From positions 1 to 64,000 of the forward strand of contig NZ_FOUB01000002.1 of the NCBI RefSeq assembly GCF_900114745.1: a stretch of 64,000 bases of DNA, read 5' to 3'. Below the pieces are notes generated by a model. It was not told where the DNA came from. It did not search any database and saw only the letters and a program-made list of their open reading frames with translations. A program made the translations under genes and the position numbers. The first letter of the stretch is position 1. Each line of letters opens with the position of its first letter. Below, piece by piece: positions 1 through 64,000 of this stretch. This stretch comes from Nitrosomonas communis. GTDB taxonomy: Bacteria; Pseudomonadota; Gammaproteobacteria; Burkholderiales; Nitrosomonadaceae.

Positions 1-132
1 TCCCGCTTTCCGTTTGCAGTGGGAACAGGTGGAAAATCGAATCTACCTTATATCATCGGTATCATTGTGTTGGCAGCTGCTGCTGCTTTATTCTTGATGC
101 GCGGCAAAAAAAATAAAATAGAAGTTGCATAA
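1..132 (+). CDS. C-terminal end of a membrane-anchored protein, probably AmoD/AmoE family (partial)
   Basis: The open frame enters from the left edge and stops at 130-132, giving 43 residues. They hold one hydrophobic helix (from about residue 16, PYIIGIIVLAAAAALFLM) followed by a short basic tail. That is the C-terminal anchor expected of a periplasmic protein held in the inner membrane. In beta-proteobacterial ammonia oxidisers the order amoC-amoA-amoB-amoE-amoD-copC-copD is known, and copC follows here after 113 bp. I therefore infer an AmoD/AmoE (PmoD-like) protein. The catalytic or metal-binding part is outside the window, so the family is not proven by sequence. Confidence 0.5.
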   Translation, partial: SRFPFAVGTGGKSNLPYIIGIIVLAAAAALFLMRGKKNKIEVA

Positions 133-245
133 TATACTATACAGCTTGAGTTAGCGAAAACAACATTAGAACCATGCTCATGCTCGATAATCTAAATAAT
201 ATTAGTTTATTAGAATTATCAGTTTTAAAAATGAGGAGTACTCGA

Positions 246-659
246 ATGAAAATAAAATGGTCAGTATTAAATTTAAAGCGATTTTTAGCATTATCTATAG
301 CAGTAACGGTAATGACACTGATGCATGCGAACCAAGCATTCGCGCATGCTGCTCTGGTCAAGGCTGAACCTGCTCGTCGTGCTGTACTTTCTACAGCACC
401 AACACAAATTCGTCTCTGGTTTAATGAAGAAATTGAACCTGCCTATGCATCGCTTTCGGTACTGGATAAAGATAAAAAATCCATTACCGATAATAAAGTA
501 AAGGTTCATCCAGAAGATCCAAAGTCTATAGTTTTGGAATTACCAGAACTGCACTCAGGACGATACACAGTGAAATTTCGGGTACTCTCTGTAGATGGTC
601 ATGTAGTTGATTCTGAATATAATTTTACAGTTACGGATAAAGAAAAAAAAGATGATTGA
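246..659 (+). CDS. copC: CopC periplasmic copper-binding protein
   Basis: 137 residues. The ATG at 246 is preceded by AGGAG at a 7-base distance; upstream in-frame ATGs lack a site and would spoil the signal peptide. A Sec signal ends at AFA/HAAL, which leaves His as mature residue 1, as required for the CopC Cu(II) site (His1 plus an Asp and His near the C-terminus). The DGHVVDSEY stretch supplies the DxH pair. The fold is the small Greek-key beta barrel of the CopC family. The protein binds copper in the periplasm and probably passes it to CopD, whose start codon overlaps this gene by 8 bases. Copper is the cofactor of ammonia monooxygenase, which fits the neighbourhood. Confidence 0.9.
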   Translation: MKIKWSVLNLKRFLALSIAVTVMTLMHANQAFAHAALVKAEPARRAVLSTAPTQIRLWFNEEIEPAYASLSVLDKDKKSITDNKVKVHPEDPKSIVLELPELHSGRYTVKFRVLSVDGHVVDSEYNFTVTDKEKKDD

Positions 660-2673
660 GATTATTGCTGCATTTGCTCGTTGGTCACAGCTGGTAGCTA
701 ATCTGATTATTTTTGGGAGCTGTATTTTTCTTGCTATAGCTGGACAACAAAAAGCTGTATTTGAGAGCCCCTGGGCAATTCGCTTGGAACGTGGATTTCC
801 ATGGCTAGTTGGTATCATCCTCGTTGGATTACTCGGTATTTTGGCGACAACGACAGGCGAAGCGACGGGTATTGCTGCGAATGCTTGGCGACCTGATGCT
901 TGGTTGGAAGTAGTGCAACAGACTCGCATGGGGCAAATGTGGGCAGCTCGTGCGCTATTTGCGTTAGTTTTACTAGGAGCCATTCTATACATTCGGTATG
1001 CTTACAGAGTGAGGTGGCACTATATCCTAGGTGCGGTGGCAGCATCACTTCCGTTGATTGCAGGTTCACTGGTTAGCCATTCGGCTGCAGAGGAAATATC
1101 TGTTATATCAATACTTCCCTATGTACTGCATATTCTTCTGGCAGGTGCTTGGTTCGGCGCTTTACCAGCATTTCTATTGATAATATTCAATAAGAAAGAG
1201 CCGGACAAACCATTGGATTTATTGAGCACTGAAAGCTTGAAGAAGTTTTCGACGATCGCCTTGCCAGTAATGGTCGTTTTAATGCTAACTGGTTTTATCA
1301 TTGCGGATCGAATGGTAGAGGAAGATTATCATGCGTTAGTTTCTAGTGCGTATGGCTGGCTGATAAACATAAAGCTTATGCTACTGGCTATAATTCTCGT
1401 CATCGCATATCGAGCACGCGCTAGATGGTTACCTTCATTCACGCAAGTAAATTACGTCGAGCAAATTCAAAGAGGCGGGCAGCAACTGAAGAAATGGGTA
1501 AGTATTGAATTCATACTTGCCATTATCATGGTATTATGCGCGACCATTTTGTCTAATACCATACCTGCAAAACATGCTACCGTAGAGAACTGGCCTTATT
1601 CTTTTAGATTCTCAATTGATGCCACTTGGAGTGAACCATATACGCCTCTTCTCTTCTGGAGTGGTGTGGTGTTATTGATACTTGCGGCTGGTTCGGTGTG
1701 GTTAGGCATTAAAAACAAATGGGAAATTAAAAAAAGAGTTGGAATACCAGCGAGCTTAACAATTGCCTCTTTAGCCATAGCCTTGCCTCCTTTAGCAGTG
1801 GACGCTTATCCGGAAACTTATCAAAGTACGCCGGTACCTTTTGATGCTATTTCCATTTCTAATGGATCGGTCCTTTTCTCACAAAATTGTACTTCCTGTC
1901 ATGGCCCGCAAGGTAAAGGTAATGGAATACTTGCCAAAACATTTAATCCGCCGCCCGCAGATTTACTGACCGAGCCTCACACAGCTAGGCATACAGCCGG
2001 TGATTTTTTCCATTGGTTAACATATGGCATAGCAGCAACAGGTATGCCTGGTTTTTCCAATAATATGTCAGAAGAAGATCGCTGGGATGTTGTCAATTAT
2101 ATGCATGGCATGTCACGTGGCTATCAGGCGCGTTTACTGAGTCCCATGGTTGTTCCTGAGAAACCATCGATTGGGCCGCCTATTTTTTCCTATTTTGCAC
2201 ATGATAGCTCCAGTGGTTACTTGAAGGATTTCCGTCAGGAAAAGAATGTGATGCTCGTGTTATTTACATGGCCACAATCACAAGATCGTTTACAGGAATT
2301 GAAAGCGTCTTATGACAAGCTACGCGAACTTAGTACAGTCATCCTAGCCGTTCCAATGAATAAGCTCGATCAACAGGAAATAATACAGATTGCAGCGGAT
2401 ATACCTTTTCCCGTGGTTACAGAAGGAGCTCAGGAGATCAAAAATAGTTATATTCTGTACCGAAGGACTTTAACTCATCCAGATATCCTTGGTGAAGGGA
2501 TCATTCCAGAGCATTTAGAGTTTTTAGTGGATCGCTTTGGCTACTTACGTGCAAGATGGATACAAGATAGAGATGAAAGTGGGTGGGATAATATGGATTT
2601 TCTAAAACAACAGTTGGTTCAGCTTAATAGTGAAAAGGAAATTCTTCCACCACCAAGTGATCATGTGCACTAA
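652..2673 (+). CDS. copD: CopD-cytochrome c-thioredoxin-like fusion, copper import/handling
   Basis: 673 residues, starting inside the end of copC (translational coupling). Residues 1 to about 390 form nine or ten membrane helices of the CopD family, which is thought to carry copper across the inner membrane. The chain then exits to the periplasm and carries a class I cytochrome c domain with C413-TS-C-H417 and a likely Met ligand in GMPGF. The last 150 residues resemble a thioredoxin/SCO-like fold (strands around VMLVLFTW and a late FLVDRFGYLRARW) but have no CxxC pair. Plain CopD is about 300 residues, so two extra domains are fused. The electron-transfer role of the extra domains is inference. 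Confidence 0.85.
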   Translation: MIEIIAAFARWSQLVANLIIFGSCIFLAIAGQQKAVFESPWAIRLERGFPWLVGIILVGLLGILATTTGEATGIAANAWRPDAWLEVVQQTRMGQMWAARALFALVLLGAILYIRYAYRVRWHYILGAVAASLPLIAGSLVSHSAAEEISVISILPYVLHILLAGAWFGALPAFLLIIFNKKEPDKPLDLLSTESLKKFSTIALPVMVVLMLTGFIIADRMVEEDYHALVSSAYGWLINIKLMLLAIILVIAYRARARWLPSFTQVNYVEQIQRGGQQLKKWVSIEFILAIIMVLCATILSNTIPAKHATVENWPYSFRFSIDATWSEPYTPLLFWSGVVLLILAAGSVWLGIKNKWEIKKRVGIPASLTIASLAIALPPLAVDAYPETYQSTPVPFDAISISNGSVLFSQNCTSCHGPQGKGNGILAKTFNPPPADLLTEPHTARHTAGDFFHWLTYGIAATGMPGFSNNMSEEDRWDVVNYMHGMSRGYQARLLSPMVVPEKPSIGPPIFSYFAHDSSSGYLKDFRQEKNVMLVLFTWPQSQDRLQELKASYDKLRELSTVILAVPMNKLDQQEIIQIAADIPFPVVTEGAQEIKNSYILYRRTLTHPDILGEGIIPEHLEFLVDRFGYLRARWIQDRDESGWDNMDFLKQQLVQLNSEKEILPPPSDHVH

Positions 2674-2737
2674 TGTTTAAATCTACTATAACTTTTTAAA
2701 GTATTCTTGTCTTAATTAATACTCCAGGAGAAACTGA

Positions 2738-3226
2738 ATGAGAAGACTGGTCGTTACATCTATTTTGTTGAGTATGATGTTGATGATGTCACATTTTGCT
2801 TTGGCCCATACAGAAGGGCATTTAGCCACATTAACACCACCTAACGGTGGTCAACTTCGAGCATCTGGTCCCTTCCATTTAGAATTAGTAGCTAAGGATG
2901 GCGAATTAACGCTGTATATAACTGATCATGGGGATAATCCAATTCCCACGAATGGAGGGCAAGGAAAAGCAAATATCCAAGTAGGTAAGGAAGGGAAAAA
3001 ACAATCTGTTGTATTGGAGCCAGTGTACGCCAATATAATGAAAGCGAAGGGAGATTTCAAAATTACGCCTGAAACTACGGTGGCTGTTTTTTTAGCCATT
3101 CCAGGCTATGAGACCCAAGGCGCAAATTTCATGCCGCTAGCGTCGAATGGAGAGGGAGGAGAGCATCACCACCACCATCATCATGACGATGACACTGCTG
3201 ACAAAGAGCGTGAGCATACACACTAA
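2738..3226 (+). CDS. His-rich periplasmic protein of the copCD operon
   Basis: 162 residues with a clear Sec signal (MRRLVVTSILLSMMLMMSHF, cleavage near ALA/HTEG) and AGGAG before the ATG. The mature chain starts with His, has a beta-rich middle, and ends in a run of seven His followed by three Asp and a final HTH. Such a tail binds divalent metals. It lies 64 bp after copD on the same strand and precedes a hairpin, so it probably ends the copper operon and buffers or delivers copper in the periplasm. I do not recognise a named family; the metal is inferred from context only. Confidence 0.7.
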   Translation: MRRLVVTSILLSMMLMMSHFALAHTEGHLATLTPPNGGQLRASGPFHLELVAKDGELTLYITDHGDNPIPTNGGQGKANIQVGKEGKKQSVVLEPVYANIMKAKGDFKITPETTVAVFLAIPGYETQGANFMPLASNGEGGEHHHHHHHDDDTADKEREHTH

Positions 3227-3280
3227 TAAATAAATTGCTGAAATAATTCCATTTATTAATAATAAAGAATTTTTGGTAGT

Positions 3281-3331
3281 AAACACAATAAAGGAGTAAT
3301 TTTTGATAAATTTGCTCCTTGTTGTGTGTTT
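3281..3331 (+). terminator. Imperfect hairpin after the copper operon
   Basis: AAACACAATAAAGGAG (3281-3296) pairs with CTCCTTGTTGTGTGTTT (3315-3331) apart from a small bulge. The strongest part is AAGGAG/CTCCTT. It lies 55 bp after the last stop of the copper operon. The U-tract is weak, so function as a terminator is probable but not certain. Confidence 0.5.
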
Positions 3332-3556
3332 GTCTCCGCATAAAAAATTTCTCATGATAATAAGAGATATGTTTTCTTCTATTTTCTCTGAAAGAGAAAC
3401 TGTGCACACTCACACTATAACTTCGTCGTAATTCGATATTTGCATGTTATATCAAAAACCTTGTTCACCCGGTAAATGCGTACATAGGATTTCCGCCGTC
3501 CAGAACATAATGGGTTTATGCAGCGCCATAATTTTCAGTTTAAAAAATTTATATTT
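3332..3556. other. Intergenic stretch, no feature recognised
   Basis: Between the copper-operon hairpin and the IS5 relic. I see no reading frame with family resemblance, no RNA gene and no strong repeat; only a small TTCTC/GAGAA stem near 3376-3390. Confidence 0.4.
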
Positions 3557-3560
3557 CTAA

Positions 3561-4346
3561 CAGGCCGCTGAAAAACCTTCAAGCTACGTTAGAACTCAAA
3601 AAAGCAAACTATTTTAATTATTATGCACGGCCATGAACCCTCTCGGCAGGTCATTGAAGGTGGTAGTAGATACATACTCAAGGGGATGTATCGGCAATTT
3701 GATGCTGTTTATTCACAAAAGGCCGCCCCTCGATTCCACCTGAACGGTTCTTGCCAATTTCGCTACTACAGGTATTGTTTACGATCCGCTCTGAGCGGCA
3801 ACTTGTTGAGCACATTGCGTACAACCTGCTTTACCAATGGTTAAAGATCACGGCCATGATACTGATGCGCATATCAGGTTAGTATAGGAGTTGGCCATCA
3901 TTCCGCACGTGGAAGGCAAACGCAAGGGCAGTGCTGTACCGAATGACATTTGTCAGAGCGAAGGTTATATGATCAGTCTGAAAATTTGCAGGCGAATCAA
4001 ACAAGTATTCGGTTGGATAAAGATAGTAGGTGAGATGCGCAAGCTGAAACTGATCTGACAAGAATAAATCCATGGACAGTTCAGGTTCATTGCAGCCATT
4101 TATAATTTTGTGCGCATTGGGAACTTGATTGGTTAGTGGTCAGGTTCACACACATAAGGAAATTCACACTCAAAATCAGCCGTGAGTGTGCGGACAAAGG
4201 AAAAAAATCAGACATTACAGAAAATTTGAGTAAAGATGCTCAAGATAGAGCATCTTTAGAAAAAATAGCTTAAAAAAACAACTAAAATACTTCCTGTTTT
4301 TTAAAACAGAATTTCAGATGAAAGTACGGAGTTTTTCAACGGCCTA
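3561..4346 (+). mobile_element. Internally deleted IS5-family insertion sequence with target duplications
   Basis: Imperfect terminal inverted repeats mark both ends: AGGCCGCTGAAAAAC at the left and the complement of AGGCCGTTGAAAAAC at the right. CTAA is repeated directly outside each end (3557-3560 and 4347-4350), matching the 4-bp YTAR target duplication known for the IS5 subgroup. The 786-bp element is about half the length of a full copy and carries only broken transposase pieces. The right end stops 40 bp before the antiporter gene, so the relic may contribute to that promoter. Confidence 0.85.
3623..4135 (+). pseudogene. IS5-type DDE transposase remnant
   Basis: Pieces of one transposase appear in shifting frames. 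An N-terminal piece reads IKGMYRQFDAVYSQKAAPRF (DUF772-type start). After a frameshift near 3750 it continues as LLQVLFTIRSERQLVEHIAY, typical of this family. A large internal deletion follows, then the C-terminal part reads HDTDAH, RRIKQVFGWIKIVGEMRKLK and IAAIYNFVRIGNL, with in-frame stops. The middle with most DDE residues is missing, so the gene is dead. Confidence 0.8.
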
Positions 4347-4386
4347 CTAAGCTTATATCGCTAAAGAGTGGAAATAAGGCAGTCAG

Positions 4387-6051
4387 ATGCACGGACCCTT
4401 CGAAGAGTTGGCATTTATATTGTTTACCACAAGTATTATTGGGGTAATAGCTGTTCATTTTCGACAGCCGGTACTTGTTGCTTATATTGCTGCAGGTATT
4501 ATTGCAGGTGAAACCGGCTTCGATCTAGTTAGAGCGCATGATCAGATTGATCTTTTGGCTCAAATTGGTATATCTATTTTGCTTTTTCTAGTTGGGCTGA
4601 AACTGGACTTGCAACATATACGCCATATCGGTCCTGTGGCCCTTGCTGCTGGAACAGCACAGCTAGTTATTACTAGTTTATTAGGTTTTCTATTGATTAT
4701 CCTACTTGGTAAGAACTGGCAAACCGCTGTTTATATAGCAATCGCACTCTCTTTTTCCAGTACTATTATTATTGTTAAGCTATTGGCTGATGACCGAGAG
4801 ATTGATTCTTTGCATGGACGTCTTGCGATCGGTATTTTGATTGTGCAGGATATCGCTGCAATTCTGGCCATGATGAGTATAAGCGCCTTAGGGAATGATA
4901 TAGAGGCAAGTGGTTGGAATGAATGGTTGAGTGCTGTTTCATTTCTTATTCTACGTGTAGGTTTAGTTACACTACTTTTGTTTGTGGCTATCTGGTATAT
5001 CATGCCACCATTAATAAGACTCGTTGCTCAATCACAAGAAATGTTACTAATCTTTGCCATTGCTTGGGGTACAGCACTTGCAGCTATGGGTGAATGGGCT
5101 GGTTTCTCAAAAGAAGCGGGTGCATTTGTGGCAGGCTTTTCCCTGGCCTCCACTCATTTTCGTGATGCGATTTATGCACGCTTAACAGGGATTCGCGATT
5201 TCCTGTTGCTTTTCTTTTTCATTGATTTGGGTGCAAAGCTCGATTTTAATTCGTTAAGCGGAGAACTGTGGTCTGCTGTTGTGTTATCTGTATTCGTGCT
5301 GATTGGTAAACCGATAATCGTTATGATTATCATGGGATACATGGGATACCGTAAACGAACTAGTTTTCAAGCAGGTCTAACCATGGCTCAAATAAGTGAA
5401 TTCTCCATCATTTTTATAGCGATGGGTATCACTCTCGGTTACCTAGAGCAGGATGTGCTTGGTCTAGTAACGCTGGTAGGTATTGTCACGATTACACTTT
5501 CTGCTTATATGATTCTGAATTTACAGCACATATATGTATTTCTTGCAATTGCATTGAGTATTTTCGAACGTGCCCATCCTTATCGAGAAATTTCAATTGA
5601 GCAGCAGCGGTTAATGTCAAATGAGCCCAAGATCATTATTTTTGGATTAGGACGATATGGAGCTAGAGTGTTAATCAAGCTGCATAACCATGGCGTTGGG
5701 GTATTAGGAGTGGATTTCGATCCTGAAGTCATAAGAACATTGAAGCACCGAAATGTGCCTGTACAATACGGAGATGCGGTAGATCCCACCTTTCTCAGTT
5801 CATTGCCATTCACAAATGTTGACTGGATTGTTACGACTATTCCAGAATGGGATGCTAATCGAGCATTACTCCACGCACTCAAAGAAACAGGGTTTAAAGG
5901 GCGCATCATTGGCATGGCTCGGGATGATGATCATGCCTTGGCTTTAAAGCAAGGGGGTGTAACAAGGGTAATTAATATTTTTCAAGAAGCAGCAGATCAT
6001 GCAGTCGATTATCTTGTGCAGAAAATTGAAGATCAGGAAAAAATATTATGA
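4387..6051 (+). CDS. CPA2 cation/proton antiporter with RCK (TrkA-N) domain, KefB/YbaL-like
   Basis: 554 residues. Residues 1 to about 395 form the 12-13 hydrophobic segments of the Na+/H+ exchanger (CPA2) fold. From about 412 a Rossmann-type TrkA-N domain starts with IIIFGLGRYGARV and ends near the C-terminus; it should bind a nucleotide and gate the pore. This layout is that of KefB/KefC and YbaL, which export K+ in exchange for H+. No ancillary KefG/KefF gene is next to it. AAGG lies 7-8 bases before the ATG. The promoter region abuts or overlaps the IS5 relic. The ion specificity cannot be read from sequence. Confidence 0.85.
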   Translation: MHGPFEELAFILFTTSIIGVIAVHFRQPVLVAYIAAGIIAGETGFDLVRAHDQIDLLAQIGISILLFLVGLKLDLQHIRHIGPVALAAGTAQLVITSLLGFLLIILLGKNWQTAVYIAIALSFSSTIIIVKLLADDREIDSLHGRLAIGILIVQDIAAILAMMSISALGNDIEASGWNEWLSAVSFLILRVGLVTLLLFVAIWYIMPPLIRLVAQSQEMLLIFAIAWGTALAAMGEWAGFSKEAGAFVAGFSLASTHFRDAIYARLTGIRDFLLLFFFIDLGAKLDFNSLSGELWSAVVLSVFVLIGKPIIVMIIMGYMGYRKRTSFQAGLTMAQISEFSIIFIAMGITLGYLEQDVLGLVTLVGIVTITLSAYMILNLQHIYVFLAIALSIFERAHPYREISIEQQRLMSNEPKIIIFGLGRYGARVLIKLHNHGVGVLGVDFDPEVIRTLKHRNVPVQYGDAVDPTFLSSLPFTNVDWIVTTIPEWDANRALLHALKETGFKGRIIGMARDDDHALALKQGGVTRVINIFQEAADHAVDYLVQKIEDQEKIL

Positions 6052-6094
6052 TCACAGCTAAAAAAATTGTTTATTTTAAGGTAACTTGGCTGCA

Positions 6095-6124
6095 GTATTG
6101 CTGTTACAGCATGGTGTGCAATAC
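6095..6124 (+). terminator. Weak hairpin after the antiporter gene
   Basis: GTATTGC (6095-6101) and GCAATAC (6118-6124) form a 7-bp stem with a 16-base loop, 44 bp after the stop. There is no U-tract, so this is only a candidate. Confidence 0.25.
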
Positions 6125-6260
6125 CCGATTGAGTGGACAGTAAGGGATATTAATATTCACTTCAATTGGCTTCATTTCATCAATCAGCTTTCAGTCTCTC
6201 ATTAATTCAGATATAAAATCATGATTATTCTCATTTAATAAGATAGCAACCAAAAAGTAG

Positions 6261-6290
6261 AAGCAGGTAAATCACAATAATTACCTGCTT
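6261..6290 (-). terminator. Hairpin terminator of the small periplasmic protein gene
   Basis: AAGCAGGTAA (6261-6270) and TTACCTGCTT (6281-6290) form a perfect 10-bp stem with a 10-base loop. Read leftward it is followed by CTACTTTTTGG, giving a U-tract for the gene that ends at 6325. It may also stop rightward transcripts from the antiporter gene. Confidence 0.7.
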
Positions 6291-6324
6291 ACTTTAAAAA
6301 TAATTTACTAAAATAAGAAGTAGC

Positions 6325-6678
6325 TTATCTAACGGTTTTTGACATTTTCCTATGAGCAGCGGCCATCTCACTGTTTCGTTCTGCCGCTTTTTCATATTTG
6401 TTTAACAAGGCCTCATGATGTGCTTGAAAATCCTGGCCCTCACGACCATAGTAATAACTATGAATTTCGTATTCTTTAAGTAGCTTTTTTTGCTCTTCCC
6501 CTTTTAAATTCATTTCTTTAGCCTCATTTTCATAGTATTCAGCTAATTTATTATGATCTGGGGGAGCGATTGTTTTTACCTCGGGATCAGCTGTATTTAG
6601 TGATTCAGCGGATACAGGAGCGATGGAAGCTAGAAAAATAAGAATGACCAGGCTTGTGAAGAATATTTTTGTTTTCAC
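6325..6678 (-). CDS. Small periplasmic helical protein, unknown function
   Basis: 117 residues. A Sec signal (MKTKIFFTSLVILIFLASIA, cleavage near VSA/ES) is followed by a charged, almost wholly helical chain. A Glu/Lys-rich segment, DHNKLAEYYENEAKEMNLK, and a second His/Tyr-rich segment suggest an antiparallel helical hairpin or coiled coil. AAGGAGA lies upstream of the ATG (GGAGACTCATCGTG read leftward). Similar short secreted helical proteins with a D-H-x2-L-A-x-Y-Y motif seem familiar from related betaproteobacteria, but I cannot name a family. The gene stands alone between the antiporter and the silent region. Confidence 0.7.
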   Translation of the reverse strand: MKTKIFFTSLVILIFLASIAPVSAESLNTADPEVKTIAPPDHNKLAEYYENEAKEMNLKGEEQKKLLKEYEIHSYYYGREGQDFQAHHEALLNKYEKAAERNSEMAAAHRKMSKTVR

Positions 6679-7668
6679 GATGAGTCTCCTTAGATAGATA
6701 AATAAAAGGAAATCTCACTGTTATTTATAAATATTCAGAATGTTTAAATTATTTTGATCCAAGCAACAGTGAGATATATAGAGCATTTTATCGGTCTTTT
6801 AGATGATGTAAAGCATTCATCATCTTTGATTACTTAGCTGGGCGAAATTGCATGTATGTAATCAGCCCGGCTGGCCCGGCAAATAGCAATGGTTTGGCTA
6901 ATTTTTCCAACGTTTAATATTTGAGTACAATCTTACTGACTTTGGCCATGCAAAGAATGCGAGTGATGTGAGTTAGCTTTATTTAGGGGTATCAACGTGA
7001 ATCGTGTCGAGTCCAATAAGCCAGGATAAATAATGCTACTATTTCCTCGGTCTATGAGAGTACAGGTGGCTCGATAATACATTATGCTAATTGCTATCGA
7101 ACATCAGCTCCACGTTTTACAAGGAGTTCCCGCAGAATAGATCAGTGACAAAGATTCTCATCCATGCAATAACAACTCGGAAAAGTTAGTGCGATGAACA
7201 AGCACTGCAAGTAAATCTATAGTTTATTTACTTGGAGCAACCTCATCTCAACAATTAATTTTCGCCTAAAAACCAACCAGTAGTTAGGATTGTCCATCCA
7301 CTTAACCTCTTTTAGGATACTCTCGCTCGAAACAAGATTGGGAAAGCCGATAACTTAAATATTTTTCGCGGCGTACTCTTCTTTTCGAATTCCTCTATGA
7401 CCCAGGGGTATATATTTATAAAGAATAGCCATAAGAGTTAATTTCTAGTCACCGTTAAACTTTCAAAATGACACCATCCATTTCATCAATGGTAGCTATA
7501 ACTATCATTATTCATCAAGATTTATTTTTCACTCAGGAGAAATATGGACAGGATTTATTTTCATAAGATAAGATCATAAAGATATAGCTTAATCGTAGCT
7601 TGGACCGTAGCTGAACTGACTGATTCTCACGAACTTAATCATTTTCCCAATAAAGAAGGAAATGTCTT
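6679..7668. other. 990-bp intergenic region before ftsH, no gene supported
   Basis: No frame of useful length reads as a protein on either strand. Small stems occur: AGATGATG/CATCATCT at 6801-6825 and AGCTGGGC/GCCCGGCT (one G-U) at 6836-6876. A short leftward stretch near 7093-7131 reads LRELLVKRGADVR, like part of an ankyrin repeat, but stops surround it. The last 100 bp presumably hold the ftsH promoter. Confidence 0.4.
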
Positions 7669-9498
7669 ATGGATAAAAAATTAATGGATAAGAAAGTACA
7701 GTTCAATTTCTGGTACATCGTCATTGCTGTCCTTATGATGATGTTTTTACGCAATCTTTATGAGCAATATACTCGAATTGAGCCGATCCCCTATAGCCGA
7801 TTCCATACACTACTGGAACAAGGTAAAGTTGCCGAGGTGGCGATTACAGAAAACCAGATTTACGGTACGCTAAAAGAGTCCGAATCTGATGGATTCAAGG
7901 ATTTTGTCACAACACGTGTTGAATCCGATCTTGCTGATATCCTAGATCAGCATAATGTAACTTATAGCGGGGTCATCAAGAGTACCTGGCTGCGCGATTT
8001 GTTGTCCTGGATTTTGCCGATGGCACTTTTCATCGGAGTCTGGTTGTACATTATTCGGCGCATGAGCGGCGGCGTGAGCGGTGGATTAATGTCGATCGGG
8101 AAGAGCCGTGCCAAAGTTTATGTTGAGAAAGAAACCAAGGTTACCTTTGCTGATGTGGCGGGTGTCGATGAGGCCAAGGAGGAACTCCTTGAAATCATCA
8201 ATTTTTTGAAAAACCCTGCTGACTATAGCCGGCTGGGTGGAAGGGTGCCAAAGGGAATTTTGCTAGTGGGGCCACCAGGAACAGGTAAGACATTGTTAGC
8301 GCGTGCGGTAGCCGGTGAAGCAGGGGTGCCATTTTTTTCGATCTCGGGAGCGGAGTTCGTGGAGATGTTCGTCGGTGTGGGCGCAGCCAGAGTGCGTGAC
8401 CTTTTCGAACAAGCACGGCAAATGGCGCCAGCCATTATTTTCATCGATGAACTTGATGCGTTGGGGCGCGCGCGTGGTTCCTATGCCTGGGGTGGGCATG
8501 ATGAAAAGGAGCAGACTCTGAATCAGTTGCTGGCAGAACTCGATGGCTTTGATCCATCAAGCGGTATCGTATTGCTGGCCGCAACTAACCGTCCGGAAAT
8601 CCTTGATGCTGCACTGCTGCGTGCTGGGCGTTTTGATCGGCAAGTACTGGTAGATCGACCAGACAAGATTGGGCGTGAGCAAATTCTGGCGGTTCATATC
8701 AAAAAAGTAAAGATGAGTGTCGATGTGAAACTGGAACAGATTGCTGCTCTCACACCAGGGTTTACAGGCGCAGACTTAGCTAATCTGATCAATGAAGCAG
8801 CTTTGCTGGCTACTCGTCGTAAATCAGATTCCGTCACGATGGAGGATTTTAATAACGCAATTGAACGGATTGTTGCGGGTCTTGAAAAGCGTAATCGTCT
8901 GCTCAATCCAAAAGAACGTAAGATCGTAGCGTTTCATGAATTGGGACATGCCATGGTGGCGCTGGCATTACCTGGCACGGACGAGGTGCATAAGATATCA
9001 ATCATTCCGCGTGGAGTGGGTGCACTCGGTTATACCATTCAGCGTCCCACCGAAGATCGATATCTAATGACACGGATTGAGTTGGAGAACAAAATGGCCG
9101 TGATGATGGGTGGGCGAGCAGCCGAGCAGGTGGTATTCAATGAGATCTCTACGGGAGCCTCTGATGATCTGGTGCGTGCAACTGATATGGCGCGCGCTAT
9201 GGTGCTGCGTTATGGTATGAGTGATGCGTTAGGGAATGTTGCATATGATCGTGAGCGTTCTGCTTTTCTACAGCAGGGCCTCCCGCTACCGTTGAGTCGA
9301 GATTATAGCGAGGATACGGCCAACAAGATTGATTCGGCTGTGCGTGCCCTCGTGGATCAGGCGCTTGAACGGGCAATCAGTATCCTGCGCAAGAATCGTG
9401 AGCTGCTTGAAAAGACTGCTGGAGAGTTAATCAAAATTGAGACGCTCAATCAGTCTCAAATCGAAGCGTTAAAGCAGACGATCGTTCGTGAGGCTTGA
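7669..9498 (+). CDS. ftsH: ATP-dependent zinc metalloprotease FtsH
   Basis: 609 residues. Two membrane helices (about 13-30 and 110-127) enclose a periplasmic loop. The AAA+ domain has Walker A GPPGTGKT at 201-208, Walker [10 protein letters not shown] and the [14 protein letters not shown]. The zinc protease motif is HELGH at 423-427. The enzyme unfolds and degrades membrane and short-lived cytosolic proteins as a hexamer at the inner membrane. AAGGA lies 8 bases before the chosen ATG; a second ATG five codons on is possible. It is slightly shorter than E. coli FtsH (644) and stands alone after a long silent region, away from rlmJ/rrmJ, so it may be a second FtsH copy. That last point is inference. 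Confidence 0.95.
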
Positions 9499-9511
9499 TA
9501 GCAGCGGAGTT

Positions 9512-10000
9512 TTAGCGCAATAAAATTAATCTGGGAATTGCATCAAAATCAACCCATACAATAGCATTCTGATCAAACTGTCTGCCGAGTATTTTAGAAG
9601 TGGCAAGATCAATACCTAATGCTAGAAAACTTGATTCTGCTGGCCATTTGCCCGCTGGATCTGAGCTTTTGCCTACAAAAATGCAACTGGAAAGAGTTGA
9701 TAACAGTGCGAATAACTGATTGTTTGCAGTAAGATTTGTTTCCCTTTCTTGAGGTCGACTATGAGGATTATAGGCAGTGATATAGAGGGCGCACTGCTTC
9801 CCATGCTTTTTCATGAGCTTTGCTAATAATTCGTTATGCTGACCCAAGAGCAATGTCAGCATGATGGAGTCAATCCTTGCCTGGTAGTGAGCTGTGGCAT
9901 AGCATTGGATAAGTTTGGCCGAAATTATGGATTGCTTTAAACTTTCGTCCAGAATAATTGTGCCATGCTGATACAAATCTTTCAGGAAAGAGAATGGCAT
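9512..10000 (-). CDS. DUF3293 domain protein
   Basis: 162 residues from the ATG at 10000; a GTG two codons earlier is an alternative. The pattern is that of DUF3293: a YNPHS motif in the middle (TAYNPHSRPQ), N-rich QLFALL region, then WPAESSFLALGID and a late GRQFDQNAIVWVD. No signal peptide and no membrane segment. The function of this family is unknown. It faces away from the cytochrome gene with only 29 bp between the starts, so the two promoters must overlap each other's coding sequence. Its stop lies 13 bp from that of ftsH (convergent). Confidence 0.8.
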   Translation of the reverse strand: MPFSFLKDLYQHGTIILDESLKQSIISAKLIQCYATAHYQARIDSIMLTLLLGQHNELLAKLMKKHGKQCALYITAYNPHSRPQERETNLTANNQLFALLSTLSSCIFVGKSSDPAGKWPAESSFLALGIDLATSKILGRQFDQNAIVWVDFDAIPRLILLR

Positions 10001-10029
10001 AGACACTGATCATCTATAAAAATGACGAC

Positions 10030-10743
10030 ATGAAACATTTTATTTTTATTATCTTATTGTTTTTTACTAGTCTAGCAAAAGCTGCAGAGGCGCTATCGGT
10101 GAATGTTCCCGATACGCTTGCTGAACGTGTCAAAGCTTGTGCCATTTGCCACGGCGCAGAGGACAGGCATAGCAGAGATGCGTATTATCCGCGTATTGCA
10201 GGAAAATTGGAGGGGTATCTCTTCAACCAGCTACGTCACTTCAGGGACGGTCGACGTTATTACCAGCCAATGGCTATTTTGCTAGAGAACATGTCAGATG
10301 AATACTTGCAAGAGATAGCCCGGTATTTTGCGGCATTAGATTTACCTTACCCTTCGCCAGAATCTGTCACCCTGCTACCCTCGGAAGCGAATCTAGCGGA
10401 GAAACTTGTTTATTCAGGTGATCTTAAACGAAATATACCGGCATGTAGTGCCTGTCATGGAAAGAATTTGATGGGGACGGCGCCTTTTGTACCCGGTTTG
10501 TTGGGGTTGCATAGTACTTACTTGACAGCACAATTGGGAGGGTGGCATAGCGGAGGGCTGATTCGTGGAAAAATTGCGAATTGTATGGCGGATATCGCCA
10601 AGCAATTGACTTATGAAGAAATCAATGCTGTTTCAAAATGGCTAACTACCCAACCTGTTTCAGGAAAGCCGGCTAATCAACTTTCGCCTGAAATGGCCCA
10701 GCGCTGTGCCAGTATCGTTTCGGAAAATGGAGATGCTCGATGA
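10030..10743 (+). CDS. Dihaem cytochrome c4-like protein
   Basis: 237 residues with a Sec signal (MKHFIFIILLFFTSLAKA). Two class I cytochrome c domains are joined in tandem: haem sites C37-AI-C-H41 and C139-SA-C-H143, each followed by a Met candidate (QPMAIL; NCMADI). This is the layout of cytochrome c4, a periplasmic carrier that feeds terminal oxidases. Its stop overlaps the next start as ATGA, so it is coupled to the trihaem cytochrome downstream. c4-type proteins are common in ammonia oxidisers. Confidence 0.85.
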   Translation: MKHFIFIILLFFTSLAKAAEALSVNVPDTLAERVKACAICHGAEDRHSRDAYYPRIAGKLEGYLFNQLRHFRDGRRYYQPMAILLENMSDEYLQEIARYFAALDLPYPSPESVTLLPSEANLAEKLVYSGDLKRNIPACSACHGKNLMGTAPFVPGLLGLHSTYLTAQLGGWHSGGLIRGKIANCMADIAKQLTYEEINAVSKWLTTQPVSGKPANQLSPEMAQRCASIVSENGDAR

Positions 10744-12029
10744 TACAAACCATGATTATTATTGCTCGGGAATCGAAAAATAATTTTTTATTTCTTGGTT
10801 ATATGCTGGCCTTGCTGGTAGTAGCTGATACTACCATGGTCAATGCTTCTCCTGAAAAAACCGCCATGTCCGAACAGCGACGTGCGCAAGGTGAATATCT
10901 CGCGCGTGTTGGGAATTGCTTGGGATGTCATACTGCCAAAGGAGGTCGACCATTTGCAGGGGGGCATCGATTGATTACGTCATTTGGGACTTTCATCACT
11001 CCCAATATCACCCCTGATAAAGAAACGGGTCTCGGCTCCTGGAGGGAAGAGGATTTCTGGAAAGCGATGCATGAGGGCAAATCGCGCGATGGTAAACTTC
11101 TCTATCCTGCATTTCCTTATACCGAATACACGAAGGTGACACGTACGGATGCTAACTTGATTTTTGCCTATCTACAGTCAATTCCTGCTGTGTCGCAATC
11201 CAACCCACCTCATGAAATTCGCTTTCCCTATAACTCTAGACCGCTTTTATATCTGTGGCGCGCCCTCTTTTTCAAACAAGGAGTATATGAACCGGATCCG
11301 AGCAAGAGCGACGAATGGAATCGAGGTGCTTATTTGGTACAAGGACTGGGCCATTGCAATGCATGCCACATTGCCAGAAATGTGCTAGGTGCAATTCAAG
11401 AAGATACCGTCGGAGGAGGTCAAATCATGGGGTCGAACTGGTATGCGCCCTCGTTGACTTCTCGGCGGGAAGCAGGAAGCATGCATTGGACTATTGAGGA
11501 GATCATCGAGCTGCTTTCATCTGGCGTATCCCAGCGTGCTATGACATCGGGGCCGATGGGAACGGTTGTCAGGCAAAGCTTGCAGTATTTATCGCAGGAT
11601 GACCTGCGCGCCATGGCTGTTTATCTGAAGTCGTTACTTGAGAGTAATGCTCAGCCTGAAGTGAATTATCCGGAAATGCCAGAAAATGTCCGGAAATACT
11701 TGGCGCAGGGGGAGAAGTTATATAAGAAATACTGCGAGGAATGCCATGGCATAACAGGTCAAGGGGCGTCAGGCATTTATCCTGCATTGGCGGGTAATCG
11801 TAGCGTTACCATGACGATTCCCACTAACGTCATTCGCAGTGTACTGAATGGAGGTTATCCACCTACTACAGCAGCAAATCCCAGGCCTTATGGCATGCCT
11901 CCATTTCAGCAGATTATTCGGGACGAAGAAGTCGCTCAAGTAGTATCCTTCATCCGAAATGCCTGGGGAAATCGTGGTAGTTTGGTGTCCGCGATAGATG
12001 TAGGCCAGAGCAGAGGAAGCAGCCACTAA
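10740..12029 (+). CDS. Trihaem cytochrome c, like the cytochrome subunit of membrane dehydrogenases
   Basis: 429 residues starting in the ATGA overlap. An N-terminal hydrophobic stretch (about 18-36) serves as signal or anchor. Three haem sites follow: CLGCH at 60-64, CNACH at 206-210 and CEECH at 332-336. The GGRPFAGGHRL and FGTFITPNITPD stretches are typical of the cytochrome c subunit of alcohol, gluconate or sorbitol dehydrogenases (AdhB-like). No dehydrogenase catalytic subunit lies nearby, so its electron donor is unknown. With the c4-like protein it could form a periplasmic electron relay. A hairpin closes the operon. Confidence 0.85.
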   Translation: MIQTMIIIARESKNNFLFLGYMLALLVVADTTMVNASPEKTAMSEQRRAQGEYLARVGNCLGCHTAKGGRPFAGGHRLITSFGTFITPNITPDKETGLGSWREEDFWKAMHEGKSRDGKLLYPAFPYTEYTKVTRTDANLIFAYLQSIPAVSQSNPPHEIRFPYNSRPLLYLWRALFFKQGVYEPDPSKSDEWNRGAYLVQGLGHCNACHIARNVLGAIQEDTVGGGQIMGSNWYAPSLTSRREAGSMHWTIEEIIELLSSGVSQRAMTSGPMGTVVRQSLQYLSQDDLRAMAVYLKSLLESNAQPEVNYPEMPENVRKYLAQGEKLYKKYCEECHGITGQGASGIYPALAGNRSVTMTIPTNVIRSVLNGGYPPTTAANPRPYGMPPFQQIIRDEEVAQVVSFIRNAWGNRGSLVSAIDVGQSRGSSH

Positions 12030-12044
12030 TGAAACGTTCATATG

Positions 12045-12070
12045 GCCTGCACAAGCGAATGTATGCAGGC
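12045..12070. terminator. Shared terminator between cytochrome operon and cysB
   Basis: GCCTGCA (12045-12051) pairs with TGCAGGC (12064-12070), followed by TTATTTAG. It lies between two convergent genes and touches the cysB stop codon at 12071. Confidence 0.6.
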
Positions 12071-13032
12071 TTATTTAGTTGTTTCGGTTGTATCTTGCGC
12101 AGGTGTTATCAGCTGGTTTTTCATAGCAGCTTTGACAGTCACTCCATCAAGGTGGGGAGCAAACATTTCGATGAAGTGATAGACATAACTACGAATATAG
12201 CTATTACGGCTGATGCCGATACGCGTCGTACTGGGTTCAAACAAATGACTGGCGTCAATTGCGCGCAGATGTTTATCGCAGTGCGCGTCGAAAGCCATTT
12301 TTGCTAGAATACCAATACCTAAACCAAGTTCTACATAAGTTTTAATTACATCAGCATCTATTGCAGTGAGCACCACATTGGGAGTCAGCCCTTTAGATTC
12401 AAACGCTTGATTAATTTTTGAGCGACCGGTAAACGCGAAATCATAGGTAATGATGGGATATTGCGCAATCGCTTCTAATGTCAGCGGATGTTGTTTGAGC
12501 AGGGGGTGCTTGGGGGTAACAATAATACTACGATTCCACTGGTAGCAGGGAAGCATGACGAGTTCTTGAAAAACTCGATTGCCTCTGTGGCAATTGCTAA
12601 ATCAGCTTCGCCTGAAGAGACTAAAGTGGAGATTTGAGTTGGATTACCTTGACGCAATATGAGTTTAACTTTAGGGTATCTTTCGGTAAAACGTTTGATA
12701 ACGGGTGGAAGTGCATAACGTGCCTGGGTATGGGTCGTGGCAATAATCAGGGTGCCGCTCGCCTTGTCGCTAAATTCCTGACCAATTTGTTTCAAGTTTT
12801 CGACATCTCTGAGCATTCTTTCAGCAATTTCGACGATAACCTGTCCTGGGGGGGTTATTTTCACAATACGTTTGCCATTACGAACAAAAATATCTACGCC
12901 TAGCTCTTCTTCAAGAAGCTGAACTTGCCGGCTTATTCCTGGTTGTGATGTGTGCAGACTTTCGGCAGCTTTCGAAAGATTCAGATTTTGGTTAACGATT
13001 TCACGCAGATAGCGTAATTGTTGCAATCTCAT
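12071..13032 (-). pseudogene. cysB: CysB-type LysR regulator broken by a one-base frameshift
   Basis: Two overlapping frames together give a full CysB of about 320 residues. The first frame holds the N-terminal winged helix (MRLQQLRYLREIVNQNLNLS, then SQPGISRQVQLLEEELG) and the sensor domain up to EAIEFF. The second resumes at ELVMLPCYQWNR and runs through TYDFAFTGRSKIN and DADVIKTYVELGLGIGILA to the end. The break is at the A5 run 12569-12573 (T5 on the coding strand); one more T restores EFFQELVMLP. CysB senses N-acetylserine or O-acetylserine and activates sulfate assimilation genes; cysI starts 360 bp away and diverges. It may be a sequencing error or a recent mutation. Confidence 0.8.
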
Positions 13033-13051
13033 AATGTTTTTTATTATAACA

Positions 13052-13080
13052 TAATATTATATTAATCTAATTTAATATTA
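13052..13080. promoter_or_regulatory. AT-rich dyad in the cysB-cysI intergenic region
   Basis: TAATATTA at 13052-13059 and at 13073-13080 flank TTA-ATC-TAA, making a 29-bp dyad centred on 13066, 20-48 bp upstream of cysB. LysR regulators bind such T-N11-A dyads near their own start. The CysB target consensus is loose, so this is only a candidate operator. The remaining 300 bp up to cysI show nothing else I can name. Confidence 0.3.
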
Positions 13081-13392
13081 TTTTGAGAGATATACTCATG
13101 CTGTTATGATATATTCGTTTAAGTAAAAAAATTCTGACAAAAAGCATAATATCTGAATAGGAAACCGGATTTTAAGGTATGAATGGTCGCTTAGGAAGAG
13201 ATATAAAAATGGTGGGCCTGATACTGGCTTGCCGTTTGCCGGCGCCGTCTTCTCTTTTAAAGAGGCCAATGTTGATAACCACTAACGCCAGAAGATAGAT
13301 ATCGGATAAAATAACAATAAAAATTATTAATATTTTTATCCTCATTGGCAACAAGCTAGTGTGGTAAAGAAATTACGGAGAGAAGAAATAGG

Positions 13393-15486
13393 ATGAATTA
13401 TTTAACCGATCTCGCTAATGATGAGGAAATCGATTCATACGATCAATCATTGCAGGATTTTTTTGCGCAACGTATGGATATCGATCGTTTCACCGCTACC
13501 CGGTTGCAAATGGGAATTTATGGTCAACGTCAGGAAGGCGTCAATATGGTGCGTGTCAAAATTCCTGGGGGACGGTTAATTCCGATGCAGTTAAATGCAA
13601 TTGCAGACGTGCTGGAGAATTATGTGCAGCATGGCGAAGCGCATATTACCACTCGGCAGGATATTCAACTGCATTATGTGCCATTAGCAGATACACCGGC
13701 TGTGATGCGTCATTTGGCGAAAGGTGGGCTGACGACACGTGAGGCATGCGGAAACACCATACGTAATGTGACAGCTTGCCCTCTGACGGGTGTTTGCTCA
13801 CGTGAGCATACTGATATCAGTGTGCATCTCAATGGGATGGTTAAACATTTTCTGCGTAAACCTCTGAATCAGTTGATGCCGCGCAAATTCAAGATCAGTT
13901 TCTCTGGATGCGAGTCGGATTGTGCGCAAGGTATGATCCATGACCTTGGCGTGGTGGCAGTTAAACAGGGCACACGTTTTGGTTTTAAAGTGCTGGTAGG
14001 TGGAGGGCTTGGACATAAACCGCATGAGGCGATTGAGGTTGAATCGTTCATCGAAGAAAAGGACCTGCTATGGGTGATAGAAGCTGTGCTCACTATGCAC
14101 AACAAGTATTCTGATCGCAATAAACGAGCGAAATCGCGCATCAAGTTTCTGGTTGATAAATTTGGTGCAGATGGTTTTATCGAGAAGTATCGAGAAGAAC
14201 TCGCGCGTGTCAAAGAAGTACTGGCCGAGCAGGATTATCCCAAGGGTGTTTGGACAGGTGGTACGGAGAGCGAAGTGCCCGGTCCTGGCGCGCCCCGTGC
14301 GCTGTTTGCGCAAAAGCAAGCAGGATGGTATGTAGTGCCGGTCAGCGTACGCCTCGGACAATTGACTGCGGTTCAGATGCGTGGCATTGCCAGTATATTA
14401 AAACAATATGATTTGAAAGAGATTCGTACCACGCAAGATCAGAATTTGATATTGGTTGATGTGCCACAAAAATATATAGTGGAGATTCAGTCTGCGCTAG
14501 CGAATCTCGGTTTGGGTTTGCCCAAAGCAGGCGACGATGTCGTGGCTTGTCCAGGAACATCCACCTGCCGCTTGGGAATTACTTCCAGTCCGACTGTTGG
14601 AAGTAAATTATCGGGTGGGAGCGAGGATCTGCGCATTCGTGTTTCTGGCTGTCACAATGGCTGCGCTCAACCGGAAAGTGGTGATATAGGGATTTATGGT
14701 GAAGGTAAGCGCATGTTTGGTAAGTTGGTGCCGCATTATCAGATGTATTTCGGTGGGAATGGTATGGCTAATGGTGGTTTGGCTTTTAAAGGTCCATCGG
14801 TACCAAGCGCCCGTATCGAGCTGGCGGTAGAGCAAGTGAGATCAGCGTATGCCACAAACCGTGAAATGGGAGAAACGTTTTTTAACTGGACGCGACGAGT
14901 TGGTCAGAGCTATTTTGCTGAATTGCTAGCTGATGTGGTAGAAGTTAAGCAGGAGGATTTGCAGTCAGTGCTACGCGATCACGGTCAGAGAGATGATTTC
15001 AAGGTATTGCAACTGGGCGGCGGAGAATGTGCAGGTGCAAAACAGTTGCAGATTGGCACTGCTTTCTTTGATGCTGCAAACGAGCGCAATTATCGTAATG
15101 CACTAAAGTTTCAGCGTAAATTTGAGGATTCAGCCAAGTGTGCGGAAGAAATTGTCCGTTTGATCGGCCAAGGGTTGGCCCAGCTGGTGGGTGGTCAGAA
15201 ATATGAAAGCTTGATAGAGCAGGCAGAAGAACTACGACGTGTGTTGCCAACCAGATCTAACCTATCTCAACAACTAGCTAAACTTGCTCGAGATTTTGTG
15301 CGTCCTACAAATGAATTGACAGATGCCTTGTTGACTGAATGGTATGCGGAATTGGATGCATGGACGCTCGATGTGGCCGAGTTTTGTACCCATTTTGACA
15401 GCCAGCTCGACTTAACGGGTTCGCTGCCGCAGGCTATAGTTAAGCCATTGCAATTCCAGAAAATTTCGCAGTCAGCCGTAGTTTAA
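13393..15486 (+). CDS. cysI: Sulfite reductase, hemoprotein (CysI/SirA-type), with two cysteine clusters
   Basis: 697 residues. Two ferredoxin-like/sirohaem halves are seen. The second has the usual sirohaem-[4Fe-4S] ligands C386-x5-C392 and C420-x3-C424 (CPGTSTC, SGCHNGC). The first half also has C129-x5-C135 and C173-x3-C177 (CPLTGVC, SGCESDC), where most assimilatory enzymes have lost them. A helical tail of about 120 residues (570-697) follows. It reduces sulfite to sulfide with six electrons in the cytoplasm. No CysJ is present, so ferredoxin or another protein must donate electrons. It leads the operon cysI-cysH-cysD-cysN. A nitrite-reducing role is less likely given these neighbours. 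Confidence 0.85.
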   Translation: MNYLTDLANDEEIDSYDQSLQDFFAQRMDIDRFTATRLQMGIYGQRQEGVNMVRVKIPGGRLIPMQLNAIADVLENYVQHGEAHITTRQDIQLHYVPLADTPAVMRHLAKGGLTTREACGNTIRNVTACPLTGVCSREHTDISVHLNGMVKHFLRKPLNQLMPRKFKISFSGCESDCAQGMIHDLGVVAVKQGTRFGFKVLVGGGLGHKPHEAIEVESFIEEKDLLWVIEAVLTMHNKYSDRNKRAKSRIKFLVDKFGADGFIEKYREELARVKEVLAEQDYPKGVWTGGTESEVPGPGAPRALFAQKQAGWYVVPVSVRLGQLTAVQMRGIASILKQYDLKEIRTTQDQNLILVDVPQKYIVEIQSALANLGLGLPKAGDDVVACPGTSTCRLGITSSPTVGSKLSGGSEDLRIRVSGCHNGCAQPESGDIGIYGEGKRMFGKLVPHYQMYFGGNGMANGGLAFKGPSVPSARIELAVEQVRSAYATNREMGETFFNWTRRVGQSYFAELLADVVEVKQEDLQSVLRDHGQRDDFKVLQLGGGECAGAKQLQIGTAFFDAANERNYRNALKFQRKFEDSAKCAEEIVRLIGQGLAQLVGGQKYESLIEQAEELRRVLPTRSNLSQQLAKLARDFVRPTNELTDALLTEWYAELDAWTLDVAEFCTHFDSQLDLTGSLPQAIVKPLQFQKISQSAVV

Positions 15487-15510
15487 TAAGATATTGTTTT
15501 ATTGAAATAG

Positions 15511-16218
15511 ATGGGTCAATCTGAAGTGGTACAAAAAATCGAGCAGTTACATGTTTTGCTTGCAAAGATACAGCAAGAATATGCACCCGTTGGGTTTGCC
15601 AATAGTTTTGGTGCTGAAGACATGGTGTTGACGGACTTGATTGCGCGACACTATCCGCGTATTACTATGTTTACGCTAGATACAGGGCGATTGCCACAAG
15701 AAACCTACAACCTGATGCAAGAAGTAAAAGATCACTATGGCGTTTCTCTCCAGGTATATTTTCCTGAGGCTGCGACAGTGGAAAGCTATATCGCCCAAAA
15801 TGGCCCTAATGGTTTTTATCAAAGTGTCGAGTTACGCACACGATGCTGTTATGTCCGCAAAGTTGAGCCACTTCGCCGCGCATTAGCGGGCAAGCGCGCC
15901 TGGATCACAGGAATGCGCCGTGAACAAGCAGTCACGCGAGATAGTTTGTCCATATCCACGTTTGATGCTGAAAACAACTTGCAGAAGTTTAATCCACTGT
16001 GTGAATGGAGCAATACCGAGGTATGGGCATATCTTAAGCAACATGAGGTACCTTACAACAAGTTGCATGATCGTTTTTATCCAAGTATTGGTTGTGCTCC
16101 TTGTACGCGTGCGATATCACCTGGAGAGGACATTCGATCTGGGCGCTGGTGGTGGGAGAATGCTGAATCCAAGGAATGCGGCTTGCATGTAGGTAAAGTC
16201 GCCTCGATTAATAAATAG
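15511..16218 (+). CDS. cysH: Adenylylsulfate (APS) reductase, assimilatory
   Basis: 235 residues of the CysH family. Cysteine pairs C112-C113 and C195-AP-C198 are the ligands of a [4Fe-4S] cluster, which marks the APS-using bacterial type rather than the cluster-free PAPS type. The catalytic cysteine is C223 in ECGLHVG near the C-terminus, and SFGAEDMV begins the PP-loop fold. It reduces APS to sulfite with thioredoxin. This fits the absence of an APS kinase (CysC) in the cluster. The gene follows cysI after 24 bp; no good ribosome binding site is visible. Confidence 0.92.
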   Translation: MGQSEVVQKIEQLHVLLAKIQQEYAPVGFANSFGAEDMVLTDLIARHYPRITMFTLDTGRLPQETYNLMQEVKDHYGVSLQVYFPEAATVESYIAQNGPNGFYQSVELRTRCCYVRKVEPLRRALAGKRAWITGMRREQAVTRDSLSISTFDAENNLQKFNPLCEWSNTEVWAYLKQHEVPYNKLHDRFYPSIGCAPCTRAISPGEDIRSGRWWWENAESKECGLHVGKVASINK

Positions 16219-16252
16219 TACTGAATTTTTTTTGTTAGAAGGTTAAAGAAGA

Positions 16253-17158
16253 ATGAGTCATCGAACTTTTACCCACTTAGATGCCTTAGAAAGCGAAGCG
16301 ATTCATATTATGCGGGAAGTGGCGGCCGAATGTACTAATCCTGCGTTATTATTCTCCGGAGGAAAAGATTCCATCGTTTTGCTCAGATTGGCTGAAAAAG
16401 CCTTTCGGCCAGGACGCTTTCCTTTCCCATTATTACATATTGATACCGAACACAATTTTCCCGAGGTAATTGAATTTCGCAATCATCGGGTCAAAGAGTT
16501 AGGTGAACGCTTGATTGTACGCAGTATGGAGGATTCTATCAAACAAGGTAGAGTCGTGTTGCGTTCTGAAAATCAAAGCCGTAATCCTTTTCAATCCATT
16601 ACCTTATTGGATGCGATTGCGGAATTACGTCTTGATGCTTGTATTGGTGGAGCGCGTCGTGATGAGGAAAAAGCGCGTGCCAAGGAACGTATATTTTCAT
16701 TTCGCGATGAATTTGGTCAGTGGGATCCTAAAAACCAGCGACCCGAACTATGGAGTCTTTACAATACACGCACCCATCCCGGAGAGAACATGCGTGTTTT
16801 CCCCATTAGTAATTGGACCGAACTCGATGTGTGGGAATATATCGAGCGCGAGCAACTGGAAGTGCCTTCTATTTATTTTGCTCATTGGCGTGAGGTTATT
16901 CCACGCGATAGCGGTTTGTTGCCAGTCTCACATCTGGTACAGCCCAGTGAGGGGGAGCGCATAGAAAAAATGATGGTGCGTTTTCGTACCGTAGGTGATA
17001 TGAGCTGTACCTGCCCAGTTATTTCTCAGGCTAAGAATGTAAATGAAATTATCGTCGAAACAGCCATGACACGTATAACTGAGCGTGGTGCAACGCGTAT
17101 GGATGATCAGACTTCAGAAGCCTCCATGGAATTACGCAAAAAAGAAGGGTATTTCTAA
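16253..17158 (+). CDS. cysD: Sulfate adenylyltransferase subunit 2
   Basis: 301 residues, the normal length. The ATP-pyrophosphatase loop FSGGKDS is at 34-40, followed by HIDTEHNFPEVIEFR and the GGARRDEEKARAKER signature. With CysN it forms ATP sulfurylase, which makes APS from sulfate and ATP in the cytoplasm. The ATG has an AGAAG-type site. It lies 34 bp after cysH and 68 bp before cysN, in one operon. Confidence 0.96.
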   Translation: MSHRTFTHLDALESEAIHIMREVAAECTNPALLFSGGKDSIVLLRLAEKAFRPGRFPFPLLHIDTEHNFPEVIEFRNHRVKELGERLIVRSMEDSIKQGRVVLRSENQSRNPFQSITLLDAIAELRLDACIGGARRDEEKARAKERIFSFRDEFGQWDPKNQRPELWSLYNTRTHPGENMRVFPISNWTELDVWEYIEREQLEVPSIYFAHWREVIPRDSGLLPVSHLVQPSEGERIEKMMVRFRTVGDMSCTCPVISQAKNVNEIIVETAMTRITERGATRMDDQTSEASMELRKKEGYF

Positions 17159-17226
17159 TCAGTTTGCTCGCTGAAAGAAGCGATCCATTTCTATTTTAAG
17201 AATCACTTGTCAAAGGCTATTACCAA

Positions 17227-18498
17227 ATGTCAGAAGTTAAAAATGTAAGGCTTGATCGTGCCGAATTGTTGCGTTTTATCACTGCGGGTAGCGTGGATGA
17301 CGGAAAAAGCACGTTGATTGGGCGTTTATTGCATGACTCCAAATCGATTTTTGAAGATCAGTTGAGCTCTATTGCCCGTACTTCAAATAAGCGCGGAATG
17401 CAAGCGGTTGATCTTTCATTGTTGACTGATGGTTTGCAAGCGGAGCGGGAGCAAGGAATAACGATTGATGTGGCCTATCGTTATTTTGCAACGCCAAAAC
17501 GTAAGTTCATCATTGCGGATACCCCCGGCCATGAGCAATATACCCGAAATATGGTTACGGGTGCTTCCACTGCTAATCTGGCGATTATACTGATTGATGC
17601 ACGCAAGGGTGTGCTTACGCAATCTCGTCGCCATGCTTATCTGGCCAGTTTGGTAGGGATTCCTCATTTAGTCGTAGCCATTAATAAAATGGATTTGGTG
17701 GGATATTCACGCGAGGTATACGAGCGAATTCGTAATGATTTTGCTGCTTTTGCCCAAGGACTCCGTTTAAGCAATATTGAATATATTCCCATGTCTGCTT
17801 TGAACGGGGATATGGTGGTGGAAAGAGGCGACAAGTTGACTTGGTATGAAGGTAGGACATTGATGGATTTGCTGGAAAATATCGATATTGAGCATGATGT
17901 CAATACCGATGATTTCCGCTTCCCTGTGCAATGGGTTTGTCGCCCACAAACTGAAGAATTGCATGATTTCCGGGGATACATGGGACGAATTGAATCAGGC
18001 TCGATTCGTGTGGGTGATGAAGTGGCGATTCTCCCATCTGGATTGTCCTCACGCATTAAAGAGATCCTTTTGTACAAGCATTCTTTTGAGGATGCATTTG
18101 CACCCCAATCTGTCACATTAACTATTGAAGATCACTTAGATATTTCTCGGGGGGATATGTTGGTAAAAGCTGGTGAGCAGCCACAAATCAAGAAGGAATT
18201 TGCTGCGATGCTATGCTGGCTATCTGAACAGCCACTTGATTCTCGCCGTAAATACATCGTTAAGCATACGACGCGTATGATCAAAGGAATGGTGAATCAG
18301 ATTGACTATCGTGTGGATGTCAACACGCTCACTCATGAGACGGCAGATTCCTTGAAAATGAACGATATCGCGCGGGTGGTGATGAAAGTGCAGCAGCCAA
18401 TCGTATTTGACGATTATGCTCATAATCGTGGCACCGGTAGTTTCATTATTATTGATGAAACGAGCAACAATACCGTCGCAGCCGGCATGATCTGCTAG
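17227..18498 (+). CDS. cysN: Sulfate adenylyltransferase subunit 1 (GTPase)
   Basis: 423 residues. GTPase motifs are G1 GSVDDGKST at 21-29, DTPGHEQYTRNM (G3) and NKMD (G4), followed by two EF-Tu-like beta barrels. It couples GTP hydrolysis to APS synthesis by CysD. The chain ends after the barrels, so there is no fused APS kinase, consistent with the APS-type CysH. It is the last gene of the cys operon; the next gene starts 161 bp on. Confidence 0.95.
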   Translation: MSEVKNVRLDRAELLRFITAGSVDDGKSTLIGRLLHDSKSIFEDQLSSIARTSNKRGMQAVDLSLLTDGLQAEREQGITIDVAYRYFATPKRKFIIADTPGHEQYTRNMVTGASTANLAIILIDARKGVLTQSRRHAYLASLVGIPHLVVAINKMDLVGYSREVYERIRNDFAAFAQGLRLSNIEYIPMSALNGDMVVERGDKLTWYEGRTLMDLLENIDIEHDVNTDDFRFPVQWVCRPQTEELHDFRGYMGRIESGSIRVGDEVAILPSGLSSRIKEILLYKHSFEDAFAPQSVTLTIEDHLDISRGDMLVKAGEQPQIKKEFAAMLCWLSEQPLDSRRKYIVKHTTRMIKGMVNQIDYRVDVNTLTHETADSLKMNDIARVVMKVQQPIVFDDYAHNRGTGSFIIIDETSNNTVAAGMIC

Positions 18499-18659
18499 AT
18501 ACGCTTTCTGGAAATAAGCAGAATCTTCCGATGGCGAGAAAAGTAGCGCCGGTATCTATTTTTTTATTCAAAATTAGCTTGATCCAGTCTTAAGCAATTG
18601 ACTTCATTTTTCACCCTGAGTCCTCTATTTTTTTGCTATAAAAATATCGATAAACAATT

Positions 18660-21600
18660 ATGACAAATTCAGCATTAATGCTTAGCAAACCATCAGTAGA
18701 AGCTATTATCCCTGATCTTAAATTTGGTATGGCTTTTGCAGATTTGTATTGCCGTGATGGTTTAGTCAAGCTGGATCAAGCATTTCTTGACTTTCTGCAA
18801 GCAGGCGATGCTGGTCTGTGTAAGCGCTTGGATCTCGCGCGCCTTCATCCGGATAGCTTGGCACCCAAAGATGAATCTGCTTTTCTGATTGAGCTTGCTC
18901 CGTGGATGGAGGATTTCATTGCACAGTTATTTGGTATAGACAAGGAAGTGCGTGCGCTTGCAGCGCGTCATCATGAACTCGCGCCGCTGTATTTTTGCAA
19001 GCGGCAATTTGTGCAACGTCGTGCCAAAACTAAGGTAAGCGATGAAGTATTACCAACAATAGATGCTATTGCCCTAGAAAAGAAACTCGAAAAGGAGTTT
19101 GGCGAGCCTTTTTCTGAGTTAGTGTTTGCAACTCACGTGGCCCGATGGTTAGAGGATGAAGCAAACAACGCAGTGCGCTTAAATGATGCGTTGCACTATG
19201 CCGCTTGGGCATTACGCACGCATGAAGGGCAAGCGCATACTCAGCAAGGCGTGTTATTCAAATCTCCAGCAAAACTAGATTATTTGCACTTGTTGTCAAT
19301 GGTGACCGATGATCATGCAGGCTATACTGTCCACCGTCTTGAGCACCTTCGTCAGCGTGAAGGATTTTCTCTGACTGATAAGGGGACTGACCTGGTGGGC
19401 GCTTTGGATGAGACCAATTATTGCATCTGGTGTCATGAGCAAGGGAAGGATTCCTGCTCAAAAGGGTTGAAAGTCAAACCTAAAAATGCCGAAGAACCCA
19501 TTACTTTCAAGAAAAGCGAGTTAGGAGCGTTACTCACGGGTTGCCCCTTGGAAGAGCGGATCTCGGAATTCCATAAACTCAAGTCGCAGGGAGTGGCGAT
19601 TGGTAGCTTAGCAATGATTGTACTGGATAACCCAATGTGCGCAGGCACGGGACATCGTATTTGTAATGATTGCATGAAATCCTGCATTTATCAGAAGCAA
19701 GATCCGGTAGATATTCCGCAAGCAGAGACTCGCACACTTAAAGATGTGCTCGAATTACCTTGGGGATTTGAGATATACAGCTTGCTTACGCGCTGGAATC
19801 CACTTAATTTACGCAGGCCGCTGCCCAGACCAGCTACTGGTAAGAAAGTTCTGGTGGTGGGAATGGGGCCTGCTGGCTATACGCTGGCACACCATTTGAT
19901 GAACGATGGTCATACCGTGGTGGGGGTGGATGGTCTCAAGATTGAGCCATTACCTGCAGAGATTTCCGGAGTCGGTCTGCATGGAGAGCGTGTATCTTTT
20001 AATGCTATTTACGATACCAACATGCTCCGTGTTGATCTGAATGAACGTATCCCAGGTGGTTTTGGTGGAGTGGCCGAATACGGTATCACTGTGCGCTGGG
20101 ATAAGAATTTTCTTCAATTAATTCGTCTATTATTGGAGCGACGACCAGAATTTGCGCTTTATGGTGGGGTACGCTTTGGCGGTACTATGACAGTAGATGA
20201 TGCGCTGGCTTTGGGTTTTGATCATATCGCGCTAGCCGCAGGCGCAGGGCGTCCAACTATTCTTGATTTACCGAATGGTTTGGCGCGTGGTGTGCGCGCA
20301 GCTTCTGATTTTTTGATGGCACTTCAGCTATCCGGCGCAGCACAGGCTGATTCTATCGCTAACGTGCAGTTGCGCTTGCCTGTTGTAGTGATTGGCGGCG
20401 GGCTTACTGCGATCGATGCAGCTACGGAAGCTTTGGCTTACTATCCGGTCCAGGTAGAGAAATTTTTACAGCGTTATGAGTTACTTGCTTCAGAACAGGG
20501 GGAAACTGCAGTTCGCAATCGCTGGGATGAAGAGGAGCGGGAAATCGCTGAGGAGTTTTTGGCACACGCCCGAGCTATTCGTGCCGAGCGTGCACAGGCA
20601 GCCAAGGAAGAGCGAGCACCAGATATTCTGAAGTTATTGCAATCATGGGGTGGGGCTACCATTGCGTATCGTAAGCGATTAATTGATAGTCCTTCTTATA
20701 CGCTGAATCATGAAGAAGTTGAGAAAGCAATGGAGGAAGGTATCTGGTTTGCTGAAGGGCTGACGCCGTTACGAATCGATGTCGATCAATGGGAGCATAC
20801 CCAGTCGATTAGATTTTCTGTTCAAACAATAGATGAGGCAGGGCGATGGCAAAAAATCCGGGAAGTTGATTTGCCCGCCCGTGCTATTCTGGTCGCCGCT
20901 GGCACTCAGCCGAATACCGTCCTTGCCAGAGAAGATGAGAAATATTTCAAATTAAATGGACGCTATTTTGCAGCTTGCGATGATCAGGGGAATTCAGTTA
21001 GCTTGACAAAGGGTAATCCTAAGCCAGAAACACCAGCGGTCTTGCTGAGTCGCTGCGACGATGGGCGTTTTATCAGTTTTTTTGGAGATTTGCACCCGTC
21101 TTATTCAGGTAATGTGGTCAAAGCTATGTCAAGCGCCAAACAGGGTTATCCAATTGTCAGCCGCGTGCTTGAGCGTGTTATGCCGGCTTCGACTCAATTA
21201 AATGCCCAGTTTTTTGCTGAAATGAATCATCAATTGAGACCGACTGTTCATAAAGTGGAAAGACTGACATCTAATATTATCGAAGTGGTCGTGCGCGCAC
21301 CTATGGCAGCACGACATTTCCATCCCGGGCAATTTTTCCGCTTCCAAAATTTTGCGACATTGGCTTCCACGATAGGAAACACCCGATTAGCGATGGAGGG
21401 CATCGCATTGACAGGGGCATCGGTAGATATTTCGAGTGGACTTATCTCTCTGATTGCGCTCGAAATGGGTGGTTCAGCGAATTTGTCTACCTTGCTTAAG
21501 CCTGGCGAACCCGTTGTGCTGATGGGACCTACTGGTACGCCTACCGAAATTCTGCCAAATGAGACGCTCGTCCTAGTGGGTGGAGGACTTGGCAATGCGG

Positions 21601-22196
21601 TGCTGTTTTCGATTGGCGCTGCTGCACGTGCTGCAGGATGCGGGGTTTTGTATTTTGCTGGCTACAAAAAACTGGCTGATCGTTATAAGGTTGCTGAAAT
21701 TGAGGCCGCGGCAGACACCGTTGTGTGGTGTTGTGATGAAGCCCCTGGATTTGAACCTTCCAGGCCAGGGGATTTTAATTTCGTCGGAAATATTGTGCAG
21801 GCAATGGTGGCTTATGGCAGCGGTGCACTCGGCGCACGGCCTATATCCTTGGCAGATGCTGATCGTATCATCGCGATTGGTTCTGATCGAATGATGGCGG
21901 CTGTGGGTTATGCGCGTCATCATCAGTTGCAGCCATATCTGAAAAAAAATCACTTTGCTATTGGCTCTATCAATTCACCGATGCAATGTATGATGAAGGA
22001 AATTTGTGCACAATGTTTGCAGCCGCATAAAGATCCTGAAACGGGCGAGATTACTTACGTTTTTTCATGTTTCAATCAAGATCAGCCATTAGATTGGGTT
22101 GATTTTAGTAGTTTATCGTCACGCTTGCGCCAAAATAGCGTACAGGAAAAATTAACCAGTCAATGGTTAGGCCGTTGCCTGAAAAATTTAAATTAA
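18660..22196 (+). CDS. Large iron-sulfur flavoprotein, NfnB-NfnA-like fusion (NAD(P)H oxidoreductase)
   Basis: 1178 residues. The N-terminal 390 residues are helical and carry two cysteine groups: C255-IW-C258-x7-C266 and C327-x7-C335-x2-C338-x3-C342, suited to Fe-S clusters as in the GltD/NfnB N-terminal domain. A GltD-like flavin domain starts with VVGMGPAGY at 401 and has a second Rossmann motif, VVVIGGGLTAID. From about 860 the chain is like PyrK/NfnA: FNR-type FAD region (HFHPGQFFRFQN), nucleotide region (VLVGGGLGNAVLFS) and a C1110-x5-C1116-x2-C1119-x17-C1137 group for [2Fe-2S]. It probably moves electrons between NAD(P)H and ferredoxin. The exact reaction is unknown; neighbours are cysteine genes and pnt. 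Confidence 0.75.
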   Translation: MTNSALMLSKPSVEAIIPDLKFGMAFADLYCRDGLVKLDQAFLDFLQAGDAGLCKRLDLARLHPDSLAPKDESAFLIELAPWMEDFIAQLFGIDKEVRALAARHHELAPLYFCKRQFVQRRAKTKVSDEVLPTIDAIALEKKLEKEFGEPFSELVFATHVARWLEDEANNAVRLNDALHYAAWALRTHEGQAHTQQGVLFKSPAKLDYLHLLSMVTDDHAGYTVHRLEHLRQREGFSLTDKGTDLVGALDETNYCIWCHEQGKDSCSKGLKVKPKNAEEPITFKKSELGALLTGCPLEERISEFHKLKSQGVAIGSLAMIVLDNPMCAGTGHRICNDCMKSCIYQKQDPVDIPQAETRTLKDVLELPWGFEIYSLLTRWNPLNLRRPLPRPATGKKVLVVGMGPAGYTLAHHLMNDGHTVVGVDGLKIEPLPAEISGVGLHGERVSFNAIYDTNMLRVDLNERIPGGFGGVAEYGITVRWDKNFLQLIRLLLERRPEFALYGGVRFGGTMTVDDALALGFDHIALAAGAGRPTILDLPNGLARGVRAASDFLMALQLSGAAQADSIANVQLRLPVVVIGGGLTAIDAATEALAYYPVQVEKFLQRYELLASEQGETAVRNRWDEEEREIAEEFLAHARAIRAERAQAAKEERAPDILKLLQSWGGATIAYRKRLIDSPSYTLNHEEVEKAMEEGIWFAEGLTPLRIDVDQWEHTQSIRFSVQTIDEAGRWQKIREVDLPARAILVAAGTQPNTVLAREDEKYFKLNGRYFAACDDQGNSVSLTKGNPKPETPAVLLSRCDDGRFISFFGDLHPSYSGNVVKAMSSAKQGYPIVSRVLERVMPASTQLNAQFFAEMNHQLRPTVHKVERLTSNIIEVVVRAPMAARHFHPGQFFRFQNFATLASTIGNTRLAMEGIALTGASVDISSGLISLIALEMGGSANLSTLLKPGEPVVLMGPTGTPTEILPNETLVLVGGGLGNAVLFSIGAAARAAGCGVLYFAGYKKLADRYKVAEIEAAADTVVWCCDEAPGFEPSRPGDFNFVGNIVQAMVAYGSGALGARPISLADADRIIAIGSDRMMAAVGYARHHQLQPYLKKNHFAIGSINSPMQCMMKEICAQCLQPHKDPETGEITYVFSCFNQDQPLDWVDFSSLSSRLRQNSVQEKLTSQWLGRCLKNLN

Positions 22197-22411
22197 ATAT
22201 AGAAGTGGCGTGGCTTTTCATAGTGTTTTTTCATCTTGAATATATATGGCAATAACGCGATAACGTATTAATAGGTTCACAGATAAATTATGTATAAGTT
22301 TCAATCAAAGCAATGTATCTATCAAGATTCATTTATAATCACGCATTCGAGAAAAGTTATGCAAAGCATTTGGTATTTTCAAGTTTGAATAGAAGATAAG
22401 GGAGATAATCG

Positions 22412-23539
22412 ATGCACATAGGCATACCTGCAGAAATTTATGCGGGAGAAACACGTGTAGCAGCTACGCCGGAGACGGTTAAAAAATATACTGCCAAGGG
22501 TTTTCACACTGTTCTGGTTCAATCTGGCGCAGGTGCTGGTGCAAGTATTCCCGATGCTGCCTACCAAGAAGCGGGTGCAGTGATCGTTAACGATGTATCG
22601 CAATTGTATAGTCAAGCACAAATTATCCTGAAGGTGCGTAGCCCCGGATCTGATGAAGTGGCGCTAATACGCAAGGATGCAATTCTGATTGGTTTGCTGT
22701 CACCCCATCAAATGGAAGGAATCGAGGTGCTCGCTAAACATGGCTTGACTGCGTTTGCCATGGAGAAACTACCGCGTATTTCACGTGCACAAAGTATGGA
22801 TGTCCTGTCTTCTCAAGCGAATATTGGTGGATATAAAGCAGTCATTATGGCTGCCAATGTTTATCAGAAATTCTTTCCCATGCTGATGACAGCTGCAGGA
22901 ACCGTTAAAGCAGCAAGAGTATTAATACTGGGAGCAGGGGTAGCCGGTTTGCAGGCGATTGCCACGGCTAAACGTCTAGGAGCAGTGATAGAAGCTTTTG
23001 ATGTACGCCCTGCAGTTAAGGAGCAAGTTGAAAGCTTGGGTGCTAAATTTGTTGAAGTTCCGTTAACGGACGAAGAAAAAGCGAAGGCTGAAACAGCCGG
23101 CGGCTATGCAACTGAAATGTCGGATGATTACAAACGTCGGCAAGGTGAATTAATTCATCAAAGAGCTATTGCGGCTGATATTGTCATCACGACTGCTTTG
23201 ATTCCCGGGCGTCCAGCGCCAGTTTTAATAAGAGAAGAAACGGTTCAAGCGATGAAACCTGGTTCGGTGATAGTGGATATGGCGGTGGAGGCAGGCGGAA
23301 ACTGCCCCTTGACAGAGCTGAATAAAACTGTGGTAAAACATGGCGTTCATCTCATTGGTATTGCTAATCTTCCGGGTCTGGTTGCCGCAGATGCAAGCGC
23401 GCTCTATGCACGTAATGTTATGAATTTTCTTAATTTAATGCTTGATGCCAAGAGTGGGGAGCTCAAAATTAACCAAGAAGATGAGATTATTGCCGGAACA
23501 TTGGTATGTTCTGGGGGACAGATTGTCAAAAAAGCATAA
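22412..23539 (+). CDS. pntA: NAD(P) transhydrogenase subunit alpha part 1
   Basis: 375 residues, covering domain I with the NAD(H) site (LGAGVAGLQAIATAKRLGA). The ATG follows AGGGAG at a good distance. It is the soluble cytoplasmic hydride-donor domain; in this split form the membrane part is encoded by the next gene. Together with PntAb and PntB it uses the proton gradient to reduce NADP+ with NADH. The reductant would serve sulfite reduction and biosynthesis in an autotroph. Confidence 0.95.
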   Translation: MHIGIPAEIYAGETRVAATPETVKKYTAKGFHTVLVQSGAGAGASIPDAAYQEAGAVIVNDVSQLYSQAQIILKVRSPGSDEVALIRKDAILIGLLSPHQMEGIEVLAKHGLTAFAMEKLPRISRAQSMDVLSSQANIGGYKAVIMAANVYQKFFPMLMTAAGTVKAARVLILGAGVAGLQAIATAKRLGAVIEAFDVRPAVKEQVESLGAKFVEVPLTDEEKAKAETAGGYATEMSDDYKRRQGELIHQRAIAADIVITTALIPGRPAPVLIREETVQAMKPGSVIVDMAVEAGGNCPLTELNKTVVKHGVHLIGIANLPGLVAADASALYARNVMNFLNLMLDAKSGELKINQEDEIIAGTLVCSGGQIVKKA

Positions 23540-23612
23540 GACAAAGAGTAATGCCTTGTTTTGATGCGCGCTTTAATATCAATAAAAGTTAACGAATTCA
23601 AGAGGAGCAAAC

Positions 23613-23921
23613 ATGATCGGTGAAATTGATCCAACGATAATTCATCTCACGGTATTCGTGTTGGCGGTTTTTGTTGGCTATCACGTGGTCTGGAATGTAA
23701 CCCCTGCGTTACATACACCGCTGATGTCAGTGACTAATGCCATTTCAAGTATTATTTTAGTAGGCGCAATGCTGGCTGCAGGGCCTGCTGAAACCGATTG
23801 GGGGGTCTGGCTGGGGGGAGCGGCTGTAGTTCTTGCTTCCATCAATGTATTTGGTGGATTTCTCGTCACACAACGCATGCTGGAAATGTTCAGAAAAAAA
23901 GATAAAAAAGGAAGCGCCTAA
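23613..23921 (+). CDS. pntAb: NAD(P) transhydrogenase subunit alpha part 2
   Basis: 102 residues, with three or four membrane helices (for example [18 protein letters not shown]) and the [13 protein letters not shown] end typical of this subunit. GAGGAG precedes the ATG. It is part of the proton channel of the transhydrogenase. Its stop codon is immediately followed by the pntB start (TAA-ATG). Confidence 0.95.
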
Positions 23922-25307
23922 ATGTCTGCTGATTTGATTGCTCTCGCTTATCTGGTTGCAGCGGTTTTTTTCATTCTGGCGCTGAAAGGGCTTAGTTCCC
24001 CCCTTTCCGCCCGGCGTGGTAATTTGTTTGGAATGGTTGGGATGACGATAGCCGTTGGCACTACTTTGACCATTACCCAGAATTGGACATTGATACTCGG
24101 TTGTATCGCAATCGGAGCGATAATAGGTTCTATCGTAGCGCAGCGCGTCCAGATGACAGCAATGCCGGAACTGGTTGCTTTCATGCACTCGCTGGTAGGT
24201 TTGGCCGCAGTATTCATCGCCATTGCCGCTGTTAATAATCCTGTTTCATTCGGCCTGCCTGAGATGTTGCCAGCTGGTAGCAAGCTGGAGTTGTTTCTGG
24301 GAACGTTTATTGGTGCCATGACCTGGTCTGGCTCAGTCATTGCCTTTCTTAAATTGTCTGGCCGCATGAGTGGCGCTCCAGTTGTTTTCACTGGACAACA
24401 CATGATCAATCTAACGTTAGCCTTAGTTATGATTGGTTTTGGTTTATGGTTCTTTTTTAGTGAGATGACTAACTGGTCAGCATTTATCGTCATGACAACT
24501 ATTGCTTTCTTGCTCGGATTCCTCATTATTATTCCTATTGGGGGAGCAGATATGCCGGTGGTCATTTCCATGCTAAATTCCTATTCAGGCTGGGCTGCGG
24601 CAGGTATCGGCTTTTCGCTAGGTAATCCGATGCTGATTATTGCTGGTTCATTGGTGGGCAGCTCTGGTGCAATTTTGTCGTATATCATGTGCAAAGCCAT
24701 GAACCGTCCTTTTCTTTCAGTCATATTGGGTGGCTTTGGGAGTGAAGGCAGCAGCCAAGCTGCCGGGGATGGAACACAGAAAACCTATCGCAGTGGAAGT
24801 GCTGAGGATGCTGCCTTCCTGATGAGTAATGCTGATAGCGTAATTATTGTTCCGGGATATGGTCTGGCCGTTGCTCGTGCGCAACACGCAGTCAATGAAC
24901 TTGCAGAGGTTTTGCATGAAAAAGGTGCGAATGTTCGTTTTGCCATCCATCCTGTCGCGGGTCGTATGCCAGGGCATATGAATGTACTGCTTGCCGAAGC
25001 CGAAATACCCTATGAACAGGTTCTGGAGATGGAAGAGATCAATAGCGACTTTTCTAATACTGATGTGGTACTGGTACTGGGAGCAAATGACGTGGTCAAT
25101 CCGGCTGCAAATGTGCCGGGCAGCCCCATCTATGGTATGCCTATTTTAGAGGCGCACAAGGCTCGTACCGTAATAGTCGTCAAACGTAGTATGGCGGCTG
25201 GTTACGCTGGCCTTGATAATGATTTGTTTTATATGGACAAGACTATGATGGTGTTTGGAGATGCCAAAAAAGTAGTAGAGGATATGGTGAAAGCGGTTAA
25301 CACCTAG
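23922..25307 (+). CDS. pntB: NAD(P) transhydrogenase subunit beta
   Basis: 461 residues. About nine membrane helices fill the first 270 residues. The C-terminal domain III binds NADP(H), with VIIVPGYGLAVARAQHAV and the VVLVLGANDVVNPAA motif. Length and order match the family. It completes the three-gene pnt operon and ends 66 bp before a strong shared terminator. Confidence 0.96.
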   Translation: MSADLIALAYLVAAVFFILALKGLSSPLSARRGNLFGMVGMTIAVGTTLTITQNWTLILGCIAIGAIIGSIVAQRVQMTAMPELVAFMHSLVGLAAVFIAIAAVNNPVSFGLPEMLPAGSKLELFLGTFIGAMTWSGSVIAFLKLSGRMSGAPVVFTGQHMINLTLALVMIGFGLWFFFSEMTNWSAFIVMTTIAFLLGFLIIIPIGGADMPVVISMLNSYSGWAAAGIGFSLGNPMLIIAGSLVGSSGAILSYIMCKAMNRPFLSVILGGFGSEGSSQAAGDGTQKTYRSGSAEDAAFLMSNADSVIIVPGYGLAVARAQHAVNELAEVLHEKGANVRFAIHPVAGRMPGHMNVLLAEAEIPYEQVLEMEEINSDFSNTDVVLVLGANDVVNPAANVPGSPIYGMPILEAHKARTVIVVKRSMAAGYAGLDNDLFYMDKTMMVFGDAKKVVEDMVKAVNT

Positions 25308-25373
25308 ATCCTTATCCTTTTAAGATGCCTTGAAGGTATTAAAAAACTAACTAATATTTAACGTGATTTAGGC

Positions 25374-25422
25374 TAAGGATCGCACCACGGCAGGAAGAGT
25401 CTGGGTCATGGTGTGATCCTTA
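25374..25422. terminator. Bidirectional terminator between pntB and nfu
   Basis: TAAGGATCGCACCA (25374-25387) pairs with TGGTGTGATCCTTA (25409-25422), a 14-bp stem with one G-U pair and a 21-base loop. It lies between convergent genes and can serve both. Confidence 0.75.
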
Positions 25423-25450
25423 TGTCGAAACTCACGTTATTTATATTTTC

Positions 25451-26011
25451 TCAGGCAGAAACAAGAACGATATCCGGCTCAATTGTTTTTAACAATCGCT
25501 CAATTCCTCTGAGCGTTCCAGAAATCGAGCTAGGGCAAGTGCCACACGCCCCTTGATAATGGATTCTAAGAATATTCCCTTCAAGGTTTAATATATGAAG
25601 ATCTCCGCCATCATTTTGTAAGTAAGGACGTACTTCCTCATCTAATAATATATTGATACGCTCCAGTCGCTGCTGATCTTCTGGACTCAAGTTAGCCAAT
25701 ATTTCATTTGCTGCTGTTACCGTCTCAGCGGATTGCGCATGAGCCGCTGGTGCAGCCCGGATCGGATCAGCGACAGCGCGTGCGAGATCTTGCCAGTCAG
25801 CTTCCCCATCTTGAGTAATCGTAATCCAGCGGTCAACATAAAAGACATTGGTAACATGATCTATTTCAAACAAAGATGATGCCAATGGATCATCCTTTGC
25901 TTGCTCAGCACTGTCATATGAATGACTTACACCCCAGGTAAGAGGTTCTTTTAGAACAAACTTCAAAGCATTTGGGTTAGGGGTGCCTTCTATTTCAGCT
26001 ATTTTTGGCAT
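25451..26011 (-). CDS. nfu: Nfu-type iron-sulfur carrier
   Basis: 186 residues. The first 90 match the Nfu N-terminal domain (EGTPNPNALKFVL). A variable linker follows, then the NifU C-terminal domain with YLQNDGGDLHI and the cluster motif CGTC. Nfu proteins carry [4Fe-4S] clusters from the scaffold to target enzymes. It is the last gene of the leftward suf operon, 54 bp after sufU. The domain order N-Nfu/NifU-C is the one seen in alphaproteobacteria and mitochondria. Confidence 0.9.
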   Translation of the reverse strand: MPKIAEIEGTPNPNALKFVLKEPLTWGVSHSYDSAEQAKDDPLASSLFEIDHVTNVFYVDRWITITQDGEADWQDLARAVADPIRAAPAAHAQSAETVTAANEILANLSPEDQQRLERINILLDEEVRPYLQNDGGDLHILNLEGNILRIHYQGACGTCPSSISGTLRGIERLLKTIEPDIVLVSA

Positions 26012-26065
26012 TTTGTTTTAACTATTTTGGTAGTGTTTTTTTTATGCTCTATCTAGTTTTTTGGG

Positions 26066-26548
26066 CTAGGCCTTACTGCTAGCAGCATGGATTGAATCTT
26101 CTGCTGTTTCAGTCGATACGATAGCATTAGAATTCAATGCAGCTTGCAAGGTATGCCAAGGCAGAATTGCGCATTTGACCCGTGTAGGTAGATCACGTAC
26201 TCCAGCAAAAACAGCTAGTCTCCCAAGGTGGTGAGGTCCCGAAAGATCAAGATTACCCACTACCATTTCCCGAAATTCTGTTATTAAAGTTTCTGCTTCT
26301 GACCGTGATTTCCCTTTGACAGTAGCTGTCATCATTGAAGCAGATGCTTTACATATAGCGCATGATTCTCCATGAAAAGCAATACGATCAATGTGCTCTC
26401 CTTCCACATGCAACGCAAGATCAATGCGATCACCGCATAAGGGATTGTGCCCTACCGCATGGTGATTTGCATTATCAAGCGTACCGTAGTTGCGGGGCTT
26501 GCGATTATGATCAAGAATAACTTCCTGATAAATTGATTTTAAATTCAT
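26066..26548 (-). CDS. sufU: SufU-type Fe-S assembly protein
   Basis: 160 residues of the IscU/SufU family. Three conserved cysteines are seen in NPLCGDRI, GESCAICKAS and RVKCAILPW. The stretch between the second and third (near VVGNLDLSGPHHLGRLAVF) is longer than in IscU, as in the SufU subgroup. SufU accepts sulfur from SufS through a zinc-bound cysteine; in other systems SufE has that role and no sufE is here. The start shares one base with the sufS stop (TAATG). Confidence 0.9.
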   Translation of the reverse strand: MNLKSIYQEVILDHNRKPRNYGTLDNANHHAVGHNPLCGDRIDLALHVEGEHIDRIAFHGESCAICKASASMMTATVKGKSRSEAETLITEFREMVVGNLDLSGPHHLGRLAVFAGVRDLPTRVKCAILPWHTLQAALNSNAIVSTETAEDSIHAASSKA

Positions 26549-27810
26549 TATGAGAAAACCTTTTGTATAGAATGAATACCTTCTACCAAAGTATCAACTT
26601 CTGCCTTAGTATTATAAAAAGCAAAGGAGGCGCGTGAGGTAGCAGGTATTTTGAAGCGCTGCATAATGGGTTGTGCGCAATGGTGACCCGTGCGTACAGC
26701 GATTCCTTCTTGATTAAGCAGTGTTCCCACATCATGAGGGTGAACGCCATCAATGATGAATGACAAGACAGCAACTTTAGTCCGTGTATTACCAATAATG
26801 TGGACACCGGGTATAGTTATGATCTGTTCGGTTGCGTAATTAAGCAGTTCATGCTCATAAGCTGCAATTGCATCTAACCCGATCTTCGATAAATACTCTA
26901 TTGCGGCACCAAAGCCAATCGCAGCAGCAATAGGAGGAGTGCCTGCTTCAAATTTATACGGAATGGTGTTGTAGGTCGTTTTTTCAAAGGTTACCGAAAC
27001 AATCATATCACCCCCTCCTTTGAAAGGCTGCATGGATTCTAGCAACTTGGCTTTACCATAGAGGATGCCTATTCCTGTTGGGCCGCATAATTTGTGACCA
27101 GAAAAAGCATAGAAATCACAATCCAGATCTTGCACATCGACTTTCATATGGGGAGCAGCTTGTGCGCCATCGATTAAAACCGGTACACCTTGCTGGTGGG
27201 CAAAAGCAATCATGTTTTTAATCGGATTGATGGTACCTAGCGCATTCGATACATGCGTTAATGCAACAAAGCGAGTTCGAGGATTAAATAGCTTTTCATA
27301 TTCATCAACTAATAGCTCACCTGCGTCATTGATCGGTACGACGCGAATGGTTGCACCTTTTTCTTCCGCTAGCATTTGCCATGGCACAATGTTTGAGTGA
27401 TGCTCAAGGTTCGTTAAAATAATTTCATCACCACTCTGAATAAACTTGCGACCATAACCATGCATCACTAGATTAATGGCATCTGTTGTACCGCTGGTAA
27501 AGATAATTTCTCTATCTTCACGTGCATTGATAAAGTGCTGTAATGTGCGTCGTGCCGTTTCATATTCCCGTGTGGCTATTTCAGATAAATAGTGCACTGC
27601 ACGATGGATATTGGCATGCTGAGTTGTTTGATATCGTATCAGACGATCAATGACTGATTGAGGCATTTGGCTTGATGCAGCGTTATCCAGATAAACAAGT
27701 GGCTTATCGTTTACTTTGAGATTGAGAATGGGAAAATCAGCACGATATCGTGCTGCCAACTCTGGAGTTGGAGAGGTATTCATGTCTAGTAAAGCATCAA
27801 CAATTTTCAT
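26548..27810 (-). CDS. sufS: Cysteine desulfurase SufS
   Basis: 420 residues, group II desulfurase. The PLP lysine lies in FSGHKLCGPTG and the catalytic cysteine in TGHHCAQP, with the short group II loop. It takes sulfur from cysteine and hands persulfide to SufU. The ATG starts 3 bp after the sufD stop; a second in-frame ATG nine codons on (MNTSPTPELA) is possible, as neither has a clear ribosome binding site. Confidence 0.95.
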   Translation of the reverse strand: MKIVDALLDMNTSPTPELAARYRADFPILNLKVNDKPLVYLDNAASSQMPQSVIDRLIRYQTTQHANIHRAVHYLSEIATREYETARRTLQHFINAREDREIIFTSGTTDAINLVMHGYGRKFIQSGDEIILTNLEHHSNIVPWQMLAEEKGATIRVVPINDAGELLVDEYEKLFNPRTRFVALTHVSNALGTINPIKNMIAFAHQQGVPVLIDGAQAAPHMKVDVQDLDCDFYAFSGHKLCGPTGIGILYGKAKLLESMQPFKGGGDMIVSVTFEKTTYNTIPYKFEAGTPPIAAAIGFGAAIEYLSKIGLDAIAAYEHELLNYATEQIITIPGVHIIGNTRTKVAVLSFIIDGVHPHDVGTLLNQEGIAVRTGHHCAQPIMQRFKIPATSRASFAFYNTKAEVDTLVEGIHSIQKVFS

Positions 27811-27813
27811 GTT

Positions 27814-29109
27814 TCAGGATATCTGTGTTCTTGCAAGGACGATTTCTTCGAGTTGCCTTTTAAGGGAAGAAATCGGAATACGGTCAATAACTTCGCCGCC
27901 AAATGCATAGGTTAGTAAATTACGTGCTGTCAAATCAGACAGACCACGGCTCTTTAAGTAGAAAATTTCTTCTTTATCGAGTTGACCTACTGTCGCGCCA
28001 TGCGCGCATTTGACATCATCAGCGAATATTTCAAGTTGTGGCTTGGTATCAATGCGGGCTTTATTGGTCAGTAAAAGATTGCGGCTTAATTGTGCTGAAT
28101 CCGTTAACTGAGCATGCGGGCGTACCATGATTTTGCCATTAAATACCCCATGTGCCATGCTATCAACGATACATTTATGGAGCTGGCGACTCTTGCCATG
28201 CGGTTGCGCATGATCAATAAAGGTATGGGTATCGGCGAGTTGACGTTCAGAAATCAATACCAACCCATCTGCAGCGCATTCAGCCCCTTCACCTGACAAT
28301 ATCACATTCAGGTTATAACGCGAAATATAAGCTCCTAACGTTATGCTGACTGAATGGTACTGACTTGCATGAGCAAGGGATACCGTACAATTCCCTATAT
28401 GAAAAGCCTGCTGATTATCCCGCTGAACACGAATATGATTGATGTGCGCACTATCGGCAAGATTCATTTCAACGATCGAGTTCGTCACATAAGAAGCTTC
28501 TTCAGTGGTGATATAATCCTCAATAATTGTCGCATGACTTCCCGCTTCGGCAATCAGTAGACAGCGCGGGTAACTGGTAACTTCAGTTTGCCTGGATATA
28601 AACAGCAAATGAATAGGCGTCGTTACTGACTTATTCGCCGGAATAATAATACAGGCGCTATCACGAAGAAAAGCAGTATTTAATGCCGTGAAAACATCAT
28701 TCTCAAATTCTGCCAGCTGACCAAGGTAGCGTGCAATCGTATCCCCATGAGTAGGAAGGAGAGATGATAAATTGCCTATAATTGCACCTGCATTATGAGC
28801 AATGTTTGATAACTCGGGGGCAAATTGACCATCTACAAATACCAGCCGACAGCTGGCTTCTTCGAGATAATAATGTTCAATATCCGAGAGCTGTACTTTG
28901 AATGTTGACTGGGCTACCGGATAAGGCAGGCGACTAAGGGGTGAAATATCAGTAAAACGCCATTCTTCATCTTGAGTTGTCGGCATCCTAAGTGCGCCAG
29001 CACTATCCATCGCGTTTGCACGAAGCTGATCAAGCCACGATGAAGTCGATGGTTTCTGCCATGATTGAACAAGATGGTCGAGGTAGCTATGGCTAGTTGC
29101 TGTACTCAT
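27814..29109 (-). CDS. sufD: Fe-S assembly protein SufD
   Basis: 431 residues. It has the right-handed beta-helix core of SufB/SufD and the family's late motif [20 protein letters not shown]. SufD partners with SufB and SufC2 in the scaffold complex and helps iron entry. Its start overlaps the sufC stop by four bases, which suggests coupled translation. Confidence 0.94.
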
Positions 29110-29903
29110 GGCCGTACTCCAGCTGTCTTACCACGGTCGTCAGCATTGATCCAATCATAACCATGAGCTTCCAGTTCCTTGGCAAGCTCTTTACCGCTTG
29201 TTTTGATGATTCGTCCAGCTTCCATTACATGAACATAATCAGGCACAATATAATCAAGCAAGCGTTGGTAATGCGTCACCAAAATAGTCGCATTATCTTT
29301 ATTGGTAAGCTGATTCACGCCATTAGCTACAATCCTAAGCGCATCAATATCGAGCCCTGAATCTGTTTCATCCAGAATAGCGAGTATTGGCTCAAGTAAT
29401 GCCATTTGTAAAATTTCATTACGTTTTTTTTCTCCACCTGAGAACCCTTCATTGACGCTACGATCCAGGAAGTCTGGACTCATTTCGAGTAATTTCATTT
29501 TTTCGCGTACAAAATCATCAAATTCAAGCGGGTCAAGCTCTTCTTTGCCACGCTGGGACTGAACTGTGTTGTATGCTAACCGCAAGAATTGATTATTAGC
29601 GACGCCTGGTATTTCAATTGGATATTGAAATGCAAGAAACACACCGGCACGAGCACGTTCTTCAGGTTCAAGATCAAAAAGATTTTGATTGTTGAAGATA
29701 ATCGTTCCAGCAGTTACCTCGTAAGCAGGGTGGCCAGCAAGAATTTTGGCAAAAGTACTTTTACCAGATCCATTGAGTCCCATGATGGCATGGACTTCTC
29801 CACTCTTGACCGTGAGATCAACACCTTTAAGTATCTCAATACCATTTACATTTGCATGTAAGCCACGGACTTCAAGGAGTGTTTTACTGTTCTGATTGAT
29901 CAT
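29106..29903 (-). CDS. sufC: Fe-S assembly ATPase SufC
   Basis: 265 residues of ABC ATPase. Walker A is GLNGSGKST, the signature is [12 protein letters not shown], and Walker B is [12 protein letters not shown]. It drives shape changes of the SufB-SufD pair. Four-base overlaps with sufB upstream and sufD downstream show one tightly coupled operon. Confidence 0.96.
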
Positions 29904-31336
29904 CCGACACTCCCTTCTAATTTAAAACTGAGTAATTTGGTTGCTTCAACTGCAAATTCCATAGGCAACTGTTGAAAAACTTCTTTACAGAATCCATTGA
30001 TAATCATTGATACAGCTTCTTCAGTATCAATTCCACGTTGTAAAAAATAAAAAAGTTGATCCTCACCAATCTTTGAGGTGGATGCTTCATGCTCAACTTT
30101 AGCGCTATTATTATTGACCTGGATATAAGGAAATGTATTTGCGCTGCATTGATTACCAATGAGCATCGAATCGCATTGTGAATAGTTGCGCGCATTCTCG
30201 GCTGTAGGCGAAATTCTTACCAAGCCGCGATAGCTACTATTGGAATGTCCCGCTGAAATACTTTTACTAATAATGGTGCTACGCGTATTTCTTCCGATAT
30301 GAATCATTTTTGTGCCCGTATCGGCTTGCTGATAATTATTGGTAACAGCAACCGAATAGAACTCACCCACAGAATTTTCGCCACGTAAAATACAGGAAGG
30401 ATATTTCCAGGTTATAGCGGAACCTGTTTCAACTTGCGTCCAAGAAATGCGTGAATTAGCCCCTTTCGCTAGCCCACGTTTAGTAACAAAATTATAAATA
30501 CCTCCAATGCCTTTTTCATCTCCTGCATACCAGTTTTGAACAGTCGAGTATTTAATTTCGGCATTATCCAGCGCAATCAGTTCAACGACGGCTGCATGTA
30601 ATTGGTTAGTATCAAATCTGGGTGCGGTACATCCTTCCAGATAAGAAACAGAAGCACCCTCTTCAGCAATAATTAGCGTACGCTCGAATTGTCCTGATTC
30701 TTCAGTATTGATACGAAAGTAAGTCGACAAGTCCATTGGACATTTAACACCCTTTGGGATAAAACAAAACGAGCCATCGGTAAATACTGCTGAATTAAGG
30801 GCTGCATAGAAATTGTCGCCAACTGGTACGACAGTTCCAAGATATTTTTTAACTAATTCTGGATGAGTTTGGACAGCTTCAGAAATCGAACAAAAAATGA
30901 TCCCGACTTCAGCGAGTTTTTCTTTATAAGTTGTTGCAACGGACACACTGTCAAAAATGACATCAACAGCAACACCCGCTAACGCTGCTCGTTCATGCAT
31001 GGGTACGCCGAGTTTCTCAAATGTGCGTAGCAACTCGGGATCCACCTCATCCATACTCGCTAATTTTTTTTTCGGCTTAGGTGCTGAGTAATAACTAATT
31101 GATTGAAAATCAATTTTTGGGTATTTAACATTTTGCCAACGTGGTTCAGACATGCTGAGCCATTTTTCATAAGCTTGCAATCTGAATGTGAGCATCCATT
31201 CAGGCTCATTTTTTTTGGATGAAATCAATCGAATGATTTCTTCATTAAGTCCTTTGGGTGCAATATCTGATTCTATTTCTGTGACGAAACCATGCTTGTA
31301 AGGCTGGTTTACAAGATTTTGTAGTACAGCACTCAT
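29900..31336 (-). CDS. sufB: Fe-S scaffold protein SufB
   Basis: 478 residues, the usual length. It has a beta-helix core and conserved stretches [28 protein letters not shown] and [14 protein letters not shown], with the C-terminal cysteine in the region expected for cluster building. It is the site of new cluster assembly in the SufBC2D complex. It starts 3 bp after the sufA stop. Confidence 0.97.
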
Positions 31337-31338
31337 TT

Positions 31339-31692
31339 TTATATATTTTCCTTAGACTCTTCAGGTATTTTGAGGCTGAAGCTCTCACCACAGCCACATG
31401 TATTTCCAATATTTGGATTGTTAAACTTGAAAGTACTATTTAGACCTTCTTTGACAAAATCTATCTCTGATCCATCAAAATAAGTTAGATTATCGCGTTT
31501 TAAGACTATTCTTGCGTTATGCGACTCGAAGAGCTGATCTTCTTCTTGCATTTCATCGACATAATCAAAGATATAAGTAAAACCAGAGCATCCCGATTTT
31601 TTTATATCTATCCGTAGAGCCAATCCTTTACCACGTTTTGTTAGTTGTTGCTGGATTTGTTTGGCTGCACGTTCAGTCAATGTGATCGACAT
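31339..31692 (-). CDS. sufA: A-type Fe-S carrier (SufA/IscA family)
   Basis: 117 residues of the HesB/IscA family. Three conserved cysteines are present: one in KSGCSGFTY and two in the late CGCGESF motif. A-type proteins receive clusters from the scaffold and pass them to targets, and may bind iron. It lies between iscR and sufB in the operon. IscA, ErpA and SufA cannot be separated from sequence alone; position favours SufA. Confidence 0.9.
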
Positions 31693-31718
31693 AATTTTTC
31701 TCTATAAATTAATTAAAA

Positions 31719-32186
31719 CTAAAATGCTGCTTCACGCATATCATATAACTTGACAACAGCTTGCTCGCGTTGCTGATCGCGTTGTTTTTGTTCGTCGACC
31801 AACTGCTTCAATGTTACGCTGCCAAGATAATTGAAAATAATGTCATTGAGCTCTGCCCATAGATCATGAGTCATACATTTGCCATCATTCAGACAATTTT
31901 CTTTACCACCACATCGCGTGTTATCAATGGGTTCATCGACAGCGAGAATAATATCTGCAATAGATACTTGATCCAGGCTTTTAGCTAAGCAATAACCACC
32001 ACCAGGACCACGCACACTATCAACAAGTTCGCGTTGGCGTAATTTTGCGAACAATTGTTCAAGATATGATAGTGAAATTTTTTGACGCTGACTGATATCG
32101 GCAAGTGTGACAGGCCCATTGCTGTGCTGCATCGCGAGATCCAATAGTGCTGTCACTGCGAATCGTCCTTTCGTTGTCAGTCTCAT
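31719..32186 (-). CDS. iscR: Rrf2-family Fe-S regulator IscR
   Basis: 155 residues from the ATG at 32186, which has AGGAA seven bases upstream; upstream in-frame codons are not part of the family. The winged helix (MRLTTKGRFAVTALLDLAMQ) is followed by three cluster cysteines in CGGKENCLNDGKC, spaced as in IscR (C-x5-C-x5-C). With its [2Fe-2S] cluster IscR represses its own operon through type 1 sites; two such sites lie over the promoter here. It is the first gene of the suf operon. Confidence 0.95.
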   Translation of the reverse strand: MRLTTKGRFAVTALLDLAMQHSNGPVTLADISQRQKISLSYLEQLFAKLRQRELVDSVRGPGGGYCLAKSLDQVSIADIILAVDEPIDNTRCGGKENCLNDGKCMTHDLWAELNDIIFNYLGSVTLKQLVDEQKQRDQQREQAVVKLYDMREAAF

Positions 32187-32249
32187 ACCAGATTCCTTAA
32201 TACAATAAAAGTTGGGTAAGTAAGAATTAATTAGGGTTTGTTGTAAATA

Positions 32250-32274
32250 ATACTTGATTATTTTTGTCAACTAT
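32250..32274. promoter_or_regulatory. IscR type 1 operator, distal to -35 (covers -10)
   Basis: The 25 bases match the IscR type 1 consensus at 23 positions, reading ATACTTGAT at the left and GTCAACTAT at the right. It covers the -10 hexamer and probable start point of the iscR-suf promoter, a position that would block RNA polymerase. Confidence 0.75.
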
Positions 32275-32298
32275 ATAATACCTGACTGAACTAGTCAA
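32270..32298 (-). promoter_or_regulatory. Sigma-70 promoter of the iscR-suf operon
   Basis: Read leftward: -35 TTGACT (32298-32293), a 17-bp spacer, and -10 TATAGT (32275-32270). The start point would be near 32263, giving a leader of about 77 bases before iscR. Both hexamers lie inside the two IscR operators. Confidence 0.7.
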
Positions 32299-32302
32299 CT
32301 AT
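32278..32302. promoter_or_regulatory. IscR type 1 operator over the -35 region
   Basis: The 25 bases match the IscR type 1 consensus at 24 positions (left half ATACCTGACT, right half AGTCAACTAT). It covers the -35 hexamer and is separated from the second site by three bases. Confidence 0.85.
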
Positions 32303-33238
32303 AGCAACCTATGATTTGGAATTTTTAAGGAAGTTCAATAAATTAGCTTCTTATTTTACAAGGAATGAATGTATATTATGTGCTTTTAAATCAATTGGTT
32401 ATTATTTTTGTCCACTATTATTATTTACTTCACTTAAACCTTAAATAACCTATATTCATATCATATTAGCAAGTGGGTATGGGGTTATACGGTTGTACTC
32501 AGATTTGCGCCAATCCATTTAGACCTCTGCACAACCCTGAAAATTTTTCCCTCTCACTACTGCAATAAAATTTCAATAAAATTTTCAGGGGTTGTGCAGA
32601 TTCCTTAATAAGGAATAACGTCGCATTCGTATTCCCCGAGATTTATATCCTCAAATCCTTGTCGGAAGTTGGTTAGCGTAACTCAAGAAAGAGATAGGGG
32701 TCTAGCTTCTAGCTAGAGTATGAATTGTATGAATTCGATTTGGAGGAGTATTGGACATCGCTCCCAAGCATGCCATTGGTGCCAAGCTGGCTTTTAGAAT
32801 CTCTCATATAAATATGCCGCGTGAAAGTATTTAGAAGTCCTGTTAATAGGTGTGATCTCTCGCAATATTGTTGATGCAAATGGGTTAGATAAGGCAAAAG
32901 TGGTAAAAGTAAAAAAAGAAGCTAAAAAAGTGTTTTCATATAGGTATTGAGGAGAGTATTTGCTATAACATGAATGGTTCTATCAAAGTATCTTATTTGG
33001 AAAATATTAAAATGCTGGCTGAGGTTCTTCTGTCGCGGATAAGAAAATAGGGATATAAGCGTTCGATTACATGATAGTGTGGCTAATTTTGTTACATTTA
33101 ATGTTATTTTGTTAATATTCTTGTCGCACAGGGAAGCAGGATCGGACATCTCTAAAAATGATAATAAATTAAATGAATTTTTTTATGGACCTATTGGAAT
33201 TTCTGTGTAGGTGAAAGTATTCCGTTACAATTATCTCT
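32303..33238. other. Intergenic region between iscR promoter and aroK
   Basis: Over 900 bp without a supported gene. Apart from the 75-bp palindrome at 32526-32600 I see only AT-rich sequence with stops in all frames. Two short leftward frames (32709-32897 and 32922-33149) have no family look and poor starts. A decayed gene is possible but nothing could be recognised. Confidence 0.4.
32526..32600. repeat. 75-bp palindromic element
   Basis: TCTGCACAACCC-TGAAAATTTT (from 32526) is repeated in inverted form as AAAATTTTCAGGGGTTGTGCAGA ending at 32600; the arms differ by one extra C. The centre is 28-30 bases of T/C- and A-rich sequence. The long arms and low complexity of the centre suggest a miniature element or two abutting IS ends. 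No target duplication was seen. Confidence 0.6.
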
Positions 33239-33880
33239 ATGCAATTAATTAAGCCAATCACGAAAAATAATCATGATATAAAGTTTTTACAGGGGAATAT
33301 TATTCTCGTAGGTATGATGGGTGCCGGAAAAACTACGATTGGCAAATTGCTGGCAAATTACATGGGTAAAACGTTTATCGATTCCGACCATGAAATTCAA
33401 CAGCGTACTGGTGTTAAGATTCCTTTGATTTTTGAAATTGAAGGAGAGGCTGGGTTTCGTAGACGTGAAACGGAAGTGTTGCATGAGCTGGTGCAAGCAG
33501 AGAATGTGGTGCTGGCTACTGGTGGGGGGGCGGTGCTGAGTGCTGAAAATCGTGCCTTATTAAGACAGCATGGTATCGTAGTTTATTTGAGCGCATCCGT
33601 AAATGAACTGCAACGAAGAACACGCACTGATAAAAATAGGCCGCTACTTCAGACTGAGGATTTGCATGCTAGATTAACAGAGCTTCATGCTCAACGCGAT
33701 GCTCTTTATCGAGAGGTGGCACATATCATTATAGATAGCGGAAAACAAGGTGTACGCTCTCTAGTACAACGGCTCGCCCGAAAGCTGCTTTTCTTTAAAT
33801 TTAAGAAACTTCGAGCTGAGGCGTTAAATCGGAAAAAGAACGCGATCAAGGCTTACCAATCGAATAATTATGAACCTTAA
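33239..33880 (+). CDS. aroK: Shikimate kinase
   Basis: 213 residues. Walker A is GMMGAGKTT near residue 25-33, followed by FIDSDHEIQQRTG, FRRRETEVL and ATGGGAVL, all kinase signatures. It phosphorylates shikimate in the chorismate pathway. It has about 30 residues beyond the usual end, rich in Lys and Arg (residues 183-213). aroB follows 35 bp on, the common arrangement. Confidence 0.95.
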   Translation: MQLIKPITKNNHDIKFLQGNIILVGMMGAGKTTIGKLLANYMGKTFIDSDHEIQQRTGVKIPLIFEIEGEAGFRRRETEVLHELVQAENVVLATGGGAVLSAENRALLRQHGIVVYLSASVNELQRRTRTDKNRPLLQTEDLHARLTELHAQRDALYREVAHIIIDSGKQGVRSLVQRLARKLLFFKFKKLRAEALNRKKNAIKAYQSNNYEP

Positions 33881-33915
33881 AAGGGATGAGTTCTTCCCGA
33901 AATTAATTATTTTAT

Positions 33916-35025
33916 ATGAATGACATGCAAACTGTTAAGGTGGCCTTATTTTCTCCCGAACAGGATCGAAGTTACCCCATTTACATTGGTAATGCGTTAT
34001 TAGAGCAGGTAGATTTATTATTGCCTCATTTGCCACAGAAACGGGTGGCAATTGTAACTAATACCACTGTAGCCCCTCTTTATCTGGATCGATTTCGTAG
34101 GGCACTAGAGCGGTATGGAATCTGTTCAGTTGCAATTATTTTGCCTGATGGTGAAGATCATAAAAATTGGCAAACATTGAATTTGATTTTTGACGCCTTA
34201 TTGAAGCAACGCTGTGAGCGAAAAACTACCCTAATTGCGTTGGGGGGAGGGGTTGTTGGTGATCTGACAGGGTTTGCAGCGGCGACTTATTTGCGAGGTG
34301 TACCTTTTATCCAAATTCCTACCACCCTACTTGCACAAGTGGATTCTTCAGTAGGCGGTAAGACAGGTATTAACCATCCCCTTGGCAAAAATTTGATAGG
34401 GGCATTCTATCAACCGCGCATGGTGTTGACAGACAGTGCGACACTCACTACCTTGTCTGATAGGGAGTTGCGTGCTGGCATTGCAGAAGTGATTAAATAC
34501 GGTCTTATACGAGATGCTGATTTTTTTATGTGGTTGGAACAGAATATAACGGGTTTGATTACACGCAATGCTGACATTCTAAATAAAGCCATTTGCCGTA
34601 GTTGCGAAATCAAAGCGGAAATTGTCGCTGCAGATGAGCGTGAGAGTGGCATGCGCGCACTGCTTAATCTTGGCCACACTTTTGGTCATGCAATTGAAAA
34701 CGCCATGGGCTATGGCGTATGGTTGCACGGTGAAGCGGTTGCTGCGGGCACTATAATGGCGGCAGATCTGTCAAAACAACTAAAATTCATCAGTGAAAGT
34801 GATTTCAAACGCATATACAGCATATTTCAAAAGGTAGGATTGCCGGTTATTGCACCAAAACTTTCTCCAGATGATTACTTGAGCTTGATGAAGCTTGATA
34901 AAAAAGTAGAGGAAGGAAGAATGCGTTTTATTCTGCTGAGGCGCATTGGTGAAGCGATGATGAGTCATGATATTCCAGCATCAACCTTGAGAGAGACATT
35001 GCTCACTTGTATGGCTAATGAATGA
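33916..35025 (+). CDS. aroB: 3-dehydroquinate synthase
   Basis: 369 residues. NAD-binding and active-site regions are plain: [43 protein letters not shown] and the zinc-ligand stretch [12 protein letters not shown]. It makes dehydroquinate from DAHP, step two of aromatic amino acid synthesis. The stop overlaps the next start by 8 bases. Confidence 0.96.
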
Positions 35026-36139
35026 TTTGGCTCCTTACGCAGTATCCTCTGCTAATTCGCGCGGACGTCTCATCAAAGAAGCGCCTCCTATTGGTCGTAG
35101 TGAATTTCAACGCGATCGTGATCGGGTAATTCATTCAACAGCTTTCCGTCGGCTTGAATATAAAACACAGGTATTTGTTAACCATGAAGGTGATTTGTTT
35201 CGCACTCGTTTGACACATAGTCTAGAGGTGGCCCAGATTGGACGTTCAATCGCGCGGAATTTAAAGTTGAATGAGGATTTAGTTGAAGCAATAGCACTGG
35301 CGCATGATCTAGGACACACGCCTTTTGGCCATGCAGGGCAAGATGCTTTGAATGATTGCATGAAGGAATATGGTGGCTTTGAACATAATCTTCAGTCTTT
35401 AAGAGTGGTTGATGTGCTTGAAGAACAGTACGGTGCTTTTGATGGTTTGAATTTGTGCTTTGAGACCCGTGAAGGCATTCTCAAGCATGTTTCTAGAAAA
35501 AATGTTGAAAAGCTGGGTGAAGTGGGAGAGCGTTTTTTAATTAATCAAAGACCTTCACTAGAGGCACAGCTTGCCAATTTTGCTGATGAAATTGCGTATA
35601 ATACTCATGATGTGGATGATGGTTTACGTTCCGGTTTTATTACAATGTCGCAACTGGAAAAGATAGAAATATTTTCCAGACATTTATGGCAGGTGAAAAG
35701 AGATTATCCAAATATTGGTGGTCGACGTTTAATTCATGAAACGATACGTGGCATGATTAATAGTGTAGCAACAGATTTAACCCTACAAAGTAAAAGCAAC
35801 ATCGAAAATGTGCGACCAAAAGGTATAGATGAAATACGATCAGCGCCGTGCTTGATTCGATTCAGCGAAAAGATAAAGCAGGAGCAGCAGGAACTAAAAA
35901 CCTTTTTGTACGATAATCTTTATCGGCATTTCCAAGTAACACGCATGAGTAATAAGGCGCAACATACGATTGAAATGTTATTCAATGCATTTAACTCAGA
36001 TATTCGACTACTACCTACAGCATACCAGATTAAATTTTCTCAATATGGACATCAGGCTATTGCTGATTATATTGCAGGCATGACTGATCGTTTTGCGATT
36101 AGGGAATATCAACGGCTGTTTATCATCAGTGAAAGCTAA
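35018..36139 (+). CDS. dgt: dGTP triphosphohydrolase-like HD protein
   Basis: 373 residues of the HD-domain dGTPase family. Metal ligands lie in [13 protein letters not shown] (His) and [13 protein letters not shown] (HD), with a later Asp in [13 protein letters not shown]. It hydrolyses dGTP to deoxyguanosine and triphosphate and so trims the dNTP pool. It is of the shorter type 2 class often placed after aroB in betaproteobacteria. Confidence 0.92.
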
Positions 36140-36244
36140 AATTCAATTTGGGTGAATAACAGAGGAATTTAGATGGCTCTATTTGTTATCTGCTATCTGA
36201 TTATTGAGTTGAGTGAATACATATAGAAGAGAGGAGGAATAAAA

Positions 36245-37006
36245 ATGCTCTGGTCAAGGATTAATTTGTATGCCTTAAGCGTCCTGATAGGGTTGCTGCA
36301 TCTCTCAAACTACGCATTGGCTAATTTAGAAAATAGTGATCTGGTCAATGCAGCTACACGCGGCAATTTGTCTCAAGTGAAAACATTGCTTTCAATGTCT
36401 GAGAAAAATCACGAAGCACGCGATAAGGATATGGCATTGGTGAGTGCAGTGCAGAATGGTCACGAAAATATCGTTGAACTACTGCTTGCTTCTGGTGCTG
36501 ACGCAAATGTAAAGGCAAAAAATGATCGGACCGTGCTTATGTTGGCTGCGCAGGATAACCGTATAGGTATCGCGCAAGCATTACTTGCTGCTAATGCAGA
36601 TATAAACGCGGTTGCCGACGATGGAATGACAGCATTAATGTTTGCATCGCAAAGAAATCATATAGAGATGGTGCGTCTTTTGCTCGAAACGGGTAATGAT
36701 GTCAATGTCAATGCTGTTACCAATGAAGGTATTACAGCACTTATGCTTGCATCACAAATAGGTAGCCAAATCGTGACCCAGCATTTGCTGCAAGCAAACG
36801 CCAATGTTAATAGTCAAGCAAAAAATGGTGCAAATGCGTTAATGTTAGCCGCACAACATGGCTATCGCGGAGTGACCATGACGTTACTTGCTATGGGTGC
36901 AGAAATTGATACTAAGGCAGAAAATGGTGCAACTGCATTATTACTGGCCAAAAAATATGAGCATAAGGGTGTCATTGAGTTACTTCAAAAAGCAGGTGCA
37001 AAATAG
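36245..37006 (+). CDS. Secreted ankyrin-repeat protein
   Basis: 253 residues. A Sec signal (ending near NYALA/NLEN) is followed by six ankyrin repeats of about 33 residues, with the typical GADANVKAKNDRTVLMLAAQ pattern. A strong AGGAGG lies before the ATG. Ankyrin repeats mediate protein contacts; the partner is unknown. A periplasmic place is inferred from the signal peptide. Repeat-bearing proteins of this sort are common single genes in betaproteobacteria. Confidence 0.85.
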   Translation: MLWSRINLYALSVLIGLLHLSNYALANLENSDLVNAATRGNLSQVKTLLSMSEKNHEARDKDMALVSAVQNGHENIVELLLASGADANVKAKNDRTVLMLAAQDNRIGIAQALLAANADINAVADDGMTALMFASQRNHIEMVRLLLETGNDVNVNAVTNEGITALMLASQIGSQIVTQHLLQANANVNSQAKNGANALMLAAQHGYRGVTMTLLAMGAEIDTKAENGATALLLAKKYEHKGVIELLQKAGAK

Positions 37007-37147
37007 AGATTCTGCTGAGTAATTATCTTATGAGCTTCTTATTAATTTATCAGCTTGGGTTTAATGGGTGTATCTAACTGTAATACAACTAAAATGTTAT
37101 AATTTTTATTAAATTTTTATCTACTATAAGAAGAGCGGAATTACTCA

Positions 37148-37822
37148 ATGAATATGCGTATTTTTACATTGCTAGCCTTATTGATGTTAATACTTGCTGG
37201 ATGCGGTGATGAAACCCCATCAGCAAAATCCGAGACAGACGAAACTTGGAAAAGGTTACCCGATGAGATCACTACTATGAATGAATTGCCATCCGTATTT
37301 CAAGAAGGCTTATCGCCGGAAGAAAAGGCTGATCTGCTGAAAAAAATCATGCCAATGGCAGATGATGGATTATCACCTGAAGAGCGATTCCTAAAATTAC
37401 GCCAGGATGCGGAAGCGGGCGATGCCGAAGCGCAGAATGCTCTTGGTTCCTTGTTCTATTCTGGAGAGGCTATCTCCAGGGATGCGACAGGGAAAATTAT
37501 GGACTATGATCTGGAAGCGGCTGCAGGTTGGTTTCATCGCGCTGCAGAGCAAGGGCATGCAGGTGCCCAATTTAACCTGGGCCTGTTATACGCAGAAGGT
37601 CAGGGTGTTCCACAAGATTCCACTAAAGCAGTGGAGTGGTTTACCAAGGCTGCTGAACAAGGCAACGTGGATGCGCAAAATAACCTGGGTGTCATGTATC
37701 TAGTAGGCGAGGGAGTCCCTAAGGATATAGATAAAGCGATTGAATGGTTTGAGAAGGCTGAGAAACAAGGAAATGAAGAAGCGAGAGAAAACCTTAATGC
37801 CATACGAGCTGCAGAAAATTAG
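37148..37822 (+). CDS. Sel1-repeat lipoprotein
   Basis: 224 residues. The signal ends in a lipobox, LILAGC, so Cys is the lipidated residue 19. Three Sel1-like TPR units follow from about residue 93 (NALGSLFYSGEA, FNLGLLYAEGQGVPQDSTKA, NNLGVMYLVGEGVPKDIDKA). Such proteins act as scaffolds at the envelope; no partner is seen. A TATAAT hexamer at 37098-37103 may be its -10 element, with a poor -35. Confidence 0.85.
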   Translation: MNMRIFTLLALLMLILAGCGDETPSAKSETDETWKRLPDEITTMNELPSVFQEGLSPEEKADLLKKIMPMADDGLSPEERFLKLRQDAEAGDAEAQNALGSLFYSGEAISRDATGKIMDYDLEAAAGWFHRAAEQGHAGAQFNLGLLYAEGQGVPQDSTKAVEWFTKAAEQGNVDAQNNLGVMYLVGEGVPKDIDKAIEWFEKAEKQGNEEARENLNAIRAAEN

Positions 37823-37914
37823 GCTAATATTTCCACTTACAAAACATTGCAAAGAAACCTGGAAGAGAATCTAGAATTTGTTATAAAAAAATGATTTCTT
37901 CTAAAGGAACTTAT

Positions 37915-38189
37915 CCGCCAATGACCATGCTTCTGATTTCCTTGTTAATAGTAACAAACCTCCTAAAACCGCTTTCTAGATTTAATCAGTTTTATGACCG
38001 CATCAAAATCAACTCCATTCATTGGTAAGAAGCATAACCCATTTCTTGAGCTGCTAGCATGAGTGTCATTGCCACTATTCCGTATAAGTGCATCATTTTC
38101 GTGTTGTGTTTGTAATCGATCATTGATTTTATGTTGAGAGTCGAATGCCTTAATTGATCTGCTTGAGTAATAGCACTGGTTACAGCCAT
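37915..38189 (-). pseudogene. Nitroreductase-family remnant
   Basis: A leftward frame from 38189 reads MAVTSAITQADQLRHS and YGIVAMTLMLAAQEMGYAS, which resembles the C-terminal half of FMN nitroreductases. It hits a stop at 38019-38021. In the next frame it continues as MNGVDFDAVIKLIK, then after another break INKEIRSMVIGG, keeping the order expected of the family. The N-terminal half is not visible. The similarity is judged by eye and should be tested by search. Confidence 0.5.
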
Positions 38190-38282
38190 GCTTTTCTAAT
38201 TGATGGTTTGTAAGATTTTGTAAAGTTGTCCAAAAAGATTTACAGCTATCGATTGGTATGGCAAGCGTAACAGATTCTTGTC

Positions 38283-38311
38283 TTGACGTTGTCTGCGGGG
38301 CTGTCTACCAT
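38283..38311 (+). promoter_or_regulatory. Candidate promoter of the P460 gene
   Basis: TTGACG (38283-38288), a 17-bp spacer and TACCAT (38306-38311) lie about 60 bp before the start codon. The -35 is good and the -10 is moderate. No other signal fits better in this 180-bp gap. Confidence 0.4.
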
Positions 38312-38372
38312 AAAAAGGTCTTTATTTATAACTATTTTTGACATTCTAATTTTATCACTTTAGGGATTGATT

Positions 38373-38981
38373 ATGTCACAGTTTAAAAGAACGTTGTTAG
38401 GTCGTTTGACGTCATTATTATTATCCGGCCTGCTAGTTGGCCAGGCAATTACTGTTACTGCCGGCCAACAAGATGATCGTTATGAGCCTGGCAGAATAAC
38501 CTATGCTCATTTCAACAAAGATGGACAGCTGCTAATACCAAGAAATTATCGTGAATGGATTTTCATTGGCGCACCTGTGACACCAAAAGATATGAACGAT
38601 GGTAATCCGGCATTCCCTGAGTTTCACAATGTATACATTGATCCCGTTAGCTGGGCACACTGGAAGCAAACCGGAAAATTTCGTGATGGGACAATTATCG
38701 TTAAGGAATTGGTAAGCGTGGGTGCTGAAGAGGCGGCCAGTGGCAATGGTTATTTTCAAGGGGAATATCTTGGTATCGCTGCTACCGTCAAGGATTCCAA
38801 ACGTTTTGCTGATAGACCTAATAACTGGGCATACTTTGGCTATGATAGTTATGAAAGCAAGAGCACAGCTCCACAACCTGATGAATCTTGCAATACGTGC
38901 CATAAAGAAAATGCTGCTGAAGACAACGTATTCGTCCAATATTACCCGGTATTACGCGCTGGCAAACCTGAGAAGAAGTAA
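38373..38981 (+). CDS. cytL: Cytochrome P460
   Basis: 202 residues from the ATG with AGGGA six bases upstream; a TTG two codons earlier is less likely. A Sec signal precedes a beta-rich P460 domain with NYREW, VYIDPVSWAHW and FRDGTIIVKELVSVG, closely like the Nitrosomonas europaea protein. The haem site C173-NT-C-H177 is near the C-terminus. P460 haem is linked to the protein by a lysine; Lys residues follow SWAHW and in the VKEL stretch, but I cannot say which is used. It oxidises hydroxylamine (with nitric oxide or oxidants) in the periplasm, yielding N2O or nitrite. Confidence 0.93.
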   Translation: MSQFKRTLLGRLTSLLLSGLLVGQAITVTAGQQDDRYEPGRITYAHFNKDGQLLIPRNYREWIFIGAPVTPKDMNDGNPAFPEFHNVYIDPVSWAHWKQTGKFRDGTIIVKELVSVGAEEAASGNGYFQGEYLGIAATVKDSKRFADRPNNWAYFGYDSYESKSTAPQPDESCNTCHKENAAEDNVFVQYYPVLRAGKPEKK

Positions 38982-39309
38982 AGCAACGTGGTAAGATGAT
39001 GACTAGGGGAGAAGGGTTGCAAAGACTGCGATAATCATCTAAAGGTATTAGGAAGAAGAGGGCATTTATTCCCGGCACTTCTAAGTGCAAAATGACTTGC
39101 CCTTTCTTATTTTATAAAACTTTAAGAGATATTCATGCGATTCGCTTGTGTTCAAGTTGTTGTTTTTTAATTCTATTATTTCTCATCAGAAATATCTTAA
39201 AGGCAAGCCGTTAACAATATCAATAACAAGGTAGTCGAAGTCGACAAAGTAAATTTTGATTAAAATTATAGTAATATGCAGATTCTAAAACAGAAGGTAG
39301 AGCTCATTA
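38982..39309. other. Intergenic region between P460 and redoxin genes
   Basis: Holds the P460 terminator (39054-39113). The 190 bp after it is AT-rich and presumably contains the redoxin promoter; no further gene or repeat is visible. Confidence 0.4.
39054..39113 (+). terminator. Terminator after cytochrome P460
   Basis: AGAGGGCA and TGCCCTTTCT pair across a 34-base centre that itself holds the small hairpin GCACTT/AAGTGC. The outer stem is followed by TATTTTATAAAAC. This fits a branched Rho-independent terminator. Confidence 0.5.
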
Positions 39310-39882
39310 ATGAAAACTAATCAAGCAAATGGAAAAATTTTGGCGCCAGAACTTCAGACAGTAGGTTGGCTTAATACACCTCAACCTATTACACTCGCTT
39401 CATTGCGAGGTAAGGTGGTGTTACTCCATGCTTTTCAGATGCTGTGCCCAGGTTGTGTGCAAATGGGTATTCCTCAGACGCAAAGGATATTTGAAGAATT
39501 CAATCCAGATCAAATTGCCGTGATTGGCCTTCATACGGTCTTTGAGCATCATTCAGTAATGGGTCGTGAAGCGCTTGAAGTATTTGCTTATGAGTATCGA
39601 TTGCGTTTTCCGATTGGGATCGATAAGCCGAATGATCAGCATGTCATTCCGCACACCATGATGACTTATCAGATGCAAGGCACACCTACGACGATTCTAA
39701 TCGATAAGACCGGTCAGCTGCGCATGCATAAATTTGGCCATGTCAGTGATTTTATACTGGGTGTATCAATAGGTACTTTGCTTGCAGAAGAAGTTGATGA
39801 AACCGAACAGCTACAGCCTGCTCGAAGCAAGCAGAATGAGGCTGAATCTGTAGATTGTGGGCCGGATGGTTGTGCAGTTTAA
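39310..39882 (+). CDS. Thioredoxin-fold protein (redoxin/TlpA-like)
   Basis: 190 residues without a signal peptide. A thioredoxin fold is seen: LRGKVVLLHAFQMLCPGCVQ (CPGC active site near residue 46), a long central part and the cis-proline loop in QGTPTTILIDKTGQ. The end carries an extra cysteine pair, DCGPDGCAV. It may act as a cytoplasmic disulfide reductase or peroxiredoxin-like enzyme. The HTVFEHHSVM stretch is family-typical but does not reveal a substrate. It lies alone after the P460 gene. Confidence 0.8.
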   Translation: MKTNQANGKILAPELQTVGWLNTPQPITLASLRGKVVLLHAFQMLCPGCVQMGIPQTQRIFEEFNPDQIAVIGLHTVFEHHSVMGREALEVFAYEYRLRFPIGIDKPNDQHVIPHTMMTYQMQGTPTTILIDKTGQLRMHKFGHVSDFILGVSIGTLLAEEVDETEQLQPARSKQNEAESVDCGPDGCAV

Positions 39883-40093
39883 TTGCATTAGCAAACTTTT
39901 CCTGCCGACCTCAATTTAGAGAAGTAGAAAAGTAAATTTCAGAAATCTGATTTAGCAGACGGTTGAAAAAAACTATCTATATTACCTCTGCGGTATTAGA
40001 AATTATATTAAAATATATTTACCTAGCATAAACTCCGTTTTTTGCCCGTTTTTGCTTATCATTAATTGCTTCGAATGCCTTTTCAGCAGCTTG

Positions 40094-40858
40094 TTAGAAG
40101 GTATCTTTCCATTTACGAATTTCTGTAAAAACACTGAGAGAGTCTGACAGTATTCTGCCGGAATGTTGATTAGCGGCATGAATGATGGCTGACTGGTTAC
40201 ATCGCAAAAAAGGATTCGTCGTTTTTTCGATGGCTAATATTGAGGGAAGTGTAGGTATATTGTGCTTTCTTTGCTCTTCTACTTCGATTGCGCGTTGAGC
40301 TAAGGCTGGATTGTTGACATCGATAGCGCTTGCAAACCGGATATTGGACAAGGTGTACTCATGCGTGCAGTAAATAAGCGTTTCGTCAGGTAGGCTGGCT
40401 AATTTCTGGAGTGAAGCATACATTTGTTGTGCAGTGCCTTCAAAGATACGTCCACAGCCACAGGCAAATAGAGTATCACCACAAAACAGCGATTTTCCGC
40501 CATAATAAGCAATGTGACCTGCGGTATGGCCAGGTATATCCAGTACGGCCAAATCGAGCGATAGTTCCGAGAGATGAACAATATCACTTTCTTTAAGGCC
40601 ATGCGTAAGCCCTGGGATGTTTTCATTTGCAGGACCATATACTGGCATAGTATAGGACTGCAATAATGTTACATTGCCACCAGTATGATCGTTATGGTGA
40701 TGTGTATTGAGAATGGCGATGGGTTGCAATTTCTGCTGCTGAAGATAGGCTAACACAGGTGTTGCGCTTCCTGGATCGACAATGACAGCATAATGCTGGT
40801 CATGAATTACCCAGATATAATTGTCTTTAAAGGCGCGAACAGGGTAAATATTGAGCAT
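40094..40858 (-). CDS. gloB: Hydroxyacylglutathione hydrolase (glyoxalase II)
   Basis: 254 residues of metallo-beta-lactamase fold. The metal motif THHHNDHTGG is near residue 51-60; later ligands are in IPGHTAGHIAYY and the C-terminal YCTHEYTLSN. It hydrolyses S-lactoylglutathione to lactate and glutathione, ending methylglyoxal detoxification. It is divergent from yafS with 32 bp between starts, the same order as in E. coli. Confidence 0.94.
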   Translation of the reverse strand: MLNIYPVRAFKDNYIWVIHDQHYAVIVDPGSATPVLAYLQQQKLQPIAILNTHHHNDHTGGNVTLLQSYTMPVYGPANENIPGLTHGLKESDIVHLSELSLDLAVLDIPGHTAGHIAYYGGKSLFCGDTLFACGCGRIFEGTAQQMYASLQKLASLPDETLIYCTHEYTLSNIRFASAIDVNNPALAQRAIEVEEQRKHNIPTLPSILAIEKTTNPFLRCNQSAIIHAANQHSGRILSDSLSVFTEIRKWKDTF

Positions 40859-40890
40859 GGTGTTTTTCTCGGTTTAATAAAAAAATATTT

Positions 40891-41652
40891 ATGAAAAGGC
40901 TGAGTGCTAACAGCATCATGACTCTCTCTATGCATGCTCGGACTATGCAGCAATGGTTTGAAACCTCGCTCGGCCAATATTTGCTTGAGGAGGAGCAAAG
41001 CTATTTTGATCAAGCGGTTATCAATATTTTTGGTTATAACGCTTTGCAAATTGGTTTTTCTCAATTGAATTTTTTACGTGCTAACCGTATCCCTTATCAA
41101 TTTCGTCTTGGCATTAGTCCTGGTACATCCATTTATGCGTTACCTGATTTCCTACCTGTCGAAAGTGGCAGTATGGATCTGGTATTGTTGCCGCATATCC
41201 TGGAATTCAATTCTAATCCACATCAGATTCTGCGCGAAGTACATCGTGTGTTGATGCCAGAGGGACATGTCGTGATCAGCGGTTTTAACCCATTCAGCCT
41301 TTGGGGAGTAAGTCGGTATTGGAAAACAGCGAGAAATGAATTTCCCTGGTATGGCCAATTCATCGCATTACCTCGTCTTAAGGATTGGTTAAAACTGCTC
41401 GATTTTGAGATTGTTGGAGGGCGACTCGGCTGTTATGCACCCCCTTTTAGTAATGAAAAATGGATAAAACGTTTCCGTTTTATGGAGGCTGTAGGAGATC
41501 GTTGGTGGCCAATTTCCGGGGGAGTTTATTTTTTGCACGCGGTCAAGCAAATCCATGGCATGCGTATTATTAAACCCTGTTGGGAAAATAAGTTGTCTAC
41601 CAAAAGAAAAATTGTGCCAGCGACGCAAAAATTCAAAAATACTGTGAAGTAA
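40891..41652 (+). CDS. yafS: SAM-dependent methyltransferase, YafS-like
   Basis: 253 residues. It has the Methyltransf_11 pattern in modified form: YNALQIGFSQ replaces the usual glycine-rich loop, MDLVLLPHILEFNSNPHQIL is motif II-like, and PEGHVVISGFNPFSLWG follows. The place between gloB and rnhA-dnaQ is the same as that of E. coli yafS. The substrate is unknown. Confidence 0.85.
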   Translation: MKRLSANSIMTLSMHARTMQQWFETSLGQYLLEEEQSYFDQAVINIFGYNALQIGFSQLNFLRANRIPYQFRLGISPGTSIYALPDFLPVESGSMDLVLLPHILEFNSNPHQILREVHRVLMPEGHVVISGFNPFSLWGVSRYWKTARNEFPWYGQFIALPRLKDWLKLLDFEIVGGRLGCYAPPFSNEKWIKRFRFMEAVGDRWWPISGGVYFLHAVKQIHGMRIIKPCWENKLSTKRKIVPATQKFKNTVK

Positions 41653-41697
41653 GTGTAGTTATGTTCGACAACCAATCATAAAATAAAATACAAAGTA

Positions 41698-42204
41698 ATG
41701 AATATGCAAGATGCTGCATGCGTAGTGGAAATATTTACGGATGGCGCCTGTAAGGGTAATCCAGGCGTAGGTGGATGGGGCGTTTTGCTAAAATACCAAG
41801 AGAGTACATGGGAATTATTTGGTGGTGAAGCGAGAACGACTAATAATCGGATGGAATTGACCTCGGCAATTCGCGCATTGCAAGCGTTAGCATCGCTGCC
41901 TATTTCCAGGCAATCGTGCAAAGTACACCTCTACACTGATTCGCAGTATGTACAGAAAGGTATCAGTGAATGGATATATGCCTGGAAAAATCGGGGTTGG
42001 CGTACCGCTGACAAAAAACCAGTCAAGAATGAAGATTTGTGGAGAGAACTTGATTATTTGTCACAGCAATATCAAATTGAATGGTGCTGGGTACGGGGGC
42101 ATATGGGGCATGCGGGTAATGAACGAGCCGATGAACTGGCTAACCAAGGAGTAGCATCTGTAATCACAAGAAAAGGAAGCTCTGGCAACAAGGTAAGTAA
42201 CTGA
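41698..42204 (+). CDS. rnhA: Ribonuclease HI
   Basis: 168 residues. The DEDD residues are in [11 protein letters not shown], the Glu of NRMELTSA and YTDSQYV, with a final Asp in [10 protein letters not shown]. It cuts the RNA strand of RNA-DNA hybrids. Its stop and the dnaQ start share a base (TGATG), which suggests coupled translation. Confidence 0.96.
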
Positions 42205-42908
42205 TGCGTAAAATTTTTATTGATACCGAAACAACTGGTTTAGATCCTAAATTGGGTCATCGAATTGTTGAGATAGCGGCTGTCGAAATGTATAACCGGC
42301 AATTGACGGGTCGTCATTTTCATTATTATTTGAATCCTGAGCGAGAAAGCGAAGCAAGTGCGCTGCAAATACATGGTTTAACCAGCGAGTTTCTGCAGGA
42401 CAAGCAAAAATTTCGTGATATTTGTGCTGCTTTTCTGGATTTCATTGAAGGTGCAGAGCTTCTTATTCACAATGCACCGTTTGATGTAGGGTTTCTTGAT
42501 CATGAATTAGGACTGGTCAAGCAACCACCACTGAAAAATTACTGCTCTGAGATCACCGATACACTTGTTATTGCTAAGGAGATTCATCCAGGTAAACGGA
42601 ATAATTTGGATGCCTTATGTGAGCGCTATCAAATCGATAATTCGAAGCGCACCTTACATGGTGCATTAATGGATGCAGAGCTTCTAGCCGAGGTTTATTT
42701 GGCTATGACTAGAGGGCAAGAAAGTTTGTTGATGGAATTGGATATCACGCCCTTACCCATTGACATGGCAGTCATTGCTGAGAATTTGCATTTAATAGTA
42801 CTGCCTGCCAGTGAGAAGGAGCTTGAATTGCACTCGCAGCAGCTTGAGAATATTAATAAACAAAGCGAAGGAAAGTGCTTATGGAAGCATGTGGCGTTCA
42901 GCTCATAG
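42204..42908 (+). CDS. dnaQ: DNA polymerase III epsilon subunit (proofreading)
   Basis: 234 residues. The DEDDh exonuclease motifs are IDTETTGLDP (Exo I), IHNAPFDVGFL (Exo II) and HGALMDAELLAEVY (Exo III). A short C-terminal tail should bind the alpha subunit. It removes mispaired 3' ends during replication. It follows rnhA as in many proteobacteria. Confidence 0.96.
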   Translation: MRKIFIDTETTGLDPKLGHRIVEIAAVEMYNRQLTGRHFHYYLNPERESEASALQIHGLTSEFLQDKQKFRDICAAFLDFIEGAELLIHNAPFDVGFLDHELGLVKQPPLKNYCSEITDTLVIAKEIHPGKRNNLDALCERYQIDNSKRTLHGALMDAELLAEVYLAMTRGQESLLMELDITPLPIDMAVIAENLHLIVLPASEKELELHSQQLENINKQSEGKCLWKHVAFSS

Positions 42909-42986
42909 AGGAGGAGCGAGGGGGAATGCATCTCCATAAGTCAGGAATGGTCATAAACTATTTTAAATAGCGTTTTTATAACATTG

Positions 42987-44372
42987 TTAAGTACTGACTT
43001 TTCTTCGCAGGGCTTTAGTCGCAAGCGTTTTACCCAAATCCCAAACTGCAGCAGGGCCGCGATGTGCATCATGGATAACAGACTTGGTCGCATCTATTAT
43101 CCACTTGATATCGGATTCTGTCAGTATGAGGGGTGGAATAAACTTGACAATATTCATGCCGTGCCCGGCTACCTGGGACAGAATGCGATGCCGGGAAAAT
43201 AAGGGGACAGTAATCATTTGTGAGAATAATCCCTTGTTAGCCGCTTCTAACATTTTCCAAGACATTTTAAGAGACAGGCTATGTGGTTCAGTAAATTCTA
43301 GGGCAATCATCATACCTTTTCCTCGAATTTCCTTCAGACATTCATATTCTCCGACAAGGGGTTGCAGTGCATCGATAATAGCTTGCCCGGATTGAGCAGA
43401 TTTTTCGATCAGATTTTCTGATTCCAACACCTCTAAAGTAGCCAATCCAGCTGCCATGGCAAGGTTACTTTTGCCGAAAGTGCTGCCATGAACGACAGCG
43501 CGGTCCATACGATTAAAAACACGATCAAATATCCATTCTTTGCAGACCAGTGCGCCAACAGGTATGAACCCTCCCGATAGCGCTTTTGCCATACAAAGTA
43601 TATCTGGGGTGACTGACCAGTGTTCTACAGCCCACCATTTACCAGTACGTCCCAGTCCCGTTTGCACTTCATCCGCTATAAATAATGCTTCATAACGCCG
43701 AGTTAGCTCAGCAGCTTGCGGCAAGTAATGATCATCTGGTATCCAGACGCCATGTCCTTGGATCGGCTCGGTTATAAAGGCGGCCACATCTTTCTGGGAA
43801 AGCGCTCTTTCCAAAGCAGCAAGATCTCCAAAAGGAACTTCAATAAAGTCCGGTACTAGCGGGCCAAACCCTTGTTTATAATGAGCATCTCCAGTAGCAG
43901 AAAGCGAGCCGAGGCTAAGGCCATGATAGCCTCCCCGGCAGTAAATAATTTTAGATTTACCTGTAGCATAACGGCTGAATTTGATCGCTGCTTCGACTGT
44001 TTCTGTTCCAGAGTTAGCAAAGAAAACGCGATCCAGACCTTCTGGACTAATGGCTACCAGCTTTTCTGCTAATATGCCCGACAGTAACGAGACATCCAGT
44101 TGCACCAAATTGGGAAGATCTACACTAAGAATATCTTTAAGTACTTGAACAATTTGAGGATGATTGCGCCCTAAGGAGAATACTCCGAAGCCGCTTAATA
44201 AATCGAGATAGCGATTGTCTTGATCATCAAAAAGATAAGCTCCTTCAGCCTTTACATAATGACGATCAAAGCCTATTGTTTTTAATACCTTTACCATCTG
44301 ACTATTGAGATAGAGATCGTGTAAGGTGAAATTTTCTCTGCCGCGTTGTCGAATGAGTTCTTGGATATTCAT
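42987..44372 (-). CDS. Class III PLP aminotransferase (HpnO/ArgD-like)
   Basis: 461 residues from the ATG at 44372, with AAGGAG eight bases upstream. The fold-type I class III pattern is plain: FFANSGTETVEAAIKFSR, the Asp in LFIADEVQTGLGRTG and the PLP lysine in CMAKALSGGFIPVG. It is longer than ArgD and has an N-terminal part (ENFTLHDLYLNSQMVKVLKT) that I associate with HpnO, which makes aminobacteriohopanetriol. No hopanoid gene is near, so that assignment is tentative. It stands alone and leftward. Confidence 0.75.
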   Translation of the reverse strand: MNIQELIRQRGRENFTLHDLYLNSQMVKVLKTIGFDRHYVKAEGAYLFDDQDNRYLDLLSGFGVFSLGRNHPQIVQVLKDILSVDLPNLVQLDVSLLSGILAEKLVAISPEGLDRVFFANSGTETVEAAIKFSRYATGKSKIIYCRGGYHGLSLGSLSATGDAHYKQGFGPLVPDFIEVPFGDLAALERALSQKDVAAFITEPIQGHGVWIPDDHYLPQAAELTRRYEALFIADEVQTGLGRTGKWWAVEHWSVTPDILCMAKALSGGFIPVGALVCKEWIFDRVFNRMDRAVVHGSTFGKSNLAMAAGLATLEVLESENLIEKSAQSGQAIIDALQPLVGEYECLKEIRGKGMMIALEFTEPHSLSLKMSWKMLEAANKGLFSQMITVPLFSRHRILSQVAGHGMNIVKFIPPLILTESDIKWIIDATKSVIHDAHRGPAAVWDLGKTLATKALRRKVST

Positions 44373-44810
44373 AAACCAAGCTCCTTGACAGATTTGCATG
44401 CGAAAAATAGAAAAAACATGTTCGAATCTTATGGAATCAGATGGGCTTTTAGTTTAAAGATCTTGCGTTGAAATTTTAAATATCAGGGTGGATATGACAG
44501 AAAAAATACTATGAATGTATCTGATATTCAGATTAAAAATTTAGGAAGATATAATATCTAGAATAGTTCATTCTGAACATTCAAAAGTGCTTTCTTTTGA
44601 GAATCATAATATTATCCTTGTCTAATCATGAGGCTGTCAATACTAAAGTGCTATAAAATGAAATCAATTAAATATTAAGATCTGAATGGGATGCGCCATC
44701 TAATTTTGTCAATCATAACATCTTGTCTTAAGCGCTCTTTTTCAGAATCTATATATATTTTTTGTTAGAATAGTGTTTTATTTTGATTTGTTAATTTTGT
44801 GGAGTATTTA
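44373..44810. other. Intergenic region between aminotransferase and ndk
   Basis: About 440 bp of AT-rich sequence between divergent genes. AATATCAG (44479-44486) and CTGATATT (44521-44528) make an 8-bp stem with a long loop. TAGAAT at 44765-44770 may be a -10 element for ndk. Nothing else is recognised. Confidence 0.35.
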
Positions 44811-45236
44811 ATGGCTGTTGAAAGAACGTTATCGATTATTAAGCCGGATGCAGTAGCAAAAAATATCATTGGTCAGATTTATTCGAGATTTGAGCAGGCA
44901 GGGTTAAAAATTATCGCTGCACGTATGGCATATTTGTCTAGAAGGGAAGCTGAGACTTTCTATGCAGTTCATCGTGGGCGTCCTTTTTTTAATGATTTAG
45001 TGGAATTTATGACTTCTGGGCCTGTCATGGTTCAGGTGCTTGAAGGAGAAAACGCTATCAGTAAGAATCGAGAATTGATGGGAGCAACAGACCCTAAAAA
45101 AGCTGAAAAAGGAACTATCCGTGCTGATTTTGCCGAGAGTATCGATGCGAATGCGGTGCATGGCTCGGATGCAGCTGAGACGGCAGCAGTGGAAATTGCT
45201 TGCTTTTTTCCTGCTTTGGATGTTTATTCGCGCTAA
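44811..45236 (+). CDS. ndk: Nucleoside diphosphate kinase
   Basis: 141 residues from the ATG at 44811 with GGAG six bases upstream; the in-frame GTG four codons earlier falls before that site. Family motifs are [15 protein letters not shown] and the catalytic His in [13 protein letters not shown]. It equalises nucleoside triphosphates. It heads a block of genes conserved in order across beta- and gammaproteobacteria. Confidence 0.96.
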
Positions 45237-45266
45237 AAATAATTTACAGCCAAGATAGCTTTGCGT

Positions 45267-46421
45267 ATGAATATGGCTATTAATTTGCTTGATTTTGATT
45301 CGGCTAGCCTCACGCGTTTCTGCATGGATATTGGAGAAAAACCCTATCGTGCGAAACAATTGCTGCGCTGGATACATCAACTAGGCATATCGGATTTTTC
45401 TGAGATGAGCGACTTGGCAAAAGCATTTCGGGAGAAACTCGCTGCCCTTTCCATCATTCGCTCACCTGAAGTTATTAATGATCATATTGCTGCAGATGGT
45501 ACCCGTAAATGGTTATTGTCAACGGGTGCAGGAAATGCTGTGGAGATGGTTTTCATTCCTGAAGCTAATCGTGGCACGCTATGCATTTCCAGTCAAGTGG
45601 GGTGCGCACTTGCATGCAGTTTTTGTTCAACGGGCAAGCAGGGGTTTAATCGTAATTTGACGGTTGCGGAAATTATTGGCCAGTTATGGTGGGCAAACAA
45701 AATGCTCAAAACTGAAAAAGCTCATGAAACTTCTTTTATCCCAGAAAATTCTATCAATGGAAGGATACATCATCAGGAAAAAAATATAGGCCGGGCTATT
45801 AGTAATGTCGTGCTGATGGGTATGGGTGAGCCGTTGGCTAATTTTGAGAATGTCGTAACTGCGCTCGGCTTGATGTTGGACGACAACACTTATGGATTAT
45901 CCAGGCGAAAAGTAACTGTCAGTACTTCCGGTCTGGTACCTGCAATGGATCGGTTGCGCGAGCGCTGTCCCGTTGCTTTGGCGGTTTCTTTGCATGCGCC
46001 GAATGATGCTTTGCGTGATCAGTTGGTACCCATTAATAAGAAGTATCCCATCAAAATGTTATTGGCTGCATGTGAGCGCTATCTCCAAGCTGCACCTAGA
46101 GACTTTGTGACATTCGAATATGTCATGCTTGATGGTGTGAATGACAGTACTGAACATGCCTATGAATTGGTGCGGCTGGTGAAAAAAATTCCCTGTAAAT
46201 TGAATTTGATTCCGTTTAATTCATTTGCCGAATCGGGCTATAAGCGCTCCTCGCCAGAAGCGATACGAATTTTTCGCGATGTGTTGCTGCAAGCGGGTCT
46301 CGTAACCACCGTGCGTAAAACACGCGGTGACGATATCGATGCAGCATGCGGTCAATTGGCTGGCCAGGTGCTGGATAAAACCCGGCGGGTAAATCGCAAC
46401 ATCACGAAGATAGCTGGATGA
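45267..46421 (+). CDS. rlmN: 23S rRNA/tRNA adenine-C2 methyltransferase RlmN
   Basis: 384 residues from the ATG at 45267 (a TTG two codons earlier is possible). The radical SAM motif is C-ALA-C-SF-C, followed by [12 protein letters not shown] and the late [17 protein letters not shown] with the methyl-carrying cysteine. It methylates A2503 of 23S rRNA and A37 of some tRNAs. Its stop overlaps the pilW start by four bases. Confidence 0.96.
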
Positions 46422-47209
46422 AAAGGGTGTTGGCGGGTTTGCTGGGAGCGCTTGCTGGAGTAGTCACAGGATGTACGCAGCTATCTGTGAAAGAGGTGGA
46501 GCAAGCTGCAGAAGAAATAAGAAAGCGAGCTCAACAAAGTGTCAAGATTCATACCGAACTTGCCGGGCAATATTACGGTCGTGGTCAGTACAAAGTCGCT
46601 ATAGAAGAAGCTGAAATCGCATTGCGAGCAAATCCGGATTATGCACCTGCTTATAATGTGCTAGGCCTAGTATATATGAATATACACGAAGATGGGCTTG
46701 CACGCTGGAATTTTGAGCGTGCACTTAAACTAGACCCTAACGATTCTGACGTACACAATAATTTTGGGTGGTTTCTTTGTCAGCGACATCCTGAAGAGGT
46801 GGATCTGGCGGTGGATCATTTTATGAGTGCAATAAGAAACTCCCTTTATGAAATGCCTGAAAAAACATACTCGAATGCCGGAATTTGTGTGCTAAAGCAT
46901 AATGAATTTGCACGAGCTAAAGCTTTCTTCCAGAAAGCCTTGGTGATTCGCCCCAACTACCCACTGGCAGTACTTGGGTTAATCGAGATTGATTTCAGAC
47001 GTGGAGATCTCAAAACAGCTAAATCAAATATTACTTCCTATATGCAAACTTATTCGCTTTCGCCAGAAAGCTTATGGTTGGCCATTCAAATTGAACGTAC
47101 AATCGGAGATTATCAGGCTGAAGCGAGTTATGCTTTTCAGTTACAAAGACGTTTTCCTGATTCGAATGAGGCAATAGCCCTGCGGGAAGGGAGATTAAAT
47201 CATGAATAA
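46418..47209 (+). CDS. pilW: Type IV pilus assembly TPR lipoprotein PilW/PilF
   Basis: 263 residues. The signal ends in GVVTGC, a lipobox, and about six TPR units follow ([40 protein letters not shown]). PilW/PilF brings the secretin PilQ to the outer membrane. The place between rlmN and rodZ is conserved. It overlaps both neighbours by a few bases. Confidence 0.9.
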
Positions 47210-48248
47210 TGATGATAAAGGCCAACAAAAAGTATTGGATACCAGTCTGGAAGAAATCACTTCGGAAATCACTTCTTCTGATAGCGGCCTTAACCAAAAC
47301 ATGTCCACTCAGCTTGATGCTCGTGAAGACGGAATGAATGCGCCCGATAAGGAGTTTGCTGATCATGGAAAAAATCCAAAAGAAAAACTTAATGCAATCA
47401 CTGGATGTGGACAGTTATTACGTGCTGAAAGATTAAAACGCGATTTGAGTGTGGCGGAAGTGGCGAGACGATTAAGATTATCAGTACAGCAAATCAAAGC
47501 GATAGAGGAAGAAGATTATAGTAAATTTCCTTCCAGCACATTTCTTCGGGGTTTCATTCGCAATTATGGTAGCTTGCTCCAGCTTGATACAAATTCGTTA
47601 CTTCGTTTATTCGCTCAATCTACTCCAGTACTGGCTCATCAAGGCTCTGCAAAACAAGTAAAAGCAATTCCACTGGTTCCGTCGAAACGAGATGGCGGAG
47701 GGCGTGGCATATTATTTTTGGCTATGGTCTTAATTTCGGTTTTACTAGGCTATGGCGTATATCAGGGAGGAAATTGGACTCAAGGTGCGATCATAAAGAA
47801 TAATATAGATGCGCCTGCTTCATTTGATTCACAAGCTGAAAATGGGCAGGTTACAATGGAATTATTGCTGCCTCAGACACTTCCAGCACTTTCACGCAGT
47901 GTAGAGACATTAGAACCTCCAGAGAAGAGACCGTCCGAAATAGCGCTTGCTCCGGTTACGACTTCTGTTGCTGAACCTATTGTGAATGAGACGGAGGAGA
48001 GCAATGAAAAAATACTGCATTTCATTTTTTCCAAGGAGTCATGGGTTGAGATAAGAGACAGCAATAAAAAAGTTATTTTTGTCAAAATGAATGGCAAGGG
48101 TACAGAGCAAGTGGTAAAAGGGATACCGCCTCTTCATTTGGTGATTGGTAATGCGAGTGGTGTTAATCTTACGTACAATAGCAAGTTAGTTGATCTAGCG
48201 CCCTATATACGAAAAGGCGATAATGTGGCTCGCTTTTCATTGGAATAG
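47202..48248 (+). CDS. rodZ: RodZ-like helix-turn-helix membrane protein
   Basis: 348 residues. An Xre-type HTH lies at about 67-130 (LRAERLKRDLSVAEVARRLR). One membrane helix follows near 168-188 (GILFLAMVLISVLLGYGVYQ). A variable linker leads to the periplasmic DUF4115 domain at the end (ESWVEIRDSNKKVIFVKM). RodZ links MreB filaments to the cell wall machinery. The start overlaps pilW by 8 bases. Confidence 0.9.
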   Translation: MNNDDKGQQKVLDTSLEEITSEITSSDSGLNQNMSTQLDAREDGMNAPDKEFADHGKNPKEKLNAITGCGQLLRAERLKRDLSVAEVARRLRLSVQQIKAIEEEDYSKFPSSTFLRGFIRNYGSLLQLDTNSLLRLFAQSTPVLAHQGSAKQVKAIPLVPSKRDGGGRGILFLAMVLISVLLGYGVYQGGNWTQGAIIKNNIDAPASFDSQAENGQVTMELLLPQTLPALSRSVETLEPPEKRPSEIALAPVTTSVAEPIVNETEESNEKILHFIFSKESWVEIRDSNKKVIFVKMNGKGTEQVVKGIPPLHLVIGNASGVNLTYNSKLVDLAPYIRKGDNVARFSLE

Positions 48249-48298
48249 GTCTCTTATTTTGTTCATTAAATTTTTAGTTCTTTTTCAGGTTTTATAGA

Positions 48299-49546
48299 AT
48301 GATGTCTCAAAACAATATTTCTTCACCGCGACGCAGAAGTGTTGGTGTACGTGTGGGTACTATTACGATTGGCAGTGATGCTCCTGTCATTGTGCAATCA
48401 ATGACGAATACCGACACAGCGGATGAAGTGGCTACTGCCATACAGGTTGCCCAATTGGCGCGCGCTGGTTCAGAGTTGGTACGGATTACAGTTAATACAG
48501 CGGAAGCAGCCAAAGCCGTACCAGCGATTCGTGCAAGATTAGATGATATGGGTTGCCATGTGCCATTGGTAGGTGATTTTCATTTTAATGGTCACAAATT
48601 ACTGACCGCTTATCCGGATTGCGCTAAAGCATTAGCCAAGTATCGCATCAATCCTGGCAATGTAGGTCATGGCAGGAAGCGTGATGAGCAATTTGCCACA
48701 CTGATAGAGACAGCTTGTAAATATGATAAGCCTGTCCGAATTGGCGTGAATTGGGGCAGCTTAGATCCAGAAATGCTGGCACGCATCATGGATGAAAATG
48801 CCAAATTGACTAAGCCGCTGGATGCTGGTCAAGTGATGCGTAAGGCCCTTATTACTTCTGCGTTGGAGAGTGCTGCTAAAGCAGAAGAACTTGGACTTTC
48901 TCGAGATCACATTATATTGTCATGCAAGGTAAGTGGTGTACAAGATTTAATAGCAGTCTATCGTGAGCTGGCAGCCCAGTGTGATTATGCGCTGCACTTG
49001 GGGTTGACAGAGGCGGGAATGGGCTCGAAGGGGATTGTTGCCTCAACTGCGGCATTGTCAGTGCTGCTGTTTGAAGGAATAGGTGACACTATCAGGATAT
49101 CCCTGACTCCTGAGCCTGGAGGGGACCGCACGCGTGAAGTGATCGTAGCGCAGGAAATTCTTCAGACCATGGGTTTGCGGGCATTTGTTCCCCTTGTGGC
49201 AGCATGCCCGGGCTGTGGACGAACGACGAGTACTTATTTTCAGGAATTAGCGGAAAGTATCCAGGCTTATGTACGAGAACAAATGGTCAGTTGGCGTGAG
49301 CAATACATTGGAGTAGAAAACATGACACTGGCGGTGATGGGATGTGTAGTCAATGGCCCGGGAGAGAGTAAGCATGCCAATATAGGGATTAGCTTGCCTG
49401 GTTCAGGAGAGAATCCAGTCGCGCCGGTTTTTGTCGATGGACAAAAAACGGTTACCCTAAAAGGCGATAACATCGCGGGTGAGTTTCGTCACATCGTTGA
49501 TGAATATGTACGCACTAAGTACCAAAGAAAATCAGTTCATGTCTAA
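48299..49546 (+). CDS. ispG: 4-hydroxy-3-methylbut-2-enyl diphosphate synthase
   Basis: 415 residues. The TIM-barrel part starts with [14 protein letters not shown]; the [4Fe-4S] cysteines lie in ACPGCGRTT and GCVVNGPGE. It reduces MEcPP to HMBPP in the non-mevalonate isoprenoid route. It depends on Fe-S supply, which the nearby suf operon can give. The hisS start lies inside its last codons. Confidence 0.96.
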
Positions 49547-50795
49547 CCTGATTCAGGCTATTAGGGGGATGAATGATATCCTGCCGAAGGAAACGCATCG
49601 TTGGGAGTTTTTCGAAGATACCGTACGGGATTGGCTAGCAAGCTATGGTTATCGCAATATCCGTACCCCTATCGTTGAGCAGACTGATTTATTCATACGT
49701 TCAATCGGGGCAGTGACGGATATTGTTGAAAAAGAGATGTACACGTTTGTGGACCATCTGAACGGAGACAGCCTGACATTGCGGCCAGAAGGAACGGCTT
49801 CCTGTGTGCGGGCAGTGCTGGAGCATAATCTGCTTTATGCAGGACCGCAGAGATTGTATTACTATGGGCCAATGTTTCGTCATGAACGCCCCCAAAAAGG
49901 GCGTTACCGTCAATTTCATCAAGTTGGCGTGGAAGCATTGGGCTATGCAGACGCTGATATTGATGCAGAGCTGATTATTATGGGCGCTCGACTTTGGCGC
50001 GAGTTGGGTATTGCAGGGGTGCGTCTGGAAATTGGCACGCTTGGAAGTACTGAATCACGTGCCATTTATCGATCAAGGCTGATTAAGTATTTTGAGCAGT
50101 ATCGGGATGAGCTGGATGAAGATGCTCAGAGGCGCTTGCATAGCAACCCATTACGCATTCTCGATAGTAAAAATCCGCATATGCGCGAAATTCTGGCTGG
50201 AGCACCCAGGTTATTGGATGATCTGGATGAGGATTCACTTCAGCATTTTGAAGCGTTGCAACGTGTGTTACATGAGCAAGGTATTGCTTTTGAGATAAAT
50301 CCCCAACTGGTGAGGGGATTGGACTATTACAACCGTACCGTATTCGAGTGGGTTACTGATAAGCTGGGCGCCCAAGGAACGATATGTGCAGGGGGGCGTT
50401 ATGATGGCTTAATCACGCAAATGGGTGGTAAACCGGCACCTGCCTGTGGGTTTGCGATGGGAATTGAACGAATTCTTGCTTTGATGAGCGAAATTGAAAT
50501 TCCAAGCCCTACCACAGATATTTATGTTGTTCATCAGGGAGAGTTCGCAGCGGATTTTGCCTGGAAAGCAGCAGAATGGTTTCGTAATGAAGGGTTAACT
50601 ACTATTTTGCATTGCGGCGGTGGCAGTTTCAAATCACAAATGAAAAAAGCGGATATCAGCGGCGCTCGTTTTGCGGTCATTATTGGTGATGATGAAGCAA
50701 AAGAGGGTGAAGTGAGCATCAAACCATTGCGTGAGGCAGCTGAACAAGTGCGGGTGGAATTAGTAGAAGCGGGTCCGTTACTCAAACGCATTTAA
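49539..50795 (+). CDS. hisS: Histidyl-tRNA synthetase
   Basis: 418 residues from the ATG at 49539, which gives the family start [16 protein letters not shown]; it overlaps ispG by 8 bases. Class II motifs are [19 protein letters not shown] (motif 2) and [11 protein letters not shown] (motif 3). The His-specific [14 protein letters not shown] and GGRYDGL stretches are present. It charges tRNA-His. Confidence 0.96.
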
Positions 50796-50824
50796 TCGTT
50801 AATTATCTAGATAAACAAAGAAAA

Positions 50825-51472
50825 ATGGCAGCTTATAATCCGGAAGAGCAGGAAAAAATAGATGGGCTAAAAGCTTGGTGGGCGGCGCATGGTAACACAA
50901 TAGTTATCATGATGACGGCATTTATTGCCGCGATAGTCGGGACGCAGGCATGGAACTATTACCAAAAACAGCAAGCGCAGCAGGCTGCTGATTTATTTGC
51001 TGTCTTGCAACAGCAAGTTGAGCAGGGTAGTGATCCTGCAAAGATTAATGATGCTGCACATTTGTTGACAGAAAGTTTTCCTACTAGCGGGTACGCATCA
51101 CGTGCAGCACTTATTGCTGCACAGGCAAATGCGGATGCTGGTAATAAACAAGCAGCTAAAAGTAAACTGCAATGGATTCTCGATGTGGGTAAGGAGCCAG
51201 AGCTAAAGGATATTGCACGCTTGCGCCTGGCCGGCATTTTGTTGGATGAGAAAAAATATGAAGAAGCTTTAAGTCTGCTGAATGCTCAGCATGGGGAGTC
51301 TTTTAGGGGGCTTTATGCTGATTTGAAAGGGGATATTCTGGCTGCATCTGGGAAAATAGCTGAAGCACGTGTTGCTTATCAACAAGCAATTGATAAATTG
51401 AGTGGTGGGAGAAGCGCCTATCAGAACATTGTCCAGATGAAGTTGGATGCTTTGAGAGAGAGCAAGCAGTAA
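50825..51472 (+). CDS. yfgM: YfgM-like ancillary SecYEG translocon subunit
   Basis: 215 residues. A short cytoplasmic start is followed by one membrane helix (about 20-42, TIVIMMTAFIAAIVGTQAW) and a periplasmic TPR-like region. YfgM works with PpiD at the translocon and as a chaperone. The order hisS-yfgM-bamB-der is conserved and supports the name. Confidence 0.9.
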   Translation: MAAYNPEEQEKIDGLKAWWAAHGNTIVIMMTAFIAAIVGTQAWNYYQKQQAQQAADLFAVLQQQVEQGSDPAKINDAAHLLTESFPTSGYASRAALIAAQANADAGNKQAAKSKLQWILDVGKEPELKDIARLRLAGILLDEKKYEEALSLLNAQHGESFRGLYADLKGDILAASGKIAEARVAYQQAIDKLSGGRSAYQNIVQMKLDALRESKQ

Positions 51473-51503
51473 GTATTCATCAATTTGCGTTTTGGAGTAT
51501 CTT

Positions 51504-52724
51504 TTGTTGCTTAGAGCAGGCACTTCTTTTTTACGATACATCGTATTATTTGTGGCGATGGTTTTACTGGTTGGATGCGCAAGTATTGGTGATCTGGGTA
51601 TCGGTAATATTGGTGATCTGGGTATCAGTAATTTGATTGATCAGCTGAGTGATAAAGATGAAAACAAAGTTGATGAGAAAGAAATTACGGCATTAAAAGC
51701 AGTGCCTGAGATACCGCTATTATGGAAGCACAGTCTGAATAAGACCAAGATAGCGGTCTTTTCTCCTATTTATGAGAATGGTGCAGTCTACGCGGCTGAT
51801 GCAAAAGGATATCTGGTTCGTCTTGATCCTGCTAATGGAAAAGAGATTTGGCAAGTAGAGACTGAGCATAAGTTGGCAGGAGGAGTGGGGGCTGGTCATG
51901 GAACAATTCTGGTCGGAACGTTTAATGGCGAAGTGCTTGCGTTTGATGAAATGGGCCATGAGCGGTGGAAAACGCGTGTAACCAGTGAAGTATTAAGCCA
52001 ACCACAGATCGATAGTGATGTGGTCGTGGTACGAAGTGCAGATGGTAGGATTTTTGGATTAGATGCGGTTGATGGTAGCCGTAAATGGGTTTATCAAGGA
52101 CCTACTCCTGCCTTGACGATGAGAAATTTTGCCGGTGCATTAGTTTATCGCGGTGCTGTATTTGCTGGATTAGCTGGTGGCAAACTTGTGGCAATGAATT
52201 TGTTGAATGGTAATGTTGGCTGGGAGGCGGCTGTTTCGCAACCACGAGGGGTAACAGAGTTGGAACGTATGACGGATATTGCCGGTCTACCTGTTATTGA
52301 TGATCAGCAAGTTTGTGCTGTGGCTTATCACGGCCGTATCGGCTGCTTTGAAATCACAGATGGTAATCAGATTTGGGCCAGAGACGCTTCTAGCAATGCA
52401 GGCCTTACCATGGATAGCAACAATGTTTATGTCAGTGAAGATCGTGGTGCGATCGTAGCCTATGATAAAAGAAGTGGCGCCATGATGTGGAAGCAGGCTA
52501 AACTAGGTAGCCGTAAATTATCTGCACCTTTGCTTGTTCGAGGTGAGCTTTTGGCATTGGGCGATGCTGAAGGTAATGTCTCTTTACTTAGGCGACATGA
52601 CGGCAGTTTAGTCGCACGAGCTGCTACGGATGGCGGCGCGATTGTGAGCCGTCCGGAATATATTTCTGATGGCTTTGTCGTGCAAACTTCAAACGGCGGG
52701 ATTTATGCTTTTGCTGTGCAGTAA
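51504..52724 (+). CDS. bamB: Outer membrane assembly lipoprotein BamB
   Basis: 406 residues from a TTG at 51504, placed six bases after GGAG (51494-51497); no ATG gives a complete signal peptide, so a non-ATG start is likely. The lipobox is LLVGC. Eight PQQ-like beta-propeller blades follow, with repeats such as VYAADAKGYLVRLDPANGKE and IVAYDKRSGAMMWK. BamB helps BamA insert beta-barrel proteins. Near the lipobox a GDLGIGNIGDLGIS tandem repeat is present. Confidence 0.92.
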   Translation: MLLRAGTSFLRYIVLFVAMVLLVGCASIGDLGIGNIGDLGISNLIDQLSDKDENKVDEKEITALKAVPEIPLLWKHSLNKTKIAVFSPIYENGAVYAADAKGYLVRLDPANGKEIWQVETEHKLAGGVGAGHGTILVGTFNGEVLAFDEMGHERWKTRVTSEVLSQPQIDSDVVVVRSADGRIFGLDAVDGSRKWVYQGPTPALTMRNFAGALVYRGAVFAGLAGGKLVAMNLLNGNVGWEAAVSQPRGVTELERMTDIAGLPVIDDQQVCAVAYHGRIGCFEITDGNQIWARDASSNAGLTMDSNNVYVSEDRGAIVAYDKRSGAMMWKQAKLGSRKLSAPLLVRGELLALGDAEGNVSLLRRHDGSLVARAATDGGAIVSRPEYISDGFVVQTSNGGIYAFAVQ

Positions 52725-52836
52725 CGGCTGCTCATAATACAACTTTTATACTTTTCACGATAAATTTCAGAAATGCTTTCTTCTCCACACAAGGGGAAAG
52801 CATGCACCTTTTTAGTCATTCTCATTTCCTGCAATC

Positions 52837-54243
52837 ATGAAACCTACGCTTGTGCTGGTTGGGCGTCCCAATGTCGGTAAATCAACACTCTTTAATCGTC
52901 TCACACGAAGTCGGGATGCTATCGTGGCAGACATTCCGGGGTTGACGCGTGATCGGCATTATGGTCATGGCAAAATAGGCGATAAGCCTTATATTGTCGT
53001 CGATACGGGCGGTTTCGAACCTGTGGTGAAATCGGGTGTTTTACATGCGATGGCCCGGCAGACACTCCAGGCAGTGGATGAGGCAGATATCGTTTTATTT
53101 GTGGTTGATGGGCGGCAAGGATTGACGCCGCATGATAGAATTATTGCGGAGCATTTGCGGCAAACTGGCCGCAAAATCCTGCTAGTCGTAAATAAAACTG
53201 AAGGCATGCGAACAGCTATTGCCACTTCGGAATTTTATGAGCTGGGTTTGGGAGAGCCTTGTGCGATTTCAGCAATTCATGGCGATCATGTGGGTGAGCT
53301 CATTGAGTTGGCTTTGGCTGGCTTTCTTCCTCAGCAAAAGGAAATTGAAGAGAGAACGGAAAAATATCCCAAAATTGCTATTGTCGGACGACCCAACGTT
53401 GGCAAATCCACATTGATCAATACATTGCTGGGTGAAGAGCGTGTCATTGCCTTTGATCAACCAGGTACGACGCGGGACAGTATCTATATTGATTTTGAGT
53501 ATCATCAGCGCCATTATACTTTAATCGATACAGCAGGCTTGCGTCGTCGTGGCAAAGTATTCGAGACGATTGAGAAATTTTCAGTCATCAAAACGCTGCA
53601 AGCAATTGAGGATGCAAATGTGGTGGTTCTGGTTCTTGATGCAAGAAATGATATTTCTGATCAGGACACGCATATTGCTGGATTTATCCTGGAAACGGGA
53701 AGAGCATTGGTCATCGCTATTAACAAGTGGGATGGTCTAGATGATTATCAACGAGAAGCGATCAAGCAAGAAGTTGCAAGAAGATTTGCGTTTCTTAATT
53801 ATGCTAAATATCACTATATCTCTGCATTACATGGAAATGGCATAAGAGGACTGTTTCCGTCGATTAATGCCGCATATGCCGCTGCAATGGCTGATCTGCC
53901 TACACCTAAATTGACACGCGCTTTGCAGGCAGCTGTAGCAAAACAATCGCCTCCACGGGGAGGAATGTCTCGTCCCAAATTGCGCTATGCTCATCAGGGT
54001 GGATCGAATCCTCCCTTGATTATTATCCATGGCAGTATGCTGGACCATGTGCCAGAAACTTATCGCCGTTACCTAGAAAATACATTTCGTGAAACTTTCC
54101 GACTGGAAGGTACCCCATTACGAGTAGAATTTAGGACGGGCTACAATCCTTATGCGAATAAAAAACCTGCGCCATTGACTGAAGAAGAAGCCAGGCGAGC
54201 ACATAACCGGCGGCGGCGCAATAGGAAAAAATATGGCCGATGA
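52837..54243 (+). CDS. der: Ribosome biogenesis GTPase Der (EngA)
   Basis: 468 residues with two GTPase domains in tandem. Each has a GRPNVGKST loop (about residues 9-17 and 184-192) with DTGGF and DTAGLR and NKTEG/NKWDG motifs. A KH-like domain and a basic tail ([16 protein letters not shown]) close the chain. Der is needed for 50S ribosome maturation. It ends the conserved block and lies 112 bp after bamB. Confidence 0.97.
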
Positions 54244-54278
54244 GATTCATTTATAGTAGAAAGATCAGAATGTATGAA

Positions 54279-54457
54279 GGGTACCTCTAAAAATTCATAT
54301 TTGCAAGCATCTGCTTAGCGGATTGCCTGCTTACCCTGTTTCGTCACAATACTTCGTTGTTCACAAAAAATATTTCCTTACCTATCAGTTATAGGCTGCG
54401 TCAACATTTTTTGTTCTCGCCTTGTCTTGTTTAGAACAAGAATTTTTAGAGGAGCCC
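54279..54457. mobile_element. 179-bp miniature element flanked by TGAA
   Basis: The ends are GGGTACCTCTAAAAATTC and its near-perfect inverted copy GAATTTTTAGAGGAGCCC. TGAA is repeated directly at both sides (54275-54278 and 54458-54461), indicating a 4-bp target duplication. The inside has no open frame. This is the form of a MITE derived from an IS with 17-18 bp ends. It sits exactly between two convergent genes and touches the stop region of the leftward one. Confidence 0.75.
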
Positions 54458-54462
54458 TGAAA

Positions 54463-57400
54463 TCAAAGGCCAGCCATTTGTTTTAGAGCCCAATCGCGCA
54501 ATGTGGCATAATCTGTTTTTCCAGTGCCTAGGAGAGGTATTTCATCAATAATTAAAATGGTTTTGGGAATATTCAGCTCTCCAATGCCTTGTTGTTGAGC
54601 ATAGCTAAGCAGCTCATTTCGATGGGCAGAAGGATGAGTGGTAATGAGAACCAGCTGTTCCCCTTTTTTAGTATCGGGAGTCTGCACGACGGCATGGGTA
54701 TAAGCAGGCCACAGTTTATTGACGTATTCTTCTACTGCAGTCAAGGAAACCATTTCACCGCCAATTTTGGCAAAGCGCTTAGCACGACCTTTAATAAAGA
54801 GATAGCCTTCCTCATCCATTTCGATGATGTCGCCTGTGTCATACCAACCGTTAACAGGTGGCATAACCTGTCCAGGTGAATCAATCAGGTAATAGCCTTT
54901 CATGATATTAGGGCCGGAGACCAGTAATTTACTGCCATTTTCAATACCAGGAATTTTTTCCAATTGATAGTGAATGCCTGGGACCAACCGACCTACTGAT
55001 CCTGGTCGATTGTACATCGAGGTATTGATACTCAAGATGGGTGCTGTTTCAGTTGCACCATATCCTTCGAGAATGCGGATACCAAAATTTTCTAACCATG
55101 TTTTGCGCGTGCTTTTCCTTAATTTTTCTGCGCCTGCGAATACATATCGCAGGCTGCAAAAATGATAAGGATGGGCATAATGTGCATAACCAGCCAGGAA
55201 GGTATCGGTGCCAAATAAAAGTGTTGCATTCGTATCGTACACCAGTTCAGGAATAGCCCGATAATGCAGCGGAGAGGGATAAAAAAATGTTTTTAGTCCA
55301 GATAAAACAGGTAACAATATACCACCTGTCAGACCGAAGGAATGAAAGATCGGCAAGACATTGAATACACTATCCGTTGAGCCAAAATCAATAACGGATG
55401 ACACTTGAAATCGGTTGGCTTGTAAATTGATGTGGCTGAGCACTACGCCTTTAGGCGCACCTTCAGAGCCAGAAGTAAATAGTATTACCGCAGCTGTACC
55501 GGCATCGTGTGCAGGGTGAGTAAAGTGATAAGCAAGCCGCGGAATCCATCCGGCTAACCATCCCGTCAACTTGTTCCACCAGTGAAGGCGTTTGCGCATA
55601 TCCTCCAAATAAAGTATTGTAATATGTTGCGCTTGTAAGCTATCGATCATGTCAGTAAATTTTGACACTTCAATGAATTGCCTGGAAGTAATGACTAATT
55701 TGATTTGTGCTAATTGACACGCCTCCATCACATCCATTTTGCTGGCAGAGAAATTTAACATGGCAGGGATGCGACCAAAAGCTTGTAAAGCAAAAAAACT
55801 GATCAATGTGCTCGTCATATTAGGCAATAACATCCCTACATTTTCTCCTGCCCGGGTAAGCTTGCGCAGATCGTTTCCCATAACAAAACTGCCGATAATC
55901 AATTGAGCATAATTTATTGGCTTGCGTTCAATATCTTCAGCAATGATATGTTTTTTGCCATGAATGGTGGAGGCATCCAAAAGGGACTGAAATAACGTTT
56001 GCTTGAGCTCATTGCTATGAAACATCATGCTTGTCATAATGTCGTAGAGCTTGATCGTAGCAATATATGTTCGTTGTTTTCCCTGGATTTGCGGTGGAAG
56101 ATCAAATGATTCTGGTCGCATACAGGTAAGAGTGATTTTGGGAAACCACCGAATCCGGATTTTGCCCTTCAGCCGAGAGAATGGGGTGTATTGTGCACCT
56201 GAAATACTAATTGGGAGTAGCAGGGCACCTGATTTGCCGGCAATGATGACCGGGTCTTCATATACTTTCATGAGTAACCCAGCTAGCGTTAGTCTACCCT
56301 CGGGAAAAATGACCACTCTCTGACCACTGCTTACTTTATCCATCAATAATTGAGTCGATTTCGGATCAGCAGGATCGACCGGGATAGTGTCAGCCAGAAA
56401 TAAAAATGGCCTGAGCCACCAGCGCCGTACTGTGCGTGGATTGATGGCAAAACATAGTGGGTCGGGCAAGCTAGTGCTTAGCAGAAGGGCATCCAAAAAT
56501 GAGAGATGATTAGCCATAATGATCATTTTATTTCCCGCTTTTGCATAGTTCTCCAGCCCTTTAACTTCCAGGCGATAGCTCGTATGAAAAAACCACTTTA
56601 GAATGGATCTGATTAAAGCCTGTGGCAATAAACTGGAAAGGTAGATCATCACAAGAGCATTTAGAATCGCGATGGTAAGAAAAACTTCTGTTACAGTGAA
56701 ATCGCTGACCAATACCAAACTGATCGTTATGGCGGATGCCACCAGAAATAATGCATTGATGATGTGATTGCCAGCAATGACACGTGAGCGATGAGATATT
56801 TCTGAGTAGCGCTGAACGAGAGCATAAAGCGGAACCACATAGATGCCGCCACAAATCGCGATAGCCAGCAGATCCAGCAAGATATGCCAATGCGCGAATG
56901 AAGTCAGAAAGGCCATTGCGCCGATCGACTCATCTTTTGCTGGCAGCATGCTTCCGCTGGTAAAAACCAGGTCCACGGTAAAAATAGTCATGCCTAGAAC
57001 TCCCAGCGGAGTAAAAGTCGCTGCAATTTCGCTTTTTAGTAGCTTATTGCAAAGCAGTGAACCAAGGCCGATGCCAATGGAAAAAAATATTAATAACAAA
57101 AGGGTAACTTGTTCATTGCCACCCATGACCTCTTTCGCAAAAAGGGGGAGCTGAAATAAAAAGGCTGCCCCAAACAGCCAAAACCATGAGATACCCAGTA
57201 TGGAGTGGAATACAATGGTATTCTGACGTATATGCTGAAAAATGGCGCGAGTTTCGTTCAATAAATGGTAGCCAATTTTAATTTGAGGTGATGCAGGATA
57301 GGTTGATGGGATAAATAGGCTGAATAACCAACCAGCGAGCGCACTGATGATCATCAAGGCTGATAGCAGGGTAATGCCGTTCTCAGCCAGAAAGAGCCAA

Positions 57401-57897
57401 CTTCCTGCGAGGGTGCCAAATGATAGAGATAAAAACGTACTCGTTTCAATGAAAGCATTCCCGCCAATCAACTCATTATCCTGGAGGTGATCTGGCAGAA
57501 TGCTATATTTGAGCGGTGCAAAAAATGCTGAGAGGGTTCCCATTAAGAAAAGAATGCTCAACATCAAGGTGACGTTGCCTAAGAAGAAGCTGCCTGCTGC
57601 ACTACTTATCAGGACGATTTCTATGAATTTTATAATTCTGATGAGTTTTGCTTTGTCCCATTTGTCTGCAACCTGACCAGCAATAGCAGAAAAAAGAAAA
57701 AAAGGCAGAATGAAGAGGCCGGTCGCAACCGCTACCATGATTTGCGGGCTAAAGCCAGTACTCTCCATCACTGCATAAGTGATTAAAATGACCCATATAT
57801 TTCTGCAAACATGCTCATTCAATGATCCCAGGAACTGGGTGAGAAAAAGGGGCAAAAAGCGTTTAGTGGTCAGCAAATGCCATTGGTTCTGATGCAT
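54463..57897 (-). CDS. LplT-PlsC-Aas triple fusion: lysophospholipid import and re-acylation
   Basis: 1144 residues. Residues 1 to about 420 are a major facilitator transporter like LplT (12 helices). A PlsC-type acyltransferase follows with the H-x4-D motif in ANHLSFLDALLL and PEGRLT. From about 640 an AMP-binding ligase domain has LFTSGSEGAPKGVVLSH and the GYGATETAP and YDTGDI motifs. In E. coli LplT and Aas are two proteins that flip lysophosphatidylethanolamine inward and re-acylate it using acyl-ACP; here all parts are in one chain. Fused forms are known in several proteobacteria. It stands alone. Confidence 0.9.
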   Translation of the reverse strand: MHQNQWHLLTTKRFLPLFLTQFLGSLNEHVCRNIWVILITYAVMESTGFSPQIMVAVATGLFILPFFLFSAIAGQVADKWDKAKLIRIIKFIEIVLISSAAGSFFLGNVTLMLSILFLMGTLSAFFAPLKYSILPDHLQDNELIGGNAFIETSTFLSLSFGTLAGSWLFLAENGITLLSALMIISALAGWLFSLFIPSTYPASPQIKIGYHLLNETRAIFQHIRQNTIVFHSILGISWFWLFGAAFLFQLPLFAKEVMGGNEQVTLLLLIFFSIGIGLGSLLCNKLLKSEIAATFTPLGVLGMTIFTVDLVFTSGSMLPAKDESIGAMAFLTSFAHWHILLDLLAIAICGGIYVVPLYALVQRYSEISHRSRVIAGNHIINALFLVASAITISLVLVSDFTVTEVFLTIAILNALVMIYLSSLLPQALIRSILKWFFHTSYRLEVKGLENYAKAGNKMIIMANHLSFLDALLLSTSLPDPLCFAINPRTVRRWWLRPFLFLADTIPVDPADPKSTQLLMDKVSSGQRVVIFPEGRLTLAGLLMKVYEDPVIIAGKSGALLLPISISGAQYTPFSRLKGKIRIRWFPKITLTCMRPESFDLPPQIQGKQRTYIATIKLYDIMTSMMFHSNELKQTLFQSLLDASTIHGKKHIIAEDIERKPINYAQLIIGSFVMGNDLRKLTRAGENVGMLLPNMTSTLISFFALQAFGRIPAMLNFSASKMDVMEACQLAQIKLVITSRQFIEVSKFTDMIDSLQAQHITILYLEDMRKRLHWWNKLTGWLAGWIPRLAYHFTHPAHDAGTAAVILFTSGSEGAPKGVVLSHINLQANRFQVSSVIDFGSTDSVFNVLPIFHSFGLTGGILLPVLSGLKTFFYPSPLHYRAIPELVYDTNATLLFGTDTFLAGYAHYAHPYHFCSLRYVFAGAEKLRKSTRKTWLENFGIRILEGYGATETAPILSINTSMYNRPGSVGRLVPGIHYQLEKIPGIENGSKLLVSGPNIMKGYYLIDSPGQVMPPVNGWYDTGDIIEMDEEGYLFIKGRAKRFAKIGGEMVSLTAVEEYVNKLWPAYTHAVVQTPDTKKGEQLVLITTHPSAHRNELLSYAQQQGIGELNIPKTILIIDEIPLLGTGKTDYATLRDWALKQMAGL

Positions 57898-58016
57898 AGA
57901 AATGGGCCTGTAATAATGAGGGAGATCAATCTATCGTAGTTTCTCATAACATTATCTGTCTTGAAAATCGGGAAAAAGTAAGCGTGCTTATGGATAAAAC
58001 ATCCGTTTTTGACTTA

Positions 58017-58116
58017 TTCCATTTCCAAAGCAAAAATGACGCGAAGGCGAGCCGCAGACAGTATAAATAATACGGCAAGGTGAAGCCGATAAAGCAGTTT
58101 TGCTTTGGAAATGGAA
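58017..58116. mobile_element. 100-bp miniature inverted-repeat element, TTA duplication
   Basis: Perfect 19-bp ends: TTCCATTTCCAAAGCAAAA at the left and its inverted copy at 58098-58116. TTA lies directly outside each end (58014-58016 and 58117-58119). The 62-base inside is GC-richer (GGCGAGCC, ACGGCAAGG) and has no frame. A second copy enters at the right edge of the window, so it is a repeat family. Confidence 0.8.
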
Positions 58117-58347
58117 TTAAACCTAAAAGCGATTTTGAGTTAAAAAGTCGCCTGTATCGACCTACTTTGATAGAGGGCTATTTTCTGTTTCGACTTTTTT
58201 ATCTCTATTTCAAACTTTTCAATTTTTATTTTTTATCAATCTGTTAATTAATCAGACTGTTCCATTTACTCAAAAAGTTGAGGGTTTTAAAGACCTAGTA
58301 CAATAGGTCTGCCATAATCTATCGCTTGCTACCATAGGTAGTATAGT

Positions 58348-58384
58348 AGTATAGTAAGGGCAACTTAGTTGCCCTTACTATACT
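58348..58384. repeat. Perfect 17-bp hairpin abutting the nrdA start codon
   Basis: AGTATAGTAAGGGCAAC (58348-58364) and GTTGCCCTTACTATACT (58368-58384) are perfect inverted copies with a TTA loop. The right arm ends one base before the ATG at 58386. The transcript would fold a strong stem just where a ribosome binding site should be; no Shine-Dalgarno motif is seen outside it. Confidence 0.8.
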
Positions 58385-58385
58385 T

Positions 58386-61247
58386 ATGCTTACAGCCGAC
58401 AGTGAAAATTTAAGCCCAGCACTGCAAAAAGATTTCTCCGAGATTTCTTCGGCGGTGGGGGTGCCATACGCGCAATACAAAGTGATACGCCGTAACGGCG
58501 CGGTAGTTGCTTTTGAGCCCAGCAAGATTTCTGTTGCCATGACCAAAGCCTTTATCGCAGTCGAGGGGGGGCAAGGGGCTGCGTCTGCACGGGTGCGTGA
58601 GGTGGTGGCGCGGTTGACTCAAGATGTAGTGGGAGCGTTGACGCGGCGTCAGCCTGAAGGTGGCACATTTCATATCGAGGATATTCAGGATCAAGTTGAG
58701 CTGGCGTTGATGCGCTCAGGCGAGCACGATGTGGCGCGCTCTTATGTGCTGTACCGTGAGGAGCGGGCGCGTGAACGGGCCAAGCAACAAGAAAAATTGG
58801 CTGCCGAGAAGCAGAGTCCTGTTTTGCATGTATTGGAAAATGATCGCAGAATACCTCTCGATATTGCGCGACTGACAGCGCTGATAGAAGCCGCTTGCGC
58901 GGATCTTGGTGAGGCAGTAGATAGCAGATTGATCTATAAATCCACGCTAAGAGATTTATATGATGGCGTGCCCGCGGAAGAAGTCAGAAAATCGCTTATT
59001 TTGTCGGCACGTTCCTTGATAGAAAAAGATCCTGCATATAGTTACGTTACAGCCAGGCTGTTATTACATACGATCCGTTTTGAGGTGCTAGGAGAAGATG
59101 TTATGCAGAAAGAGATGAAGTCTCGTTATGTAGAATATTTTCCAGGCTTTATCAAGCGAGGCATCGAGGCAGGATTGCTGGATGAGCGATTGGCGCAATT
59201 CGATTTGACGCGTCTGACAGAAGTACTGGATGCAGATCGTGACATGCAGTTTGGTTATCTGGGTTTACAGACGCTGTATGATCGCTATTTTTTGCATATC
59301 AATGAAAAACGTATCGAGCTGCCACAGGCTTTTTTCATGCGGGTAGCCATGGGGCTTGCGCTTAATGAAATCGATCGTGAGGTACGGGCCATCGAGTTCT
59401 ATCATGTGTTATCAAAATTTGATTTCATGAGTTCGACGCCGACGTTGTTCAATTCAGGTACGTGTCGTCCGCAGCTCTCTTCATGTTACTTGACTACCGT
59501 GCCCGATAGTCTGGATAGTATTTATGAAGCCATTAAGGAAAACGCCCTGCTTTCAAAGTTTGCGGGTGGGCTGGGTAATGACTGGACGCCAGTGCGGGCG
59601 ATGGGATCGCGCATCAAGGGAACCAATGGCAAATCACAAGGTGTGGTTCCTTTTCTTAAAGTAGTCTCTGATACCGCGGTAGCGGTCAATCAGGGCGGCA
59701 AACGTAAAGGAGCAGTATGTGCCTATTTGGAATGCTGGCACCTTGATATCGAGGAGTTTTTAGAGCTACGCAAAAACACCGGTGATGATCGTCGTCGTAC
59801 GCATGATATGAATACCGCTATCTGGGTGCCTGATTTGTTCATGAAAAGGGTGATGGAAGGGGGGGATTGGACACTGTTTTCCCCTTCGGACGTATCGGAT
59901 CTCCATGACAAGTATGGCAAAGTATTTGAGCAGGCCTATCTTGCTTACGAAAAAAAAGCAATCGAGGGTGAAATTACCTTGCATAGAAAGATCCCTGCTC
60001 AGCAAATATGGCGAAAAATGCTGACTATGTTGTTCGAGACAGGGCATCCGTGGATTACCTTTAAGGATCCATGCAACATACGCTCCCCTCAAAATCATGT
60101 CGGTGTGGTGCATAGTTCTAATCTTTGTACTGAAATTACGTTGAATACCAACGATCAGGAGATTGCTGTTTGCAATCTGGGGTCGATCAATTTACTAGGG
60201 CATATTAACGATGACAAGCTTGATATGGATAAACTCAAGCGGACGATTAGTACAGCAATGCGTATGCTTGATAATGTGATCGATATCAATTTCTATGCGG
60301 TTGCCAAAGCACGTAATGCCAATTTGAGACATCGTCCGGTTGGACTTGGCGTCATGGGATTCCAGGATTGTTTGTATAAGCTTGGCATTCCTTATTCTTC
60401 TGAAGAAGCGGTAGAATTTGCAGACCGATCAATGGAGGCTATCGCTTATAATGCTTATTGGTCTTCCACCGAATTAGCGGAAGAGCGCGGTTGTTATGCC
60501 TCCTATCGTGGCAGTTTGTGGGATCGTGGCATTCTGCCACAGGATTCTCTTGAGTTATTACGCGAAGAGCGTGGAAATTATGTTGAGGTAAATACTTCAA
60601 CCACTCTGCCATGGGATAAGCTGCGGGCGCGTATCAAGAAGCATGGTATGAGAAACTCGAATTGCCTGGCGATTGCACCGACTGCGACGATTTCCAATAT
60701 CGTCGGTGTTTCAGCGAGTATTGAGCCTACCTATCAGAATCTATACGTTAAATCCAATTTGTCTGGTGAGTTTACGATCGCCAATAAATGGCTGGTCAAT
60801 GATCTGAAGCAACGTGGTTTCTGGGATGAAGTGATGATTGCTGATCTCAAGTATTATGATGGTGCTGTCGGCAAAATAGACCGGATACCTACCACCATAC
60901 GCAATATGTATGCAACTGCTTTCGAAATGGATCCCCGCTGGTTAGTGGAGGCGGCTGCCAGGCGGCAGAAATGGATCGATCAGGCACAATCGCTCAATAT
61001 CTATATGGGGGCGGCTTCTGGTAAGAAGCTCGATGAGATTTATAAGCTTGCCTGGCTGCGGGGGCTCAAGACCACCTATTATTTACGTTCATTAGGTGCT
61101 ACGACCGCAGAAAAATCTACGGTGCATACCGGAACACTCAATGCCGTGCCAACCAGCGGTGGCATGGCGGCAGCAAGCGCTCAACAGATGACAGCAGAAA
61201 TCAAATATTGTGCAATTGATGATCCTGAATGTGAATCGTGCCAATGA
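58386..61247 (+). CDS. nrdA: Class Ia ribonucleoside-diphosphate reductase, alpha subunit
   Basis: 953 residues. An ATP-cone lies at about 31-130 (VIRRNGAVVAFEPSKISVAM), and a second, poorer cone-like segment at about 145-235, a layout known from Pseudomonas NrdA. The barrel has the substrate cysteine in GTCRPQLSSCYL, the thiyl cysteine region NLCTEI, and CNLGSIN. The C-terminal redox pair is CESCQ. It reduces ribonucleotides with NrdB. The ATG at 58386 gives an N-terminus of the expected length but has a hairpin in place of a normal binding site. Confidence 0.95.
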   Translation: MLTADSENLSPALQKDFSEISSAVGVPYAQYKVIRRNGAVVAFEPSKISVAMTKAFIAVEGGQGAASARVREVVARLTQDVVGALTRRQPEGGTFHIEDIQDQVELALMRSGEHDVARSYVLYREERARERAKQQEKLAAEKQSPVLHVLENDRRIPLDIARLTALIEAACADLGEAVDSRLIYKSTLRDLYDGVPAEEVRKSLILSARSLIEKDPAYSYVTARLLLHTIRFEVLGEDVMQKEMKSRYVEYFPGFIKRGIEAGLLDERLAQFDLTRLTEVLDADRDMQFGYLGLQTLYDRYFLHINEKRIELPQAFFMRVAMGLALNEIDREVRAIEFYHVLSKFDFMSSTPTLFNSGTCRPQLSSCYLTTVPDSLDSIYEAIKENALLSKFAGGLGNDWTPVRAMGSRIKGTNGKSQGVVPFLKVVSDTAVAVNQGGKRKGAVCAYLECWHLDIEEFLELRKNTGDDRRRTHDMNTAIWVPDLFMKRVMEGGDWTLFSPSDVSDLHDKYGKVFEQAYLAYEKKAIEGEITLHRKIPAQQIWRKMLTMLFETGHPWITFKDPCNIRSPQNHVGVVHSSNLCTEITLNTNDQEIAVCNLGSINLLGHINDDKLDMDKLKRTISTAMRMLDNVIDINFYAVAKARNANLRHRPVGLGVMGFQDCLYKLGIPYSSEEAVEFADRSMEAIAYNAYWSSTELAEERGCYASYRGSLWDRGILPQDSLELLREERGNYVEVNTSTTLPWDKLRARIKKHGMRNSNCLAIAPTATISNIVGVSASIEPTYQNLYVKSNLSGEFTIANKWLVNDLKQRGFWDEVMIADLKYYDGAVGKIDRIPTTIRNMYATAFEMDPRWLVEAAARRQKWIDQAQSLNIYMGAASGKKLDEIYKLAWLRGLKTTYYLRSLGATTAEKSTVHTGTLNAVPTSGGMAAASAQQMTAEIKYCAIDDPECESCQ

Positions 61248-61293
61248 TAATGAATGCAGGGATGCGACTATATAAAGATAAGGAGAAAAGATA

Positions 61294-62478
61294 ATGTTGA
61301 CATTTGATGATGAGCCACTGCAACCAGAAAGTATTCCCAAAAAAGGTCTGTTAAGTGGAATATCCGATTCCGTTTTGTATTCTCCTGCTGCAAGCAATCC
61401 AGCGACAGAACATCACCTTGAGACACCGAATGAGATACCGAACCAAAATGTAACAAAAAATGGCCGCATCTCGGTAGAAGATAAACGCATTATCAATTGC
61501 AAGGCCGATGTCAATCAGCTGGTTCCGTTCAAGTATAAATGGGCATGGGAAAAATATCTGTCAGCTTGCGCCAATCACTGGATGCCGCAGGAAATCAATA
61601 TGAGCCGTGATATCGCACTCTGGAAAGATCCTAATGGATTGACTGAAGATGAGCGTCGTGTCGTCAAGCGTAACCTTGGTTTTTTTGTGACAGCTGATTC
61701 ATTGGCAGCTAATAATATTGTGCTGGGTACTTATCGTCATATTACTAACCCTGAATGTCGTCAATATCTTTTGCGGCAGGCTTTTGAGGAAGCCATTCAT
61801 ACCCATGCCTACCAATATATCGTTGAATCACTCGGCCTGGATGAAGGTGAAGTTTTTAATGCGTATCATGAAATTGGGTCAATTCGCGATAAAGATGAAT
61901 TTTTGATTCCTTTCATTGATACATTGACGGATCCAAAATTTAAAACAGGCACATCAGAAACTGATCAGCAGTTGCTGAAGAGCCTGATTGTATTTGCCTG
62001 CATCATGGAAGGGCTGTTTTTCTATGTCGGATTCACACAAATTCTGGCACTGGGCAGGCAGAATAAAATGACAGGTGCTGCTGAACAATATCAGTATATT
62101 TTGCGTGATGAATCCATGCATTGCAATTTTGGCATTGATGTCATCAATCAGATCAAGCTGGAAAATCCTCATCTCTGGACGAAAGCGTTCCGCGAAGAAA
62201 TCAGTACTTTGATGCGGAGGGCAGTAGAGCTTGAATACCGCTATGCAGAAGACACGATGCCCCGTGGTGTACTGGGACTCAATGCATCCATGTTCAAAGA
62301 ATATTTGCGTTTCATAGCAAACCGTCGATGCCAGCAAATTGGCCTCGATACTCTTTTTTCAGACGCGAGCAATCCATTTCCATGGATGTCAGAAATGGTT
62401 GATCTAAAGAAAGAAAAGAATTTTTTTGAGACACGCGTCATTGAATATCAAACTGGTGGTGTATTGAGCTGGGATTAG
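61294..62478 (+). CDS. nrdB: Class Ia ribonucleoside-diphosphate reductase, beta subunit
   Basis: 394 residues. Di-iron ligands are in [34 protein letters not shown] and [12 protein letters not shown]; the radical Tyr lies in the HTHAYQY segment. The N-terminal 70 residues are variable. AAGGAG precedes the ATG. It makes the tyrosyl radical used by NrdA. It follows nrdA by 46 bp and ends before a hairpin. Confidence 0.95.
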
Positions 62479-62484
62479 CGTTGA

Positions 62485-62520
62485 CAGCAAATAAAAGTAA
62501 ATTTGCTGGATAGCGTTTTT
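62485..62520 (+). terminator. Terminator of the nrdAB operon
   Basis: CAGCAAAT (62485-62492) and ATTTGCTG (62501-62508) form an 8-bp stem, followed after a few bases by GCGTTTTT. It starts 7 bp after the nrdB stop. Confidence 0.6.
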
Positions 62521-62744
62521 GGAAGTTAAAGCTCTATAAGTTATAGATTCATTAACCATTTAGGATTAATAATTTAGGAGTAAGCGCAAAAAGCAATGAT
62601 GTAGCCACTTGTCTGCAAAGCACAAACAACTCTGAGTTATTCGAAAGAAATCTCAGAGAATAAGGCTCCGTGTGATGTAGGCATGATCGAATCTGAATTT
62701 TCAGAGATATTGATTATTTTGAAAATTAAGGATGCACGACACTC

Positions 62745-63956
62745 ATGCTAAGAAAAAAAATATTACCAAATCTCATACTTATACTTATAGTCAGTACAGC
62801 ACTGGCTTTCTTACCATCTACGACACAAGCACAGGAAACTTTAGAAAATAATAAAAAAGGCTATACCTCGGCAATAAAGAAGACTTTAGCTACTTCAAAT
62901 AAACGTTCAAATGATTTATGGGCACGCATCCGCAATGGATTTTCCCTTGCAACTATGCCAAGCCAGGAAGTACGCCATAACGAGAATCGTTTTGCCCGCC
63001 ACCAAAAGTATATCGATCAAATCGTTGAGCGAAGCAGGCGCTATCTATTCCATATTGTGGAAGAAGTGGAGCGGCGAGGCATGCCAATGGAAGTTGCACT
63101 GATTCCTATAATCGAAAGCGCTTTTGATCCATTAGCCTACTCTCCTAAGCATGCTTCGGGCCTTTGGCAGATTATTCCTTCTACTGGAAAAGCATTCGGT
63201 CTTGAACAAAACTGGTGGCATGATGAACGACGCGATGTCGTGGCCGCTACACGCGCTGCCTTGGACTATCTGCAGAGGCTTTATAAAATGTTTGGTGACT
63301 GGAAATTGACTTTAGCCGCATATAATTGTGGAGAGGGCATGCTGAAAAGATATATTGATGAAAATTATAAAGAAAAGGAACACATTAATTTTCGTGATCT
63401 TCAGTTACCCACTGAAACCAAAAACCATGTTGCTAAAATATTGGCTGTAAAGAATATTATTGCTAATCCAGAAAGTTTTGGTATCAAGCTAAAACCGCTT
63501 CCTAATCGACCCTATTTCGAACAAGTTGAATTTAATCAACAAATCGATGTGAAGTTGGTAGCCGAGCTGGCGGATGTAACGGAAAATGAATTTACTGCAC
63601 TTAATCCCGCATACCATCGACCCATTATCAAAATTGACGATTCGCCTCGTAAGCTTTTATTGCCAGTGAATAAGGCGAAAACTTTTGTGAATAATCTAGA
63701 AAATTACGATAAATCGCTCGTTTCATGGCGAATTTATCGGGTTAAGGAAGCGGAAAAAATGGCGGATTTATCTAATCGGTACGTCATTGATGTGGCTGAA
63801 CTTGCAGAGATCAATGGAATTGCTGAAAATGGCATTGTGAGGAAAGGGCAAATTTTATTAGTTCCTCGCAGCAAAAAGAGAAGTGAAGAAAAAAATTATC
63901 TGGTACAAAATAACGAGAATGGTAATAAGCATAATACCTTCTCACCATTGAATTAA
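62745..63956 (+). CDS. mltD: Membrane-bound lytic murein transglycosylase, MltD-like
   Basis: 403 residues with a Sec signal (MLRKKILPNLILILIVSTAL; no lipobox seen). The SLT domain (about 105-230) has the catalytic Glu124 in PIIESAFDP, then ASGLWQIIPSTGKAFGL and LTLAAYNCGEG. One LysM-like unit is near the end (WRIYRVKEAEKMADLSNRYV). It cleaves peptidoglycan to anhydro-muropeptides. MltD of E. coli has two LysM units and about 450 residues, so this one is shorter. Confidence 0.88.
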   Translation: MLRKKILPNLILILIVSTALAFLPSTTQAQETLENNKKGYTSAIKKTLATSNKRSNDLWARIRNGFSLATMPSQEVRHNENRFARHQKYIDQIVERSRRYLFHIVEEVERRGMPMEVALIPIIESAFDPLAYSPKHASGLWQIIPSTGKAFGLEQNWWHDERRDVVAATRAALDYLQRLYKMFGDWKLTLAAYNCGEGMLKRYIDENYKEKEHINFRDLQLPTETKNHVAKILAVKNIIANPESFGIKLKPLPNRPYFEQVEFNQQIDVKLVAELADVTENEFTALNPAYHRPIIKIDDSPRKLLLPVNKAKTFVNNLENYDKSLVSWRIYRVKEAEKMADLSNRYVIDVAELAEINGIAENGIVRKGQILLVPRSKKRSEEKNYLVQNNENGNKHNTFSPLN

Positions 63957-63968
63957 TCAGATTACTTA

Positions 63969-64000
63969 TTCTATTTCCAAATCAAAAAGCATTACGGCAA
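63969..64000. mobile_element. Left end of a second copy of the miniature element (partial)
   Basis: TTCTATTTCCAAATCAAAA, preceded by ACTTA, matches the left end and flank of the 58017-58116 element with two base changes. It is cut by the window edge. Confidence 0.65.

Follow-up and report, generated by a model that had tools for sequence, protein, structure and literature searches.

How aerobic chemolithotrophs obtain low-potential reduced ferredoxin, and likewise what feeds their ferredoxin-type sulfite reductases, are questions to which no answer was found in the literature searched. Both are raised by a flavoprotein gene of Nitrosomonas communis that lies between a cys operon and a pnt operon, in a window (the whole stretch of DNA analysed) of 64,000 nucleotides. 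The initial annotation read its product as a fused relative of NfnAB that may supply electrons to a sulfite reductase without CysJ. Electron-splitting Nfn-type enzymes are known mainly from anaerobes. The available part of a 2019 review (PMC6405883) counts just one aerobe that has an Nfn homologue, and the open-licence literature yielded no paper on this flavoprotein and none on Nitrosomonas that deals with sulfite reductase, transcriptome and sulfate assimilation together. The features of the locus are the following.

13393–15486, plus strand: NirA-like siroheme sulfite/nitrite reductase, 697 aa
15511–16218, plus strand: CysH (APS/PAPS reductase)
16253–17158, plus strand: CysD
17227–18498, plus strand: CysN
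18660–22196, plus strand: gene of the single-chain Nfn-like flavoprotein, 1178 aa
18717–19394, plus strand: N-terminal helical domain, residues ~20–245, no Pfam or PDB-fold relative found
19407–19745, plus strand: two [4Fe-4S] ligand sets, C255, C258, C266, E356 and C295, C335, C338, C342 (putative cluster assignment, after Nfn)
19836–21179, plus strand: GltD/NfnB-like FAD and NAD(P)H-binding core, residues ~393–840, with R479 near the position of the NfnB flavin N5 arginine
21216–22178, plus strand: NfnA/PyrK-like FAD and NAD(P)H-binding domain, residues ~853–1173
21987–22070, plus strand: [2Fe-2S] ligand group C1110-x5-C1116-x2-C1119-x17-C1137
22412–23539, plus strand: PntAa (NAD(P) transhydrogenase alpha, part a)
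23613–23921, plus strand: PntAb, an ORF named from its position between PntAa and PntB
23922–25307, plus strand: PntB

A predicted one-chain Nfn-like flavoprotein

The gene is one ORF with an ATG start and no internal stop, and its annotated place between the two operons was confirmed, with 161 bp separating it from CysN and 215 bp from PntAa. A scan of positions 18400–22500 gave 4 promoter-like sites compared with 7.1 in shuffles and 5 terminator-like sites compared with 3.8; neither intergenic gap flanking the gene holds a site of either type. Pfam placed Pyr_redox_2 at residues 395–594 (1.8e-12) and, below threshold, Fer4_20 at residues 293–356 (19.3 bits, cut-off 25.8), and residues 865–1021 in the C-terminal part matched PDB 5jca_S in sequence/HMM searches. 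Structure modelling, proposed earlier as a comparison with NfnAB, gave an AlphaFold model that fits NfnI subunit L (5jfc_L; Z 22.6, rmsd 3.2, 437 aligned, model residues 199–839) and NfnA (4ylf_A; Z 17.8, rmsd 2.6, 267 aligned, model residues 853–1173), while 5jca_S reached a TMt of 0.84 on the C-terminal domain. Xfn and GltD chains came next after 5jfc_L in the fold search, within 2 of its Z. Nfn subunits were among the top solved relatives both by sequence and by fold. The N-terminal domain was modelled at pLDDT 82.5 and gave no match below E 2.2 in a PDB fold search; a missing relative does not make the fold new.

The set of seven cysteines and one glutamate that serves the two [4Fe-4S] clusters of Nfn is present in the 1178-aa protein, as N-terminal groups C255, C258, C266, C295 and C335, C338, C342, plus E356. 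In an alignment of 32 sequences, selected among 81 and leaving out L034, these eight positions and the C-terminal C1110, C1116, C1119 and C1137 are invariant (32/32). Such identity of the ligands, at 64–80% identity between the window protein and its 31 aligned homologues, is more than chance. All of these positions are also kept in four distant members of the family (L101, L106, L107 and L108). The distribution of the eight ligands over the two clusters may follow that of Nfn. R479 is likewise invariant (32/32); HMM alignments place it on the NfnI arginine with a one-residue gap, and a gapless MAFFT alignment sets a Phe of the comparators at this position. Within the a-FAD strand ERxPxT, E913 and T918 are invariant (32/32), R and P are replaced by G and A, and the distant members differ. 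The ORF, the Pfam and PDB matches and the invariant positions bear out the layout first described, with N-terminal cysteine groups, a GltD-type core and a C-terminal PyrK-type four-cysteine domain in a single chain, and support the prediction of a fused Nfn-like architecture.

With moderate confidence, we take the protein to be a one-chain NfnAB relative that links NAD(P)H to a ferredoxin by electron transfer. Its architecture, conserved ligands, the Nfn-like fold of the model and the gene neighbourhoods were observed; the direction of electron flow, ferredoxin as partner and the use by sulfite reductase are what we infer from them. NADPH would most likely enter at the GltD-like FAD. One branch, to NAD(H), may run through the C-terminal [2Fe-2S] cluster and the second FAD; the other, through the two [4Fe-4S] clusters, may lead to ferredoxin, with the 7Fe protein FdxA as the likeliest partner. 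Among the ferredoxin-dependent steps that could then draw on reduced ferredoxin in the window would be sulfite reduction by the NirA-like enzyme of the adjoining cys operon, with the adjoining PntAB keeping NADPH supplied.

A tentative but quite plausible special case is a non-bifurcating NADPH:ferredoxin oxidoreductase, whose C-terminal flavin domain is only a second entry for NADH. CAC0764 of Clostridium acetobutylicum offers a precedent, being described in the available part of PMC9365771 as an NADP-specific NfnB relative (~40% identical) that showed no bifurcation. The [2Fe-2S] set points in the same direction: it consists of four cysteines with an x5 spacing, and the alignment has no Asp at the place corresponding to the Asp ligand of Nfn, whose Asp-Cys3 cluster is described as high potential in the part of PMC6405883 available. 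On the other hand, conservation extends to the ligands of the whole Nfn cofactor chain, more than a plain reductase would be expected to need.

Ferredoxin and AprA-like genes near the flavoprotein gene

Members of the flavoprotein family were found in 71 of the 250 genomes drawn from the order, and neighbourhoods were compared at 80 loci, 29 from Nitrosomonadaceae and 51 from other bacteria. FdxA lies directly upstream of the flavoprotein gene in L060, L064, L108 and L117. An unexpected result was that a cluster of AprA-like, FdxA and ABC-transporter genes holds the flavoprotein gene in 10/10 order-level genomes having both, the AprA-like gene lying 1.6–5.4 kb away on the same strand each time. 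After de-duplication of the AprA-like clusters (L080 = L119, L043 = L132), FdxA was present in 14/15 with the flavoprotein gene compared with 1/5 without it (Fisher p 0.0049), values that overstate independence because several of these genomes, among them three of the five that lack the gene, share one genus. The encoded protein scored 312.9 bits against the APS reductase alpha model (cut-off 557) and is AprA-like only. Upstream of some copies of the flavoprotein gene, pyrD-like and folD-like genes were recognised by eye. Among plasmid records, 12 had a match and only one was full-length, Acidithiobacillus caldus pTcM1 (44%).

In the genome of the window, one FdxA exceeded the cut-off, encoded on another contig of the draft, and no RnfC did so. 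PF00175 matched two proteins there, a CysJ-like protein and a 2Fe-2S reductase, and thus the search showed no classic Fpr. Contig C107 encodes a 298-aa FAD protein, possibly a thioredoxin-reductase-like ferredoxin reductase.

A general housekeeping ferredoxin reductase, serving Fe-S assembly or haem and having sulfur neighbours by chance or lineage habit, would fit the scattered neighbourhoods. It would also fit a genome of only 1.39 Mb (G289, L107), which keeps the gene with its C-terminal cysteine group. A CysJ match was not found in this genome, and the 19.9 kb read contain no cys gene. SUF genes lie 3 kb downstream of the flavoprotein gene in the window, on the opposite strand; by tblastn they occupy that place in L002 and L004 only among the loci. 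We regard this explanation as unlikely, since two different sulfur-type contexts recur and the AprA-like gene keeps its short distance in all ten genomes.

Sulfite reductase neighbours and the question of CysJ

At 25/29 Nitrosomonadaceae loci a sulfite reductase gene precedes the flavoprotein gene within one gene run. Outside this family a sulfite reductase gene is likewise found upstream in L076, where 121 bp separate it from the flavoprotein gene, and in L101, where the order is sulfite reductase, CysG-like, CysH, CysD, CysNC, flavoprotein gene. No sulfite reductase was found within the stretch read at 50/51 loci outside Nitrosomonadaceae, most of which have no adjoining sulfur or ferredoxin gene recognised among the matches listed.

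These arrangements favour a dedicated donor for the adjoining sulfite reductase that replaces CysJ, as do G063 (L101), G345 (L076) and G102, for which the CysJ search gave nothing at E 0.001. Yet this is rather improbable. The sulfite reductase of the locus comes in three kinds, the flavoprotein gene staying throughout, and cysJI occurs at the same locus as the flavoprotein gene in L030 and G400. The observation that no CysJ is present was correct for the cys operon of the window and not for its genome, in which a CysJ-like flavoprotein (478 bits to TIGR01931, cut-off 668.15) adjoins CysI (727 bits to TIGR02041, cut-off 756.55) on contig C127. For co-occurrence, the 250 genomes drawn from the order were counted whatever their sulfite reductase content (TIGR02041 matched 43/250 at 1e-15, the second type of sulfite reductase scoring low with it), and CysJ was called at a level set for this analysis, at least 290 bits to TIGR01931, below its curated cut-off. 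CysJ was present in 9/71 genomes with the flavoprotein gene compared with 16/179 without it (p 0.36). Removing four calls in frames of 1386–1862 aa gave 9/71 compared with 12/179 (p 0.13), and also removing G476 and G559 (frames of 1129 and 1122 aa) gave 7/71 compared with 12/179 (p 0.43). In a selected set of 63 gene-bearing genomes (those of 50 of the 80 loci plus 13 more), 6 had CysJ at this level. The enrichment in CysJ-less genomes that the initial annotation had led us to look for was not found and, with CysJI present in the genome, a substitute for CysJ is not supported. What survives is an Nfn-like ferredoxin reductase tied to sulfur metabolism: the association with sulfite reductase recurs outside Nitrosomonadaceae.

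The pnt genes and possible bifurcation

Downstream pnt genes were found at 20/29 Nitrosomonadaceae loci compared with 4/51 others and are thus not a general feature of the flavoprotein family. Their adjacency had been cited earlier in support of a role in NADPH balance. A soluble NADH/NADPH transhydrogenase balancing with PntAB and using no ferredoxin would fit these loci and the two nucleotide-binding flavin domains, but is very improbable given the invariance of both [4Fe-4S] ligand sets and the rarity of pnt at other loci.

A bifurcating flavoprotein and PntAB might together form a two-enzyme ferredoxin reductase of aerobic nitrifiers driven by the proton-motive force, a doubtful proposal at present. 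The flavoprotein would bifurcate 2 NADPH, yielding NADH along with reduced FdxA; PntAB, drawing on the proton gradient, would convert the NADH back to NADPH. If true, this would provide a substitute for Rnf in a genome with no RnfC over the cut-off, and electron bifurcation in aerobes. If the flavoprotein bifurcates, bifurcation would be common among the largely aerobic bacteria of this order.

Proposed assignment as an NfnAB relative

Not all of the other explanations considered exclude a one-chain NfnAB relative. For this assignment we count the Nfn subunits among the top matches, the conserved ligands, the FdxA neighbours, the lack of RnfC and Fpr in these searches, and the upstream sulfite reductase. 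Against it count the few sulfur or ferredoxin neighbours elsewhere, the missing enrichment in CysJ-less genomes, FdxA on a different contig, the FAD protein of C107, the sub-threshold AprA-like score and G289 with no cys gene in the part read. With an Nfn-like protein in 71/250 genomes, invariant cofactor sites, and FdxA and two sulfur-type clusters nearby, the ferredoxin question becomes testable.

Comparison with known systems

The window protein shares with CysJ the role proposed for it, that of donating electrons to sulfite reductase, and differs in having no match to flavodoxin or CysJ-type FNR domains (Pfam, E up to 1; NCBIfam, E up to 0.001). Its best NCBIfam model is NF005128 (PRK06567, putative bifunctional glutamate synthase subunit beta/2-polyprenylphenol hydroxylase), with 813.1 bits under a cut-off of 1072 and a best stretch that covers the N-terminal domain too (20–728 in 3–690); no mention of PRK06567 was found in the open-licence literature.

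A GltD-like part followed by a PyrK-like part in one chain is also the arrangement of the fused Nfn 'Pattern C' in the available part of PMC6405883, which our analysis equates with NCBIfam PRK12779 by domain order and length, the part available not stating it. The window protein scored 85.3 bits against PRK12779, below the cut-off of 1519, and the four PRK12779 comparators (L109–L112) keep the Asp (VDATGMCGAC) that it does not have.

Like NfnAB/NfnI, the window protein combines GltD-like and PyrK-like parts, two FAD-type domains and seven cysteines plus a glutamate for two [4Fe-4S] clusters. Compared with the motifs given in the available part of PMC6405883, its first-cluster motif is C255-x2-C258-x7-C266-x28-C295-P instead of RCx2Cx4Cx3CPV, and its [2Fe-2S] group is C-x5-C-x2-C-x17-C, with no Asp at the corresponding place, instead of the Asp-Cys3 motif DGTGMCGxCRx10CV. 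It further differs from NfnAB/NfnI in being a single polypeptide, of which the PyrK-like part is C-terminal, and in having an extra N-terminal domain of about 245 aa.

Domain structure and conserved residues

The Nfn-like protein represents a genuine variant of the Nfn architecture, both conserved and widespread. Its gene (18660–22196, + strand) encodes 1178 residues, in which Pfam recognizes Pyr_redox_2 at residues 395–594 and, weakly, Fer4_20 at 293–356. The top NCBIfam model, NF005128/PRK06567, scores 813 bits against a cut-off of 1072. Sequence searches of solved structures returned 5vj7 (Xfn), the alpha and beta chains of NfnI, a GltD and the NfnAB chains of 4ylf, among others. The window's genome is Nitrosomonas-like, the closest locus among the matches listed being that of Nitrosomonas sp. 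Nm34 (97% identity). The first part of the chain had no relative in Pfam and no PDB fold match (best E 2.2):

18717–19394, + strand: helical domain at the N-terminus, about 225 residues long

Fifteen residues were identical in all 32 aligned sequences: C255, C258, C266, C295, C335, C338, C342, E356, R479, E913, T918, C1110, C1116, C1119 and C1137. The same cysteines, E356 and R479 are retained in four further loci (L101, L106, L107 and L108), E913 and T918 not throughout; C327 is poorly kept (Cys in 11 of the 32 aligned sequences). In an AlphaFold model (pLDDT 79.1, pTM 0.83; pLDDT below 50 around several ligand cysteines), residues 199–839 matched NfnI L (Z 22.6) and residues 853–1173 matched NfnA (Z 17.8). 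With invariant ligands and matching Nfn folds, what the initial annotation, which had also proposed this structural comparison, had described, namely cysteine groups, a GltD-type core and a PyrK-type C-terminal part in one chain, is borne out.

Gene neighbourhood and a possible link to sulfite reduction

Eighty loci were kept from at least 587 confirmed relatives, and 29 of them were counted as Nitrosomonadaceae (L002–L028, L030, L040) on the basis of record title and sequence identity. A sulfite reductase (SiR) of the window's type (65–92% identity) lies 3.2–3.9 kb upstream of the Nfn-like gene in 13 of the 29, and a second type (27–30%) with a DUF934 protein 2.2–5.9 kb upstream in 12. One locus, L030, has divergent cysJI, a layout shared by genome G400, and three showed no SiR within the stretch examined. 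CysN is less than 450 bp away in 20 of the 29 loci and 1.9–2.3 kb away in five; pnt follows downstream in 20.

Upstream of the cys operon (window 12071–13032, − strand), a seemingly broken LysR-type regulator is covered by ORFs of 161 and 183 aa that overlap; at L030 one 318-aa LysR-like ORF, recognized by eye, lies between cysJ and cysH. Just past pnt, on the opposite strand (25451–31692, −), is a SUF-type Fe-S assembly cluster comprising Nfu, NifU_N, a SufS-type aminotransferase, two SufB/D, an ABC ATPase and Fe-S_biosyn.

Among the 51 other loci, pnt is downstream in four (L052, L058, L059, L065), SiR directly upstream in one (L076) and FdxA within the stretch in seven (L045, L053, L054, L055, L080, L060, L064); no shared sulfur or ferredoxin partner was recognized in the remainder among the matches listed. 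The Nfn-like gene occurred in 13 of 299 genomes of a phylum draw. At L101, in a 1.9 Mb genome outside the class that gave no CysJ match, SiR, CysG-like, CysH, CysD, CysNC and Nfn-like genes form a tight run.

The initial annotation had tentatively tied the Nfn-like protein to a SiR without CysJ. The window's genome combines the NirA-like SiR of the window with CysI (727 bits) and an adjoining CysJ-like protein (478 bits) on another contig (C127, 63745–66916), both below curated cut-offs. In an order-level draw of 250 genomes, the gene was not associated with CysJ absence (p 0.36, SiR presence uncontrolled), an outcome named beforehand as counting against the proposal, so that its CysJ part fails. 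The sulfur link itself extends beyond what the window reveals, to L076, to L101 and, as a probable second sulfur-type context, to the AprA-like clusters.

AprA-like clusters

In Acidithiobacillus caldus pTcM1, genes for an AprA-like flavoprotein, a small 4Fe-4S protein, a HEAT protein and FdxA precede the Nfn-like gene. This arrangement, with an ABC transporter, is found again in betaproteobacteria. The conserved cluster at one locus consists of:

L108, 5591–12483: AprA-like flavoprotein (PRK08275), small 4Fe-4S protein, HEAT protein, FdxA, NMT1-type ABC transporter, Nfn-like gene

Clusters of this type also occur at L043, L045, L053–L055, L080, L117, L118, L120, L121, L124, L130, L131 and L133; unlike the others, that of L043 is without FdxA. 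The AprA-like gene was present in 15 of the 250 genomes of the order draw. The Nfn-like gene accompanied it in 10 of these 15, whereas 61 of the remaining 235 carried the Nfn-like gene (p 0.0017), and FdxA was found in 14 of 15 distinct AprA-like clusters with the Nfn-like gene but in one of five without (p 0.0049), both p values overstating the evidence because these genomes share ancestry. In all 10 order-draw genomes with both genes, these lie 1.6–5.4 kb apart on one strand. Three genomes (G353, G511, G538) carry two Nfn-like copies, one adjoining the AprA-like gene.

The AprA-like protein has a fumarate reductase/succinate dehydrogenase flavoprotein family as its top model and reaches 312.9 bits, below cut-off, with the APS reductase alpha model; from the latter score we infer that it may act on sulfur compounds.

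Possible electron route

Read across from Nfn, NADPH would enter at the GltD-like FAD, while the [4Fe-4S] pair would serve ferredoxin and the C-terminal FAD would serve NAD(H). Gene neighbourhood suggests FdxA as a putative partner. One FdxA and no RnfC scored over cut-off in the window's genome, where PF00175 matched only the CysJ-like protein and a 2Fe-2S reductase and hence no classic Fpr was found. A search there for thioredoxin-reductase-like ferredoxin reductases gave eight matches, one over cut-off, and brought up a 298-aa FAD protein on contig C107; the genome may thus hold a candidate enzyme of this kind.

Comparison with Nfn

A search of open-licence papers found none on the Nfn-like protein. 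One NfnB relative that stands alone is known to do no more than pass electrons between NADPH and ferredoxin (PMC9365771), and therefore bifurcation by the Nfn-like protein is not to be assumed. According to a review that defines NfnB and NfnA motifs (PMC6405883), all Nfn homologues carry the N5 arginine, an aspartate ligates the [2Fe-2S] cluster, and fused forms are of three kinds, one of which ends in the PyrK part. As to the arginine, HMM alignments set R479 opposite that of NfnI at the cost of a one-residue gap, and an ungapped MAFFT alignment pairs it with a Phe of the comparators. The Nfn-like protein lacks the aspartate and has a cysteine one residue further out (C-x5-C-x2-C), whereas all four PRK12779 comparators aligned retain the aspartate. 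The protein is Nfn-like in build, yet, because two of the Nfn features tested were not found in it, is not classed as Nfn.
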